Source of the DNA: Desulfobacteraceae bacterium
GTDB lineage: Bacteria; Desulfobacterota; Desulfobacteria; Desulfobacterales; SURF-7
Length of the DNA: 55,105 nucleotides
Direction: 5' to 3'
Assembly: GCA_003599865.1 (NCBI GenBank)
Contig: QZKS01000073.1
Span: 1 to 55,105, forward strand
Shown here: positions 1 to 55,105 of the stretch, piece after piece
How the letters are laid out: each line of letters begins with the position of its first letter
Numbering within the stretch: the stretch's first letter is position 1
Position numbers and translations under genes: made by a program
Notes under the pieces: model-generated
Told to the model about the DNA's origin: nothing
The model's input: the letters and a program-made list of their open reading frames with translations, nothing else
The model's database searches: none

Positions 1-1026
1 GAAAAGACACGTACCGGCTACTGGGTTGATATCAAGGCGGCAGCATCCCATGATCGGGATGAAAATAAGACGGTGAATGCCGTAGACCAGAGTAGTGACA
101 GTACAAAATTTGAAATACGCAATTTTGATGATACCTATTCCAGCACACAGGGATTGTTTAATTACAATTTTGCGGATGCCGGCCATAAATGGTATTTTTC
201 CGATCAGAGTCCATATTATGGTTTTGCCCAGGGGTTGGCGAATTTTACCTTTGAAAGGCAATCCGGACCCGACCCGGATGACGGACTGGAGTCTGCCGTT
301 GCAGGTGGTGTTGGTTATGGCAAAATAGTAGACCTGGGTTCCTATGAGAGGGTGTTGATCGTTCAGGATGAACTCCTTGCTGCCGGTTTGATCAATCAGG
401 CGTTTTCCCGGTCCGTTATCCGGGAATTGCTTCCGTTCTTTAGAAGAAGCATGGATAAAACCGATCGTCTGATTGCAATCAAACAAATCCTGGTGAATAA
501 TGGTCTGGTAAATGACAAGGATATCACCCTGGATATTGCCAATGATATCCTGGATGCTGTTGATGAATCCTTTGAGAAAAGGGAGTATGGTTTTGAAGCA
601 AGAGGTGCCTTTCTCCAGGAGATTACACACCGGATATCCGGAGCAGACAAACAGGGATGGATTTTCGGCTACGTGAAATATGAAAAACCCCTGGCGGAAA
701 ATCATCAGTACACCAGCCAGTTTGACCTGTATCAGCTGGTCATTACCGATGCCAATGATAAAACCACTTATGCCGGATGGTTGAACAAAATCACCAGCAC
801 ATTCGGGCAGTATGTTGAAACCGAAGCCGGTCTGGTTTTAACATTTTTAGATGAAGCCGACACAATCACTACTGAAAAAATTTATGGAAAGCTGACCTAT
901 GAAATCACGGAAATCCTTTCATGGGAAAATTCGGTTTCCCTTCAGTTGACACAGGATGGCACTCCAAACGAGGATGATAAATCCGAGTATGAAGTAAAAT
1001 CCGTTCTTACCTATACCATCTGGTAG
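1..1026 (+). CDS. 3' part of a probable outer-membrane or surface protein (5' end outside window)
   Basis: The reading frame is open from base 1. A GTG at 73 is only an internal codon, so the gene begins upstream of the window. The visible part (about 341 residues) has no cysteines, many alternating polar and aromatic stretches, and ends in ...TYTIW, a terminal aromatic residue typical of outer-membrane beta-barrel strands. The last 100 residues read as amphipathic beta strands. A central helical stretch, roughly residues 120-190 of the visible part, interrupts them. I do not recognise a named family. The next gene starts about 65 bases downstream and may be co-transcribed. Outer-membrane placement is an inference from the strand pattern and C-terminal residue only. 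Confidence 0.6.
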   Translation, partial: EKTRTGYWVDIKAAASHDRDENKTVNAVDQSSDSTKFEIRNFDDTYSSTQGLFNYNFADAGHKWYFSDQSPYYGFAQGLANFTFERQSGPDPDDGLESAVAGGVGYGKIVDLGSYERVLIVQDELLAAGLINQAFSRSVIRELLPFFRRSMDKTDRLIAIKQILVNNGLVNDKDITLDIANDILDAVDESFEKREYGFEARGAFLQEITHRISGADKQGWIFGYVKYEKPLAENHQYTSQFDLYQLVITDANDKTTYAGWLNKITSTFGQYVETEAGLVLTFLDEADTITTEKIYGKLTYEITEILSWENSVSLQLTQDGTPNEDDKSEYEVKSVLTYTIW

Positions 1027-1032
1027 GTTTTG

Positions 1033-1048
1033 TTGGCCGGTTGGCCGG
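1033..1048. repeat. two tandem copies of TTGGCCGG
   Basis: Two perfect copies of the 8-mer TTGGCCGG begin 6 bases after a stop codon. A third, degenerate copy may follow. A longer array of the same unit occurs at 15842-15880, again within a few bases of a stop codon. The GGCC cores are self-complementary and could fold over a GGTT loop. Confidence 0.7.
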
Positions 1049-1090
1049 TTTGTTTTGAAGGGTATCGAGGAAATAAGGAGCATTCCGATC

Positions 1091-2080
1091 ATGCCTTTGC
1101 TCATAAAGAGTTGTATGCTGTTTGTCTGGGTAGTATCCAGCCTGATTCTTTTTTCTCCGGTTTCATCCGAAGCCGGAAAGAAAAAGGATTTTATCATTGC
1201 TGTCGCACCATTTAAAAATATCATGAAGCGGGCGGATCTGGAATGGATGGGGGAGGGAATCGCCGACAGTATCACGACCAGACTCAATCATGTGGAAGGG
1301 CTTCAGATTGTTGAGCGGGTGCATCTTACCGAGATTATCAACGAGATGAAACTCACCATGGCCGGTATCACCGAAGGGGATGCAACCGCCATTGGGAAGC
1401 TTGCAAGCGCGGATTATCTTGTCGTCGGCAGTTTTCAGAAACTGGATATCGGCAGCAAGTCCAATCTGAAAATCAATGTACGCGTGGTCAATGCCAAGAC
1501 CGGGGTGGTTGAGAAGGGCAAGGCGGTCAGTTCGGACGGGCCATATGAGGAAATTTTTGAAATGCAGGGGCTGGTTGCCACCAAGCTTGCGGGCAGCATG
1601 GGGTGTAAGGTTTCCAAAGCGGAATTGGAGAAGATGAAAAAGGATGAAACCGCATCCGTGGTTGCCTACGAGCTGTATCATCTTGCCAAAATGGAATCCG
1701 ATGACCTTCGAAGGGAAAAGCTTCTGAAGCGGGCCATAGAGATCGATCCCCAGTATGCGAAAGCCCATCTGCTGCTGGGGAGTTATTACCGTTCCCGGGC
1801 GCCGGTAGATGAGTCCTTTGATGCACCTTCGGTGCACCATCTGGAAAAAGCCCTTACACTGGACCCGGGTTTGACCGAGGCACATTTCGCTCTTGGAGAT
1901 TTTTATTTTCAGAAACAGAAAATGCATGAGAAAAATAGTGATGAGCAGGCCGGCAGCGCAAGGGAAAAGGCGATATTTCACCTGGAGAAGTTTATTGAAC
2001 ACAAAAAGAATTCCCAATCCAAATATTTTATCTGGAAGGTGAAGAAGGCGGAAAGCAAGCTCGGAAAACTCAAATCCTGA
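1091..2080 (+). CDS. exported CsgG/TolB-like protein with C-terminal TPR repeats
   Basis: The product is 329 aa from the ATG at 1091. This start is preceded by AAGGAG about 10 bases upstream; a TTG at 1055 in the same frame lacks such a site. An N-terminal hydrophobic segment (about residues 5-25, ending SSEAG) looks like a signal peptide without a lipobox. Residues 30-180 match the CsgG/LpoB/FlgO-like fold: a start of the type IAVAPFKN, then GEGIADSITTRL and a strand ADYLVVGSF. Such domains bind or assemble at the outer membrane or periplasm. Residues 195-300 read as TPR helices (AIEIDPQYAKAHLLLG, ALTLDPGLTEAHFALG). It probably acts as a periplasmic assembly or scaffolding protein beside its neighbours. 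The precise role is not known to me. Confidence 0.75.
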   Translation: MPLLIKSCMLFVWVVSSLILFSPVSSEAGKKKDFIIAVAPFKNIMKRADLEWMGEGIADSITTRLNHVEGLQIVERVHLTEIINEMKLTMAGITEGDATAIGKLASADYLVVGSFQKLDIGSKSNLKINVRVVNAKTGVVEKGKAVSSDGPYEEIFEMQGLVATKLAGSMGCKVSKAELEKMKKDETASVVAYELYHLAKMESDDLRREKLLKRAIEIDPQYAKAHLLLGSYYRSRAPVDESFDAPSVHHLEKALTLDPGLTEAHFALGDFYFQKQKMHEKNSDEQAGSAREKAIFHLEKFIEHKKNSQSKYFIWKVKKAESKLGKLKS

Positions 2081-2117
2081 AAAAAATACATGAAGAACAG
2101 TCAAAAATAATCGGGAG

Positions 2118-2534
2118 ATGATGAAAATGATGATGAAAACAAGATGGATGCTTTTTTTGATAGTGGCTCTCGTTTCCTGCTCCTTGAAAACAATTCCTCC
2201 GGAGAAACAGTACAAGGAGGCCATTGTTCCGGTTCCTTTTGCTGAGGCATATAAATTGATACGTCCATGCCTGATCAAATATAATTATGATATTGTCGGT
2301 ATGGATATTACCATCGGTGCGATCAAGGCCGTCAGTCAGAGAAACAGGGACAAACAGCTTCATGTTACGGTCAGCGCAACCGGAAATGACCAAACCAGCA
2401 TCAAACTGAAGCTGGATGTCCGGAAACACAGTATGACCGGTGAGTATAAAAGAATACCGGTACCGGAAAAATTCATGGACGAGCTGGACAATATCCTGGA
2501 AGAGATCAAGCGGCGAGCTGCCTTGATCAAATAA
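2118..2534 (+). CDS. small lipoprotein of unknown function
   Basis: The product is up to 138 aa. The N-terminus is rich in Met and Lys, followed by a hydrophobic core and a lipobox LVSC, so it should be lipidated at that Cys and carried to the outer membrane. The start is ambiguous: ATG codons lie at 2118, 2121, 2127, 2130 and 2133. A GGGAG at 2113-2117 gives the best spacing (9 bases) for the ATG at 2127. The mature part has a mixed alpha/beta pattern with no motif I recognise. It lies 37 bases after the CsgG-like gene and ends just before a strong terminator, so it is the last gene of that transcription unit. Confidence 0.7.
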   Translation: MMKMMMKTRWMLFLIVALVSCSLKTIPPEKQYKEAIVPVPFAEAYKLIRPCLIKYNYDIVGMDITIGAIKAVSQRNRDKQLHVTVSATGNDQTSIKLKLDVRKHSMTGEYKRIPVPEKFMDELDNILEEIKRRAALIK

Positions 2535-2566
2535 CCTGCTTTTTTTGTAATCCCCGAGGGTCTTTA

Positions 2567-2611
2567 CCCCGGATCGGTTTTGGAATCACAGAACTGATCC
2601 GGGGTTTTTTT
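2567..2611 (+). terminator. rho-independent terminator
   Basis: A 13-bp stem (CCCCGGATCGGTT with AACTGATCCGGGG, one G-U pair) is followed by seven T residues. It ends the transcription unit of the preceding lipoprotein gene. Confidence 0.9.
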
Positions 2612-2620
2612 ATGCGTAGA

Positions 2621-2664
2621 ATTGTAAAAGTTATGTAAAATCAATATGTAAAACAAATGTAAAA
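2621..2664 (+). promoter_or_regulatory. four phased TGTAAAA direct repeats upstream of the radical SAM gene
   Basis: Copies of (A/T)(A/T)TGTAAAA begin at 2621, 2632, 2645 and 2656, with spacings of 11, 13 and 11 bases, close to one helical turn. They lie between a terminator and the start of the next gene at 2764. The arrangement resembles a tandem operator for an activator or repressor, but I know of no factor with this site. No clear -35/-10 pair is visible beside it. Confidence 0.5.
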
Positions 2665-2763
2665 CACCAATCAATCCTTTTGATAGATCGGGAAAGGGGG
2701 TATGTTTTGTTCAAAAGACAATATCGCGTATTCCGAAAATTTTATAATCAATAGGAGAGAAGC

Positions 2764-4509
2764 ATGAAGTCGGCATTAAAAATCCATCCCAGAGGTGGTG
2801 AGGCAAGGGTATTGTTGTCAAGTGTTTTTGGTCCCTATGCCCGGGATGATGAATTCGGCAGCAGAAAAATAAATCCCATGGAGTTATACCAGAATCAGGT
2901 AACCAGGGTTCAGGGAGCGTTTTCCTTGCGCCTGTTCCATCGTTCTTTTGGACTGATGTTTATTCAGCGCAATATCAAGGCACCGTGTACCCTGCTTGAC
3001 TTTCCGTCTTTGGACCGGTTTATCGATGAATGCCGGAATCAGGATTACGATATCGTCGGAATCAGCTCCATTGTTCCCAATGTCGGCAAAGTGAAAAAGA
3101 TGTGTGAAATCATCCGGCAATATCTGCCGTCTGCCGTTATTGTTGTGGGAGGTCATATTGCCAATAAAGCAGGTCTGGAAGAGGAGATTGATGCCGACCA
3201 TATTGTCAGGGGTGATGGTGTCCGGTGGTTCCGTGAATTTCTGGGCCAGAATCCGGAGCAGCCTGTTCTCCATCCATTTGCGGAATCCGCCCACCGGGGA
3301 AGGATTCTGGGCCATAATCTTTCGGAAAAACCCGGGGATACCGCCGCTGTTCTGATTCCATCCGTGGGATGCCCGGTGGGCTGTAACTTCTGCTCCACCT
3401 CGGCACTTTTCGGCGGCAAGGGGAATTTTATCAATTTCTATGAAACCGGTGATGAGCTTTTTCAGGTGATGTGCGACATTGAGAAAGAAATGAAGGTCCG
3501 GTCCTTTTTTGTTCTGGATGAAAATTTTCTTCTTCACCGGAAAAGGGCATTGCGGTTGCTGGACTTGATGAAGGAGCACAACAAGAGCTGGATGCTGAAT
3601 ATTTTCAGTTCCGCCCGTGTCATCCAATCCTACTCCATGGAGGAAATCGTCGGACTTGGGATCGGCTGGATCTGGATGGGCATTGAAGGGAGTGCAAGCC
3701 GGTATCGGAAACTGAAAGATATTGACACCATGGCGCTGGTCAGAACACTTCAGTCGCATGGTATCCGGGTTCTGGGTTCATCCATCATCGGTCTTGAAAA
3801 TCATACACCGGAAAACATCGGCGCGGCCATTGACTACGCGGTCGGCCATAATACGGATTTTCATCAGTTCATGCTCTATACCCCGAACCCCGGAACCCCT
3901 CTGTACGAGAAACACAAAAAAGACGGAACCTTGTACGATGAGTCGGTTTTTCCGGTTGCCGATGCCCATGGGCAGTACCGGTTCAATTTCCGGCATCGGA
4001 ACATCCTTGACGGCAGGGAAGAAAAGTATCTGCTGGATGCCTTTGAAAAAGATTTTACGGTCAATGGGCCCAGCCTTCTGCGTCTGATCCGAACCCTGTT
4101 GAACGGATGGAAACGATACAAAAATCACCCTGACCGGCGAATCCGGGATCGTTTTACCTGGGAAGTAAGCCCCTTGCGATCCACCTATGCCGGGGCAGTC
4201 TGGGCCATGAAACAATATTTCCGGAAAGACCGGAATACGGAACAAAAACTCAGTTCCCTGCTGAAAGACATGTATCTGGAATTCGGCTGGAAAACAAGAA
4301 TGCTTGCGCGGATTACCGGTATGTATATTTTCATCAGCATCAAGCGGGAGGAAAGGCTCCTTGCTCGCGGAAAAACCTGGGAGCCGAATATCTATTATGA
4401 AAAAAATGAAGCTGCTCTGCGGATGGAGAAAAAGAGTCAACAATTCCGGGTGACACGGAATGCCGGGTCCGGGACACTTGTTGCCGCCCATGCACCGGCA
4501 AAAATTTGA
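2764..4509 (+). CDS. B12-binding-domain radical SAM protein
   Basis: The product is 581 aa. Residues about 85-165 form a Rossmann-like cobalamin-binding domain (DYDIVGISSIVPNVGKV, then VIVVGGHIAN). The classic DxHxxG base-off motif is not visible. A radical SAM domain follows with CPVGCNFC, giving the cluster cysteines at 203, 207 and 210, plus later strands such as FFVLDENFLL and GIGWIWMGIEG. The C-terminal 180 residues are basic and may be a family-specific domain. Such enzymes make 5'-deoxyadenosyl radicals from SAM and often methylate unactivated carbons or rearrange lipids. The substrate here is unknown. The gene stands alone between a terminator and a response regulator gene. A ribosome site GGAGA precedes the ATG. 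Confidence 0.85.
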   Translation: MKSALKIHPRGGEARVLLSSVFGPYARDDEFGSRKINPMELYQNQVTRVQGAFSLRLFHRSFGLMFIQRNIKAPCTLLDFPSLDRFIDECRNQDYDIVGISSIVPNVGKVKKMCEIIRQYLPSAVIVVGGHIANKAGLEEEIDADHIVRGDGVRWFREFLGQNPEQPVLHPFAESAHRGRILGHNLSEKPGDTAAVLIPSVGCPVGCNFCSTSALFGGKGNFINFYETGDELFQVMCDIEKEMKVRSFFVLDENFLLHRKRALRLLDLMKEHNKSWMLNIFSSARVIQSYSMEEIVGLGIGWIWMGIEGSASRYRKLKDIDTMALVRTLQSHGIRVLGSSIIGLENHTPENIGAAIDYAVGHNTDFHQFMLYTPNPGTPLYEKHKKDGTLYDESVFPVADAHGQYRFNFRHRNILDGREEKYLLDAFEKDFTVNGPSLLRLIRTLLNGWKRYKNHPDRRIRDRFTWEVSPLRSTYAGAVWAMKQYFRKDRNTEQKLSSLLKDMYLEFGWKTRMLARITGMYIFISIKREERLLARGKTWEPNIYYEKNEAALRMEKKSQQFRVTRNAGSGTLVAAHAPAKI

Positions 4510-4659
4510 CATCAATTGCCTGAAAAATGGAAATGGTTGTTTTGCCCCCAGATTTTTCATTGGGTCTTTGCCTGAATTCATGGTGATCTGCAATGGTGGC
4601 TTTTTTTTTGCATATGTGCAAATGATTGATACAACCTTACCCGACAAGGAGACCCGATC

Positions 4660-5154
4660 ATGGAAAAAACCGATATCACCGTACTGGTGGCCGAGGATGA
4701 TGAGGCCATATTGGCAATGTACTGCATGTCTTTGAGAAAGAGATTCACAACCGTTCTGGATGCTGCGGATGGCAAGATCGCATGGGATATCTTCCAGGAA
4801 GAGTTCAAAAACAGGCGGGAGATACCGGTAGTCGTGACAGATGCGGATATGCCGGGGATGGACGGCATCGAATTGATTCAGCGCATCTCAAAAGTCAGCC
4901 CGGCCACGCAGATCCTGATCGTCAGCGGCCTGTTTAAAAGCAGCATCAGTATTCATGCAGTCAACGAATATGTAACCTATCTGCCGAAGCCGCTGGATGT
5001 CATGCTTCTCAACCTTGCGGTTTCCAAGGCATACGGTTATTACCCTCAGGCAGTGTGGCTGGAAAAACTCAAAGCCGAGGTATGGGACCGGAATTTCAAT
5101 GAGGATGCGGTTCTGGAGATCATCCGGGAAGCGCCCTGGATTCAGAATGTATAA
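4660..5154 (+). CDS. single-domain response regulator (CheY-like receiver)
   Basis: The product is 164 aa with only a receiver domain. Visible are the acidic pocket AEDD (about residues 11-14), the phospho-acceptor Asp61 in TDADMPGMDG, the switch Ser89 in IVSG and the conserved Lys110 in LPKP. The last 45 residues form a short helical tail, not a DNA-binding or enzymatic output domain. Output is therefore likely by protein-protein contact or phosphotransfer. AAGGAG lies 8-9 bases before the ATG. No histidine kinase gene is nearby, so its partner must be encoded elsewhere. It is convergent with birA. Confidence 0.9.
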   Translation: MEKTDITVLVAEDDEAILAMYCMSLRKRFTTVLDAADGKIAWDIFQEEFKNRREIPVVVTDADMPGMDGIELIQRISKVSPATQILIVSGLFKSSISIHAVNEYVTYLPKPLDVMLLNLAVSKAYGYYPQAVWLEKLKAEVWDRNFNEDAVLEIIREAPWIQNV

Positions 5155-5170
5155 ATATTCACATAAATTT

Positions 5171-6145
5171 TCAGAGGACCAGATCCCCTGAAAAAATTCG
5201 ATGGACCTTTTCGAGATGATCCTGCAGGATTAACACACCTTCTTGATCAATGTCGATGATCCGGCCCTCGACTTCCTCCCCGATTTTCCGGATCATCACA
5301 TTCCTTCCGATAATGTCACTGTGGGCGATCCATCTGTCCCGAATACCGCTGAAGCCTTCGCGTTTGAAAAGATCATAATATGTCTCAAATTCCTGCAGGA
5401 TGGTTTTGAGAACAGTGACCCTTGAGAAGCGCTTTCCGGTTGCGGCATACAGCGAGGTCGCCTTTTTTTGAATCGCCGCCGGGAAATCATGCACCGCTGT
5501 ATTCACATTCAATCCGATTCCCACGATGATATAGTCCACCCGATCCATATCCGTACTGATTTCGGTCAGGATACCGGCAATTTTCTTGTCGCCGATCAGA
5601 ATATCGTTGGGCCATTTGATCTTGAGGGGTATTGCGTAAAGGGAAATCAGGGATTCAACAACGGCGACCGCTGTCATGAGCGTAATCCCGGGAGCCTCAG
5701 CCGGTGAGATCCGGGGCCGCAGGATAATGGATGCATAGATGCCCGCATTGGATGGTGAAAACCATTCCCTTCCTTTTCGCCCCCTTCCGGAATGCTGTGA
5801 TTCGGCAATCACAATGGTTCCCTCCGGCTCACCTTCGGCTGCCGCTTTTTTGGCCTGAAGGTTTGTTGAATCGGTTTCCTTCAGAATAAAGATTTTTTGC
5901 TGGCCAAAAATTGTGGTGGTCAGGTGATTTCGGATTTCATCTGCGGATATCAGGTCATGCTGTTCTCCGATCCGGTATCCTTTTTTGGTGGAGGATTCAA
6001 TGATATAGCCATCATGGCGTAACTTTTTGATATGTTTGTTGATCGCCGCCCTGGATACCTTCAGGCTGCGGCTCAGGATCTCGCCGGAGACCCAGCAGTC
6101 CGGATTGGCTTGTAAATACGCAAGAAGCTTGTCTCTTGTGGTCAT
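5171..6145 (-). CDS. birA: bifunctional biotin-protein ligase / biotin operon repressor BirA
   Basis: The product is 324 aa from the ATG at 6145 (complement). An upstream in-frame extension to 6331 has a composition unlike the family and would cover the operator, so I exclude it. Residues 1-60 form a winged helix (VSGEILSRSLKVSRAAINKHIKKL). The catalytic domain has the biotinyl-AMP loop GRGRKG at 120-125, KWPND, and the C-terminal domain GRIIDIDQEG...DHLEKVHRIFSGD. The enzyme activates biotin with ATP and transfers it to carrier proteins. When biotin is plentiful, biotinyl-AMP-bound BirA is expected to repress the bio genes. The operator at 6154-6188 lies directly upstream of its own start, in the divergent region with bioB, so autoregulation is likely. 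Confidence 0.95.
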   Translation of the reverse strand: MTTRDKLLAYLQANPDCWVSGEILSRSLKVSRAAINKHIKKLRHDGYIIESSTKKGYRIGEQHDLISADEIRNHLTTTIFGQQKIFILKETDSTNLQAKKAAAEGEPEGTIVIAESQHSGRGRKGREWFSPSNAGIYASIILRPRISPAEAPGITLMTAVAVVESLISLYAIPLKIKWPNDILIGDKKIAGILTEISTDMDRVDYIIVGIGLNVNTAVHDFPAAIQKKATSLYAATGKRFSRVTVLKTILQEFETYYDLFKREGFSGIRDRWIAHSDIIGRNVMIRKIGEEVEGRIIDIDQEGVLILQDHLEKVHRIFSGDLVL

Positions 6146-6153
6146 GATATCAA

Positions 6154-6188
6154 TTGTAAACCGTTTTTCAGCGGGAAATGGTTGACAA
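6154..6188. promoter_or_regulatory. BirA operator (bio box) between birA and bioB
   Basis: The half-sites TTGTAAACC (6154-6162) and GGTTGACAA (6180-6188) form an inverted repeat that matches the widely conserved BirA site TTGTAAACC...GGTTTACAA with one mismatch. The 17-base spacer is slightly longer than the 14-16 usually reported. It is placed to control both birA (start at 6145, minus strand) and bioB (start at 6310, plus strand). The right half also contains TTGACA, which could be a -35 element for bioB, although no good -10 follows at the expected distance. Confidence 0.85.
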
Positions 6189-6309
6189 ATATCCATAGTT
6201 CTGGTTTGGTTTCCTGACGACAGAATTCCTGTTAACCATAGAAACAGGGATAACACAATGATTATCGAACCGGATGTTACGGCATGCAAAACAAGACGGC
6301 AGGAGACGA

Positions 6310-7293
6310 ATGACCGACAAAACACTTTCAACGATAACCGATGAACTCCTTTCCGGAGTCAGAAAAACAATTTCCATGACCGAGGCATTGGCCTTGTCCG
6401 CACGGGAAGGCGAGGATATCCTTGATCTTCTGGCTTGCGCCAATCAGGTACGGCGCCGGTTTAAAAACAATCATGTCTTTTCCTGCGTGATCACCAATGC
6501 AAAGTCAGGCAGGTGCTCCCAGGATTGTGCTTTCTGCGCCCAGTCTGCCCACCATGACACCGGAGTGAAAATCTATCCCCTGCTGGAGAAGGATATCCTG
6601 GTGGAAAACGCTTTGATCGCTCATGAGAACGGAGCAACCAACTACTCCATGGTGACCAGCGGGCATATGCTTTCCATGCCGGAAATCGACCGGGTCTGCC
6701 TTGCCGTTGCAGAGATCCGGGAAAAGACGGATCTGACGGTCTGCGCTTCCCTGGGAGAATTGAACAAAGATAGGGCAAGACAACTGAAACAGAGCGGTGT
6801 CACCAATTATCATCACAACCTGGAGACCGCCGGGAGCTATTTCCGGGAAATCTGCACAACCCATGATTATGAGGAGGACATCGAAACAATCAAAGAGGCT
6901 TCTTCGGCAGGATTGCGGGTCTGTTCCGGGGGGATACTGGGTCTTGGCGAGAGCTGGGAACAGCGTATCGAGCTTTCAATGACCTTGCGGGACCTTACGG
7001 TGGAATCCATTCCCCTTAATTTTCTCAATCCCATTCCCGGAACCAGGCTGGAAAATCAACCCGTCATGAAACCTATGGAAGCCCTCAAGGCGATTGCCAT
7101 CTTTCGCATGATGAATCCGGAAAAAGATATCACCATCTGCGGAGGAAGAGAAATCACGCTGAAGGATTTTCAGTCATGGGTATTCATGGCAGGAGCCAAT
7201 GGATTGATGATCGGGAATTATTTGACCACGCAAGGCCGCAGCATGGAAATGGACAGACAGATGATTCAGGATCTGGGACTTTCGGTTTTATAA
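6310..7293 (+). CDS. bioB: biotin synthase
   Basis: The product is 327 aa from the ATG at 6310, preceded by AGGAG; an in-frame ATG at 6274 has no such site. The radical SAM cluster motif is CSQDCAFC, with Cys69, Cys73 and Cys76. Further family markers are NYSMVTSGH, YHHNLETA, GGILGLGE, PLNFLNPIPGT and the terminal GANGLMIGNYLTT. BioB inserts sulfur into dethiobiotin using SAM and an auxiliary iron-sulfur cluster; the expected [2Fe-2S] Cys residues and the Arg in the ICGGRE segment are present. It is the first gene of the biotin operon, directly downstream of the BirA operator. Length is typical for the family. Confidence 0.97.
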   Translation: MTDKTLSTITDELLSGVRKTISMTEALALSAREGEDILDLLACANQVRRRFKNNHVFSCVITNAKSGRCSQDCAFCAQSAHHDTGVKIYPLLEKDILVENALIAHENGATNYSMVTSGHMLSMPEIDRVCLAVAEIREKTDLTVCASLGELNKDRARQLKQSGVTNYHHNLETAGSYFREICTTHDYEEDIETIKEASSAGLRVCSGGILGLGESWEQRIELSMTLRDLTVESIPLNFLNPIPGTRLENQPVMKPMEALKAIAIFRMMNPEKDITICGGREITLKDFQSWVFMAGANGLMIGNYLTTQGRSMEMDRQMIQDLGLSVL

Positions 7294-7318
7294 AACAAAA
7301 AAGCAGTGTCGACCGGAA

Positions 7319-7618
7319 ATGGAAAACGATTTTGATGCCATACAAGGGGTCTTTTTCTTTGACCCGAAAGACCGGATTTATCAGGACCATTTTCCCGGAA
7401 GCCCGGTTGTTCCCGGTTCCGTGATCGTCCATTCCTTTTTTTCCGCTGCCCGTCAGGCAGGCCTGCTGTCCAGCGGCCTGTCCATAGACCGCTTCCGGTT
7501 CAAATCATTTGTTGCTCCCGGGGAATATGAATATCGAATCCGGGTCCGAAAAAAAGATATTATTTGTGAGCTTTACCAGGGGGAGGAAATGATGGTTGAG
7601 GGGCGTCTGAATCGATGA
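7319..7618 (+). CDS. FabZ-like hotdog protein with HFPG loop but no catalytic Glu
   Basis: The product is 99 aa, shorter than FabZ (about 145 aa). Residues 23-48 align with the FabZ signature GHFPxxPxMPGVLxxEAMAQ: catalytic His24 in HFPG is kept, and PVVPG follows. The position 14 residues later that is the catalytic Glu in FabZ is His38 here. The N-terminal strand (GVFFFDPKDRIYQDHFPG) fits the hotdog fold. The gene overlaps the following reductase by four bases (ATGA). In the biotin context it would act in 3-hydroxyacyl-ACP dehydration, most simply as one subunit of a heterodimer with the second hotdog protein at 10725-11174, which keeps the Glu but lacks this loop. That pairing is my inference. 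Confidence 0.8.
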   Translation: MENDFDAIQGVFFFDPKDRIYQDHFPGSPVVPGSVIVHSFFSAARQAGLLSSGLSIDRFRFKSFVAPGEYEYRIRVRKKDIICELYQGEEMMVEGRLNR

Positions 7619-8358
7619 AACTTCAATTTACCGGAAGACATGCGCTTGTTCTGGGCGGGAGTTCCGACCTGGGTCTGGAACTGGCCCGGTTGTTGATTCA
7701 GGAAGACCTGATCCCGCTTCTGACCTTCAGAAGCAAGGCAGGAGAGACAAGAATTCATGAGCGCCTGGCGCAATACGAGGGGCGCTATCAGACTGCATAT
7801 CTGGATTTTTCCCGGATGGAGTCCATCCAATCCCTGTTTGACAAGGTAAACCGGAATCTTGATTTTCTGGTGGATTTTATTCATGGGAATCTGGAAGGGC
7901 TTGTGGGCTCTGTGGACACCCGCGATGCGGTTGCCTATTTTGCCGAAAACGTTTCTGCCCGGGCGGAAGTCATTAAAAGAGCCGGCAGGGCCATGCTTGG
8001 GGGAAAAAAAGGAAGAATGATTTTTATCTCTTCCATTGCAGCGGAAAAGCCGAATCCGGGACAGGGCTTTTACGCGGCATCCAAGCTGGCTTCTGAGGCC
8101 CTGTATCGAAATATGGGTCTGGAACTGGGAGAGCGGGGCATCTCAGCCGTTATCCTCAGGCCCGGTTATATCGATGCCGGAAGAGGGAAGCGGTATCTGG
8201 ACTCCCGGGAACCATTGCCTTCGGGCCCAAAGGACAGGATGAAAGTGCTGACGGTGAAAGAGATGGCGGAAACCATTCTTTTTTTTCTTTCCGATCAAGC
8301 CGGCGGTTTTACCACAACAACCATCACCATGGGAGGATCATGGAAGAAGTTGGAATGA
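7615..8358 (+). CDS. FabG-like short-chain dehydrogenase/reductase of the biotin operon
   Basis: The product is 247 aa, the usual FabG length. The N-terminal cofactor motif is GGSSDLG (14-20); typical SDRs have TGxxxGxG, so the first residues deviate. Catalytic residues are Asn112, Ser139 or 140 in FISSIAA, and Tyr153-Lys157 in YAASK. The C-terminus has ILRPGYIDAGRG and the usual FLSDQAGGFTTT segment. It should reduce a 3-oxoacyl-ACP to the 3-hydroxy form with NADPH. It overlaps both neighbours (ATGA with the hotdog gene, 19 bases with the ACP gene as annotated), which points to translational coupling. Its expected role is the reductive step of a dedicated pimeloyl-precursor cycle. Confidence 0.85.
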   Translation: MKLQFTGRHALVLGGSSDLGLELARLLIQEDLIPLLTFRSKAGETRIHERLAQYEGRYQTAYLDFSRMESIQSLFDKVNRNLDFLVDFIHGNLEGLVGSVDTRDAVAYFAENVSARAEVIKRAGRAMLGGKKGRMIFISSIAAEKPNPGQGFYAASKLASEALYRNMGLELGERGISAVILRPGYIDAGRGKRYLDSREPLPSGPKDRMKVLTVKEMAETILFFLSDQAGGFTTTTITMGGSWKKLE

Positions 8359-8735
8359 TGCAGAATAATATGGAAATTTTGGAAAAAATAAAACAGATTG
8401 TCGCCGATATTCTGGACCTTGAGGAGGAAAAGATCGGCATGGATACTTATCTGATCAGGGATCTTGGCGCGGAATCCATCGATCTGCTGGAACTGGCGGT
8501 TTCCCTGAATGCGGCTTTTCAGACCGAGATCCGGGATGATGATATTTTTTTGCGGAAACTCAGGTTCTATCTGGAAGAAGCAAAGACAACCGGCCGGGAT
8601 CATCATGCCTTTCTGGCGAAGCAATATCCGTTTCTGGAGGATTCACGGATACGGGAAATCCTGAATGATCTGAACGGCGGAGCGGTTCTCAGGATTTCCG
8701 ATCTGGTTTGTTATATTGCCCATCATCAACAGTGA
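8340..8735 (+). CDS. acyl carrier protein with C-terminal extension
   Basis: The product is 131 aa, against about 80 for an ordinary ACP. The carrier domain covers residues 11-85 with the attachment Ser46 in DLGAESIDLLEL. The extra 45 residues (from about 86) are predicted helical and end at a stop codon that forms the first bases of the inserted repeat element at 8733, so the natural C-terminus may have been altered. The start is uncertain: ATGs occur at 8340, 8355 and 8358. GGAGG at 8332-8336 is only three bases from the first, and the ATG at 8355 would give an ATGA overlap with the reductase. It probably carries the growing pimeloyl precursor. Confidence 0.85.
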   Translation: MEEVGMMQNNMEILEKIKQIVADILDLEEEKIGMDTYLIRDLGAESIDLLELAVSLNAAFQTEIRDDDIFLRKLRFYLEEAKTTGRDHHAFLAKQYPFLEDSRIREILNDLNGGAVLRISDLVCYIAHHQQ

Positions 8736-8866
8736 TGAACTCGTAAAAAGTCGATAATCATTTTTTTTGTCATGCCGGACTTGATCCGGCATCCAGTCGT
8801 TTCAATACGTTCTGGACTCCGGTTTTCACCGGAGTGACGGAATTTGGACTTTTTTACGGTTTCATC
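8733..8866. mobile_element. small non-coding inverted-repeat element (MITE/REP-like)
   Basis: The element is about 134 bp. Imperfect terminal inverted repeats start TGATGAA..CGTAAAAAGTC on the left and end GACTTTTTTACG..TTCATCA on the right. Inside are two hairpins: ATGCCGGA/TCCGGCAT at 8772-8792 and CTCCGG/CCGGAG at 8817-8834. A 9-bp direct repeat CATCAACAG flanks it (8724-8732 and 8863-8871), as expected for a target duplication. A related but decayed copy lies at 27848-27946. It encodes no protein. It interrupts the otherwise overlapping biotin operon between the ACP and nitroreductase genes, and could terminate, process or stabilise the transcript. Confidence 0.8.
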
Positions 8867-8887
8867 AACAGCATTCATAAAAAAGAA

Positions 8888-9529
8888 ATGACCATGGATT
8901 CCTTTGATCAACTGGTTCAAGGCAGAAGAAGCATCCGGAAATACACCAAGGAGATTCCTTCGGAAGATACGATTCTTCGGATGATTTCCTGCGCCGCCAT
9001 GGCGCCTTCTCCCTCGAACAGCCAGGTGGTAAGGTTTATCCGGATTCAGTCGGAAACCGTCCGGAACAATCTTCAGCTGTCGCTTGAAAGCGGATATCAG
9101 CGATTTCTGAAATGTGCCGAAGGAATACAGAATGGAAAACGGCTGCGAAACCGGATTAACGTCTACAAGCGGTATTCGGATTTTATATTTGCCGCGCCGT
9201 TATTGTTTGCTGTCGGTTTTGATACCGGCCATTCCGGATTTTCGAAAATACTACACGAGGCAGGAGTTCTGGAAAAGGATTTCCGGGGTCCTATCGATCT
9301 GGATATCACGGTGGGACTTGCCCTGAAAGGATTTATCCTGAAGGCGGAAACCCTGGGGATCGGAACCTGTATTGTCAGCGCTCCGTTTGTTTTTATAGAA
9401 CATATGGAAGCGATCCTCGGACTGACCGGTATTTCGGTTCGATGTCTGATGACGGCCGGGTATCCGGATGAGACGCCTACCCATATGGAAAGAAAAGACC
9501 CCCGTGACATCTATCAGGTGATATCATGA
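8888..9529 (+). CDS. nitroreductase-family FMN oxidoreductase in the biotin operon
   Basis: The product is 213 aa from the ATG at 8888 (8894 is equally possible). An upstream in-frame ATG at 8834 lies inside the repeat element and is unlikely. The flavin-binding start RRSIRKYTKEIP (residues 13-24) and MAPSPSNSQ (39-45) are typical of the nitroreductase fold. Later segments DLDITVGLALKGFILKAETLGIGTC and the GYPDE motif also fit. These homodimeric flavoproteins use NAD(P)H to reduce nitro, quinone or conjugated alkene substrates. It overlaps the ketosynthase gene by ATGA. No FabI/FabK-like enoyl reductase is present in this operon, so it is a candidate for that step. That assignment is an inference. 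Confidence 0.85.
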   Translation: MTMDSFDQLVQGRRSIRKYTKEIPSEDTILRMISCAAMAPSPSNSQVVRFIRIQSETVRNNLQLSLESGYQRFLKCAEGIQNGKRLRNRINVYKRYSDFIFAAPLLFAVGFDTGHSGFSKILHEAGVLEKDFRGPIDLDITVGLALKGFILKAETLGIGTCIVSAPFVFIEHMEAILGLTGISVRCLMTAGYPDETPTHMERKDPRDIYQVIS

Positions 9530-10737
9530 GCCGAAGAGTGGTCGTCACTGCCATGGGCTTTATCACCTCCATGGGAAATACCGAAGAGACGGTGATGGAG
9601 CGATTCCAAGAAGATCGTGTCAACTTTCAGTTTGATGATGCATTTAGGGATGTTCTTGTCTGTCCGGTTCCGGATTTTCACCTGAATCAATATACCGGAA
9701 GGCTGAAAAACAGGAGATACCTGAATCGCGGTGCCGGCTTTTGTCTGGCCGCAGCCATTCTGGCCGCCCAAAACAGTATGATGACGGATGTGCAGCGTTC
9801 ACAGGCAGGGCTTTTTTCCGGTACAGGGCCGAATTTTGATTTGGGAGAAGCGTTTCCCGGATTCTCCCAAAATGAACCGGAAGCCTCCTCTCTTCAGGCA
9901 TTGTGGATGCTTCGGTTCCTGCCCAACACCGCTTCATCGATTATTGCAGAAGTTCTCGGCATCCATGGAGAAAATGCAACCATCAGCACAGCGTGCAGCG
10001 CATCCCTTCAGGCCATTGGGGAGGCATACAGAAGGATCAGGGATGGTTATCTGGATATCGCCCTGGCCGGCGGCGGCGACTCCCGATTGAATCGGGGCGG
10101 TATCCTTGCCTACCGCAAGGCTCAGGCACTTCATGAAGGAAGTTCCGATCCCGGGACATCCTATGCAAGCTTTGACAGCCGAAGAAACGGTTTTGTGCCC
10201 GGAGAAGGAGGAGCATTTTTTGTTCTGGAAGAGCTTTCCTGCGCAAAGAAGAGAAAAGCACAGATCGTCACGGAGGTTTGCGGATACGGTTGTTCCATGG
10301 ACGGCTTCAGCATGACCGCACCGGAACCGGATGGGATATGGGCGGAGAAGGCTGTTTGTCATGCCATGAAGGAGGCAGGGGTCGAACCGGCACAAATCGA
10401 TCTTGTGACATCTCATGGTACCGGAACCCTGTTAAATGACCGCATGGAGGCAGCGCTGATCCGCCGGGTTTTTTCCGGGAAACAGCCGTATGTGATATCG
10501 CTGAAATCCTGGATCGGTCATCTGGCGGCAGCCTGCGGAGCCGTGGAAATGGCCATCACCCTGTTGTGCATGAAAAACGATTTTATTCCGAAGATCCGGA
10601 ATCTGAAACAGCCGTGCGATGCGGACATCCATCTGGTCAGGGAAAACGGGCAGGCGCAGCTCAATCTGTCCATGATTCAGAGCTTCGGGTTTGGCGGTCA
10701 AAACAGTGCGCTGGTGATCCGAAAATGGAAAGACTGA
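9526..10737 (+). CDS. FabF-like beta-ketoacyl-ACP synthase of the biotin operon
   Basis: The product is 403 aa, close to FabF (about 410). The thiolase-fold catalytic set is complete: Cys157 in STACSASLQA, His297 in SHGTGT, and His332 in SLKSWIGHL. Lys327 in that last motif is also kept. It carries out decarboxylative condensation of malonyl-ACP with an acyl primer. With the adjacent reductase, hotdog proteins and ACP it would make a self-contained elongation cycle, plausibly building the seven-carbon dicarboxylate arm of biotin. It overlaps the nitroreductase gene by four bases and the next hotdog gene by 13. The substrate, for example a malonyl or glutaryl starter, cannot be read from the sequence. 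Confidence 0.9.
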   Translation: MSRRVVVTAMGFITSMGNTEETVMERFQEDRVNFQFDDAFRDVLVCPVPDFHLNQYTGRLKNRRYLNRGAGFCLAAAILAAQNSMMTDVQRSQAGLFSGTGPNFDLGEAFPGFSQNEPEASSLQALWMLRFLPNTASSIIAEVLGIHGENATISTACSASLQAIGEAYRRIRDGYLDIALAGGGDSRLNRGGILAYRKAQALHEGSSDPGTSYASFDSRRNGFVPGEGGAFFVLEELSCAKKRKAQIVTEVCGYGCSMDGFSMTAPEPDGIWAEKAVCHAMKEAGVEPAQIDLVTSHGTGTLLNDRMEAALIRRVFSGKQPYVISLKSWIGHLAAACGAVEMAITLLCMKNDFIPKIRNLKQPCDADIHLVRENGQAQLNLSMIQSFGFGGQNSALVIRKWKD

Positions 10738-11174
10738 ACATCAACACCGGTCTTGACCGGTTCCTTCTCATAGACCGCATTACGGAAGTGGATGAGGCGA
10801 TGATTCAAGGGGCTTGCATTTTACCGGCGCAAGAGGCCCATCTGCTGATGGAATCCATGGCACAGCTTGGTGCCATGCACGTAAGATGGTGCAGTGGTTT
10901 CAACCGGCATGCATTTTTATCCGGGATCCGGAATTTTCATACGGCAGGGGCATTTATCGGTACGGAAAAATTCCAGTTGACCGGGGTATTGAACAGCAGA
11001 AGTTCAACCGGATTTTCATACGCGGTTACAGCCGACTCAAAAAGCGGGCGGTTTGTTTCCGGTGATTTTTTATATGCAGGCATTCCCTATGACGACCGGT
11101 TCCGAAGGTCGTTTCTGAAATCCCATTATGAGAAGGTTTTTTCATGTTTACGGATCGTTTCAAAACAGCCATAG
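10725..11174 (+). CDS. second FabZ-like hotdog protein, keeps catalytic Glu but lacks the His loop
   Basis: The product is 149 aa from an ATG inside the end of the ketosynthase gene (13-base overlap). A longer in-frame open stretch upstream runs antiphase through the ketosynthase gene and is not real. Residues 10-50 align with FabZ: DRFLLIDRITEVD matches the family start PFLLVDRVVELD, and LLMESMAQLGA matches VLIIEAMAQAAG with Glu43 in the catalytic position. The HFPxxPxMPG loop that supplies the catalytic His is missing; a short ILPAQEAH replaces it. In FabZ dimers, His and Glu come from different subunits, so this protein and the one at 7319-7618 could together form one working site. The C-terminal 40 residues are basic. 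Confidence 0.75.
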   Translation: MERLNINTGLDRFLLIDRITEVDEAMIQGACILPAQEAHLLMESMAQLGAMHVRWCSGFNRHAFLSGIRNFHTAGAFIGTEKFQLTGVLNSRSSTGFSYAVTADSKSGRFVSGDFLYAGIPYDDRFRRSFLKSHYEKVFSCLRIVSKQP

Positions 11175-12283
11175 AAGTTCAGAAACAGGCCGGGCTGTAT
11201 CGCAATCCGCCACTCATTGACCGGCGGGAGGGGCGTTTCATCGTGATCGGACGGAAGAAGCTGTTGAACTTTTCATCCAACGATTATCTGGGGTTGAGCG
11301 GTTCACGGCGGTTTTCCAAAATTCTTGCCGGAAATTTCCGGAAATTCGGTACATCATCCGGATCATCCCGGCTGGTTTCCGGAAACTGTCTCGCCATCCG
11401 GGATGCGGAACAGGCATATGCCCAGGCTTTCGGATATGAGGATGCCCTGTTTTTCCCCAGCGGATTTCAGGCCAATATCGGCGTTATTTCCACTCTTTTT
11501 GAACCGGTCGATCACCTTTTTTTTGACAAGCATGTTCATGCCTCCAGCGTAACAGGCATCCAGCTGAGCTGCGCTGATTTTAAAGGCTACAATCACAGTT
11601 CCCTGCCGCATCTGGAAAAACGGCTGAAAGCAGGAAAGGAATCGCAAAAGGCGGTCATCACGGAATCTCTTTTCAGCATGGACGGAGATCTTCTGGATGT
11701 TGCCGGCCTGAAAAAGCTGAAGGAACAATATCCCTTTTTTTGTATTGTGGATGAAGCCCATGCTTTTGGCGTGATCGGAGAACAAGGCCTCGGAATCGCC
11801 GGCAGTGTTGCGGATGTTGCCATCGGGACTTTTGGAAAGGCTTTCGGATTTTTCGGGGCGTTTGTCCTTCTGTCCGCTGCCTGTAAGGAATTCCTGTTCA
11901 ATTTTGCCGCTCCCCTGATCTATTCCACTTGTCTTCCGGAAGCCCATGCCGCATCGGCCGTTGATCTGCTTGAGATGGTCATGAACAGTCATGACAAGAG
12001 AGAAAGACTTTCGGAGCTCAGTATGCTGATGAAGGAGTCCTTGCGGAAAATTGGGTTCCGCGTGACAGGCGATGCCCAGATTCTGGCCGTTGAAATCGGG
12101 GATGAGAATCGGGCGACGGCACTTTCCCGGAAGCTGTTTGATCGGAATATTTATGTGTTCCCGGCAAGATATCCGACTGTGCCCATGGGAAAAGCCATAT
12201 TGAGAATCAGCATGACCGCCCGGCATACCCGAAAGGACATTCAATTTCTTGTGGATACACTGAAACAAGAGACAGGAGAATGA
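11144..12283 (+). CDS. bioF: 8-amino-7-oxononanoate synthase
   Basis: The product is 379 aa. It is a fold-type I PLP enzyme of the alpha-oxoamine synthase family: NFSSNDYLGLSG at 42-53, SSGSSRLVSGN, DEAHAFGVIG near 203-212, and the PLP lysine Lys232 in GTFGKAFG. It condenses pimeloyl thioester with L-alanine to give 8-amino-7-oxononanoate. It overlaps the hotdog gene by 31 bases and bioD by four, so the operon is continuous. A GAAGG ribosome site precedes the ATG. The acyl donor is expected to be pimeloyl-ACP made by the FAS-like genes upstream, which is an inference from context. Confidence 0.95.
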   Translation: MFTDRFKTAIEVQKQAGLYRNPPLIDRREGRFIVIGRKKLLNFSSNDYLGLSGSRRFSKILAGNFRKFGTSSGSSRLVSGNCLAIRDAEQAYAQAFGYEDALFFPSGFQANIGVISTLFEPVDHLFFDKHVHASSVTGIQLSCADFKGYNHSSLPHLEKRLKAGKESQKAVITESLFSMDGDLLDVAGLKKLKEQYPFFCIVDEAHAFGVIGEQGLGIAGSVADVAIGTFGKAFGFFGAFVLLSAACKEFLFNFAAPLIYSTCLPEAHAASAVDLLEMVMNSHDKRERLSELSMLMKESLRKIGFRVTGDAQILAVEIGDENRATALSRKLFDRNIYVFPARYPTVPMGKAILRISMTARHTRKDIQFLVDTLKQETGE

Positions 12284-12978
12284 TGGAATCTTTTTTTATC
12301 GCCGGTACAGACACCGGAGTCGGAAAAACCATATTTTCCCTGCTGCTGATGCGCTATTTTGGGGAAAAAGGATACCGGCCGTTTTACCTCAAGCCCTTTC
12401 AGACCGGATGCTCCGATCCCTATGATACGGATAGCGATGCACGGTTCATTTACTCCCATATCCGCCGGCTCCGGGAAAAGGACCCGGCGGAATCGATGAT
12501 TTTTTGTTTTCAAAACCCCAAAGCTCCTTGGTTTGCCGGTCGTGACATGAACAGGCAGGTTGATCTTGCATCCGTTTCCCGGATCATGAATGAAAAAGCG
12601 GGCCGATTCAATCCGATCATTGTGGAGGGGGCCGGAGGCCTGCTGGTCCCGTTGACGGAAAATCTTCTGGTTGCCGACGCAGTGGGGCGTTTGAACCTGA
12701 AGATCATTCTTGTTGCAAGAGGTTCGCTGGGAACCATCAACCATACACTCCTGTCCGTTGAAGCCATCATGAAAAGGGGGCTTGATCTCGCCGGGATTGT
12801 TTTTATGGATGCAGGGGAATTGCAGACGCCGGAAGATCTTATCCGTGAAAACATGGAGGCAATCAAGCACTTTTCCGGCATTCCTGTTGCCGGTGTGATC
12901 CGGCATATCCGGGATTTTTCCGATCCCGGATATAGTTATGTTTCTGTATTGGATAATCTGTTCAATCATAAAGGGTAA
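12280..12978 (+). CDS. bioD: dethiobiotin synthetase
   Basis: The product is 232 aa. The P-loop GTDTGVGKT (9-17) is typical of the family, followed by LKPFQTGCSDP with the conserved Lys, VEGAGGLLVPL near residue 115-125, and GSLGTINHTLLSVEA. It makes dethiobiotin from 7,8-diaminononanoate, CO2 and ATP. It overlaps bioF by ATGA. The gene is followed by a 259-bp inverted-repeat element that separates it from bioA. Confidence 0.95.
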   Translation: MMESFFIAGTDTGVGKTIFSLLLMRYFGEKGYRPFYLKPFQTGCSDPYDTDSDARFIYSHIRRLREKDPAESMIFCFQNPKAPWFAGRDMNRQVDLASVSRIMNEKAGRFNPIIVEGAGGLLVPLTENLLVADAVGRLNLKIILVARGSLGTINHTLLSVEAIMKRGLDLAGIVFMDAGELQTPEDLIRENMEAIKHFSGIPVAGVIRHIRDFSDPGYSYVSVLDNLFNHKG

Positions 12979-12995
12979 TTGCTTTTGGCTTTTCA

Positions 12996-13254
12996 AATTC
13001 CCCCTCAAGGGGCATAAGCGCTAACTTAACAATTAACCATTAATTATTGATTATTAATTATTATAGTGTGATAGGTCTATGTTTACAAAATTACCTAAAC
13101 AGAAAGAATGAATTCATAAAAATCTGAACTCTGTCTTTCCGGTGCAAAGGAGTCCGGAATCTGCTGAAATTAATGAAAAAATAATAATCAATAATCAATT
13201 GTTAATAATCAATAATTAATTTAACTTAGCGCTTATGCCCTCAAGGGGGGAATT
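12996..13254. mobile_element. MITE-like element with long terminal inverted repeats between bioD and bioA
   Basis: The element is about 259 bp with arms of roughly 60-70 bases that are near-perfect reverse complements. The left arm begins AATTCCCCCTCAAGGGGC and contains ATAAGCGCTAACTTAA; the right arm contains TTAACTTAGCGCTTATGCCC and ends GGGGGGAATT. Next to these lie AT-rich runs of the type TTATTGATTATTAA on both sides. The centre (about 13080-13170) has no reading frame of note. The structure fits a non-autonomous element moved by a transposase encoded elsewhere. A clear target duplication is not visible beyond AATT. It fills nearly the whole 338-base gap between bioD and bioA. Confidence 0.8.
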
Positions 13255-13316
13255 ATCAAAGAGTCAGATGTGGTTACCCGGATAGGCTTAAAAACTGCTA
13301 ACTGGGAGAATCCACG

Positions 13317-14606
13317 ATGGATAATGTAGAACTTACTGAACTTCGTGCTTTTGACAGGGAGCATATCTGGCATCCTTATACCTCCATAACCGATCCTCTT
13401 CCCGTTTATCCTGTTGCATCGGCAAAAGGCTGCTCCCTTGTTCTGGAGACCGGAGAGAGCTTGATCGACGGCATGTCCTCCTGGTGGGCGGCGATTCATG
13501 GATACAATCATCCGGTTTTAAATCGTGCAATGGAAAGGCAGATGAAGGCGATGTCCCATGTCATGTTCGGCGGCATTACGCACAGGCCGGCCATTGAACT
13601 GTCAAGAATTCTGCTGGAAATCACGCCGTCAAGCCTGCAGAAGATTTTTTTATGTGACTCCGGGTCCGTGTCTGTGGAAGTCGCCATCAAGATGGCCATT
13701 CAGTACTGGTTTTCAACCGGTTTCCCGCAAAAGAACAAACTGTTGACCATTCGATCCGGATATCATGGGGATACATTCGGGGCCATGTCCGTATGTGATC
13801 CGGTCAATGGAATGCATGGGATGTTCCAGGGTGTGCTGAGCCAACAGCTTTTTGCCGATGCTCCGAAGATCGGATTTGCCGGACCATGGGATGAATCCGA
13901 TATCCGGAGCTTTGAAATGCTGGTGCAGGCCCATCATGAAACCATTGCTGCGGTCATTCTGGAGCCGATTGTCCAGGGGGCCGGCGGCATGCGTTTCTAT
14001 TCACCGGAATATCTGAAGAGGGTGAGGGCATTGTGCGATGAATATGACATGCTGCTGATACTGGATGAAATTGCCACCGGATTCGGGAGAACCGGCAAAC
14101 TGTTCGCCTGCGAGCATGCCGGTATTGAACCGGATATCATGTGTCTTGGCAAGGCATTGACCGGAGGCTATATGACACTTGCCGCGACCTTGACGACCGA
14201 AAAGGTCGGCAGGGGCATCTCATCCGGCTACGGCGGGCAATTTATGCACGGTCCCACGTTTATGGGCAACCCCCTTGCCTGTTCCATCGCATCGGCAAGC
14301 ATACGGCTGCTGTTATCTTTTTCCTGGAAGAAGCGGATCAAGGAGATCGAGACCCGTCTTTGGGAAGGGCTGGGTTTGTGCCGGACAATACCTGGTGTGG
14401 CGGATGTGCGTGTTCTGGGAGCCATCGGGGTAGTGGAAATGGAGAAACCGGTCAACATGGCGGAGATCCAGAAGAGATTCGTGGAATTGGGAGTATGGAT
14501 CCGTCCTTTTGGAAAACTGATTTATCTCATGCCGCCGTATATCATTACGGACAGGGAGCTCGATCAGCTCATGACATCTGTTCGCAGGGTTGTTTCCGAA
14601 GGATGA
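13317..14606 (+). CDS. bioA: adenosylmethionine-8-amino-7-oxononanoate aminotransferase
   Basis: The product is 429 aa, the normal BioA length. It is a class III aminotransferase: HIWHPYTSI near residue 17, [13 protein letters not shown] (54-66), [20 protein letters not shown] (248-260) and PLP Lys279 in LGKALTGGY. The C-terminus has [17 protein letters not shown], a BioA signature. It makes diaminononanoate using SAM as amino donor. A GGGAG site lies before the ATG. The gene is last in the locus and is separated from bioD by an inserted element, so it may depend on read-through or a local promoter. Confidence 0.95.
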
Positions 14607-14696
14607 ATGAGACCCTCGCAAAATCATGAAAAAAGTGCTATGGTTTTACAGTCGGAAAGGTATTCAAACCATTTTAAACAGGAAAGAGAAACAGCC

Positions 14697-15095
14697 ATGA
14701 AAATAGTGTTGATGATCATGATGTTGTTCAGCGCGTCGGCCTGTATGGGAATACAGGAGAATCCGGCTTCCGCGTTCCCCATGCAGAAGATTACGGTTAC
14801 CCTTACTGCTCCTGATGCAGGATGGCGGGTCCGGATACTGGAAGTACACCGTCTTGGCAAAGAGCTGTGGGTGGTTTCCGAAGCCTATCATCTGAAAGGA
14901 ATGTCTTCCCAGGTGATCTCAACGATAGAAGATATGGTCGAAATCGCAGCTCCTCCGCTTACGGTTGTCCATTTCATTATGGGAAAAACATGGGCCTGGT
15001 CTGATGAAAAAGATTCGAACCGTTATATCGGTTCACGGGATGATATTCCGGCGGAATTCGACAAAGGAGAATGTCTTTATCAAAGAAGGGAGTGA
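14697..15095 (+). CDS. small exported protein, possible lipoprotein
   Basis: The product is 132 aa from the ATG at 14697; an in-frame ATG at 14607 right after bioA lacks a signal-peptide-like start and a ribosome site. Residues 1-16 form a hydrophobic signal ending SASAC, so Cys16 may be lipidated, although the -3 residue is unusual. The mature part reads as an antiparallel beta domain (ITVTLTAPDAGWRVRILEVHRLGKELWVV). I do not recognise a family. It ends one base before the metallo-hydrolase gene and is likely coupled to it, but a shared function is unknown. Confidence 0.65.
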   Translation: MKIVLMIMMLFSASACMGIQENPASAFPMQKITVTLTAPDAGWRVRILEVHRLGKELWVVSEAYHLKGMSSQVISTIEDMVEIAAPPLTVVHFIMGKTWAWSDEKDSNRYIGSRDDIPAEFDKGECLYQRRE

Positions 15096-15096
15096 A

Positions 15097-15840
15097 ATGG
15101 AAAGTTTCAAGATCCATCCCATTGTGATGGGAACCAAGGTTTTTGATAAAAGCATGATGACTTATCAGCATGGAAATGGAGAAACCTATGTGATCCCTAT
15201 TTACTGCTGGTATCTTGAGGGGGGAGATCAAAAGATTCTGGTGGATACCGGAGAAATGAGTCCGGTCATTTCTCCGGATCGTGAAAAGGCTCTTGGCGGG
15301 AAAATATATACATTTGAGCAGGGGCTCGAGAAATGGAGTCTGAAACCGGAGGATATTGATATTGTCATTCATACCCACCTTCATAATGACCATTGCGAGA
15401 ACGATTACAAATGCGTCAATGCCGCCATATATGTTCATGAAAAAGAACTGGAGGTTATCCACGATCCCCATCCACTGGATTATCGCTATCTAATGGATTA
15501 TATCGAAGATGTGGAAGATAACGGGCAGATTCGGGTGATTACGGAAGACCGGGAGATTGTTCCCGGGATCAGCGTCATGCACACACCGGTTCATTCCCGG
15601 GGGGGATTGACGGTTCTGATAAATACCCCGAAAGGAAAGGCGGCGATTACCGGATTCTGTGTAATCAAGGAAAATTTTTATCCGCCGCCTGAGATCAGGG
15701 CCATGGAAATGGATGTGATTCCGCCCGGGACTCATGTGAATGTTTATGAATCGTATGATATCATGCTGAAAATAAAAGAGATGGCAGATGTATTGCTGCC
15801 GCTGCATGAGCCGGAGTTTGCCCGGGTGGATACGGTTTAG
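15097..15840 (+). CDS. metallo-beta-lactamase-fold hydrolase, AHL-lactonase-like
   Basis: The product is 247 aa from the ATG at 15097, which has a GGGAG site and follows the previous stop by one base. The metal motif HTHLHNDH (92-99) gives HxHxDH, and His166 in HTPVHSRGG is the third metal histidine. Overall layout and the strand order resemble the N-acyl homoserine lactonase subfamily. The bridging Asp expected in the TGD segment is absent: the sequence there is TGFCVIKENF (Phe187). It may therefore bind one metal or act on another ester or lactone. Cytoplasmic, no signal peptide. Convergent with aroQ across a GGCCGG repeat. Confidence 0.75.
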   Translation: MESFKIHPIVMGTKVFDKSMMTYQHGNGETYVIPIYCWYLEGGDQKILVDTGEMSPVISPDREKALGGKIYTFEQGLEKWSLKPEDIDIVIHTHLHNDHCENDYKCVNAAIYVHEKELEVIHDPHPLDYRYLMDYIEDVEDNGQIRVITEDREIVPGISVMHTPVHSRGGLTVLINTPKGKAAITGFCVIKENFYPPPEIRAMEMDVIPPGTHVNVYESYDIMLKIKEMADVLLPLHEPEFARVDTV

Positions 15841-15841
15841 G

Positions 15842-15880
15842 TTGGCCGGTTGGCCGGTTGCTGGTTTGCCGGTTGGCCGG
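15842..15880. repeat. degenerate tandem array of TTGGCCGG
   Basis: About five units of the 8-mer TTGGCCGG lie here; the third and fourth are altered (TTGCTGG, TTTGCCGG). The array starts two bases after the stop of the hydrolase gene and ends five bases before the aroQ stop on the other strand. The same unit occurs twice at 1033-1048. The self-complementary GGCC cores allow hairpins, so it may end transcription from both sides, though no T-tract follows directly. Confidence 0.75.
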
Positions 15881-15885
15881 ATTTC

Positions 15886-16344
15886 TTATTTGGGTTTTTG
15901 GACCATGTCGGCAATGGCTTCCAGGGCCAGGATGTAGCCGATTGTTCCCAGTCCGGCGATCTGTCCGGTGACAACATCTGCCAGCATGGATTTGTGCCGG
16001 AATGGTTCCCGTTTGTAAATGTTGGACAGGTGAACCTCGATAACCGGCATATCGAGCAGCAGGACTGCATCCCGGATGGCCACGCTGGTATGGGTGAACG
16101 CAGCCGGGTTAATGATCAGCCCGTTGAAGTTTCCCATGGCGCTCTGAATCTTTTCTACGACAGCCCCTTCATGATTGGACTGAAAGGTTTCAACCGCAAG
16201 ACTGATTTCCGATCCTTTGAGGGTTATTTTATGGTTGATATCATCCAGGGTTTCTTTTCCGTAAATTTCCGGTTCCCTTTTGCCCAGCATGTTCAGATTT
16301 GGACCATGTATGACAAGTATTTTCGGATTGTTATGCGTTGTCAT
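15886..16344 (-). CDS. aroQ: type II 3-dehydroquinate dehydratase
   Basis: The product is 152 aa, typical of the dodecameric type II enzyme. Visible motifs are HGPNLNMLGKREPEIYG (residues 14-30), FQSNHEGAVVEKI, IINPAAFTHTSVAIRDA and the His-containing VIEVHLSNIYKREPFRHKS. The Tyr of EIYG and the His of HLSN are the expected catalytic residues. It dehydrates 3-dehydroquinate in the shikimate pathway. The start overlaps the stop of rpe by one base, so it is the last gene of the minus-strand housekeeping run. Confidence 0.95.
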   Translation of the reverse strand: MTTHNNPKILVIHGPNLNMLGKREPEIYGKETLDDINHKITLKGSEISLAVETFQSNHEGAVVEKIQSAMGNFNGLIINPAAFTHTSVAIRDAVLLLDMPVIEVHLSNIYKREPFRHKSMLADVVTGQIAGLGTIGYILALEAIADMVQKPK

Positions 16345-17081
16345 TAATGTATTCCTTGTTCCTTTTTGATTCGATAAATCTCAGAAGCTTTCTTCTGCTC
16401 TTCTATTCTTCGCAATTCAACGGCGGTGTTGATTTTCTGGTGGAAATCCTGAATGGTTTCCGAATAGTTTTTACTTCCGAAAATGGCAGATCCGGCCACA
16501 AAAGAGTCGGTTCCGGCCATGGCGATTTCCGTTATGGTATTGGAATTGACGCCGCCATCAATCTGAATGAGCGCCGGCAGGTTCCTTTTTTCCAGTATTT
16601 CTTTCAGTTTTGCAATCTTTTCCAATGAATTTTGAATAAACTTCTGACCGCCAAAGCCTGGATTGACACTCATGATCAGAATAAAATCCAGATCCGGGAG
16701 AACCCATTCGATGGACGAAAGGGGAGTGGCCGGATTGAGGGCGACTCCTGCTTTAATGTTGCTTTCCTTGATCAGATGGATGGTCCGGTTCAGGTGGGTA
16801 CAGGCCTCGGCATGAACGGATATCAGGTCTGCTCCGGCACGGATGAATTCCGGTATCATCCGGTCCGGTTTTTCAATCATCAGATGTACATCCAGAAGAA
16901 GTGAGGTCGCTTTTTTACAGGCATCCACGATAATGGGGCCGTAGGTGATATTGGGTACAAAATGACCATCCATGACATCAATATGGATCCAGTCCGCGCC
17001 CGCTTTTTCAACAGCGGTTAACTCCTCGCCCAGTTTACGGAAATCTGCCGACAGGATGGATGGTGCGATAATTTTTTTCAT
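16344..17081 (-). CDS. rpe: ribulose-phosphate 3-epimerase
   Basis: The product is 245 aa from the ATG at 17081, which has AAGGA about 10 bases upstream; an ATG at 17099 would add six residues without a good site. It is a TIM-barrel protein: APSILSADFRKLGEE at the start, WIHIDVMDGHFVPNITYGP, VHLMIEKPD, MSVNPGFGGQKF and IQIDGGV, with the metal His and Asp residues all present. It interconverts ribulose-5-phosphate and xylulose-5-phosphate. The C-terminal 20 residues are an extra charged helix, longer than usual for the family. It is coupled to aroQ by a one-base overlap. Confidence 0.95.
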   Translation of the reverse strand: MKKIIAPSILSADFRKLGEELTAVEKAGADWIHIDVMDGHFVPNITYGPIIVDACKKATSLLLDVHLMIEKPDRMIPEFIRAGADLISVHAEACTHLNRTIHLIKESNIKAGVALNPATPLSSIEWVLPDLDFILIMSVNPGFGGQKFIQNSLEKIAKLKEILEKRNLPALIQIDGGVNSNTITEIAMAGTDSFVAGSAIFGSKNYSETIQDFHQKINTAVELRRIEEQKKASEIYRIKKEQGIH

Positions 17082-17138
17082 GGATGCTTGTTCCTTCATG
17101 TATCGTGTAATGGCCTTATCCGAAAATATCTGTGTTTT

Positions 17139-18110
17139 TTACCAGGTATCAAATACTTCTGTTTTTATCAACTCATTATCCTGATACAGGAAAAGAGTCA
17201 CATTCCTGTTCCTGGGGATCAGGGCCCATATTTCCTCTCCTGGTTTGATCAGGTTATTGACCAGATCAACGGTTACACCGAAAAAATTGACATTGATCCG
17301 GATATCTTTTCTCATTAAACCGATATCCAGCTTATGGCGGAAAAGCTGAACTCCGCCGGTTTCCTGCATAACATTTTGTATTTTTGCGCCCGGTTCCCGG
17401 TTAATGATCAGATTCACCGTGCTGTTTTCCAATACCTGATAACCATAGGCCGGTTCCTGGGATACGATCCGATTTATTGGTTTTCTGCTGTCAACGGTTG
17501 ACTTGATCTCCCCTAATGTCAATTGTAATGACTCCAGAATCCCGATTGCCTCATCCAGCGGTATGCCGGTCAGATCAGGCATCATGTAGGATGCCGGTTT
17601 TGCACCGGCACTGACAAGGATATCAATACAGCCGCCCCTGGTAATGCTGGTTCCGGATAACGGTGCTTGCGCCATGACAACCTCTTTGGGGAAGACCTTA
17701 CTATAGGTAATGGAGATCTTTCCCTGACAAAGACCGTTTTCTTCCATAATGATCCTGGCCTGGTGGATGGACAGTCCCTCCAGATTCGGCATGGTAATGG
17801 TTTGCGGACCTTTTGAAATAATGATTCGAACATCGCGGTCTTTTTTAATTTCCGAACCCGGATCAGGGTCCTGGAAGATGATATGGTTTTTCGGAATCCT
17901 TTCATTGTATTCGGACCCCCTGACCTTGGTATTCAGACCAAGATCGGTCAGCATTTCAAGCGAATAGACAAGCTCTTTGCCGGTCAGATCCGGTACGATT
18001 ACCGTGTCCTCACTTTTTACGATATAGGTCAGAGCCATATATGCGCTGATTCCGGCAGAAAGGCCGAAAAGAAGGATAAATGATGCTGTTTTCAGAATTC
18101 GGATAATCAC
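17139..18110 (-). CDS. membrane-anchored PASTA-domain protein
   Basis: The product is 323 aa. One N-terminal transmembrane helix (about residues 8-30) is followed by three PASTA repeats, each starting with a DLTG or NLEG type turn (VPDLTGKELVYSL, MPNLEGLSIHQA, MPDLTGIPLDEA). About 85 residues then form a separate beta-rich tail. PASTA domains bind uncrosslinked peptidoglycan, so the bulk should lie in the periplasm. No kinase domain is attached. It sits between rsmB and rpe on the same strand. A cell-wall sensing or tethering role is plausible but not shown by the sequence. Confidence 0.85.
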   Translation of the reverse strand: MIIRILKTASFILLFGLSAGISAYMALTYIVKSEDTVIVPDLTGKELVYSLEMLTDLGLNTKVRGSEYNERIPKNHIIFQDPDPGSEIKKDRDVRIIISKGPQTITMPNLEGLSIHQARIIMEENGLCQGKISITYSKVFPKEVVMAQAPLSGTSITRGGCIDILVSAGAKPASYMMPDLTGIPLDEAIGILESLQLTLGEIKSTVDSRKPINRIVSQEPAYGYQVLENSTVNLIINREPGAKIQNVMQETGGVQLFRHKLDIGLMRKDIRINVNFFGVTVDLVNNLIKPGEEIWALIPRNRNVTLFLYQDNELIKTEVFDTW

Positions 18111-18140
18111 ATCTTACCTGTTAAGGAGTCCCATTCATTG

Positions 18141-19499
18141 TCAACCGGATGTTTTCCGGAAACAGATCGAAAAAAAACCATCCATATCATCCCGGTGAGG
18201 ACAGGTTGCGAGCCGGTTGTTGTCGTACAGATTTTTATTCATGCTGTCCGGCAGTTCCGGGGAACGATCCTCCGGTTGAAATACCGGATGGTCGTTCAGG
18301 AAGCGTTCGACAACCTGATCGGTTTCTTCGATTTCCAGACTGCATACCGCAAATGTTAATCTCCCGCCTAGTTTTAACAGATCCGCCAGGTTGGACAGAA
18401 ACTGAAGCTGCCGTTTCTGATAACCGGCAAGATCATTTCTGGATTCGGTCCATTTGATATCCGGATTCCTGCGAATGACACCCAGGCCGGAGCAAGGTGC
18501 ATCCAGCAGAATATGGTCAAATTGCCCCGACAGGCTGTGTTTCAGTGGATGATGCAAGTCATGCGAAACGGTTTCCACCATATGGATGCCGAGACGGTTC
18601 ATTTCTTTTTCCAGTTTTTCCAGTTTTTGCGTGCTGCTGTCAAGAGCAATAAGCCGGCCCTGATTTTTCATCAACTGGGCAAGGTGTGCTGTTTTCCCGC
18701 CCAGCCCGGCGCAGGCATCCAGTACGTGCTGCCCTGGTCTGGGTGATACCAGCAGGGACACCAGCTGAGCCGCCTCATCCTGTACCTGAAACCATCCATT
18801 TTGGAAAGCTTCCAGTTTGGAAATCATGGTCGTGGGTGCCGTGATTTGCAGCCCGAATGGGGAATGCCGGGTCGGATGAATGGTTTTTACCGCTGTTGAA
18901 AGGGCGGTTTCCAGTTCTTCCCTCGTTGTTTTGAGCGTGTTGGTCCGGATCGTGATAGGCGGAATTCGATTGGCGGCCTCACACATGGCAATGGTTTCCT
19001 CTTTTGTGTATCGGGAAACCCACTTTTTGACCAGCCAGCCGGGAAAAGAATACGTTATGGAAAGATAATGAATAAAATCCTGCTCCATGGATGGAAAGGG
19101 AATTTCGGAACGGTTCCGTACGACATTTCGGAGAAGACCGTTCATGTATCCGGCAAGCCATGGCTGGTTGATCACTTTTCCCATTTCAACCGATGTGTTG
19201 ACGGCCGCTGAATCCGGAATCCTGTCCATATGGAGGATCTGGAAAATACCCATTCTCAATATATTTAAAACAATCGCATCGATCTTTTTCAGAGGGGTTT
19301 TGCTGTAATGCTCAATCACCCAGTCCAGTTTTTTTTTCCACCGGGTGACGCCGAATACAAGTGCGTGGGTCAGGGCGCGGTCTCTCTGGGAGATTCCATC
19401 GTTTTCATTGAGAATGCTTTCCAGGGTCTGATCCAGTGTTCCTTTGCCTTGATCCAGGGCAGTCAGAATCTGCAATGCGGTTTGACGGGCGTCCGGCAT
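18141..19499 (-). CDS. rsmB: 16S rRNA (cytosine-967-C5)-methyltransferase
   Basis: The product is 452 aa. Residues 1-135 are a NusB-like RNA-binding domain (ALQILTALDQGKGTLDQTL...). The C-terminal Rossmann methyltransferase has DACAGLGGKTAHLAQL for SAM, LDAPCSGLGVIRRNPDIKW with one catalytic Cys, and FAVCSLEIEETDQVV with the nucleophile Cys. It methylates C967 of 16S rRNA. It is directly upstream of the PASTA gene and downstream of fmt on the minus strand, an order seen in many bacteria as def-fmt-rsmB. Confidence 0.95.
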   Translation of the reverse strand: MPDARQTALQILTALDQGKGTLDQTLESILNENDGISQRDRALTHALVFGVTRWKKKLDWVIEHYSKTPLKKIDAIVLNILRMGIFQILHMDRIPDSAAVNTSVEMGKVINQPWLAGYMNGLLRNVVRNRSEIPFPSMEQDFIHYLSITYSFPGWLVKKWVSRYTKEETIAMCEAANRIPPITIRTNTLKTTREELETALSTAVKTIHPTRHSPFGLQITAPTTMISKLEAFQNGWFQVQDEAAQLVSLLVSPRPGQHVLDACAGLGGKTAHLAQLMKNQGRLIALDSSTQKLEKLEKEMNRLGIHMVETVSHDLHHPLKHSLSGQFDHILLDAPCSGLGVIRRNPDIKWTESRNDLAGYQKRQLQFLSNLADLLKLGGRLTFAVCSLEIEETDQVVERFLNDHPVFQPEDRSPELPDSMNKNLYDNNRLATCPHRDDMDGFFSICFRKTSG

Positions 19500-19518
19500 A
19501 TTGGTTCCCAGTTTTTTT

Positions 19519-20460
19519 TCAGGTGAATATCATTCCCGGCAGTATCGGTGTGCCGCGTAAAAAATCCCGGACAGTCAGACGTTTTCCGGAAGAACCCTGG
19601 ATTTCCAGGATGGAAAGTGCCCCTTTTCCGGTGGAGACACGCAATTCATCCTGAAATCCTTGAATAATCGTTCCGGGGCAGGCAGCCTCTACCATGGAAA
19701 CCGGTTTGGCCTTGAACAGTTTCAGGCGCATATCACCCCAAAAAGTGAAAGCGCCCGGCCATGGTGTCATTCCCCGGATGAAGGCTTCTATTTTCTCAGC
19801 ATCCCGTGTCCAGTCAATCCGGCCGTCTGTTTTTTGTAAAAGCGGTGCAATACTGGCCCTGGCGTTATCCTGGGGTAACGGATGGATGGCATTGGTTTCA
19901 ATTTGCTCCAGAGCGGTTACCAGCAAGGCAGCTCCTTTTTTTGCAAGCCGGTCATGCAGGGTTGCGGAGGTGTCATCCAGGAAAATTTTTTCTGTTTCCG
20001 CGAGCAGGATATCACCGGAATCCATTCCGGAATCCAGGACCATGATGGTGACACCGGTTTCATGGTCGCCGTTGATCACTGCCCATTGTATCGGGGCAGG
20101 GCCACGATATCGGGGCAACAGCGACGGATGAATATTGACCGGATATTTTCGGGGCAAAGAGAGCAGGTTGTCCGGAATGAATTGACCAAAGGCAACGACA
20201 ACAAGATAATCCGGAGAACAGGAAACAATTTTGTTGTGGAAGTCATCCGAGCGAATCGAGTCCGGCTGGAGGATTTCATATCCCAGTTGCTGTGCCGCAA
20301 TTTTGACCGGCGGGGGCATCATTATCCGGCCTCTTCCTTTTGGCCGGTCCGGTTGTGTCACAACCAGAGATACCTTGAATCGACTCTTGTCCAGGCTATG
20401 GAGAGCAGGGACGGCAAATTCGGGGGTTCCGAAGAAAATAATGCTGGGGGCCTTATTCAT
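19519..20460 (-). CDS. fmt: methionyl-tRNA formyltransferase
   Basis: The product is 313 aa, typical length. The N-terminal formyltransferase domain has FFGTPEFAVPALHSL, HPSLLPRYRGPAPIQWAVINGD with the catalytic Asn-His region, and DSGMDSGDIL. The C-terminal OB-like domain follows from about residue 205. It formylates initiator Met-tRNA with 10-formyltetrahydrofolate. The start overlaps the end of def by eight bases, the classical pairing of the two enzymes that add and remove the N-formyl group. Confidence 0.97.
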   Translation of the reverse strand: MNKAPSIIFFGTPEFAVPALHSLDKSRFKVSLVVTQPDRPKGRGRIMMPPPVKIAAQQLGYEILQPDSIRSDDFHNKIVSCSPDYLVVVAFGQFIPDNLLSLPRKYPVNIHPSLLPRYRGPAPIQWAVINGDHETGVTIMVLDSGMDSGDILLAETEKIFLDDTSATLHDRLAKKGAALLVTALEQIETNAIHPLPQDNARASIAPLLQKTDGRIDWTRDAEKIEAFIRGMTPWPGAFTFWGDMRLKLFKAKPVSMVEAACPGTIIQGFQDELRVSTGKGALSILEIQGSSGKRLTVRDFLRGTPILPGMIFT

Positions 20461-20965
20461 TGTCTCTGAGCTGTTTTTTGATTTTTCGTTTGTATATGCT
20501 TCTTTTCAGAGAACTGATCCGGTCAATAAACAGAATTCCGTTCAGGTGGTCGATTTCATGCTGAAGAATAACAGACAAAAGTCCCTGTGCTTCGATTTTT
20601 ACCGGATTGCCCTGGAGATCCAGACCGGTCACCACGGCAAATTCAGCCCTCTTCACATCGGATCTGAAGTCCGGCACACTCAGGCAACCCTCGTTTTCCG
20701 ATAGATATTCCCCTTCCTGAGAGATAATTTCAGGATTGATCAGAACCTGATAGGGTCTGTTTTCCTTATCGGCTTCCGGGTCAAACACAATGATGCTTTT
20801 ATCCATGCCCACCTGATTGGCAGCCAGTCCGACGCCGGGAGCCTCGTACATGGTATCGGCCATATCCGCAATCAGTTTTTTGATGTCATCATTGATATCG
20901 GTGACCGGATTTGTTTTTTCTTTTAAAAACGGATCCGGATAGGTGATGATTGGTAATATTGCCAT
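20453..20965 (-). CDS. def: peptide deformylase
   Basis: The product is 170 aa. All three signature motifs are present: GVGLAANQVG near residue 46, NEGCLSVP near 92 with the metal Cys, and LQHEIDHLNGILF near 133 with HExxH. It removes the formyl group from nascent proteins and binds Fe2+ or a similar metal. It overlaps fmt. The flippase-like gene lies ten bases upstream on the same strand, so the two are probably co-transcribed. Confidence 0.97.
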   Translation of the reverse strand: MAILPIITYPDPFLKEKTNPVTDINDDIKKLIADMADTMYEAPGVGLAANQVGMDKSIIVFDPEADKENRPYQVLINPEIISQEGEYLSENEGCLSVPDFRSDVKRAEFAVVTGLDLQGNPVKIEAQGLLSVILQHEIDHLNGILFIDRISSLKRSIYKRKIKKQLRDNE

Positions 20966-20975
20966 ATGATTTCCT

Positions 20976-22040
20976 CTATGAATTGTATTGTATCTGTCTG
21001 ATGTTCACGCCATAGATGATTGCAGAAATGAACCCGGCAATAATGACGGGAAACATTTGAATCGCATGGCTCACCAGCGCAAAACCGGATGCTTCTTTTG
21101 CGCCGATTGCAAAAAGGGATAATGCAAAAACCGCTCCGGCCTCCCATAATCCCCAGAAACCCGGAACCGATGGAAGCGCGATAAAAAAACAGATGATAAT
21201 CAGAACGACCGTTGCTTCAAACAGGGATATATTGATTCCTGGGCAACCCAATGTGATTATATAATAAGAAACAGCCTGGAGCAACCAGATGGTGAGTGAA
21301 AAAAACAGGCATAGCGCCAGATTCTTCACATCCTTCACCAGACCGAAACCGGCTGCAATGTTTTCCATAATACTGACCATCGGCAGGGAAAAATATTTGC
21401 CGATGGTGTCCTGTGTTCCGGCTCCTGCAAAGGAGAATAAACCGGGAATTTTCATGATCACCAGTCGGATCAGTTTTCGGAACCGGTCAATGGAGATCAG
21501 TGCAATACCGAAGATCAGAATCAGGCTGAGTTTTACCATTCCGCTTCCGATATTGAGGAGGGTCGTTCGGTTCAACGTATAGGATCCAAAAGACATCTCA
21601 ATATTGGGGTCGATGTCAACGACGGAAAGAACAACGGCAAAAAGAAGAATCAGGAAAAGAAGGTCGAACAAACGCTCGGTTGCCACGGTTGCCAGCCCGG
21701 TTGTGAAGGGGACTTTTTCTTTTTGTTGAAGAATGGCCGGTCTGGCCAGTTCACCGATTCTTGCCGGTAATATGCAATTCAGCATAAAGCCGATCATCAT
21801 GGGATGATAGGCTCTCCAGAAGCTTATCCTGGAAGCAGTCCGCAGGATGACCTGCCATCTCAGCGCTCTCATATAAAAACTGAGTCCCACAAATAGCAGG
21901 GAAACGAACATCCAGAAATAATCAATGGATTGGAAATACTCGATCAACTCCGAGAATGGAACGTTCTTGAATGCAAAATACAAGGCGGTTACGGAAATCG
22001 CAACCCCTGCGAACAGGGAAAAAATCATTTTCTTCTTCAA
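20976..22040 (-). CDS. integral membrane protein of the LPG synthase transmembrane / UPF0104 family
   Basis: The product is 354 aa with about eight hydrophobic segments. Typical family features are the RALRWQVILR segment near residue 65, then FMLNCILPARIGELARPAIL and GLATVATERLFDLLFL, and a C-terminal PGFWGLWEAGAVFAL. Members flip or transfer polar lipids in the inner membrane, as the membrane half of MprF does; there is no soluble catalytic domain here. It lies between ribF and def on the minus strand. Its lipid substrate cannot be inferred from the sequence. Confidence 0.85.
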   Translation of the reverse strand: MKKKMIFSLFAGVAISVTALYFAFKNVPFSELIEYFQSIDYFWMFVSLLFVGLSFYMRALRWQVILRTASRISFWRAYHPMMIGFMLNCILPARIGELARPAILQQKEKVPFTTGLATVATERLFDLLFLILLFAVVLSVVDIDPNIEMSFGSYTLNRTTLLNIGSGMVKLSLILIFGIALISIDRFRKLIRLVIMKIPGLFSFAGAGTQDTIGKYFSLPMVSIMENIAAGFGLVKDVKNLALCLFFSLTIWLLQAVSYYIITLGCPGINISLFEATVVLIIICFFIALPSVPGFWGLWEAGAVFALSLFAIGAKEASGFALVSHAIQMFPVIIAGFISAIIYGVNIRQIQYNS

Positions 22041-22061
22041 TAGAAATCCTCATAAAAACAC

Positions 22062-22994
22062 TCAGGCCGGAATCATTCGTGCTTTTTCAATGTCTTTTTT
22101 AATCTGATTGGAAAGTTCAGTAATATTACTGAACTTCCGTTCATCGCGTAACCGGTCGATAAAATTGACTCGGATACTCTGGTCATAAATATTTTCATTA
22201 AAATCCAGTATGTGAACTTCGACCGTGAAAACGTGATCATCAAAGGTCGGGCTGTATCCGATGTTTGCCACCCCCATAAAATTGCCGACAGAGCATTCTA
22301 CCGTGACTGCATAAACACCTGTTTTCGGGCAAAGCTCATCATGAAGACGAATATTTGCCGTGGGAAAGCCAAGAAGCTTTCCGCCACGATTCCGGCCGCC
22401 GACAACCTTTCCCCTGATCTGATAATATCTGCCCAGCAGGTTTTTGGCTTCCGCAACCCGGCCCTGCATGACAATTTCACGTATTCTTGTGGAGCTGATT
22501 CTCTCATGTTTCCCCGCATCGTTATATTCCCAGTCAACAACAATCACTTCAAAACCGAATCCGGCGGAAGCTGTTTGCAGAAATCCGATATTTCCTTCCC
22601 GGTTTTTTCCAAATGAATAGTCTTTTCCGACAATGATGGATTTCATGCCGATTTTTTGCAGCAGCATGTCCTCAACAAAGGACTGAGCGGTTATCTCGGA
22701 AAACTCAATTGTAAACGGAATACAGATCAGGACATCGATATCGGTTTGAGACAGGAGTTCGAGTTTCTGATCATAACGGGTGATATGAGGGGGGTAGCCT
22801 TCCTTTTTCAGAACTCTCATGGGGTGCGGTTCAAAGGTGATGGCTACAGCAGTCCCTCCGATTTTTTCCGCTTGCAGCCGAACCTGTCGAAACAGCGCCT
22901 GATGGCCTTTATGAACCCCGTCAAAGTTGCCGATGGTGACTACGGCATTTCGATAAGGTGTTGTAATATCATCCAGATTGTTAATGATTACCAT
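22062..22994 (-). CDS. ribF: bifunctional riboflavin kinase / FAD synthetase
   Basis: The product is 310 aa. The N-terminal nucleotidyltransferase has VVTIGNFDGVHKGHQALF (residues 20-37) and SSTRIREIVMQGRV. The C-terminal kinase domain has the GKVVGGRNRGGKLLGFPTANI motif and a terminal LRDERKF. It converts riboflavin to FMN and FAD. It is the first gene of the minus-strand housekeeping run and is divergent from the tRNA-Leu gene. Flavins made here would serve the nitroreductase-type enzyme, but that link is only general metabolism. Confidence 0.96.
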   Translation of the reverse strand: MVIINNLDDITTPYRNAVVTIGNFDGVHKGHQALFRQVRLQAEKIGGTAVAITFEPHPMRVLKKEGYPPHITRYDQKLELLSQTDIDVLICIPFTIEFSEITAQSFVEDMLLQKIGMKSIIVGKDYSFGKNREGNIGFLQTASAGFGFEVIVVDWEYNDAGKHERISSTRIREIVMQGRVAEAKNLLGRYYQIRGKVVGGRNRGGKLLGFPTANIRLHDELCPKTGVYAVTVECSVGNFMGVANIGYSPTFDDHVFTVEVHILDFNENIYDQSIRVNFIDRLRDERKFSNITELSNQIKKDIEKARMIPA

Positions 22995-23021
22995 AATTCA
23001 TTCCAATTTATAACATAAGAC

Positions 23022-23050
23022 TTGACAGCCTTATTAAATCCATATACATA
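23022..23050 (+). promoter_or_regulatory. promoter of tRNA-Leu
   Basis: A perfect -35 TTGACA at 23022-23027 is followed after 17 bases by TACATA (23045-23050); an overlapping TATACA is at 23043. Transcription would begin near 23057, about 40 bases before the mature tRNA. Confidence 0.65.
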
Positions 23051-23097
23051 TTTTATCTTTCTTTTGAAAGCAAACAGTTTTTCAGAAAAGTGTTTGT

Positions 23098-23184
23098 GCC
23101 GAAGTGGCGGAATTGGTAGACGCGCTAGGTTCAGGGTCTAGTGGATGTATTTCCGTGGGAGTTCGAGTCTCCCCTTCGGCACCA
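23098..23184 (+). tRNA. tRNA-Leu(CAG)
   Basis: The gene is 87 nt with the acceptor stem GCCGAAG/CTTCGGC, D-loop GGCGGAATTGGTAGACGCG, and anticodon stem CTAGG/TCTAG around the loop TTCAGGG, so the anticodon is CAG. A long variable arm and GTTCGAGTC in the T-loop confirm a class II tRNA-Leu. The CCA end is encoded. A terminator follows at once. Confidence 0.96.
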
Positions 23185-23195
23185 TCAAAAAAATC

Positions 23196-23237
23196 AAGGG
23201 TTTGGCAAACAGCGGAAATTGCCAAACCCTTTTTTTA
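23196..23237 (+). terminator. terminator of tRNA-Leu
   Basis: A perfect 13-bp stem AAGGGTTTGGCAA/TTGCCAAACCCTT with a 10-base loop is followed by a T-run. Confidence 0.92.
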
Positions 23238-23903
23238 TTTTGATGACCGATCAGGTCGGCTTCCCTCCAAAAAAATGATTCACTCGGATATTCAGTTCGG
23301 TGAGTACCGGAAAATTCCATCCGTCAAATTTAATAAAAAGATAATCATGATAAAGCCTGTACGGTTTTTCAAAATTCAATTTGCAAAACAATGGATTTTT
23401 AGATAATTTATTATCATCATTATTTTAAGTGAATTGTTGCTATCTCCTGAGGCAGATGCGATGTCGTTTAAAAAACAAACGACTAAGGCAGTGTTGTTGC
23501 CTGCCGGCAGATAAATGCTTGACATTGGTATCACAATATGTTGTATAAAACCAATTTCATGTAAGCTATATATTGAAAAAATTGTGATTTGAAAAATATG
23601 ATATGGATTATATTGTGGCATCTTTCAACGGGAGGACAGTCAGGGTGAACTTACATCCATCTATAAAAGATGAATAATCATTTATAATAGCGAATAAAGC
23701 CGGCTACGCCGGTTATGAAACATATAGACCGCGATAATAAGATTCCAATCAAAAAACAGTGATTTTTTATAATACACGGACAATACAGTAACCATGTAAA
23801 GATTTGCGGTTATCAAATAAACACATTGGATAGTAAAAAATGCTGGAGTGGAATGGGAATCCAATTATCTTGCATGGAATACCTTATAAAATAGTGTTTT
23901 AAA
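23238..23903. other. AT-rich gene-free region before the polysaccharide locus
   Basis: These 666 bases hold no convincing gene on either strand; the open frames here are short and lack ribosome sites. Base composition turns clearly AT-rich. Features seen are a promoter-like pair at 23519-23548 and a small GC-rich hairpin AGCCGGC/GCCGGTT near 23698. If transcription starts near 23555, the first exopolysaccharide gene has a leader of about 350 bases. I see no known riboswitch. Confidence 0.6.
23519..23548 (+). promoter_or_regulatory. candidate sigma-70 promoter for the exopolysaccharide locus
   Basis: TTGACA (23519-23524), an 18-base spacer and GTATAA (23543-23548) form a good housekeeping-type promoter reading toward the locus. 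It lies about 350 bases before the chain-length gene. Confidence 0.55.
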
Positions 23904-25448
23904 ATGACAAATGAAAATATTGGGATGATAAAGCCCGATCAGCTGATAGAAATTGCATTACGACGCCGATGGTTTTTAATTATCCCTTTCTGTATCGCCA
24001 TGATAGCCGGGATAGGTCTTGCGCTGTTTTTTCCCAAATCCTATGAAGCCAGCACCTTGATATTAATCGAAGTTCAACGTGTTCCAACAGATTATGTGCG
24101 ATCCATTGTATCCTCTGATCTTGATGCCAGAATCAATACCATATCCCAGCAGATTTTGAGCCGGACAAATCTGGAAAAAGTCATTACCCGATTGAATCTT
24201 TTCTCTGATGAAAAATATAAAAACATGCTGCTGACGGATAAGATTGAAATCATGCGTCGTAAAATTCAGATTAGTGTGACAAGGGGTGGGGGAGGACACG
24301 CCCGTGAACCCGACTCTTTCACTATTACTTATAGCGGAAAATCACCTGAGGATGTCATGAATGTGGTGAATACGTTGGCATCCCATTTTATTGATGAAAA
24401 TCTGAAGGTTCGTGAAGAACAGGCGTCCGGCACAAGCAGCTTCCTTGAAGGGGAGCTTTTTTCCATGAGGAAAAAACTTGAGGAAGTTGAAGAGACCATG
24501 AAGGATTATCGAAGAAAGTTCATGGGAGAGCTTCCGGAGCAGCTTGAAAGCAACTTAAGGATTCTGGACAGATTGCAGGAACAACAGCTTGACAGACAGA
24601 CCCGACTGAGTGATGCGAAAAACAGGCTTTCCATATTGACAAGCAATATCGCCTCTTCCCAGGTGTCCGCACTTGGCTCTTCAGAAGGTACAACGGATAT
24701 CAATCAGCTTAATGAGCAATTGAACGCGCTAATGACTAAATATACAGACCGCCATCCTGATGTAATCCGGTTGAAAAAAACCATCGCAAGCCTGAAGGCG
24801 AGAATGGATCAGGCAGAGGGGGGCGAGAAGGTTGTTGCCGGCACGATGTCACTTGCAGACAGACAGGCGCTGCTTGAAATCAATCAAGAGTTGAATTCTC
24901 TGAAAAATGAAATATCAGATCTTCAGTCGCAGATTAATCAGTATAAAATCCGTGTTGAGAATACACCAAAACGGGAGCAGGAGCTGATGAGCCTGCAACG
25001 CGACTATACCAACATACAAGAGTCCTATAGCTCTTTGTTGAGGCGGAAATTAGAAGCTGAAATCGCTGTGAATATGGAAAAGAAACAACAGGGGGAGCGT
25101 TTCCGGATCCTTGATTATGCACGGCTTCCGGAAAAGCCCGCCTCTCCGGATATGAGGAAGCTGTTTATAATTGTTACCGTGGCAGGGATAGGATTGGGAT
25201 GCGGGATCATTTTTTTGATGGAACATTTAGACACTTCATTCCGGCAATCTTCTCAAATCGAATCCTTCCTGGGAATTCCTGTAATCGCTGAAATACCGAG
25301 TATCCAGTATCCGGAAGATCTGTCAAGGGATCGAGTTCATCAGGCGGCAACCATTTTATTTCTGGTTATTTCCGGTTTGCTGTTTGTAGCTTTTTTATTC
25401 GTCACCATGATCGGAGTTGAACAACTTAAGCGAATTATGACTATTTAG
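23904..25448 (+). CDS. exosortase-system polysaccharide chain-length determinant (Wzz/GNVR family)
   Basis: The product is 514 aa. An N-terminal Wzz domain has a transmembrane helix at about residues 27-47, followed by a long periplasmic coiled-coil region (residues 150-370, with LEEVEETMKDYRRKF and LNEQLNALMTKYTDRHPDVIRLKKTIASLKA). The GNVR-type segment TPKREQELMSLQRDYTNIQESYSSLLRRKLEAEIA follows. A second membrane helix is near 425-447 after PEKPASPDMRK, and a third closes the protein. It sets polymer length together with the autokinase encoded next. The family is characteristic of exosortase-linked EPS loci. The ribosome site is weak. Confidence 0.9.
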   Translation: MTNENIGMIKPDQLIEIALRRRWFLIIPFCIAMIAGIGLALFFPKSYEASTLILIEVQRVPTDYVRSIVSSDLDARINTISQQILSRTNLEKVITRLNLFSDEKYKNMLLTDKIEIMRRKIQISVTRGGGGHAREPDSFTITYSGKSPEDVMNVVNTLASHFIDENLKVREEQASGTSSFLEGELFSMRKKLEEVEETMKDYRRKFMGELPEQLESNLRILDRLQEQQLDRQTRLSDAKNRLSILTSNIASSQVSALGSSEGTTDINQLNEQLNALMTKYTDRHPDVIRLKKTIASLKARMDQAEGGEKVVAGTMSLADRQALLEINQELNSLKNEISDLQSQINQYKIRVENTPKREQELMSLQRDYTNIQESYSSLLRRKLEAEIAVNMEKKQQGERFRILDYARLPEKPASPDMRKLFIIVTVAGIGLGCGIIFLMEHLDTSFRQSSQIESFLGIPVIAEIPSIQYPEDLSRDRVHQAATILFLVISGLLFVAFLFVTMIGVEQLKRIMTI

Positions 25449-25526
25449 TCGGAATAATGGCGCCTGTAAATCGACTGATTTACCTTTTATGAGTGTGCAT
25501 TAATCAGAGACAAAAGGGGAAACCTC

Positions 25527-26360
25527 TTGGGCAAAGTATTCGATGCATTAGAAAAGTCAAATCAAAAAATAAGTATAGAGCCTCTTGCATCTGATGAAAG
25601 GAAAAACCAGGACAGGGATGATTCTGCGCAGGTTGAAGGCAGGTCACAATCTAATACTGCTCGGTTTGATAAGAGCCTGGTTACGATTCTGGAGCCGCAT
25701 TCTTTTGAGTCGGAACAGTTTAAAATTTTAAGAGCAAACATTCTATTTCCGACATCAGGCAAACCGCCGAGAATGATCATGGTTACCAGCGCCGTACCAG
25801 GGGAGGGAAAGTCTTTTGTCGCTTCAAACCTTGCCATCAGCATTGCACAAAACATTGATGAACATGTACTGTTGATGGATTGTGATTTGCGTCTGCCATC
25901 CATACATAATCGGTTTCATTTTGAATCAAAAACCGGATTAAGCGATTATTTAACCGGCGATGTTCCTCTTTCTTCCCTATTGGTTAAAGTCGGGGTTGAC
26001 AAGCTTTCCATTCTTCCCGGAGGAAAGCCTCCTGCAAACCCTGCTGAGCTGCTTTCCTCTGAAAAGATGACACAGCTTTTGGAAGAGGTGAAGCTACGGT
26101 ATGAAGACCGCTACATTATTATTGATTCTGCGCCTCCGCAGTTGACTGCTGAATCCAGCGCCCTGGCAAGGCAGGTTGATGGAATAGTTCTTGTGATTAA
26201 CTATGGGAAAACAAAACGGGAATTAATATCAGATCTTATTGAAATATTAGGGAAAGAAAAAATAATAGGGATCGTTTTTAACCGCTTCAACCTGCGGTCA
26301 TCCACCTATTATGGCTATGGTAAATACAGCCATTATGGGAAATATTACGGTACGAAATAG
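25527..26360 (+). CDS. exosortase-system tyrosine autokinase (BY-kinase, Wzc cytoplasmic-domain type)
   Basis: The product is 277 aa from a TTG start, supported by AAGGGGA six bases upstream. It has the BY-kinase Walker A TSAVPGEGKS (87-96), Walker A' LLMDCDLRLPS (115-125) and Walker B IIIDSAPP. The C-terminus is a tyrosine cluster, YYGYGKYSHYGKYYG, the usual autophosphorylation tail. The start MGKVFDALEKS is typical of the exosortase-locus subfamily. It works with the membrane chain-length protein immediately upstream, phosphorylating its own tail in cycles that control polymer assembly and export. Confidence 0.93.
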   Translation: MGKVFDALEKSNQKISIEPLASDERKNQDRDDSAQVEGRSQSNTARFDKSLVTILEPHSFESEQFKILRANILFPTSGKPPRMIMVTSAVPGEGKSFVASNLAISIAQNIDEHVLLMDCDLRLPSIHNRFHFESKTGLSDYLTGDVPLSSLLVKVGVDKLSILPGGKPPANPAELLSSEKMTQLLEEVKLRYEDRYIIIDSAPPQLTAESSALARQVDGIVLVINYGKTKRELISDLIEILGKEKIIGIVFNRFNLRSSTYYGYGKYSHYGKYYGTK

Positions 26361-26428
26361 CGGAGTGAGTAAACGTAATCATTGGTGGTATCAACAAAGG
26401 ATTAAGGTGAGTTACAAAAAGAAATGAT

Positions 26429-27823
26429 ATGCTTAGAATATTTAAACAATATTACCCAATACGAAATATTTTTTTTGTAATTGGTGAATTTATATTAATT
26501 TCAGCTTCCGTCCTGCTGGCTACCTGGATTATTCTTGATAACGATGCTATTATTCCATCTTCCGGATTATATTCAAAAATTCTGTTAATAACAATCACCT
26601 ATCAAATCTGTTTTTATTATAATGATCTTTATGATTTAAAAATTACTGATAGTTATTCGGAGTTGAGTACCCGGTTGCTTCAATCGATTGGTGCTGCCTC
26701 TATTCTTCTCGCCGGTGTTTATTTTGCTTTTCCCCAGGTCATTATCGGGCGGAATATTTTTATCGTCAGCGTTATTTTTGCACCCTTATTAATCATATTA
26801 TGGCGATTTTTCTATGCAATCATTTTACAAAAAGGATTATTCAACCAAAAAATTATTCTCCTTGGGTCAAGCGAACTTGCAAGGGATATAATCAAGGAAA
26901 TTAATGAAAAGAAAGATAGCGGATATGAGATTTCGATAGTTGTTGAAGAAGATGGAAATGAATTTCTAATTCCCTATATCGACCATAGCAAAGTTAGACA
27001 TAGAAAAAAATATGATGGTCTTTATGATATTGCCAAAGAGTTTAACATTAATAAAATTGTTGTCGCAATTAAACAGAGAAGAGGCGCTTTCCCTGCAAGA
27101 GAATTGCTGGATTGCCGAGTAAGGGGAATCGATATTATTAAAGGCAATACCTTTTATGAAATGTTGACCGGAAAACTGATTGTCGATCAGATCAATCCTG
27201 ACTGGTTAATTTTTTCCAGAGGGTTTCGAATTCCCAGAAGGGTTCGAATTGCAAAACGAATCATTGATATCCTGGTGTCTCTGGTAATGCTCATTGCGTT
27301 GGCACCATTAATTGCTCTTGTCTCCCTATTGATCAAAATCGATTCAAAAGGTCCGATCTTTTTTTCACAGGAGAGGGTGGGGGAGAAGCGGAATATTTTT
27401 AAAATTCATAAATTCAGATCCATGGTAGAAAATGCGGAGAAAAAAACCGGCCCCATTTGGTCAATGGATAATGATGATCGTATCACAAGAGTCGGGAGAA
27501 TCATACGCAAGCTCAGGATTGATGAAATACCCCAGTTGTGGAATGTGTTGAAAAGTGAAATGAGTTTTGTCGGGCCAAGGCCTGAGCGGGAATTCTTTGT
27601 CAAAGAACTGGAGGAAAAAATACCCTACTACGGCGAAAGGTTCATCGTAAAACCGGGGATTACCGGTTGGGCCCAGGTCAGTTACGGATATGGCGCATCA
27701 GTGGATGATGCGATCGAGAAATTGAATTATGATCTGTTTTACACAAAGAACTTTTCGATTTTTATGGATCTGATGATCATTGCGCGTACTGTTAAAATTG
27801 TCTTGTTTGGCAAGGGCCGATAA
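26429..27823 (+). CDS. initiating sugar-1-phosphate transferase (polyprenyl-phosphate; exosortase locus type)
   Basis: The product is 464 aa. The N-terminal half has four membrane helices and a CoA-binding-like Rossmann region (KIILLGSSELARDIIKEI). The C-terminal bacterial sugar transferase domain begins with a fifth helix at KRIIDILVSLVMLIALAPLIAL and contains FFSQERVGEKRNIFKIHKFRSM, KLRIDEIPQLWNVLKSEMSFVGPRPE and KPGITGWAQVSYGYGAS. It loads the first sugar phosphate onto undecaprenyl phosphate. The layout matches the EpsB-type transferase of exosortase loci. A repeat-derived hairpin follows the gene. Confidence 0.93.
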   Translation: MLRIFKQYYPIRNIFFVIGEFILISASVLLATWIILDNDAIIPSSGLYSKILLITITYQICFYYNDLYDLKITDSYSELSTRLLQSIGAASILLAGVYFAFPQVIIGRNIFIVSVIFAPLLIILWRFFYAIILQKGLFNQKIILLGSSELARDIIKEINEKKDSGYEISIVVEEDGNEFLIPYIDHSKVRHRKKYDGLYDIAKEFNINKIVVAIKQRRGAFPARELLDCRVRGIDIIKGNTFYEMLTGKLIVDQINPDWLIFSRGFRIPRRVRIAKRIIDILVSLVMLIALAPLIALVSLLIKIDSKGPIFFSQERVGEKRNIFKIHKFRSMVENAEKKTGPIWSMDNDDRITRVGRIIRKLRIDEIPQLWNVLKSEMSFVGPRPEREFFVKELEEKIPYYGERFIVKPGITGWAQVSYGYGASVDDAIEKLNYDLFYTKNFSIFMDLMIIARTVKIVLFGKGR

Positions 27824-27847
27824 TTTCAAGGCCTCACTGGATCGTAG

Positions 27848-27946
27848 TGAACTCATGAAAAGTCTGCGTTTTTCTTTTTTGTTATGCCGGGCTTGGTTCG
27901 GAATCGTACCATTGCAAAAGGCCGGATTCTGAATCAAGCCCGGCAT
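27848..27946. repeat. decayed copy of the 8733 inverted-repeat element
   Basis: The left end TGAACTCATGAAAAGTC closely matches the left end of the element at 8733 (TGAACTCGTAAAAAGTC). It is followed by a long imperfect hairpin with arms ATGCCGGGCTTGGTTC (27884-27899) and GAATCAAGCCCGGCAT (27931-27946), 15 of 16 bases pairing. The right terminal repeat is not recognisable. The hairpin sits 25 bases or more after the sugar transferase stop and could also lower read-through. Confidence 0.7.
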
Positions 27947-28018
27947 GACGGTTTTACAGAGGCATTCCTTTTTTTAAATTGTAAACGACAGGGCGGAGCT
28001 GTACATTCAGGTTCTCGG

Positions 28019-28024
28019 TATAAT
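28019..28024 (+). promoter_or_regulatory. possible -10 element before the export gene
   Basis: A perfect TATAAT lies 31 bases before the ATG at 28055. No convincing -35 is found at 16-18 bases upstream, so this is a weak promoter call. A local promoter would make sense because a repeat hairpin separates this gene from the upstream EPS genes. Confidence 0.35.
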
Positions 28025-28054
28025 AGAAACAAATATACAAAAAGGAAATAACCA

Positions 28055-28675
28055 ATGAATATAAAAACCAATAAAAATCTCTATTATATTTATCTGTTTT
28101 GGATGGCCATTCTCATTTCTCCGCATGCCTCTTTTTGCCAAGAATCAGAACTAAAAGACAAAGGTAATGATACCTTATTTGCGGAGATAAAGGATTATGC
28201 AATCGGCAGCGGTGATGTATTGGATATTATCACCTGGAAAGAAGCAGATTTTTCACGTGAAGAGCTTTTTGTAAGGATCGACGGTAAAGTTACATTTCCG
28301 CTGCTTGGTGACATTCAGGCAGCCGGCAGAACGCCACAACAACTGAAAGAAGATATTGAAAGGCAGTTGAAAACATATGTCGGATCGCCGGTTGTTACGG
28401 TTACCGTCAGGGTTCCGGGGAGCCAGAAATTTTATATTCTTGGAGAGGTTGTACGCACAGGGGAGTATAACCTTGTCAAACATCTCACCATTATCCAGGC
28501 ATTTGCCCTTGCCGGAGGTTTCACGGAATGGGCTTCAAAAGATGAAATCATTCTGTTCCGTGTTGAAGAAGGGAAGGAAAAAATTATTCGGGTTAATTAT
28601 AAAAAAATACTCAAAGGAGATGATTTCAATAACAATATTTTCATCAAGGCAAACGATACCATCATTGTGCCCTAA
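28055..28675 (+). CDS. polysaccharide export protein (Wza-like, poly-export plus SLBB)
   Basis: The product is 206 aa. A signal peptide (about residues 1-29, ending SFCQE) has a Cys but no good lipobox. The poly-export domain starts YAIGSGDVLDIITWKE and contains VRIDGKVTFPLLGDIQAAGRTPQQLKEDIE. One SLBB domain follows (FYILGEVVRTGEYNLVKHLTIIQAFALAGGFTEWAS). It is shorter than Wza (about 380 aa) and lacks the C-terminal outer-membrane helix, so it would need a separate outer-membrane channel. The beta-barrel gene directly downstream is the obvious candidate. Confidence 0.9.
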   Translation: MNIKTNKNLYYIYLFWMAILISPHASFCQESELKDKGNDTLFAEIKDYAIGSGDVLDIITWKEADFSREELFVRIDGKVTFPLLGDIQAAGRTPQQLKEDIERQLKTYVGSPVVTVTVRVPGSQKFYILGEVVRTGEYNLVKHLTIIQAFALAGGFTEWASKDEIILFRVEEGKEKIIRVNYKKILKGDDFNNNIFIKANDTIIVP

Positions 28676-28699
28676 ACAATCGGCGGTTTTTAAATCGGT

Positions 28700-30181
28700 A
28701 TGAATCATTCCGGGTTTATATTCAAAAGAACGATAATCAGTCTTGCTTTTATTTTTTTATGCCAACCTATAGTCATTCAGGCAGAAGCAGCTGTCATTAC
28801 CTTCCTTCCCAGACTCTCCGTAGAAGAGGAATACACCAGTAATTTTTTCCTTACAAGAGATCGGGAGGAAGATGACTTCTCTACCATTGTCACTCCCGGA
28901 TTTGTCACTCAACTGCAAGGCAAGATGAGCAGCATCGCATTTTATTATGATCCCGCTTATCATTATTATTCCGATCATACAGAATATAACGGATGGTCTC
29001 ATAGCGCCGGTTTAACCGGTACGCATCGGGCAGCAAAAAATACAACAATCGATTTTGTTAATTCTTTTCTGTATACTTCAGAACCATCCGTCACACCGAA
29101 TACTGTTGCGACGTACATGGGGGAATCTTCCACAACAGAAAGTTCAGTGACCAGACCCGCACCATCTTTTGATTCAGGTCCCACGCACATATCCGGAAGT
29201 AGTGGTGCAACCTCTTCTTTTGACTCTATCGGAAGTCAGGACACACAGATTTTAAACAGGGATATTTCACTGCGCAGGTCCCGGGAGACGTACTACACCA
29301 ATAATGCCAATCTGGGCTTAACCCGTCAGTTTGGTATCAATGATTCAATGCATCTCGATTATACATACACCATATTGGAAAATGATGATCCCGGGATTGA
29401 CGATAATCAAAGCCATAGCCCTTCCATTCTCTTTTCCTACTGGTTTGTTCCCAATCAATGGCGGGTTGAAACCGGCGGAGCATATACCAGAGGATTATAC
29501 GATGGGCTTTCAGATGATTTCAACAGCTGGCAGGCTGATGTTGAAATTTTCAGACAATTTGATCGCCATATCGAAGGATTGATCCGTTATAGCCATTCTT
29601 CCATATCGTTTGACGGGGATACGGAGGATTACCAGGTTTACAATCCATCCATCGGTATTCGATATATTACACAGGAAGGAACGAATATTCATGTGAGTGT
29701 AGGGTACTATGTCCAGGATCGGAAAATCAGTGAAGATGACTCCGGTTTTATCGTCAATTGTGATCTTGAAAAATCATGGAGTTACAGACAGGCATCCATT
29801 CAGCTTAGCGGTTCAAGCGGTTATGATCTCTCTTATCTTGATGCGGCCAACCTTGGATTCAGGCTATATTATGGCGCCGGCATCAACGCTCAATATCGTT
29901 TTACAAGACATACAACCGGGTATCTTTTTTCTTCTTATCAATGGGACGACTATCCGTCTGATCCTTCTTCTGCAGGGGAGGATAGGGAAGATCATAACCT
30001 GGAATATGGTCTTGGCTTTTCCTACCGGGCGTTGTCATGGCTATCGACAAGAATTCAGGGTTCTACCCGATTGGTAAAATCATCAATACATGTAAGCGAT
30101 CCTGATGATGATCCGGATTTTGTGGATAATCGGGTTTTACTTGGAATTACTATTTCACCTTCACAACCATACCGATATTAA
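28700..30181 (+). CDS. outer-membrane beta-barrel protein of the exopolysaccharide locus
   Basis: The product is 493 aa. A signal peptide (cleavage near VIQAEA) is followed by ITFLPRLSVEEEYTSNFFLTRDREEDDFSTIVTPGF, a start typical of the large barrel found in exosortase EPS loci. The rest is alternating strands with aromatic girdles, ending PSQPYRY. Residues about 130-190 form a low-complexity Ser/Thr loop. It probably forms the outer-membrane exit for the polymer, working with the short export protein encoded 24 bases upstream. Family assignment rests on context and pattern rather than a catalytic motif. Confidence 0.8.
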   Translation: MNHSGFIFKRTIISLAFIFLCQPIVIQAEAAVITFLPRLSVEEEYTSNFFLTRDREEDDFSTIVTPGFVTQLQGKMSSIAFYYDPAYHYYSDHTEYNGWSHSAGLTGTHRAAKNTTIDFVNSFLYTSEPSVTPNTVATYMGESSTTESSVTRPAPSFDSGPTHISGSSGATSSFDSIGSQDTQILNRDISLRRSRETYYTNNANLGLTRQFGINDSMHLDYTYTILENDDPGIDDNQSHSPSILFSYWFVPNQWRVETGGAYTRGLYDGLSDDFNSWQADVEIFRQFDRHIEGLIRYSHSSISFDGDTEDYQVYNPSIGIRYITQEGTNIHVSVGYYVQDRKISEDDSGFIVNCDLEKSWSYRQASIQLSGSSGYDLSYLDAANLGFRLYYGAGINAQYRFTRHTTGYLFSSYQWDDYPSDPSSAGEDREDHNLEYGLGFSYRALSWLSTRIQGSTRLVKSSIHVSDPDDDPDFVDNRVLLGITISPSQPYRY

Positions 30182-30189
30182 TAATTGCC

Positions 30190-32166
30190 ATGTGCGGAAT
30201 AGCAGGAATCATCAATTTTAATCAAGCGGAAGAAAAGCAGGACCTTCTTGGGCGAATGATCGGGATGATCCGTCACAGGGGGCCTGATTCGGCTGGTATT
30301 TATCTGAACGGCCCGGCCGGTCTTGGTCATGCAAGATTGAGCATTATCGATTTGCAGACCGGCGATCAGCCCATCCATAATGAGGATCGAACCGTCTGGG
30401 TGATATTCAACGGAGAGATCTTTAATTATCCTGAGCTGAGAAAGGACCTGATCGACCGGGGGCATCATTTTTATACCCATTCCGATACGGAAATCCTTGT
30501 CCATCTGTATGAAGAAGATGGCCCTGAAATGTTTTCAAAACTCAATGGTCAGTTCGCCATTGCGTTATGGGACAAGACAAAGCAGGGACTGCTTCTTGCC
30601 CGTGATCGGGTCGGGATTCGTCCGCTTTTTTATCATCATGAACAGGGACGGCTGGTGTTCGGCTCTGAAATCAAGGCCGTTTTCGCGGATGAAACCATTC
30701 CCCGAAAGCTCGACCCGCAAACCATTGCCGATATTTTTACATGCTGGACACCGATAGGTGTATCAACGCCATTTCAGGGTATTTTCCAGGTTCGTCCCGG
30801 GCACTATGCGCTTTTTTCCAAAAATGGTTTTCTGGAAAAATCCTACTGGCATCTTCCATATTCATCCCTGGAGCCGAAAAGCCGTCCGCTGGAAGAATGG
30901 GTTGATGAACTCAATGTGCTTGTTAAGGATGCTACCAGAATACGGCTTCGGGCAGACGTTCCGGTTGGCGCATATCTCAGCGGCGGCATAGACAGCACCT
31001 ACATTAGTTCTCTTGTGAGAAATTTTTTTAACAATCGCCTGTCAACATTTTCCGTGAGTTTTGCCGATGAACGTTTTAATGAATGTTCCTATCAGGAAAT
31101 TGCAGTCAATGCACTGCAAACAAAACATCATGTGATCAATTGTCAAGATGAGGACATCGGAAATATCTTCCCCCGGGTGATCTGGCACACGGAAACGCCG
31201 ATTATCAGAACAGCACCGGCGCCACTTTATCTGTTATCGGGTCTGGTTCGCAAAAATGATTTTAAGGTTGTTTTAACCGGTGAGGGTGCGGATGAGATTT
31301 TTGCCGGTTACAATATTTTCAAGGAGGATAAGGTCCGGCGTTTCTGGGCCCGTAATCCGGATTCAAAAATACGATTCAGACTGCTTGAAAAACTTTATCC
31401 GTATATCTTTACAAAGGAAAATGAAAAGGCAGGCAAGTTTTTAACCGGGTTTTTTAAAAAAGGACTTCATCAGACGGATTCGCCGGTATACTCCCATATA
31501 TTGAGATGGCAGAATACATCCCAGACCAAAACGTTTTTCCATCCGGACTTCATTGCCGGTACAGGGGATCTGGAACAGTTTGTGAGTCGTTTTGCATCGA
31601 CGCTTCCCCATGATTTCATGAACTGGAAACCCTTGTCACGGGCACAATTTATTGAGAATACGGTTTTTATGTCCAACTACCTGTTGTCTTCCCAGGGAGA
31701 CCGCATGGCCATGGCAAATTCAATTGAAGGACGATATCCGTTTTTGGATTATCGTGTCATTGAATTCGCATGCCGTGTTCCTGTAAAATTCCGAATGAAC
31801 GGGCTGGAAGAAAAATACATCCTGAAGAAAGCGGCAAAGGGCCTGATTCCGGAAGCACTTATCAAAAGGGTCAAACAGCCGTATCGAGCCCCCATCAGTT
31901 CTTGTTTTTTCAGGAAGCCTTCCCCGGCCTATGTTTCGACAATGTTATCCGAACATGCCATTCAAAAGAACGGATATTTTGATGAAAAAAAAGTAGCCGG
32001 TCTGGTGAAAAAGAGCAGCGGCCAAAATGGAATGCTTCTCAGCGAACGGGAGAATATGGCACTGGCAGGTATACTTTCAACCCAGCTGCTGGACCATTTG
32101 TTTATCAGCAATTTTTCTCAACAGGCACCATACCCGAATGAGGATATGGTCATATTTACGGATTGA
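30190..32166 (+). CDS. asparagine-synthetase-type amidotransferase, exosortase-associated
   Basis: The product is 658 aa. The N-terminal class II glutaminase begins MCGIAGIINF, with Cys2 as nucleophile, and has RHRGPDSAGIY and GHARLSIIDL. The synthetase domain has the PP-loop YLSGGIDSTYISSLV near residue 260 and VLTGEGADEIFAGY near 360. The C-terminus SSQGDRMAMANSIEGRYPFLDYRVIEFACRVP is typical of the exosortase-system branch. It probably transfers glutamine-derived ammonia to a carboxyl group on a sugar or carrier-bound acid rather than making free asparagine. It starts nine bases after the barrel gene, so it is in the same transcription unit. Confidence 0.92.
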   Translation: MCGIAGIINFNQAEEKQDLLGRMIGMIRHRGPDSAGIYLNGPAGLGHARLSIIDLQTGDQPIHNEDRTVWVIFNGEIFNYPELRKDLIDRGHHFYTHSDTEILVHLYEEDGPEMFSKLNGQFAIALWDKTKQGLLLARDRVGIRPLFYHHEQGRLVFGSEIKAVFADETIPRKLDPQTIADIFTCWTPIGVSTPFQGIFQVRPGHYALFSKNGFLEKSYWHLPYSSLEPKSRPLEEWVDELNVLVKDATRIRLRADVPVGAYLSGGIDSTYISSLVRNFFNNRLSTFSVSFADERFNECSYQEIAVNALQTKHHVINCQDEDIGNIFPRVIWHTETPIIRTAPAPLYLLSGLVRKNDFKVVLTGEGADEIFAGYNIFKEDKVRRFWARNPDSKIRFRLLEKLYPYIFTKENEKAGKFLTGFFKKGLHQTDSPVYSHILRWQNTSQTKTFFHPDFIAGTGDLEQFVSRFASTLPHDFMNWKPLSRAQFIENTVFMSNYLLSSQGDRMAMANSIEGRYPFLDYRVIEFACRVPVKFRMNGLEEKYILKKAAKGLIPEALIKRVKQPYRAPISSCFFRKPSPAYVSTMLSEHAIQKNGYFDEKKVAGLVKKSSGQNGMLLSERENMALAGILSTQLLDHLFISNFSQQAPYPNEDMVIFTD

Positions 32167-32239
32167 TTATTTTTTGGAAATCGACAGGTTTGAATATTTT
32201 GTGAGTCCTTGATTGACCACAGGAAAGGGAATCCATTCA

Positions 32240-33226
32240 ATGGGAATAATATTTTCTTCAGATGTTCTAAGGCTTGATGCAGAACAGGAAGTTGGAAAAA
32301 TTTCAGAGCGGCTGAAACAGATCATGACAAAACAACTGAAAAGAAGAGGGCTGGTTGTCGGCCTTTCCGGAGGAATTGACAGCAGCGTGACCGCTGCGCT
32401 GGCGGTAAATGCCCTTGGATCTGATCGTGTTCTGGCCCTGCAAATGCCGGAGCGTCATTCTGCGGAAGAGACATTGCAGTTGAGCGGCATGGTTGCGGAT
32501 CATTTCGGCATTGAAAAAATTCATGAAGATATCACGGGTATTCTGGAAGCGGTCGGCTGCTACACACGATATGATGAAGCTGTTCGTAAGGTGATTCCGG
32601 AGTATGGAGAGGGATGGAAATCAAAAATTGTCATTCCCAGCGTTCTTGAAACCAGGGGGTTCAGCCTGTTTTCCGTTGTAGCGGAAAGTCCGGACAGAAA
32701 TTTGGTCAAAGAAAGACTTCCCTTAAAAGCGTATCTTGAAATTGTAGCGGCAACCAATTTCAAGCAAAGAATTCGGAAAATGCTGGAATATTATCATGCC
32801 GACCGGCTCAATTATGCGGTTTCCGGCACTCCGAACCGCCTTGAGTATGATCAGGGTTTTTTTGTGAAACTGGGCGATGGCGCTGCGGATGTAAAACCCA
32901 TAGCACATCTGTATAAATCTCAGGTTTATCAGCTTGCCGAATATCTGGGAGTTCCAGCCGGGATCCGTAAAAGACCACCGACTACCGACACATATTCATT
33001 GGCACAAGGGCAGGATGAGTTCTACTTTTCCCTGTCCTACGATAAAATGGACCTGTGCCTGTATGGGAAAAATAATCATATTGCAACAAAAGAAGTGGGA
33101 AAGGTTTTAAATTTGGCGCCCGAACAGGTGCAGCGGGTATATGACGATATCGACACCAAAAGATTGACAACCCGATATCTTCACCTGCCGGGTATTTTGA
33201 TTGATCCTGTTTCTGAAATTCAATAG
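32240..33226 (+). CDS. NadE-like ATP-dependent amide synthetase
   Basis: The product is 328 aa from the ATG at 32240, supported by GGGA nine bases upstream; a TTG at 32213 is less likely. The adenylation P-loop is GLSGGIDSSVTAALA (about 40-54). The NAD synthetase marks KLGDGAADVKPIAHLYKSQVYQLAEYLGVP and IRKRPPT are present. Compared with NadE (about 275 aa) it has about 50 extra residues in the middle, and the usual TDEEELG segment is replaced by AQGQDEFYFSLSYDKM. It may still make NAD, but its place between an amidotransferase and an ACP suggests a role in amidating an EPS building block. Confidence 0.8.
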   Translation: MGIIFSSDVLRLDAEQEVGKISERLKQIMTKQLKRRGLVVGLSGGIDSSVTAALAVNALGSDRVLALQMPERHSAEETLQLSGMVADHFGIEKIHEDITGILEAVGCYTRYDEAVRKVIPEYGEGWKSKIVIPSVLETRGFSLFSVVAESPDRNLVKERLPLKAYLEIVAATNFKQRIRKMLEYYHADRLNYAVSGTPNRLEYDQGFFVKLGDGAADVKPIAHLYKSQVYQLAEYLGVPAGIRKRPPTTDTYSLAQGQDEFYFSLSYDKMDLCLYGKNNHIATKEVGKVLNLAPEQVQRVYDDIDTKRLTTRYLHLPGILIDPVSEIQ

Positions 33227-33257
33227 CATTCTTTATTCGGGTAAGAAGAGGTTTGTG

Positions 33258-33512
33258 ATGAGTGATACAAAAGAAAAAGTACGAACGTTTATTGTAGAAA
33301 ATTTTATGTTCGGCAATGATGAAGGCCTTTCCGATGATACTTCTTTTCTGGAAGAGGGCATAATAGACTCCACCGGTGTTCTGGAATTAGTTGATTTCCT
33401 GGAGCAAACATTCTCCATTAAGGTGGATGATGAAGAATTGATTCCGGAAAATCTGGATTCCATAAAAAATCTTATTGTATATCTTTCTAAAAAGCTTCAA
33501 CGAGCAGCATGA
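33258..33512 (+). CDS. acyl carrier protein of the exopolysaccharide locus
   Basis: The product is 84 aa from the ATG at 33258 (MSDTKEKV). The attachment Ser is in EEGIIDSTGVLELVDFLEQTF, a DSxGxLE form typical of stand-alone carriers for AMP-ligases rather than the FAS carrier (DSLD). It overlaps the AMP-ligase gene by ATGA, so the two are a functional pair: the ligase adenylates an acid and loads it on this carrier. Confidence 0.92.
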   Translation: MSDTKEKVRTFIVENFMFGNDEGLSDDTSFLEEGIIDSTGVLELVDFLEQTFSIKVDDEELIPENLDSIKNLIVYLSKKLQRAA

Positions 33513-35071
33513 ATGAAAAAACAGAAAATCTGATTCACCACTTCCTTGAGCGGAGCTGCCGGGATTTCCCGGACAAAACAGCACTGGTTCATGAAGACGT
33601 TCGTGCAACCTATTCGGATATCAATGTTTCGGCAGACCATTTGGCTTGCTGGTTCCTTGAACAGAAGGTGTTAAAAGGGGAACGGGTTGCTCTGATCATG
33701 GAAAATGGTCTGGAGTATGTTGTCGGTTACTACGCTGCTTTAAAAGCCGGCCTTGTGGTTGCACCTCTCAGTTATGAATTGAAACCGGATGGCTTGCGGC
33801 CATTGCTGAAAGAACTGGAACCTTCCCTGCTTATTGTTTCAACAAGGTGTGAACGGGTTGTTCATGCAACGAACCTGGAAGACCTCGGAATAAAAGCCAT
33901 TATTATCAACAAGCCAAAACTTGACTGGCGTGCTTTCAAAATAGCCGTTTACTCGTGGGAAGATGTTTCATATGGCCAATGTGATGAAACCGCACCTGCT
34001 CTCGAAATCCAGGAAACCGATCTTGCGAGTATAATTTATACCTCCGGCTCAACAGGCAGATCCAAGGGAGTGATGCTGTCCCATGAAAATATCGTATCCA
34101 ATACCGACTCGATCTGCCGGTATTTATGCCTCGGTAAGGATGACATCCAGATGGTTGTGCTGCCATTTTTTTATGTCATGGGAAAATCATTATTGAATAC
34201 CCATTTTGCTGTTGGCGGAACAGTGGTCATCAACAATAAATTTGCCTTTCCGGCGGATGTCATCAAACAGATGGCAGAAGAAAATGTTACCGGCTTTTCC
34301 GGAGTACCGTCGACGTATGCCTATCTTCTGAATCGATCACCTTTGGCGGCAAGCAAAGACAAGCTTGCATGTTTACGGTATTGTACACAAGCCGGTGGGC
34401 ACATGTCCCGGCAGCTGAAAAAGGAACTGCGTCTGGCCTTACCGGAGGAAACTCGGATTTACATCATGTATGGAGCCACAGAAGCTTCGGCAAGGCTGAC
34501 CTATCTTGCACCTGAAAGCTTTGAACGGAAAATGGATTCCATTGGAAAGGCAATTCCGGGTGTTACACTGCGGATTCTTGATGAACAGGGCGCAGAGGTA
34601 CCTCAGGGAGAAGTCGGCGAGCTTGTAGCAGATGGCATCAACATTATGAGGGGGTATTGGAGAGATCCGGAGACAACAAAAAAAGTCCTGGATCAATCAG
34701 GATATCATACCGGAGACCTTTGTTATCAGGATGAAGAAGGATTTTACTTTCTAAAAGGCAGGAGAGATCATCTTCTGAAGGTTGGTGGACACAGGATTAA
34801 TCCGCAGGAAATCGAAGATGTACTCATGGAGACCGGGCTTCTTGTGGAAGCAGCAGTAATTGGAATAGAAGACAGATTCCTGGGACACAAGCCGGCAGCC
34901 TTCGTAACACCCAAGGATGATGGGGTGAATGAAAGCCGGCTTATTGAAATATGCAGCATGAAATTGCCGAAATACAAATGGCCTTCGATGATTCGACTGG
35001 TAAGGTCCATTCCCAAAAACGCAAACGGGAAAATCGATAATGCCCGTCTGCTTGAACTACTTACAGAATAG
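33509..35071 (+). CDS. AMP-dependent acyl ligase, exosortase-associated
   Basis: The product is 520 aa, an ANL-superfamily enzyme. The P-loop IIYTSGSTGRSKGVMLSH is near residues 175-192, YGATEASARLTYL near 325, GYHTGDLCYQDEEGFYFLKGRRDHLLKVGGHRINPQEIE near 400-440, and the catalytic Lys is in PKNANGKID near the C-terminus. It activates a carboxylic acid with ATP and, by its coupling to the carrier gene, passes it to that carrier's phosphopantetheine. The acid is unknown. Confidence 0.92.
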   Translation: MNEKTENLIHHFLERSCRDFPDKTALVHEDVRATYSDINVSADHLACWFLEQKVLKGERVALIMENGLEYVVGYYAALKAGLVVAPLSYELKPDGLRPLLKELEPSLLIVSTRCERVVHATNLEDLGIKAIIINKPKLDWRAFKIAVYSWEDVSYGQCDETAPALEIQETDLASIIYTSGSTGRSKGVMLSHENIVSNTDSICRYLCLGKDDIQMVVLPFFYVMGKSLLNTHFAVGGTVVINNKFAFPADVIKQMAEENVTGFSGVPSTYAYLLNRSPLAASKDKLACLRYCTQAGGHMSRQLKKELRLALPEETRIYIMYGATEASARLTYLAPESFERKMDSIGKAIPGVTLRILDEQGAEVPQGEVGELVADGINIMRGYWRDPETTKKVLDQSGYHTGDLCYQDEEGFYFLKGRRDHLLKVGGHRINPQEIEDVLMETGLLVEAAVIGIEDRFLGHKPAAFVTPKDDGVNESRLIEICSMKLPKYKWPSMIRLVRSIPKNANGKIDNARLLELLTE

Positions 35072-35158
35072 TCAACAGCAAACAGAGACATTTTATCAAC
35101 TGGATAATTTCCAGAAAAATACCATTCATTTAACGGGTTACGGGAAGGGGAAAGAATT

Positions 35159-35818
35159 TTGTATACCAAATCAGTGGTCAGAACCCTTGTCGCCTCTGCT
35201 TTGATCGGTTTAACAGCAGCGTACCTTACTTTTGCAAATCATGGTGAAAAGATTTCTCCCAGAAAACCTTTTTCCACATTTCCAAAGCAAATCGGTCAAT
35301 GGAAAGGAAAGGAAAGTTTTTTTGATAAACAAATTTATGATGTATTAGGTGTAGATGACTCTGTATTGGTACGTTATGAAAATCAAGAGGGCGATCCGGT
35401 AGAATTATATGTCGGTTTTTATGAAAGCCAGCGGGAAGGAGATATTATCCACTCGCCAAGGAATTGTATGCCCGGTGCAGGGTGGTCGATTATCAATTCA
35501 TCAATTGAGAAATTGAGCCTCAATGGAAAACAGCAGAAACACATCGAAGTCATTAAATTGACTATATCTAAAAATTCTCAGCAGCAAGTGGTATTATACT
35601 GGTTTCAATCCCGGGGAAGATATATCAGCTCAGAATATTTCCAGAAATTTTATTTGATTTGGGATTCTATTTTGAAGAATCGAACAGATGGATCTTTTGT
35701 CCGGCTGATCAGCCCGGTCAGTCATAATGACATGGATTATACTACAGCGTATTTAAAAAAATTCGCTGTAGAAATCATACCGATACTCAATGAATATATT
35801 CCGGGAGCTGAAGAATGA
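35159..35818 (+). CDS. EpsI-family exosortase-associated protein
   Basis: The product is 219 aa from a TTG at 35159 after an AAGGGG-type site. One N-terminal hydrophobic segment (residues about 8-25) anchors it. The EpsI domain shows FPKQIGQWKGKE, LYVGFYESQREGDIIHSPRNCMPGAGW and LYWFQSRGRYISSEYFQKFYLIWDS, all family hallmarks. EpsI is often fused to the C-terminus of exosortase; here it is a separate gene placed before it and overlapping it by four bases. Its biochemical role is not established; it is needed for or associated with EPS assembly in studied loci. Confidence 0.92.
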   Translation: MYTKSVVRTLVASALIGLTAAYLTFANHGEKISPRKPFSTFPKQIGQWKGKESFFDKQIYDVLGVDDSVLVRYENQEGDPVELYVGFYESQREGDIIHSPRNCMPGAGWSIINSSIEKLSLNGKQQKHIEVIKLTISKNSQQQVVLYWFQSRGRYISSEYFQKFYLIWDSILKNRTDGSFVRLISPVSHNDMDYTTAYLKKFAVEIIPILNEYIPGAEE

Positions 35819-36642
35819 CGATTTCAAGATCACAATTGAATATTGTATTGTCCGCAGTTGTTTTTTTATCGGCCTTTGGAATTCTTTATCACGATGTTAT
35901 CCGTAAAATGATTTCCATATGGCTGAGTGACGACAATTATTCACATGGATTTTTTATCCCCGTTGTTTCAGCCTATTTGATCTGGAATAATTATCAAAAT
36001 TTGACCAAAGCAAAGTTTGCACCGGCAAATTCAGGACTATTGCTTCTCTGCGGCAGCCTGTTGTTTTACATACTTGCCAATATCGGCGCTGAGCTTTTTT
36101 CTATGCGTTTTTCCATGATCATGGTTCTTCTGAGCACATCTGTTTTTGTTTTCGGATGGTTCCTGACACGGGAAATTTTTTTGCCGGTGTTGTATTTGCT
36201 TTTTATGATGCCTTTTCCTGCCATCATTTGGGACAAAATAGCTTTTCCGCTGAAATTGTTTACCACCAATATTGCCGTTACGGTTATTCAGTTGACCGGA
36301 ATACCGGTATATGGTGAAGGAAACATCATCCATCTGTCAAATACTACTCTGGAGGTTGTTGATGCCTGTTCCGGCCTTAGATCTCTCATATCTTTACTTG
36401 CTTTGAGTGCGGCCTTTGCATTGATATCCGATCTTATAAAATGGAAAAAATTACTGCTTTTTCTTTCAGCCGTTCCTATAGCCGTTGCACTGAATATTGT
36501 CCGCTTAACAGTAACTGCCATCTTGGCTCAGTTTTATGGTTCTCAGGTCGCAGACGGCTTTTTGCATGATATATCCGGAATTCTGGTTTTTATGATCGCT
36601 TTGTCTTTATTATTGCTGGAATACCGGTTACTGACCAAATGA
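35815..36642 (+). CDS. exosortase (transpeptidase-like membrane protease)
   Basis: The product is 275 aa with about eight membrane helices. The catalytic triad of the family is visible: Cys185 in VVDACSGLRS, Arg230 in ALNIVRLTVT and His251 in GFLHDISGILVF. The DDNYSHGFFIPVVSAYLIW motif at 39-57 is also typical. Exosortases recognise a C-terminal PEP-type signal on secreted proteins, cleave it, and are thought to attach the protein to a surface glycan. The gene is coupled to EpsI by an ATGA overlap. No substrate with such a C-terminal signal is encoded in this window. I cannot assign an exosortase subtype. Confidence 0.93.
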   Translation: MTISRSQLNIVLSAVVFLSAFGILYHDVIRKMISIWLSDDNYSHGFFIPVVSAYLIWNNYQNLTKAKFAPANSGLLLLCGSLLFYILANIGAELFSMRFSMIMVLLSTSVFVFGWFLTREIFLPVLYLLFMMPFPAIIWDKIAFPLKLFTTNIAVTVIQLTGIPVYGEGNIIHLSNTTLEVVDACSGLRSLISLLALSAAFALISDLIKWKKLLLFLSAVPIAVALNIVRLTVTAILAQFYGSQVADGFLHDISGILVFMIALSLLLLEYRLLTK

Positions 36643-36669
36643 TTTTTCCAGATTAACAGTGGGGGGACA

Positions 36670-37524
36670 ATGAAAAAAAAAATCTTTCTTTTCAGTTGGT
36701 TTTTGGCAGCTGTTTTGTTGATGATAATCGGTTGCTCAGGAGAAAGCAATGATATGACGAAAAATGAAGTCCATGTTTATGGAAGTATAAAAGAAGTACC
36801 TGACACAGAATGGGAAAAGTTATCCAAAAAAACAATTTTTTTCGGTCACCAATCGGTCGGTTTCAATATTATTGACGGTATGCAGGACATCATCAAGGAG
36901 TATCCCCGGATAAAGTTGACTTTTTCCACGCTGGATAAAAAGGATGGTGTTAAACAGGAAGGGCTTTTCGTTCACTCGGAAATCGGTAAAAACAGGGACC
37001 CTGTTTCGAAAATTAATGATTTTGCCTCTATAATGAATAATGCAAAGGGAAAGAAGTTCGATATCGTTTTTTTGAAATTGTGCTTTATAGATATAGACGA
37101 TCAGACAAATATTCATCAACTGTTACAGCATTATAACAAAACAATGGAAAGTCTGAAATCATCATTTCCGAAAACAAAATTTATCCATTTGACTGTCCCT
37201 TTGTCTTACAGCAAAACCACATGGAAAACGTGGCTAAAAAAAATAGTGGGAAAAAAGAAGATTTGGGAATATGACGATAATATTCGGAAAAACGAATACA
37301 ATGATTTGTTGAGACAATACTATGCTGCAAAAGAACCACTATTTGATCTTGCGACGATTGAATCCACTCTTCCGGATGGAACAAGGTCGGTTTTTAAAAG
37401 CAACGGGAATACATATCATCAGTTGGCGCCTGATTACACATTTGATGAAGGACATTTGAATGATATCGGTCGCAGAATTGTAGCAGAACAATTGTTGTTA
37501 TTTCTGGTAAACAATCAACCATAG
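36670..37524 (+). CDS. SGNH-hydrolase-like lipoprotein
   Basis: The product is 284 aa. A signal with lipobox MIIGC makes Cys22 the likely lipidated residue. The first block is FFGHQSVGFNIIDGM (57-71), where Ser62 stands in the place of the GDS serine. The last block, DEGHLNDIGRRIVAEQLL, holds Asp259 and His262 in the DxxH arrangement of SGNH hydrolases. Blocks II and III (Gly and Asn) are not clear. It may add or remove acyl groups from the polymer in the periplasm or at the outer membrane. It lies 27 bases after the exosortase gene. Confidence in the fold is moderate. Confidence 0.65.
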   Translation: MKKKIFLFSWFLAAVLLMIIGCSGESNDMTKNEVHVYGSIKEVPDTEWEKLSKKTIFFGHQSVGFNIIDGMQDIIKEYPRIKLTFSTLDKKDGVKQEGLFVHSEIGKNRDPVSKINDFASIMNNAKGKKFDIVFLKLCFIDIDDQTNIHQLLQHYNKTMESLKSSFPKTKFIHLTVPLSYSKTTWKTWLKKIVGKKKIWEYDDNIRKNEYNDLLRQYYAAKEPLFDLATIESTLPDGTRSVFKSNGNTYHQLAPDYTFDEGHLNDIGRRIVAEQLLLFLVNNQP

Positions 37525-37544
37525 AATACCCGGATTTGTGACCA

Positions 37545-38075
37545 TTGATACTTAACGACCTGAAAGCCAAAGGAAAATGGAATTACAAGGATGAATCGGC
37601 AAGGGGAATGGTTCGTGCCTTATTCAGTGATGGCAGTTTATGCATGATATTATTCCGCCTGTCGGACTTTCTAAACCGGTATTTCGTCACCAGGATTTTT
37701 TCAGCCATATTGGTAAAGGCCAACACCTTTTTATGCGGTGCTGTAATCGGTCGCGGCGCATCTTTTGATAAAAATTTTGTAATTCTGCACAGCGTGGGAG
37801 TGGTGATAAATTCCCGAGTGAAAGGTGGCAGGGATATTGTCATTGAAAGCGGAGTTGTGATCGGAGAGGAAAAATCAAAATGCCCGATGCTGGGGAGCAA
37901 CATTTTTATTGGCTCAGGTGCAAAAATATTCGGTGATATCACTATCGGAGATAATGTAACCATTGGTGCCAATGCCGTGGTAAATAAAAGTATTCCCTCA
38001 GATGTTGTTGTTGCAGGTGTGCCTGCGGCAGTCGTTCGCCATAAATCAACCGGTCCCAAGACTGATGAATGTTAA
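37545..38075 (+). CDS. left-handed beta-helix acetyltransferase (serine-acetyltransferase-like)
   Basis: The product is 176 aa, apparently from a TTG at 37545; no ATG with a good site fits. The C-terminal hexapeptide repeats read VVIGEEKSKCPMLGSNIFIGSGAKIFGDITIGDNVTIGANAVVNKSIPSDVVVAGVPA, and the catalytic His lies in VILHSVGVVI. Layout is like CysE but shorter at the N-terminus. In this setting it more probably acetylates a sugar or a lipid-linked intermediate than serine. It lies between the SGNH-like gene and a glycosyltransferase gene. Confidence 0.85.
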   Translation: MILNDLKAKGKWNYKDESARGMVRALFSDGSLCMILFRLSDFLNRYFVTRIFSAILVKANTFLCGAVIGRGASFDKNFVILHSVGVVINSRVKGGRDIVIESGVVIGEEKSKCPMLGSNIFIGSGAKIFGDITIGDNVTIGANAVVNKSIPSDVVVAGVPAAVVRHKSTGPKTDEC

Positions 38076-38125
38076 GATGAATTCATCCAAAAATCTGAAT
38101 CCCCCAAACGACACTTCTAAAAAAT

Positions 38126-38926
38126 ATGAATATCCGGATTTCATTTATTATTCTGACCTGGAACTGTAATCGGTACATAAACAAATGCATCGATTCCATA
38201 ATCAGAGCATGCCGAACGGAAGAAGTAGCCTTTGAAATCATTATTGTTGACAATTACTCTGTTGACGGTACTCGGGATATTGTAAAGGACTATCAAGAGC
38301 GATTACCTGAAGTGGTAGTTGCCTTTTATCTTGATGCAAATAAAGGAACGACATTTACCCGAAATATCGGGATTAAAAAGTCCAGGGGAAAATATATCTG
38401 TATTTTGGATTCCGATGCTGAGATTTTGTCAGGTTCTCTGACTGATATTTTACAGCTAATGAGAAATGACCATGCTCTTGGCATTGTCGCGCCGAAACTG
38501 GTTTTGCCGGACGGTCAAATACAGAATTCCGTCAAAAAATTTCCTTCCTTGCTGGGTAAACTAGCCAAACTGCCCAAAATTTTTTTTGGATGGAAAATGC
38601 CGAATGCAGATTTCTATGCAGATTTTCCATTCCAGAAAGAAAGAAAGGTCGACCAGGCGATATCTGCATGCTGGTTTTTAAGAAAGGAAGTGATTGACTG
38701 CGTCGGCTTACTGGATGAAAAAATATTCTATGCTCCGGAAGACATGGAGTACTGCAGACGTATGAAAGATTTCGGAAAAAACATTTTATACTATCCCGAT
38801 TTTGTTGTCCTCCACAATACCCAACAGATATCTCATAAAAATCCTTTTTCAAAAGTTTCCATCAGCCATTTCTGGGGGCTCCTGCATTATTATAGAAAAT
38901 ACGGCGGATGGATTTCTCCAAAATAG
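38126..38926 (+). CDS. GT2-family glycosyltransferase
   Basis: The product is 266 aa with a GT-A fold. The start ISFIILTWNCNRYINKCIDSI, IIIVDNYSVDGT with a catalytic-region Asp, and CILDSDAEIL (the DxD-like metal motif) are typical. APEDMEYCRRMKDFG near residue 210 is the ED motif of rhamnosyl-type members. It should add one sugar from an NDP donor to the lipid-linked repeat unit at the cytoplasmic face. Sugar and linkage are not readable. Confidence 0.9.
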   Translation: MNIRISFIILTWNCNRYINKCIDSIIRACRTEEVAFEIIIVDNYSVDGTRDIVKDYQERLPEVVVAFYLDANKGTTFTRNIGIKKSRGKYICILDSDAEILSGSLTDILQLMRNDHALGIVAPKLVLPDGQIQNSVKKFPSLLGKLAKLPKIFFGWKMPNADFYADFPFQKERKVDQAISACWFLRKEVIDCVGLLDEKIFYAPEDMEYCRRMKDFGKNILYYPDFVVLHNTQQISHKNPFSKVSISHFWGLLHYYRKYGGWISPK

Positions 38927-39019
38927 TAGGATGATGTCGGATCGTTTCGAAAGTCGACATTCCCCTGTCATATTCTTTTCTTTTAATCAGTCCATATCGA
39001 TACTGGAAAATGTGATCCC

Positions 39020-40129
39020 ATGATTCAAAAAATTATCAACACTTTTGTGTGGGTACCCGATTATTTAAAAAAATATCTGGAAAGACGAACTATATATACC
39101 GCTGAATCAGACAGACCGATAAACATATTTTTTTGTATATGCGATCATTTTGAGCCATATTGGAATCATGCTGACGCGAGAACAGCCCGGATTCGAATCA
39201 ACAGATGGCTGGATTCCTACCCGGTAATCAGCGAAAGATATTTGGACTCCAGTGGGAAACGATTGAAATATTCCTTCTTTTATCCTGAGGAAGAATATAC
39301 TCATGAAGACCTGAACGTCCTTGCCGGTTTCTGCCATGCCGGATATGGTGAGGTTGAAATTCATCTTCATCATGACAATGATACATCTGAAAATTTAAAA
39401 AAGACCCTTCTGGATTATAAATCAAGATTATATGAAGATCACGGCCTTCTTTCTATTGATAAAACTTCCGGCGGGATATCTTATGGATTCATTCACGGCA
39501 ACTGGGCTCTGGACAATTCAAGGCCTGACGGACGGTTGTGCGGAGTCAACGATGAGTTGGATATCTTGCAGCAAACCGGTTGCTACGCTGATTTTACAAT
39601 GCCATCTGCACCGGATGTTACTCAGATCAAAAAAGTTAACAGTATATACTATACCGTTGACGATCCGATTCGACCGAAATCTCATGAAACAGGTGATGAT
39701 CTTGAAATCGGCAGAAAAGGAAAGGGACTTTTAATGGTACAGGGGCCCATTTCACTGAACTGGAAAAACAGATCCTTCGGAATTCTGCCTAGGGTAGAAA
39801 ATGGCGGATTGATGGAAAACAATCCGCCCACAGCTTCAAGAATACATTCGTGGATCGATCAGCGCATTCACATTAAAGGTTTTCCATATGGTATTTTTGT
39901 CAAAATATATACGCATGGTACTCAGGAGAAGAATATGAAGATGTTGTTCCAGGATAACTATCTGGAGTTTCTTCTGGAATATTTGTCTTCGTTGGCAAGA
40001 AATAATAAAAAATACAATATCTATTTTACAAGCGCTAGAGAAATGACCAATATCATCCATGCTATTATGGATGGGAAAACTGACAATTTCGACGACTACC
40101 GGGACTATCGATATCATATTGCGAAATGA
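39020..40129 (+). CDS. NodB-like (polysaccharide-deacetylase-fold) protein of the exopolysaccharide locus
   Basis: The product is 369 aa with no signal peptide. The N-terminal part has FFCICDHFEPYW (Asp42, His43), and EVEIHLHHDND (112-121) supplies a histidine cluster. Later come GFIHGNWALDNSRPDG and IYTHGTQEKN. This order of Asp then His-rich motifs resembles CE4 deacetylases, but the canonical HxxxH spacing is not clear, so the enzyme class is uncertain. If it is one, it would be cytoplasmic and act on a precursor. It sits between a GT2 gene and the flippase gene. Confidence 0.5.
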   Translation: MIQKIINTFVWVPDYLKKYLERRTIYTAESDRPINIFFCICDHFEPYWNHADARTARIRINRWLDSYPVISERYLDSSGKRLKYSFFYPEEEYTHEDLNVLAGFCHAGYGEVEIHLHHDNDTSENLKKTLLDYKSRLYEDHGLLSIDKTSGGISYGFIHGNWALDNSRPDGRLCGVNDELDILQQTGCYADFTMPSAPDVTQIKKVNSIYYTVDDPIRPKSHETGDDLEIGRKGKGLLMVQGPISLNWKNRSFGILPRVENGGLMENNPPTASRIHSWIDQRIHIKGFPYGIFVKIYTHGTQEKNMKMLFQDNYLEFLLEYLSSLARNNKKYNIYFTSAREMTNIIHAIMDGKTDNFDDYRDYRYHIAK

Positions 40130-40155
40130 CTTTTCATCAGGTTTAAAGTGACCAT

Positions 40156-41586
40156 ATGTCCAGAAGTAAAACCGTAACCATCAATTCAATCATTTTATCC
40201 ATACAGCAGGTCGTCGTAAACCTGATATCCATATTTGTCATTGGATATACTGCAAGAAAGCTGGGCCAGGAGGATTACGGGATTTTTTCTCTTGCATTTA
40301 CGTTTCCTGTCATTTTTTCTGCTTTAAGCAACATGGGATTCAGGACACTGACCGTAAGAGAAATAGCAAGGCAAAGAAACATACCCGATGCATATACGGA
40401 GTATATGTCCCGAATCATTCCACCTAGACTTTTTTTTATTCTTTGTGTCAGTGTGTTGATCATATTGATCGCCATTCTGATGGGATATGAAAAAAAGATC
40501 ATTTTTGTAATTTCCATTGCCACATTCTCTTATGTTTTTGAACTGATCTCCCGAATCGCGCTCGATGTTTTTCAGGCCTATGAAAAGATGGGCAAAATCG
40601 CATTTCGTGACATTGTCGTCAGACTGGTTTCCGGAATCTTCTCGGTAGTTGTATTGTATCTGGGATATGGGCTCTATGCGGTCTCATTCGTCTATCTTGG
40701 CGGAAATCTCGTCGGATTTGTTATTAATTTCCTTTTATACAAAAAACACTTTAAACTTCTTCCCCCCAGGTGGGATTTTACTTTTGTGAAAAAGAATCTC
40801 AAAGAGTCATTTCCATTTATGCTTATGGGGTTTACCTCTGTATTATACACAAAAATAGACATTGTCATGCTTTCAAAAATGGTCGGTGTTGAATCGGTAG
40901 GTGCTTACAATGCAGCTGCCAACCTGTTTTACCGTCTCAACTTTGTCGGTGATGCCATCGCCACGGCATCATTCTCTGCGATCGCACAACTTTACTGGTC
41001 TGATCACAACGAAGCACTGAATGTTTTCAGAAACTCAATCAAGCAAGTGATGATCATATCGGTCCCCATGGCGGTTGGGGGGTTTGTTCTGGCGGAGGCG
41101 ATTATCCTTTTTATCTTTGGCCGGGAATACCAGTCCAGCACGTCTGTTTTCAAGATTTTAGCCATATCGATCCCGTTGATGTTTATCGGAACTTCTTTCA
41201 GCTTCACATTGGGCGCCATCAGGGAACAAAAATTTGTCCTTTATGTTGTATCTCTTTTATCGATCTTCAACTTTATGGCCAATTTGTTTCTGATCCCTCA
41301 GTTTGTTGAAATCGGAGCGGCTGTATCGACATTGGTGACACAGTTTATTGGCTTTTGCCTGATGGGATATAAGATACTAAAACATTTTAAGCTGGGAATA
41401 GAGCTTAAGCTCATTCTGCAGTTGATTCTGGCAACGCTGATTATGGTTCTTGCGATTCAACATACTTACTTTCTGGGGCTCATTTCGTGTATTGTGATCA
41501 GCGGCTTTTTTTATGCAGGTTCGCTTATGATAACCGGCGGAACGGAAATCCGTTCAAAGGTTTTCACTTTTTTAAAACGGCAATAG
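40156..41586 (+). CDS. Wzx-type polysaccharide flippase
   Basis: The product is 476 aa with about twelve to fourteen hydrophobic helices. The N-terminus (NSIILSIQQVVVNLISIFVIGYTARKLGQEDYGIFSLAFTF) and the KMVGVESVGAYNAAANLFYRL segment near 245 match the polysaccharide-synthesis (MOP) family. It moves undecaprenyl-linked repeat units across the inner membrane. It lies 26 bases after the NodB-like gene. A Wzx points to a Wzy-dependent pathway, in line with the polymerase-like gene at 42750. Confidence 0.93.
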   Translation: MSRSKTVTINSIILSIQQVVVNLISIFVIGYTARKLGQEDYGIFSLAFTFPVIFSALSNMGFRTLTVREIARQRNIPDAYTEYMSRIIPPRLFFILCVSVLIILIAILMGYEKKIIFVISIATFSYVFELISRIALDVFQAYEKMGKIAFRDIVVRLVSGIFSVVVLYLGYGLYAVSFVYLGGNLVGFVINFLLYKKHFKLLPPRWDFTFVKKNLKESFPFMLMGFTSVLYTKIDIVMLSKMVGVESVGAYNAAANLFYRLNFVGDAIATASFSAIAQLYWSDHNEALNVFRNSIKQVMIISVPMAVGGFVLAEAIILFIFGREYQSSTSVFKILAISIPLMFIGTSFSFTLGAIREQKFVLYVVSLLSIFNFMANLFLIPQFVEIGAAVSTLVTQFIGFCLMGYKILKHFKLGIELKLILQLILATLIMVLAIQHTYFLGLISCIVISGFFYAGSLMITGGTEIRSKVFTFLKRQ

Positions 41587-41660
41587 AGCACTGTATTATG
41601 ACTCATCATGTATATTTATTGGCACATAAACGACTTTCGATTTCTTAGAGAGACTCCGTC

Positions 41661-42719
41661 ATGGCATATGAACTTATTGAGTTTGACAAGGTAAAAGATA
41701 AAAACCGGATCATTCCGATATGGAAAGAAGCAATGGGGAGTCATCTGGACAGACGTTATGAGTGGATCTATAATACATTGCCGTTAACCAGACCAACAAC
41801 CGTCCTCTTAAAAAATATCGAATCGAACCGCATTGTCGGGTGTGGTTCCATACTGCAGAAAATTTTTTTCATCGACAATAAGCCCTTTACCGTTGGAATC
41901 TGTGTTGATTTTTTTGTAAATGCCGAACATCGTACACTGGGACCGGCCGTTATGATTCAGCGATGGATTACCAGTTTATTGCAAGCATACCCCATAGATT
42001 TTCTGTTCGCGTTTCCAAACCAAATGGCTCTCAGCGCATTTATCCGGGTTGGCTATAAAAAACTTGGCACAGTGGAAACTTTTGTAAAATTATTAAAAGC
42101 GGAAGAAAAATTGAAACAATATGTCAAATACAGTTTTTTATCAAAAATCATTGCCTTCCCTGTAAACAAGATAGAGTGGATAGTTGATTATTTTCGACTT
42201 CTGGCTGTGGGGAAAAAATATACAGCAGAGATTTGCCATGAACCCGATGATCGTTTTAATACACTTATCAGCAGCACAATCAACCGTTCTCCTATTTTTT
42301 TAGAAAAAAACAGGGAGATATTAAAATGGAGATTTTCGGATACTCCGGGCACTGACAACAAATTTTTTTGCCTGACCGACATCTCAACAGGAAAACTGGC
42401 AGGATACCTTGTGTATTCTATTGAAAACAGGGTCGCATACATCCAGGACCTTTTATTACAGGATATGGATGCAGATCTGAAACCGTTGATATTATTTTTT
42501 TCCAAAGAGATGAGAAAGGAAGAAAATGTCAATTCAATCCGGATCTGCTATATTGGCAATTCTCATATATTGAAAAATCTGAAGGAGTTGTTTTTTGTAA
42601 AAAGAACAAACGATCGCTATTGCCTGGTGTATACCAGAAAGGACATGCCGGAAGATGTAAAGAATACCATTTTTTCACTTGATAAATGGTTCCTGCTCGA
42701 AGGAGATATGGATATTTAA
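41661..42719 (+). CDS. GNAT-like acyltransferase
   Basis: The product is 352 aa. The first 150 residues read as a GNAT domain: IVGCGSILQKIFFIDNKPFTVGICVDFFVNAEHRTLGPAVMIQRWI carries the strand and acetyl-CoA loop (HRTLGPA replaces the usual RxxGxG/A). SAFIRVGYKKLGT follows as in GNATs. A second half (residues 190-350) may be another degenerate GNAT copy. No signal peptide. It may acylate a nucleotide sugar or a lipid-linked sugar. The donor and acceptor are unknown. Confidence 0.65.
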   Translation: MAYELIEFDKVKDKNRIIPIWKEAMGSHLDRRYEWIYNTLPLTRPTTVLLKNIESNRIVGCGSILQKIFFIDNKPFTVGICVDFFVNAEHRTLGPAVMIQRWITSLLQAYPIDFLFAFPNQMALSAFIRVGYKKLGTVETFVKLLKAEEKLKQYVKYSFLSKIIAFPVNKIEWIVDYFRLLAVGKKYTAEICHEPDDRFNTLISSTINRSPIFLEKNREILKWRFSDTPGTDNKFFCLTDISTGKLAGYLVYSIENRVAYIQDLLLQDMDADLKPLILFFSKEMRKEENVNSIRICYIGNSHILKNLKELFFVKRTNDRYCLVYTRKDMPEDVKNTIFSLDKWFLLEGDMDI

Positions 42720-42749
42720 AAGGGATGTTGATCCGCAGTCAAAGCTCTC

Positions 42750-43982
42750 ATGGCACTGTTTCTGCTTAATTTGTATTTGCTTATTTATTTCATTCGGCCT
42801 GCCGAATGGATTCCTGCGCTCCAAAGCCCATGGCAATTATATGTCGGTATTCTTTCTCTTCTGCTGATTGTTGGAACATTCATCAAAAAGCCTGATTTAT
42901 TCAAGAAAGATAAGTTCGGAATATATATTTTTATTTTTTTTCTTATTTGCCTTGTCTCGAAAATCGCAACGGGCTGGTTTGGTGGGACCTGGATCTTCTT
43001 TCAGGAGTTTCTGCCTTCCATTGTTGTATACTACCTCACGGTTATTGCATGTGATTCCCTTAAAAAGTGTCAATCGCTTTTGTTTTTCCTTTGTATGCTT
43101 GCCTGTTTTTTCAGCGTTCATGCCATTATGCAAATCACTACAGGTTCCGGATTTGGCGGGCTTCTCCCCATTTACCGAAGCGGAGATCTTCTCCAGGCAT
43201 GCTGGTATGGTGTGTTTAATGACCCCAACGACCTCGGGCTGGCGCTGGTCGTCATCATGCCTTATATCGTATACCAGGCATTGCGCTATAGAATTTTATA
43301 TATTCTTTTTTTTGCACTGATCCTAGGAGGGATCTATTGTACAAATTCACGAGGGACTCTGGTGTCTTTACTTGCCGGACTTGGCATGTTTTTCATTTTT
43401 AAGAAAAAGAGCATGAAAGGACTGATAATCGCAGGATTTATGGCCGTTGCACTGTTTTTATTCGGTCCTTCCCGGGTTAGTGAAATAAATACGGTTGACG
43501 CATCTTCTTATGGCAGAATCGATGCCTGGTACGCAGGACTTAAGATGATGCAGAGCAGCCCTCTCATCGGAGTCGGACCGGGTGCTTTTACGGACCATCA
43601 TCCGATTACTGCTCACAACTCATATGTTCTTGCTGCTGCGGAAACCGGTTTTTTAGGTCTGATGTTTTATAATGGAGCAATACTGATTCCGATCCTGCTT
43701 GGAGCAAGAGTTCTTTTTCAGGAAAAAGAGAATGAAAATTTTGAACTTATGGCTTCCATATTGAGTTGTGCCATTGCCGGTGCCGTATCTATTTGTTTTA
43801 TTTCCCGTACATACATTATGGTTCCCTACATGATGTCCGGTATATTATATTCAGTATTTCATTCAGTTGCACCGGATCGTTTAACCAACGAAATGCAAAC
43901 GAGGCTGTCCATAAAACATCTTTTTCTTGTATCATTTTTGATGTTGTTTTTATTCTATCTCGCCATTGTATTCTTTCTGTAA
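42750..43982 (+). CDS. Wzy/WaaL-type O-antigen polymerase or ligase
   Basis: The product is 410 aa with about ten membrane helices. The N-terminus ALFLLNLYLLIYFIRPAEWIPALQ is typical of the putative O-glycosylation ligase found in exosortase loci. The periplasmic loop carries GVGPGAFTDHHPITAHNSYVLAAAETGFLGL, with the His and Arg residues of the Wzy_C domain (NSRGTLVSLLAG upstream). It polymerises repeat units or ligates them to protein or lipid. The choice between polymerase and ligase cannot be made from sequence alone. Confidence 0.88.
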   Translation: MALFLLNLYLLIYFIRPAEWIPALQSPWQLYVGILSLLLIVGTFIKKPDLFKKDKFGIYIFIFFLICLVSKIATGWFGGTWIFFQEFLPSIVVYYLTVIACDSLKKCQSLLFFLCMLACFFSVHAIMQITTGSGFGGLLPIYRSGDLLQACWYGVFNDPNDLGLALVVIMPYIVYQALRYRILYILFFALILGGIYCTNSRGTLVSLLAGLGMFFIFKKKSMKGLIIAGFMAVALFLFGPSRVSEINTVDASSYGRIDAWYAGLKMMQSSPLIGVGPGAFTDHHPITAHNSYVLAAAETGFLGLMFYNGAILIPILLGARVLFQEKENENFELMASILSCAIAGAVSICFISRTYIMVPYMMSGILYSVFHSVAPDRLTNEMQTRLSIKHLFLVSFLMLFLFYLAIVFFL

Positions 43983-44014
43983 TAACTGCATAATCGATTA
44001 GATTTATTATTATA

Positions 44015-44869
44015 ATGATAAATATATTCTCCGGAATTCCCGGTTATAATGCATTATCAAAAATAGTTTTGGCTCGTTTCGAAGTTCGAAAAACAGCCGA
44101 TAATACAAGTGCCGGTCCGGCATCTGATTTGCCTGACGCTCTTTCTGCAGCAGATATCCCTTCCGTTGCAGTATTGGGAACGGAAGATCGTGTGCTGGCA
44201 AATATCGATCAGGACGGATTCATGTTCGCAGTACACCCTTTGGATGTAACACTCTTTAATAAAAGAGAAAAGATGATACCCCGGTTGAGGTATAAACTGG
44301 ATATCGTGTTGTTCGGCAAGAAAGTCTGTTTCCGAAAAGCATTTGTCGGTTATCCACCTTATGCAAATCTGAAATATAAAATGTATTCATGGATGGGTTT
44401 GGGATTTTATACGGAAGCTGCCGCTCTCAAAAGACTCAAAGGGCTTTCATGCGTACCCCGTGTTCATCAAATTTTTCCAAAAGAACGAATATTGATGATG
44501 GATTATATCCATGGGGAAACCATTCAGCATTTTCTGTCTGAAAATACGGAAAATATTTTGGATATCGATTTGCCGGAAAACGACAAAATAGATGATCCGT
44601 CAAGAGAAAAAAGAGAAATCAGCGCTTTTTTCCGCCTGGCAAAAGATCGTTTTCAAGCCAACATCGAGAAGATATCAGAAGAAATATTTCAAAAAGGGGT
44701 TTGCCCATTGGATATCAAAACCGGTAACATCATTATCGGCCACAAAACCGGAAATTTATACTGGATCGATTTTGAGCGGGCATCCCTGAGTACCTTTCCG
44801 ACATATGCAGAGGATGTTAAGTCATATTATGAACTTCTCCATAGGTGGTTTGGGATTTCAGCGCAATAA
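44015..44869 (+). CDS. kinase-like protein of the exopolysaccharide locus
   Basis: The product is 284 aa. Residues 90-150 resemble an atypical kinase N-lobe (LFGKKVCFRKAFVG, with a possible ATP Lys; TEAAALKRLKGLSCVPRVHQIF; RILMMDYIHGETI). The catalytic loop reads GVCPLDIKTGNIIIG, a variant of HxDxxxxN in which the His is Pro, and WIDFERA stands for DFG. Related LPS- or RIO-type kinases phosphorylate sugars. It could phosphorylate a sugar of the repeat unit or be a pseudokinase. The first 70 residues are poorly conserved and the start is not certain. Confidence 0.7.
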   Translation: MINIFSGIPGYNALSKIVLARFEVRKTADNTSAGPASDLPDALSAADIPSVAVLGTEDRVLANIDQDGFMFAVHPLDVTLFNKREKMIPRLRYKLDIVLFGKKVCFRKAFVGYPPYANLKYKMYSWMGLGFYTEAAALKRLKGLSCVPRVHQIFPKERILMMDYIHGETIQHFLSENTENILDIDLPENDKIDDPSREKREISAFFRLAKDRFQANIEKISEEIFQKGVCPLDIKTGNIIIGHKTGNLYWIDFERASLSTFPTYAEDVKSYYELLHRWFGISAQ

Positions 44870-44913
44870 GATTGTTGTTTTGCGCCATAGCCTGACCATA
44901 AGAGAATTGAAGA

Positions 44914-45996
44914 ATGGAAAATAAATTACATATTGTTCACATGGTAAGCAGTTTTCAAGGTGGCGGATTGGAGCATTTCGTTATCCGTCTGGCACGAGAT
45001 CAGATTCTTATGGGGCATTTCGTGAGCATTGTTTCACTCCATGATGGTCCGCTTTTTCAACAGGCTCAGGAATTGGATATTGATTCTCATGTGTTGAGCA
45101 GCAATTCTAAAATTAAAAGGTTCATTCTGTGTTATCAGTTTTTCAGCAGCAAACCCCTGGAGATAATACATGCACATAACCCGACTGTTCTACATTATGC
45201 AACGATCGGAAAAATTGTCAGCGGCGCGAAATTGATCATGACGGATCATGCACAAACCCGAGGGATTGCACGAATTCCATCGGCCATTGAACGGAGGCTG
45301 ACAGACCGGGTTATTGCCGTGTCAGAGCATACGGCAAAGGATTCATCCCGATTCGGTTTTACGGGAGAAATAGAAGTCATTCATAATGGTGTGGATTTTA
45401 AACCGGCCGATATATCCAGAGAATCGGTACGGCTGAATCTGGGCCTGGATGATAGACCTTTGGTGATCAATGTCGCCGGTCTGTTGCCGGTAAAAGCCCA
45501 GGATATACTGATTCATGCAGTGGCCCTGCTGCGAGATTCGGGTACCAAAATGATGCTGCTGATCGCCGGTGATGGACCTGAACATGAAAAGTTGGTGAAT
45601 CTTTGCGGAGAATTGGACTTAAGCAGGGAATGGGTGCGTTTTCTGGGGTTTCGTTCAGACATTCCGGATTTACTGAATGCATCCGATATTTTTGCCCTTG
45701 TTTCCAGAAACGAAGGACTGCCCATTTCGATATTGGAAGCCATGTCTCATGGTTTGCCAATTGTTGCAACACCGGCCGGTGGCGTTAAAGAACTTGTCTG
45801 CGACGGGAAGCATGGTATCATCGTACCATTTGATGATGCTTCAAAGATAGCGGATGCCATTAAAAAACTGATTATGGATAAAACCCTTTGCACGTATTAC
45901 GGAGAAAATGGCAGAAAACACGCAGAGGACAATTTTTCTTTTCGCACCATGTCAATGAAATATATGGAAGTCTATCGAAATCTTATGGATTATTAA
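44914..45996 (+). CDS. GT4-family glycosyltransferase
   Basis: The product is 360 aa, GT-B fold. HMVSSFQGGGLEHFVIRLA at the start, VINVAGLLPVKAQDILIHAV, and ALVSRNEGLPISILEAMSHGLPIVATPAGGVKELV with the E(x7)E nucleotide-sugar motif identify a retaining glycosyltransferase. It ends three bases before the next glycosyltransferase gene. The sugar is unknown. Confidence 0.93.
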   Translation: MENKLHIVHMVSSFQGGGLEHFVIRLARDQILMGHFVSIVSLHDGPLFQQAQELDIDSHVLSSNSKIKRFILCYQFFSSKPLEIIHAHNPTVLHYATIGKIVSGAKLIMTDHAQTRGIARIPSAIERRLTDRVIAVSEHTAKDSSRFGFTGEIEVIHNGVDFKPADISRESVRLNLGLDDRPLVINVAGLLPVKAQDILIHAVALLRDSGTKMMLLIAGDGPEHEKLVNLCGELDLSREWVRFLGFRSDIPDLLNASDIFALVSRNEGLPISILEAMSHGLPIVATPAGGVKELVCDGKHGIIVPFDDASKIADAIKKLIMDKTLCTYYGENGRKHAEDNFSFRTMSMKYMEVYRNLMDY

Positions 45997-45998
45997 AG

Positions 45999-47174
45999 AT
46001 GAAAGTTCTCGTTTTTACCAGCCATTTCCCGGAAAAAGCTGCGCCGACCCGTGCCACATACAATTTAAACACGTTTCGTGAGCTTGCAAAACTGGTTGAT
46101 TTAGAAATTGTATGCCCGAAACCCTGGTGGGGTTATCTAAATCAAGAACAATCCATTCCAAGAATTTATACTGAGGACGTCTACGGTATACATGCTTCAT
46201 ACATCACTTATTGGTCGGTTCCGGGGCTTTCATTCCTACACGGTGCCGCCATGGTTGCATCCCTGTATTCCTATATGCGGCAATATTTAAAAAAACATGC
46301 CTTTGATATCATTCTGGCAACCTGGGCATATCCTGATAGTATGGCAGCCGCCTTTTTTGCCGGACTTGCCGATTGTCCCTTAGTGACAGTGGTTTTGGGA
46401 AGTGATATCAATGAGCTGACAAATCGTAAACTATTAAAACCTCAGATAAAGTGGACATTGGGAAAATCAACGAGAATCGTATCGGTAAGCCATGCAATGG
46501 CTGATAAGATAGCAAGCCTTGGTATTGATCCGGATAAAATAACCGTTCAGCACAATGGTGTTGATGGGAATCTGTTTTCAATAAGAGACAAACATAAAGC
46601 CAGAACGATGCTTGGGTTGCCATCGCATGAAAAATTAATTGTATTTGTAGGGAATCTCTCACCTGAAAAGGGTATAGACACCCTGATAAAGGCGGTATCC
46701 AACCTTGTTAAAGAAGAGAGCCGGAAACACATCAGGTGTGCAGTAATTGGCGATGGCGTGATGAAATCGGAATTATTATCCATTTCTCAACAGCTTGGTC
46801 TTGCGGATAATATGATATTTACCGGAAGACTCCTTCCGCAGGAGATATCCATCTGGCTTAATGCATGTGACGTTTTCTGTTTGCCCAGCAACAGAGAAGG
46901 TTGCCCCAATGTCATTCTTGAAGCATTGGCTTCCGGATGCCCGGTGGTTGCATCCAAAGTGGGTGGAATTCCTGAATTACTGAATAAAGAAAATGGGTTA
47001 TTAGCTCAACCTAAGAATGATAAGCAGTTGTCCATTTGTTTGAATACAGCACTTGAAAAAGAATGGAATCCGGACAGTCTGAGACGATCGGTTGAATATC
47101 TTTCATGGGAATCGATTGGATTGACGTATAAAAAAATGTTTGAAGAAATTCAGGAGTTATCAACGGAAGCATGA
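45999..47174 (+). CDS. GT4-family glycosyltransferase
   Basis: The product is 391 aa from the ATG at 45999, two bases after the previous stop; a longer in-frame open stretch starting at 45888 lies inside the previous gene and is not used. MKVLVFTSHFPEKAAPTRATYNLNTF is a normal GT-B start. IVFVGNLSPEKGIDTLIKAV and LPSNREGCPNVILEALASGCPVVASKVGGIPELL with E(x7)E identify the donor site. It overlaps the following oxidoreductase gene by four bases. Confidence 0.93.
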   Translation: MKVLVFTSHFPEKAAPTRATYNLNTFRELAKLVDLEIVCPKPWWGYLNQEQSIPRIYTEDVYGIHASYITYWSVPGLSFLHGAAMVASLYSYMRQYLKKHAFDIILATWAYPDSMAAAFFAGLADCPLVTVVLGSDINELTNRKLLKPQIKWTLGKSTRIVSVSHAMADKIASLGIDPDKITVQHNGVDGNLFSIRDKHKARTMLGLPSHEKLIVFVGNLSPEKGIDTLIKAVSNLVKEESRKHIRCAVIGDGVMKSELLSISQQLGLADNMIFTGRLLPQEISIWLNACDVFCLPSNREGCPNVILEALASGCPVVASKVGGIPELLNKENGLLAQPKNDKQLSICLNTALEKEWNPDSLRRSVEYLSWESIGLTYKKMFEEIQELSTEA

Positions 47175-48256
47175 TGAAATTAAAAATTGCTCTTGTCGGC
47201 TGTGGTCAAATTGCAGATGGTCATGCAGGGGAAATCAAGAAAATAGCCAATGCAGAATTGGTCGGGGTGTGCGATATTGAACCGATTATGGCTGAACAAC
47301 TGGCGATGAGGTTCAATATCCCTGCTTATTTCAGTAATTTTTCAGAAATGCTGAATAGATGCAGACCGGATGTTGTTCACATTTGTACACCGCCTGCTTC
47401 TCATTTGCCATTGGTAAAAGAAGCTGTTACAGCCGGCTGCCATGTCTATGTAGAAAAACCTCTTGCCATGGATTACGATCAGTGCCTTGCGTTAGTCGAT
47501 CTTGTTTTGTCATCCAATAGGAAAATTACGATCGGGCATAACAGTGAATTCGATCCCCCCAGCCTTGATATGAGAAAGCTGGTCGAAAAAGGAGTGCTGG
47601 GAGATCCGGTTCATATCGAAAGCTGGTTTGGTTATAGTTTAGCCGGGCCATTTGGAAAAGCCATTCTTTCATCTCCCGACCACTGGGTCCATCGGCTGCC
47701 GGGAAAATTGTTTCAAAATAATATCAACCATTTGTTAAATAAAATTACGGAATTTGTTAAAGATGAAAGACCATATGTTCATGCAACAGCCTGGAAAAGT
47801 TATTTTTTACCAAAATATGGAGATATCCGGGATGATCTGTTTGATGAACTTCGTATCACCATAAAAGGTAAAGATGTTTCAGCGTACGGGACATTTACAT
47901 CAAATGTCAAACCGGTTGCTCAGTTCACCAAACTATATGGAACAAAAGGTATTATTGAGGTTGATTACAATTCTCGTGTTGTTACGGTTGAACCGGGTGC
48001 AGGTTTGCCGAGCGCTATCGGTCGGCTGGTTTCAGGTTTTTCACGTTCAAAGGCATATGCAAAATCTTCATTTCAAAACCTGTGGAGATTCATGAAAAAC
48101 GAATATCATTATTTTGCAGGTTTAAATTATCTGATAACCAGGTTTTATGAAAGTATTCTCCAAGACAAACCTTTACCGATTTCAACGACGGATATGCTTC
48201 GAATTTCCTGGATCATGGATGAAATTTTCAGGCAAATCAATAACAATAAGGAATAA
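47171..48256 (+). CDS. Gfo/Idh/MocA-family oxidoreductase
   Basis: The product is 361 aa. The Rossmann start is KIALVGCGQIADGHAGEI, and the family signature HVYVEKPLAMDYDQ has the catalytic Lys of EKP. The C-terminal domain (from about 125) covers substrate binding. It oxidises or reduces a sugar or sugar nucleotide with NAD(P). In EPS loci such enzymes make UDP-linked keto or uronic sugars. It is coupled by ATGA to the glycosyltransferase gene and followed three bases later by an epimerase gene. Confidence 0.9.
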   Translation: MMKLKIALVGCGQIADGHAGEIKKIANAELVGVCDIEPIMAEQLAMRFNIPAYFSNFSEMLNRCRPDVVHICTPPASHLPLVKEAVTAGCHVYVEKPLAMDYDQCLALVDLVLSSNRKITIGHNSEFDPPSLDMRKLVEKGVLGDPVHIESWFGYSLAGPFGKAILSSPDHWVHRLPGKLFQNNINHLLNKITEFVKDERPYVHATAWKSYFLPKYGDIRDDLFDELRITIKGKDVSAYGTFTSNVKPVAQFTKLYGTKGIIEVDYNSRVVTVEPGAGLPSAIGRLVSGFSRSKAYAKSSFQNLWRFMKNEYHYFAGLNYLITRFYESILQDKPLPISTTDMLRISWIMDEIFRQINNNKE

Positions 48257-48259
48257 ACT

Positions 48260-49282
48260 TTGAAAGTATTAGTTACGGGTGCGAACGGTTTTCTGGGAAG
48301 CAAGCTTGTAGAAAAGCTACTATCTTTAACTGATTATGAGATCAGATGTTTTGTCAGGTCGGATCAGAATTTACATAAAATCATTGAACTGTCAAAAGAA
48401 AATGAAGGAAGGGTAGAGATCATCAGGGGATCTCTGCTTAATCCTTCTGATTGTTTGCTCGCTGCCGATGGCATCGATATTGTCTTTCACCTGGCAGCGG
48501 CGACAAGTGGCGCCCCTGCAGAGATGTTTTTAAATAGTTCGGTTGCAACCGACCGTCTGATGTCTGCCGTTATTTCCTCTGACACGAATACCAGGATTGT
48601 ATTCTGCAGTTCTTTTTCTGTATATGGGACTTCAACTCTACCAGTTGGCGCCATGATTAATGAACAGACACCTCTGGAAGAAAATCCGACTGCCCGCGAT
48701 ATCTATGCATTAACAAAGTATCATCAGGAACAGATAATGCTGAAATATCACAGAGAAAAAAAACTTCCGCTGACCATTTTACGGCCGGGTGTTATTTATG
48801 GACCCGGGAGCAGCGGGATTTCGGGAAGGGTCGGCATCAATCTTTTTGGTCTTTTCCTGCTTATGGGCAATCATAATCTTCTTCCATTAACCTATGTTGA
48901 TAACTGTGCTGAGGCTTTTGTAATCGCATCACAAAAATCAACCTTTCAGAATGATATTTATAATGTCGTTGATGATAATCTGGTAACCTGTAAGGAGTTT
49001 TTACATTTGTACAGGAAAAACGTTAAAAAAATCCATTATATTCCATTACATTACAGCATCATTCTAATTCTTTCTTTTCTTTGTGAAAAATATTACGCGT
49101 ATTCCAATGGTCAGCTTCCCGATATTTTTACCAGATATAAATCCTCTTCGATTTGGCGGAATCGGAACTATACAAATAACAAGCTGAAATCCATTGGCTG
49201 GAAGCCCGGGATCAGCACGGGTGAGGGGTTAACCAGTCATTTTTCTTATTTAAAAATGGCCGGCAGACAGGATCGGATGTAA
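48260..49282 (+). CDS. NAD-dependent epimerase/dehydratase (extended SDR)
   Basis: The product is 340 aa from a TTG start supported by AAGGA eight bases upstream. TGANGFLGSKLVEKL (about 6-20) is the cofactor motif. FCSSFSVYG and the YALTKYHQE segment (Tyr-x-x-x-Lys) are catalytic, and LRPGVIYGPG is typical. It would epimerise, dehydrate or reduce a nucleotide sugar. It pairs with the preceding oxidoreductase in the donor-sugar branch of the locus. Confidence 0.9.
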   Translation: MKVLVTGANGFLGSKLVEKLLSLTDYEIRCFVRSDQNLHKIIELSKENEGRVEIIRGSLLNPSDCLLAADGIDIVFHLAAATSGAPAEMFLNSSVATDRLMSAVISSDTNTRIVFCSSFSVYGTSTLPVGAMINEQTPLEENPTARDIYALTKYHQEQIMLKYHREKKLPLTILRPGVIYGPGSSGISGRVGINLFGLFLLMGNHNLLPLTYVDNCAEAFVIASQKSTFQNDIYNVVDDNLVTCKEFLHLYRKNVKKIHYIPLHYSIILILSFLCEKYYAYSNGQLPDIFTRYKSSSIWRNRNYTNNKLKSIGWKPGISTGEGLTSHFSYLKMAGRQDRM

Positions 49283-49408
49283 TCTGTTTGAAAGATTTTC
49301 ATTACTACCGGCGAACAGACAATTATTCGTTCAGTATTTATTTTTTAGAGACAAGGATCCGATAGGGTGATTGGCTAAATTCAAATCAGGCGCTGTGCAG
49401 GTTCCCAT

Positions 49409-50707
49409 ATGAAAAAGGTACTTATTATTTCTTATGTTTTCCCTCCCACAGGAGGGGCGGGAGTACAAAGAATATCCAAATTTGTTAAAAATTTGGTAAA
49501 ATTTGACTGGACAATATCTGTGCTAACCGCACTAAATCCGTCCGTCCCCACGTCAGATGATTCTCTTTTGTCAGATATTCCTGAAAGTATTCAAATTTAC
49601 AGATCAAGAACCCTGGAACCGAAATATACCTTTAAGTCTGGTTTTAAAAAAAATGTACAAGAATCCGGAGGCTTTTTCGGAAAATTAAAAGAAATAATAA
49701 AAACTTTGATAAAAGCAGCTCTTCTCCCTGATCCGCAAGTCCTATGGTGGCCCTTGTCATCCATTTCTTTGTTTCAAATTATCTTGAAAAATAAAATCGA
49801 TGTAATATTTGTATCCGGCCCGCCTTTTTCAGCCTTACTGTTTGCGGTCTTTTGGGGGAAGCTTTTTAAAATACCTGTTGTTTCAGATTTCAGAGATGAG
49901 TGGACTTTTTCAAGAAATACATGGGAGCATTTGCCGAAATTGAACTTCATCAGACACCTTGACAGAAAGTTTGAAAAATATGTCGTGAAGAATTCTATAT
50001 ATATTACGGTGGCCTCTCCATTTTATGAAAAAGATATAAAAAAAAATTACGGCATAAAAAATTGCGAAACCATTACAAATGGTTTTGATCGTGAAGATTT
50101 TAAATTCAACAAAAATTTTGATCATGATTTTTTGATAGATGAAAATAAAATCAATTTTGTATATTCCGGAACAGTATGGAGTGCAACCTCTCTTTGTCCA
50201 TTTATAAAAGCACTTGAAAATTTGATTGCGCAAGAACCTGCTTTAACTAGAAAAATACAGCTTCTTGTGATTGGCAGAGTCGTTCCTGAAGAAGAATATT
50301 ATTTCAGGCATGTCTCTAAACTCGGGATCGTAAAACTGCTTGGTTATATTGATCATGACCTTCTGATTCAATATATTTCCTCCGCCGATATCCTGTTGCT
50401 GTCATTAGCGAATTTGCATGGTTCTGAAAAAATCATTCCCGGTAAAATTTTTGAATATATGATGTGTAAAGCTCCTGTTTTATCGATGATTCCCAATGGG
50501 GCATGCTCTGAAATTATTTCAAAAATAAAAGGGTTCTATATTGTTGATCCGGACAATATCGATACAATTGAAAAGATAATAAGTGATTTTGCTGCCAGGC
50601 CAAAAAAATCTTTGCCTGTAAACAAGACCGGCATTGAGTACTTTAGCCGATATTATTTAACAAAACAATTAAGTCATATTTTGGATGTCTCTGCCGGCCA
50701 TCATTAA
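49409..50707 (+). CDS. GT4-like glycosyltransferase
   Basis: The product is 432 aa. The start KKVLIISYVFPPTGGAGVQRISKFVKNLVKF is the usual GT-B N-terminus of this branch, with SDFRDEWTFSRNTWEH and SGTVWSATSLCPF in the middle. The donor-site region reads GSEKIIPGKIFEYMMCKAPVLSMIPNGACSEII. Codon use is strikingly AT-rich even compared with its neighbours. It is the last plus-strand gene before the convergent acyltransferase. Confidence 0.85.
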   Translation: MKKVLIISYVFPPTGGAGVQRISKFVKNLVKFDWTISVLTALNPSVPTSDDSLLSDIPESIQIYRSRTLEPKYTFKSGFKKNVQESGGFFGKLKEIIKTLIKAALLPDPQVLWWPLSSISLFQIILKNKIDVIFVSGPPFSALLFAVFWGKLFKIPVVSDFRDEWTFSRNTWEHLPKLNFIRHLDRKFEKYVVKNSIYITVASPFYEKDIKKNYGIKNCETITNGFDREDFKFNKNFDHDFLIDENKINFVYSGTVWSATSLCPFIKALENLIAQEPALTRKIQLLVIGRVVPEEEYYFRHVSKLGIVKLLGYIDHDLLIQYISSADILLLSLANLHGSEKIIPGKIFEYMMCKAPVLSMIPNGACSEIISKIKGFYIVDPDNIDTIEKIISDFAARPKKSLPVNKTGIEYFSRYYLTKQLSHILDVSAGHH

Positions 50708-50745
50708 TCGGATCATTCCATTACATTCCGGGAATATGAAAACGC

Positions 50746-50771
50746 AAACCGGAAGAATATACATCCGGTTT
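50746..50771. terminator. bidirectional terminator between convergent genes
   Basis: An 8-bp stem AAACCGGA/TCCGGTTT with a 10-base loop lies between the glycosyltransferase stop (50707) and the acyltransferase stop (50778). Short T-runs follow in each direction, so termination is likely but not strong. Confidence 0.6.
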
Positions 50772-50777
50772 TAAGGA

Positions 50778-51908
50778 TTACATTTTCAGATAAGCGGTAC
50801 GCGCGATTTTTGATATGATGATCGATATTCCAAGTATAAAAACAAAAAAAAGGATAAAACCGACTGCAATTGAAAGCGGGTTTGGTTGAATAAAAAACAT
50901 ATTGTATTTTATCAAAAAAACACCGTGAACAAGAAACAGCTCATAGGAATATCTCCCCAGAAACAGTAGAAAACGGCTATTAAATCCTTTTTCTCCCATA
51001 TAGCTGACAATAACAAAAATGCTTAAGCTGAGAAGAATGCTGTTTCCCTCTGCGATAAATGTGAGTATGATACTCGGTATCGAATGCACAAGATATGGCC
51101 AAATTTGTTCACTATCGATTATCATTTTGTAGACAATTGCAATAAACATAGAAGCTACGGCGAAGCCCACAATTGTTTTTTGATTGGCATCCCATAATCT
51201 ATTCAGCTTTTTATAGTAGCATGCGATGATACAGCCTGTTGGAAATGACAGGAATTGATACCAGCCAAAATGAAAAAAATAGTATTCGGAAAGTGTGAAA
51301 CCTGTTCCAAGAAACAAGTAAATTAAGGTCCTTCTATAAATTGTTATATTCTTTTGTAAGATAAAAAAAATCACATACCAGCACAGAATAAGTGTTATGA
51401 ACCATCTTACATAATCCAGATGATAAAGATCGGTTGTTACATTTACTCCGAACAATGTCAGTATCATACTTTTTGTGTTTAAAATTTTGTTCAATACAAT
51501 ATAATCCAAGAGTAAGATCAATACAGTGGTGATCCAGTATGGAACCATGACCCTGTTGATTCTTTTACGTAAGAATTTTTTTAATTCAATTTTTTTACTG
51601 CCACTTGAAATTGTCAGGCCAAAACCGGAAAGAATAAGAAACATTGAAACAGCATCACCGGATAGTACCAGATACGGTCTTTGTTTTGCGACATGAACCC
51701 AAAGATGCCCCAATACCACTAAAAATATGGCGAGCCCTTTTAATTGTTCCGTATGTTGAAAATGCAGCAAACCGGATGTTTTTTCATGCTTTCTATTTTT
51801 AAATAATAGTGTGGTGAGTATAAACAAGGAAAGGATAATGATATTGGTTAATTCAGGAGAATGAATTTCAAGTTTTATCTGTTCATAATTCTGAAAGAAG
51901 GCTGTCAT
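50778..51908 (-). CDS. acyltransferase 3 family membrane protein (OafA-like)
   Basis: The product is 376 aa with about ten membrane helices. QLKGLAIFLVVLGHLWVHV holds the catalytic His of the family (R/K-x10-H pattern), SMFLILSGFGLTIS the second signature, and KKFLRKRINRVMVPYWITTVL the third. Such enzymes O-acetylate or otherwise acylate surface sugars from the periplasmic face. It is on the opposite strand to the EPS genes, so it has its own promoter, which I did not identify. Confidence 0.88.
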   Translation of the reverse strand: MTAFFQNYEQIKLEIHSPELTNIIILSLFILTTLLFKNRKHEKTSGLLHFQHTEQLKGLAIFLVVLGHLWVHVAKQRPYLVLSGDAVSMFLILSGFGLTISSGSKKIELKKFLRKRINRVMVPYWITTVLILLLDYIVLNKILNTKSMILTLFGVNVTTDLYHLDYVRWFITLILCWYVIFFILQKNITIYRRTLIYLFLGTGFTLSEYYFFHFGWYQFLSFPTGCIIACYYKKLNRLWDANQKTIVGFAVASMFIAIVYKMIIDSEQIWPYLVHSIPSIILTFIAEGNSILLSLSIFVIVSYMGEKGFNSRFLLFLGRYSYELFLVHGVFLIKYNMFFIQPNPLSIAVGFILFFVFILGISIIISKIARTAYLKM

Positions 51909-52241
51909 CTTTTTAGCAATGGAAAATTATTTTTATCATATCGGAATATTAAAACAAAAGTGAATTGTACACTATCGGTTAGGAACTGGGAATTCGAGCC
52001 GGCTTCCCATTCTTTTTTGATATACAGCCTTAAAATATTCCCTGACTTTCCGCAAGGGTGAAATATATTGCTTATGAAAATCCATTCTGAGTTAAAGCCG
52101 TAACATACATTATGACAGGAGAAGAGGGCAGGACAGGTTTATAACCCTCACGCAGTCATGGAACTGTACGGATTGAATTGGTACAAGACTTGCTTGGAAT
52201 TCTCAGTCAGATTGTTGTAATTCATTTAAAGGAGATTAAAA
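51909..52241. other. gene-free region with sigma-54 promoter
   Basis: These 333 bases separate the divergent acyltransferase and beta-helix genes. The only clear signal is the sigma-54 promoter at 52178-52194. I see no inverted repeats that would serve as an enhancer site, though one would be expected 80-200 bases upstream. No gene is supported here on either strand. Confidence 0.6.
52178..52194 (+). promoter_or_regulatory. sigma-54 (RpoN) promoter
   Basis: TTGGTACAAGACTTGCT has GG at -24 and GC at -12 exactly ten bases apart and agrees with the consensus TGGCAC-N5-TTGCW at nearly every position. A start near 52205 would leave a short leader with AAGGAG before the ATG at 52242. Sigma-54 control is known for some exosortase-system loci and their secreted proteins. 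Confidence 0.85.
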
Positions 52242-54002
52242 ATGCAAATGCTGAAAAATTTTATAAAAAATAATATTAACCATCCGGTCTTATTACTTAT
52301 AATTGTGATATTATTCTGTCTTGCCGGTCGATTACATGCCGCAGATGGTGTTTTCAACAGCAACAATTTCAGCAGTGCGTGTTCCGGCAGCGGAGACTGT
52401 TATGAAGTAACGAGTGATGCCTCTTTTGACGCAGTCCCGTGGCTTTCTTTGGGGCCTGGGGATACCGTAAGGATACATTATCGATCCGAACCGTATCGAA
52501 AAAGAATAGGACTTCGCGCACAGGGCACATCCGATCAGCCGGTGAGAATAATCGGTGTTAAAGGGCCTAACGGTGAACTCCCTCATCTTTTGGGAGAAAA
52601 TGCAACGACTCCTTCAAATTTAAAAGGTTTTTATGATTACAGGGATACGAACTATCCTGGTTATCGGGGATTGATTATTATTAATGCAATGAGGTGGGGG
52701 GTAAAGCCTTCGAACATAATTATACAGAATTTAAAACTATCCGGAGCGAATGAAAATAATTATTTTTTTGACGAAGATGGAAACCGGAAAGTCTACTATG
52801 CCGGTGCAGGCGGCATATATGTTTATGTTGTAGATAATTTGACGGTTCGAGGGTGCGAAATATTTGATAATGGGAATGGATTTTATACCCGTTCTACGGG
52901 TTCCGAAGAGACAACAACTAGAAATATTTTGTTTGAACATAATTATATTTACGGCAATGGAAACGTCGGTGGGGACAGAAGACATAATATCTATACGGAG
53001 TCAGCCGGCATTATCTTCCAATATAATAGAATCGGCCGTCAAAGAGCAGGAGCAATCGGATCATCTTTAAAAGACAGATCTGCAGGATTGATATTCCGAT
53101 ATAACTGGATAGAGAGTGCTGCAAGAACCATGGACCTGGTAGAGGCGGAGGATGGCGCGAATATCCTTGTCTACGAACCGGATTATTATAAAACATACGT
53201 CTATGGCAACATTATTATCAATGAAGTTGATGATAATGATAACTATGCTTCCGCAGGAAGCATGATACAATATGGGGCGGACAATTCAGCCAATGCCGGT
53301 ACCGGTCAGTGTACGACTTCACTGAATCTTGATGGCGGTGATGCAGAGCCGATCTGTCGCACAGGAACCCTGTTCTTCTACAACAATACAGTCATTATCA
53401 AAGATTATCGACCTACGCCTGCAGGCTCAGATTGGGTTCAGACACGAATTTTTGAATTATCCATTGATAATGCAACAGCAGATATTCGAAATAATATTTT
53501 TTATCTGTATTCGCCGAATGGGTCAAATAACATTGCCTTGATGAAATATCACGGTATTGCAAATTTAAATGGTACAAACTGGATCAATACTGGTTGGGAC
53601 CCTGGAAGATATAACGGCTGGCAAGGTAAGGTCTATGATCATGGTGTTTTGGTTCCTGCACTCTCCGGGTCTGATCCTGACAGCAAAATTTATATTAACG
53701 GTCAACTGATCCAAGGAACTGATCCCGGATTTACAGCTATTGCGAAAATATCAGGAAACTTGTCCACCGATAATTATACGCCGGCAGGTGCTGATTTAAT
53801 CGATCGATCATCTAATCCGGCGTTGGAAGTTATTGGCTCAGGACACAATGTAACCAATATGTATCAACTTCATCAGGCTTATACTCAACGGGTAATTTCC
53901 GGTTCAGCCATGGATTTAGGGGCCTTGGAGCAAACCAATTCATCGGGAACTGTCGTTGACCAAAAACCTGCGGCACCTGTATTGAGGATTATTACAGAGT
54001 AA
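52242..54002 (+). CDS. secreted right-handed parallel beta-helix protein
   Basis: The product is 586 aa with a signal peptide (hydrophobic stretch about residues 14-30, cleavage near LHAADG). The body has repeated beta-helix turns: NIIIQNLKLSG, NLTVRGCEIFDNGNGF, RNILFEHNYIYGNGN, AGIIFQYNRIG, AGLIFRYNWIES, FFYNNTVIIKD and ADIRNNIFYLY. This pattern resembles pectate-lyase and chondroitinase-B type polysaccharide lyases. It ends LGALEQTNSSGTVVDQKPAAPVLRIITE with no PEP-CTERM or other anchor. It probably binds, trims or depolymerises the EPS outside the cell. A sigma-54 promoter drives it and a terminator follows. Confidence 0.85.
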   Translation: MQMLKNFIKNNINHPVLLLIIVILFCLAGRLHAADGVFNSNNFSSACSGSGDCYEVTSDASFDAVPWLSLGPGDTVRIHYRSEPYRKRIGLRAQGTSDQPVRIIGVKGPNGELPHLLGENATTPSNLKGFYDYRDTNYPGYRGLIIINAMRWGVKPSNIIIQNLKLSGANENNYFFDEDGNRKVYYAGAGGIYVYVVDNLTVRGCEIFDNGNGFYTRSTGSEETTTRNILFEHNYIYGNGNVGGDRRHNIYTESAGIIFQYNRIGRQRAGAIGSSLKDRSAGLIFRYNWIESAARTMDLVEAEDGANILVYEPDYYKTYVYGNIIINEVDDNDNYASAGSMIQYGADNSANAGTGQCTTSLNLDGGDAEPICRTGTLFFYNNTVIIKDYRPTPAGSDWVQTRIFELSIDNATADIRNNIFYLYSPNGSNNIALMKYHGIANLNGTNWINTGWDPGRYNGWQGKVYDHGVLVPALSGSDPDSKIYINGQLIQGTDPGFTAIAKISGNLSTDNYTPAGADLIDRSSNPALEVIGSGHNVTNMYQLHQAYTQRVISGSAMDLGALEQTNSSGTVVDQKPAAPVLRIITE

Positions 54003-54015
54003 TAATCTTAAAATG

Positions 54016-54046
54016 CTCTTCCGATAGCCTTTGGAAGGGCTTTTTC
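54016..54046 (+). terminator. terminator of the beta-helix gene
   Basis: The stem GCTCTTCC/GGAAGGGC (8 bp, one G-U pair) has a 10-base loop and is followed by TTTTT, 14 bases after the stop codon. Confidence 0.8.
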
Positions 54047-54063
54047 CCGGAGTTTTATCAAGC

Positions 54064-54094
54064 AAGAGAGGGGGCACAAAAGCACCTCTCTTGT
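54064..54094. terminator. second hairpin between the convergent genes
   Basis: A perfect 9-bp stem CAAGAGAGG/CCTCTCTTG has a 13-base loop. It lacks a strong T-run on either side, so a terminator role is uncertain; it may back up the previous one or protect transcript ends. Confidence 0.5.
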
Positions 54095-54208
54095 TGTATT
54101 AAGGGGTTGCAGAAATTTGTATTGCGGCAGCATGAAAAATATGAAAACAAGGAGACCTTTGCAGGACATCGATTTTTGTTCAAGATCAAGGAAGGCGAAA
54201 ATTTTTGG

Positions 54209-55105
54209 TTAGCGGTACCCTAAGCACTGAACAAAGCATCCACTGTCGCTATCACTGTTTATGCTTGTCGTTGCCTCAGGGGCGATTGCTTGAGAACTCC
54301 TGAAAACAGCCCCTCCGTTGGTGACGGTAATCTTGTCGTCTTCTTCAGATATATTATCTTCTCCTCGTTTGCCATCAACATAATGAAGAGTGATGACATT
54401 TTGATCAATTTGAGCGCCGGTCTCACCATCATACTCAAATTCGTACCAGTGACTCTCCGGTTGATCCGGTGTAGGACCATATTTATAATATGTTTCCGGT
54501 GATGATCCTTCCGGAAGATACAGTTTAACGGTTGCGCTTCCGTTGATATCTACATTTTCAATGGTTAAATCAACAAGACCGTATGTAAACTCAAGATCAT
54601 CGGAAGGAATGTCTGATGAAGATGGCTTTTCCTTGATTTCTAATTTTGATATTTTTGTTCCTTCAGAAGACTCAATTGTCAGGCTCTGTCCATCTCCCAA
54701 CATGACTGACTTTATATTGTCCTGGAGACTCCGGATTTCATTGTTAATCAGTTTGCTATCCATTTCTGAATCATCCGGATAAATAGCAACCTTGGATATA
54801 TCTACAATCTCGTGATCCGATATTTTTGATTGTATAATGACAATATAATTACTGAAAACGTTTTCAGCACCGGAGGCCAGATTGCCTCCCATGGAAATAG
54901 TGCCGGCTGAAAAATCTTGCTGATAGACATTAAAATGCCTCATCCCCTCTGAGACGCCGATTTTCATTGCCGTTGGCTCATAAGTGCCGGAGAGCCAACC
55001 CGGCAACCTCGTCGCCCTTGAATCATAACCCACATAAACTGTTGCATTTCGGGAAATTGTAAAGGATAAAAATTCTTCAGACTTTTCATCCTTGTCATTA
55101 TTTCT
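54209..55105 (-). CDS. C-terminal part of a choice-of-anchor U-like surface protein (5' end outside window)
   Basis: The minus-strand frame is open to the window edge, so the N-terminus is missing; a GTG at 55033 is internal. About 298 residues are visible. The first part, ATVYVGYDSRATRLPGWLSGTY then FSAGTISMGGNLASG, is a small beta domain common in secreted polysaccharide-binding proteins. Later, NGSATVKLYLPEGSSPETYYKYGPTPDQPESHWYEF and ITLHYVDGKRGEDNIS match the choice-of-anchor U region, which normally precedes a variable sorting tail. Here the tail is only SDSDSGCFVQCLGYR, with two Cys residues and no membrane helix. It resembles the first residues of GCFIATAAYG-type tails, so the anchor may be truncated. 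Confidence 0.7.
   Translation of the reverse strand, partial: RNNDKDEKSEEFLSFTISRNATVYVGYDSRATRLPGWLSGTYEPTAMKIGVSEGMRHFNVYQQDFSAGTISMGGNLASGAENVFSNYIVIIQSKISDHEIVDISKVAIYPDDSEMDSKLINNEIRSLQDNIKSVMLGDGQSLTIESSEGTKISKLEIKEKPSSSDIPSDDLEFTYGLVDLTIENVDINGSATVKLYLPEGSSPETYYKYGPTPDQPESHWYEFEYDGETGAQIDQNVITLHYVDGKRGEDNISEEDDKITVTNGGAVFRSSQAIAPEATTSINSDSDSGCFVQCLGYR

Follow-up and report, generated by a model that had tools for sequence, protein, structure and literature searches.

The Dlt D-alanylation system combines an AMP-ligase, a small carrier, an SGNH-fold companion and an MBOAT acyltransferase. Another enzyme that is relevant for comparison is the N-acetyl-sugar amidotransferase (NASAT; WbuX/WbpG, TIGR03573, PDB 8wex). 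In one study, NASAT and the NadE structure 3fiu superimpose at the ATP site, and ammonia addition after ATP activation is expected for both NASAT and NadE-type PP-loop enzymes (PMC10607449).

We analysed a window, the whole stretch of 55,105 nucleotides on contig QZKS01000073.1 of a Desulfobacteraceae bacterium, in which genes for an AsnB-type amidotransferase (AsnB), a NadE-like PP-loop protein, a carrier protein (ACP) and an AMP-forming ligase are adjacent (Table 1). Like the Dlt system, the window has an AMP-ligase, a small carrier and an SGNH-fold companion, but it is without a linked MBOAT, its carrier falls under the DltC cut-off, and two amidating enzymes are added. The XrtA (exosortase A) models TIGR03098 and TIGR03108 are the best or second-best models for the ligase and AsnB, and an exosortase and EpsI follow; however, the scores of 367.3 bits for the ligase (cut-off 592.35) and 417.5 bits for AsnB (cut-off 816.9) are both below the cut-offs. 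With NadE and the NMN synthetase 3fiu, the NadE-like protein has the fold, the PP-loop, ATP-side residues and a TIGR00552 score in common, whereas a central segment of about 60 residues, the substrate-side fixed positions and the linkage to ACP and ligase set it apart from NadE. It is a member of NF002048 (PRK00876), which NCBIfam labels NAD(+) synthase; the genes found around it do not support this label. Among the matches listed from open-licence papers, nothing was found on a NadE-like gene with an ACP and a ligase, or with an exosortase.

Table 1. Features of the module and its surroundings in the window (positions within the 55,105 nucleotides).
Feature	Position	Strand	Characteristics
AsnB-type glutamine amidotransferase	30190..32166	+	658 aa; class II glutaminase start MCG; PP-loop SGGIDS
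NadE-like PP-loop protein (NF002048/PRK00876)	32240..33226	+	NF002048 508.7 bits (cut-off 313)
Carrier protein (ACP/PCP-like)	33258..33512	+	DST at phosphopantetheine site; PF00550 25.9 bits (cut-off 20.8)
AMP-forming acyl ligase	33509..35071	+	PF00501 273 bits; TIGR03098 under cut-off
EpsI	35159..35818	+	TIGR02914 141.6 bits (cut-off 42.8)
Exosortase EpsH	35815..36642	+	TIGR02602 215.3 bits (cut-off 105.55)
Predicted SGNH-fold lipoprotein	36670..37524	+	No Pfam/NCBIfam match; model pLDDT 87.3
Acyl_transf_3 protein	50778..51908

A conserved four-gene module

The initial annotation described the four adjacent genes as one chemical module. Open reading frames and family matches confirmed the assignment and position of each gene. 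AsnB reaches 506.4 bits on TIGR01536 (cut-off 267.1) and matches PF00733 and PF13537. The open frame of the NadE-like gene, 32213-33226, opens with TTG at 32213, but ATG at 32240, with AGGAAAGGG just before it, is the likelier start codon. The ACP, for which NCBIfam gave weak matches only, is encoded within a longer open frame listed from 33201, and its frame overlaps that of the ligase by 4 bases. The ligase presumably loads the ACP.

Neighbouring genes were counted around NadE-like genes in 80 loci kept out of 515 stretches; 47 loci have flanks of 4 kb or more on either side, and the 33 with a shorter flank were left out of the neighbour counts. A separate analysis omitted L203. In 40 of the 47 loci, both ACP and ligase lie no more than 4 kb from the NadE-like gene, with AsnB also present in 34 (singly: ACP 40, ligase 43, AsnB 38), whereas the pair was found near ordinary nadE in none of 20 control regions, which were hand-picked from 47 genomes with another NadE, are mostly high-scoring rows and include three (G411, G414 and G416) that carry a stand-alone NadE-like gene. 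AsnB, the NadE-like protein, ACP and ligase thus form a conserved module with a linkage beyond chance, and in behaving as one module they agree with the initial annotation. The association persists in a divergent branch, where 8 of 12 loci with wide flanks have an ACP nearby and 7 a ligase; four have neither an ACP nor a strong ligase match. Among nine cases of stand-alone NadE-like genes, six showed no ligase relative anywhere in the genome at E <= 1e-100. When we asked whether the NadE-like genes with a nearby ACP and ligase make up a single clade, this label needed 20 changes on the tree, although missing neighbours in this analysis come partly from contig ends and short flanks.

The NadE-like protein and NAD synthesis

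An extra central segment had been noticed in the NadE-like protein, and it is indeed present at about residues 113-175, forming three strands in the predicted structure; 21 ordinary NadEs have hardly anything, or nothing, that corresponds to it. The segment is not peculiar to the protein in the window because the NF002048 match spans residues 13-334. The predicted structure (pLDDT 91.5) resembles most closely 3fiu (Z 29.0, r.m.s.d. 2.5 for 238 aligned residues) and 2e18 (Z 29.0, r.m.s.d. 3.3 for 251 aligned residues). We compared 103 rows of the NadE-like family, excluding L109-L111 (under the NF002048 cut-off), with the 21 ordinary NadEs. The PP-loop SGGIDS, T206, N208, E211, G221, D222 and K235 are common to both, but many family-fixed positions are changed, including those on the substrate side, and the ordinary C-terminal K-R pair is absent.

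Could the NadE-like protein be an ordinary NAD (or NMN) synthetase, an additional copy that the cluster carries? The NadE fold and ATP site would fit this, with the NMN synthetase 3fiu heading the structural matches, as would the TIGR00552 score of 161.3 bits (cut-off 63.65), which even exceeds the 104.2 bits of the presumed housekeeping NadE of the same genome. A few genomes without any other NadE over the curated cut-off would fit it too: three of the 50 genomes carrying a NadE-like gene and, among the window's genome and 29 relatives, G447 and G461, although these assemblies may be incomplete. Nevertheless, we regard an ordinary synthetase as quite improbable, given the fixed linkage to ACP and ligase, the presence of another NadE in 47 of the 50 genomes, the family-specific fixed positions, the added segment and the exchange with a NASAT-like enzyme described below. 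The NadE-like protein is not the sole NadE of its genome, as the second one, over the TIGR00552 cut-off, lies on another contig (C80). The earlier suggestion that the NadE-like protein may have left NAD synthesis is thereby strengthened: because of the second NadE in its own genome and the other NadE in 47 of 50 genomes, it most likely no longer serves housekeeping NAD synthesis and is unlikely to be the NAD synthase on which the cell depends.

Exchange with NASAT-like enzymes

In sister modules, the place of the NadE-like protein next to ACP and ligase is taken by another PP-loop enzyme, a relative of the N-acetyl-sugar amidotransferases. ACP and ligase accompany the NASAT-like gene in 29 of 33 genomes, a count without a control of its own, and in 22 of these 29 there is no NadE-like gene near the three. 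Along the ligase tree, the NadE-like or NASAT-like partner has been switched repeatedly. The two PP-loop enzymes probably perform equivalent nitrogen-adding steps because the NASAT-like enzyme occupies the place of the NadE-like one in the sister modules. Both enzymes co-occur in eight divergent loci, and therefore no simple mutual replacement applies there.

The similarity between the two families is confined to the PP-loop region, where hhalign aligned 57 columns with a probability of 66.8%. The sister NASAT-like enzymes themselves score 146.1 and 147.9 bits on TIGR03573, where 203.2 bits is the cut-off. The NadE-like protein of the window lacks the four-cysteine motif, and TIGR03573 is absent from its 11 NCBIfam matches. 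No NASAT-like gene was found in the genome of the window at E <= 1e-60.

Ligase, carrier and the surroundings of the module

In NRPS adenylation domains, an Asp residue binds the amino group of the substrate. An alpha-amino acid is not favoured as the substrate of the ligase in the window because Val223 aligns with this Asp. The aligned 235 position is variable over 76 ligase rows (V 46, D 15, I 8, C 2, G 2, S 2, A 1), and therefore we name no acid for the ligase. Rows L087-L116, with short flanks, are excluded from the alignments of the ligase, ACP and AsnB.

The module of the window, like those of several relatives, sits inside a polysaccharide and exosortase cluster. A general tie to exosortase or exopolysaccharide clusters was rejected, as EpsH is found within 4 kb in only 7 and EpsI in only 2 of the 47 loci, and the fetched DNA contains an exopolysaccharide marker in 18 loci and none in 29. 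The initial annotation had proposed that an acyl or amino-acyl group could be attached to the polymer; with no transferase tied to the ACP and no such marker in the fetched DNA of 29 of 47 loci, we treat this part as speculative.

The same 29 loci might instead point to a secreted small molecule or an aminolipid as the product, such as an amidated acyl or N-acyl amino acid, which would be amidated by the NadE-like protein and would not be a polymer substituent. Among solved chains, the ACP comes closest to peptidyl carriers from natural-product biosynthesis (PigG, 37 bits; PltL), and the NCBIfam models that it matches best, each with a score under the cut-off, include ornithine-lipid and cispentacin carriers, both in line with a small molecule. 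We also counted for it a FabD-insert/nitronate-monooxygenase protein near the module in one locus (L032), and the title of one paper, which reportedly associates exosortase systems with the synthases of N-acyl amino acids. The polysaccharide and exosortase setting of the window and several relatives speaks against a small-molecule product, and we consider it rather unlikely.

A Dlt-like arrangement, by function and not by membership, could also be envisaged, in which ligase and carrier ready an acyl group, the amidating enzymes tailor it, and a membrane acyltransferase together with the SGNH protein places it on an envelope polymer. The model of the SGNH protein matches SGNH esterases (4ppy, Z 15.1), its structural matches include OatA (Z 13.1), and the window contains an Acyl_transf_3 protein. 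Ligase, carrier and SGNH protein recur together: the SGNH protein accompanies ACP-ligase modules in 14 of 80 loci, and strong matches to it occur in five of 148 genomes, in all five within about 10 kb of such a module (the window included). However, only 7 of the 47 loci have the SGNH protein within 4 kb, the ACP scores 21.4 bits on the DltC family (NF003464), far below the cut-off of 68, and no MBOAT matched on the contig of the window (C34), the six matches in the genome all being on contigs C32, C33 and C61. Nor was an MBOAT found among 10 module neighbours scanned from related loci. Taken together, a Dlt-like function seems improbable to us.

Proposed mechanism and implications

The reading that we favour, with moderate confidence, is that the NadE-like protein is an ATP-pyrophosphatase that adds ammonia within the ACP-ligase pathway and no longer acts on deamido-NAD. 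Judging from family chemistry, the ligase would adenylate an acid and pass it to the ACP. The NadE-like protein might adenylate a carboxylate or carbonyl oxygen, whereupon ammonia would displace AMP to give an amide or amidine; its target would be a substrate of the ACP-ligase pathway instead of deamido-NAD. AsnB may add or supply a further amide nitrogen from glutamine. Points that count against the favoured reading are the joint presence of both PP-loop enzymes in the eight divergent loci, the divergent and stand-alone cases without ACP or ligase, the higher TIGR00552 score than that of the housekeeping NadE, the few genomes with no other NadE over the cut-off, and the exopolysaccharide marker being seen in only 18 of 47 loci. 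More speculatively, the product in the window could decorate an envelope polysaccharide or its precursor.

A broader interpretation, which we advance only tentatively and hold to be somewhat less probable than not, is that the NF002048 subfamily consists for the most part of something other than NAD synthases: a separate enzyme that forms amides or amidines and acts on an ACP-ligase product, is exchangeable with NASAT-like enzymes and is present in many phyla, so that one class of envelope or secreted chemistry, amidated or amidinated, is hidden by a misleading name. If this is true, the NAD synthase label conceals the nitrogen-adding step of an ACP-ligase pathway, and metabolic models of many bacteria would assign proteins so labelled a function that they do not have. 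NadE-like genes with a carrier and a loading enzyme are indeed found in many phyla, and Geomonas is among the culturable carriers. Should both PP-loop enzymes aminate one and the same intermediate, whether acyl or sugar, mass spectrometry of such culturable carriers could tell the class of product, amide or amidine.

The module and its setting

The initial annotation had described four adjacent genes as a chemical module, and we confirmed this arrangement at 30190-35071: they encode a glutamine amidotransferase (AsnB), a PP-loop relative of the NAD synthase NadE (the NadE-like protein, NCBIfam NF002048), a carrier protein (ACP), and an AMP-ligase. The closest NadE-like proteins from named loci come from MAGs with the labels Desulfosudis oleivorans (87% identity) and Desulfobacterium sp. 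(88%).

Features of the window and their strand or placement
Feature	Positions	Strand or placement
Apparent biotin cluster	6274-14606	
Putative polysaccharide export and synthesis genes	23904-30181	upstream of module
AsnB	30190-32166	+
NadE-like protein	32213 (better start 32240) to 33226	+
ACP	33258-33512	+
AMP-ligase	33509-35071	+
EpsI and EpsH	35159-36642	downstream of module
Predicted SGNH-fold lipoprotein	36670-37524	
369-aa protein	39020-40129	within polysaccharide cluster
352-aa protein	41661-42719	

A scan of a species-genome collection found 515 stretches encoding a relative of the NadE-like protein, of which the best 80 were retained; because these are the closest relatives, counts from them are no survey of the family, and many are MAG contigs. 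Clustering of 1147 selected frames from these loci placed the ligase family in 66, AsnB in 60, and ACP in 58 of them, with the next family in 22. Of the loci, 47 extend 4 kb or more to both sides of the NadE-like gene; in these, ACP and ligase both lie within 4 kb of it in 40, the ligase in 43, AsnB in 38, and all three in 34; the 13 loci without the full trio are L010, L014, L018, L020, L022, L026, L043, L055, L060, L067, L076, L083, and L084. None of the three was found in 20 control regions (6.5-8.8 kb) around ordinary nadE genes, drawn from genomes also carrying a NadE-like gene (40/47 vs 0/20, Fisher's exact test, p = 1.5e-11 with kinship ignored). The gene order is not fixed (AsnB-Lig-NadE-ACP in 12 loci, AsnB-NadE-ACP-Lig in 11, plus others), and 119 of 124 neighbouring module genes share the strand of the NadE-like gene. 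Among the organism labels of the loci are Thermodesulfobacteriota, Verrucomicrobiota, Planctomycetota, Fibrobacterota, Spirochaetota, and Acidobacteriota. An exopolysaccharide marker occurs anywhere in the fetched DNA in 18 of the 47 loci; the exopolysaccharide link of the module is local.

Probable departure from NAD synthesis

The window is contig C34 of a genome (G000, about 5.0 Mb) that does contain a second NadE, a 280-aa protein on contig C80 adjoining an apparent dihydrofolate reductase gene, with 104.2 bits on the NadE model TIGR00552 (cut-off 63.65), although the NadE-like protein outscores it on this model with 161.3 bits. Another NadE exceeds the cut-off in 47 of 50 genomes carrying a NadE-like gene, the misses being G408 (43.4 bits), G410 (62.8 bits, 691-aa frame), and G417 (no listed match over the cut-off). 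In a set made up of the window's own genome plus 29 relatives, a NadE without the NF002048 pattern exceeds the cut-off in 28 of 30, one of them marginally (G449, 64.8 bits), and none does in G447, with a NadE fragment in a 160-aa frame and a genome 85% complete, or in G461, whose genome is 79% complete.

The structure model of the NadE-like protein (54 relatives used) has a mean pLDDT of 91.5. Its best structural match is 3fiu, titled NMN synthetase (Z 29.0, r.m.s.d. 2.5, 238 residues aligned), equalled in Z by 2e18 (29.0, r.m.s.d. 3.3, 251 aligned). When 103 family rows were aligned with 21 ordinary NadEs, the PP-loop SGGIDS, T206, N208, E211, G215, G221, D222, and K235 were common to both, so ATP activation is expected to be preserved. 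Y117, K184, Y193, A196, F217, G223, D226, Y234, Q237, D259, T260, S262, E269, F270, F272, D312, and K316 are invariant in the family, with other residues at these positions in most ordinary NadEs. The C-terminal K-R pair of ordinary NadEs (20 and 19 of 21) is not conserved in the family, and ordinary NadEs have little or nothing that corresponds to residues about 113-175. That the NadE-like protein has left NAD synthesis and belongs to a single chemical module, as initially suggested, is well supported; the accompanying idea of acyl transfer onto the polymer is speculative.

Proposed chemistry

AMP-ligases form an acyl-adenylate that is then passed to a carrier thiol, and in PP-loop synthetases of the NadE or AsnB type an adenylate is formed and then attacked by ammonia. 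By analogy, the ligase would generate an acyl-adenylate and load the thiol of ACP, and the NadE-like protein is best interpreted as the enzyme that adds nitrogen in this ACP-ligase pathway. Two phosphopantetheinyl transferase matches in the genome mean that ACP can be charged. Val223 of the window's ligase aligns with the Asp of an adenylation domain; over 76 module ligases, this position holds V in 46, D in 15, I in 8, C, G, and S in 2 each, and A in 1. An ordinary alpha-amino acid is thus not favoured as the acid of the window's ligase, and modules may vary in the acid they use.

A second PP-loop enzyme as alternative partner

The gene that recurs beside ACP and ligase, both in divergent loci and in modules without a NadE-like gene, encodes another PP-loop enzyme, related to N-acetyl sugar amidotransferases (NASAT-like). 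The protein is about 335 aa long, carries SGGKDS and four cysteines that are fixed in 13 aligned rows, and remains below the cut-off of TIGR03573 (146.1 and 147.9 of 203.2 bits in two rows). According to PMC10607449, NASATs presumably attach ammonia to the N-acetyl group of a sugar, and at the ATP site NASAT superimposes on the NadE 3fiu.

At E <= 1e-60, the NASAT-like gene was found in 33 of 395 genomes and not in the window's genome; only one of the 80 close-relative loci (L015) carries it. Within 4 kb of it lie ACP in 31 of 33 (three of the matches weak, 25-37 bits), ligase in 30, both in 29, AsnB in 14, and a NadE-like gene in 8, counts that stand without a separate control set. In 22 of the 33 genomes, ACP and ligase occur with no NadE-like gene nearby. 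L157 and L155, overlapping stretches of a single contig, show the order export genes, NASAT-like, ACP, ligase and, further along with other genes intervening, EpsI, EpsH, and SGNH, with no AsnB match: this is the order of the window, with the NadE-like gene exchanged for the NASAT-like gene and AsnB missing.

In a 100-ligase tree, at least 18 changes of partner are needed, and even when only the well supported branches are counted, 6 (NadE-like) and 8 (NASAT-like) changes are forced; in the clade of the window's ligase (45 rows, SH-aLRT 100), the partner is NadE-like in 41 and NASAT-like in 4. Because alignment of the two enzymes is confined to the PP-loop and its surroundings (57 columns, probability 66.8%), the swap of partners is an exchange between families. 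We read the module as an ACP-ligase pair to which PP-loop amidating enzymes are linked; a literature search gave no account of the module or of this exchange among the matches listed.

Divergent and stand-alone NadE-like genes

Matches over the NF002048 cut-off occur in 22 of 395 genomes of the phylum, of which 13 make up a divergent set with lower scores (350-403 bits) and 37-41% identity to the window's protein (five aligned). Among the 12 divergent loci fetched with wide flanks, ACP is nearby in eight (L137-L144), with the ligase in seven of those, and no ACP and no strong ligase match were seen in L145, L146, L150, and L153; the thirteenth genome, G033 (L106), shows neither within its short flanks. 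Three of the four wide-flank misses (G230, G207, G183) have an ACP-ligase pair with a NASAT-like gene on another contig (L198, L199, L196). NadE-like and NASAT-like genes are both present in eight divergent loci, where they probably perform different steps. In the five other wide loci, the fetched stretch holds ACP, ligase, and AsnB in L147, L148, L149, and L152, and ACP and AsnB without ligase in L151. Locus L085 encodes two NF002048 proteins, one per branch, with two carriers, AsnB, and a ligase.

Of nine genomes with no module near the NadE-like gene, three carry a ligase relative at E <= 1e-100 elsewhere (G431, 54% identity; G426, 44%; G417, 42%), and the other six carry none. The stand-alone genes of L037, L042, and L044 form a small clade with its own shared neighbours (clusters c41, c42) and no ligase relative at this threshold in the genome, perhaps another use of the NF002048 enzyme.

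The SGNH companion and other genes of the window

The SGNH gene has no Pfam or NCBIfam match, and its model (pLDDT 87.3) resembles SGNH esterases, the best matches after designed scaffolds being 4ppy (Z 15.1, r.m.s.d. 3.2, 180 aligned) and OatA 5ufy (Z 13.1). The alignment shows a lipobox-like cysteine near the N-terminus in 13 of 16 rows. The family is present in 14 of the 80 loci and matched in 12 of 148 genomes searched; each of the five strong matches has an ACP-ligase module no farther than about 10 kb away, close by in G000, G122, and G038 and at about 7 and 8 kb in G132 and G071. This lipoprotein family follows ACP-ligase modules with or without a NadE-like gene, and we infer that the protein may act on the module product in the envelope.

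The 369-aa and 352-aa proteins have no Pfam or NCBIfam match; a relative of the latter (166 bits) lies 3' of a NadE-free module in L154. Within the apparent biotin cluster (bioB, bioF, bioD, and bioA, named from translations) lie a short-chain dehydrogenase, a carrier protein, a nitroreductase-family protein, and a ketosynthase of its own (Pfam), which may form a set dedicated to making pimelate. EpsI precedes EpsH as a separate gene, and the two correspond to the C-terminal and N-terminal portions, respectively, of the XrtD model TIGR04152 (193.4 and 222.3 of 400 bits), as if its fused exosortase were split and reversed.
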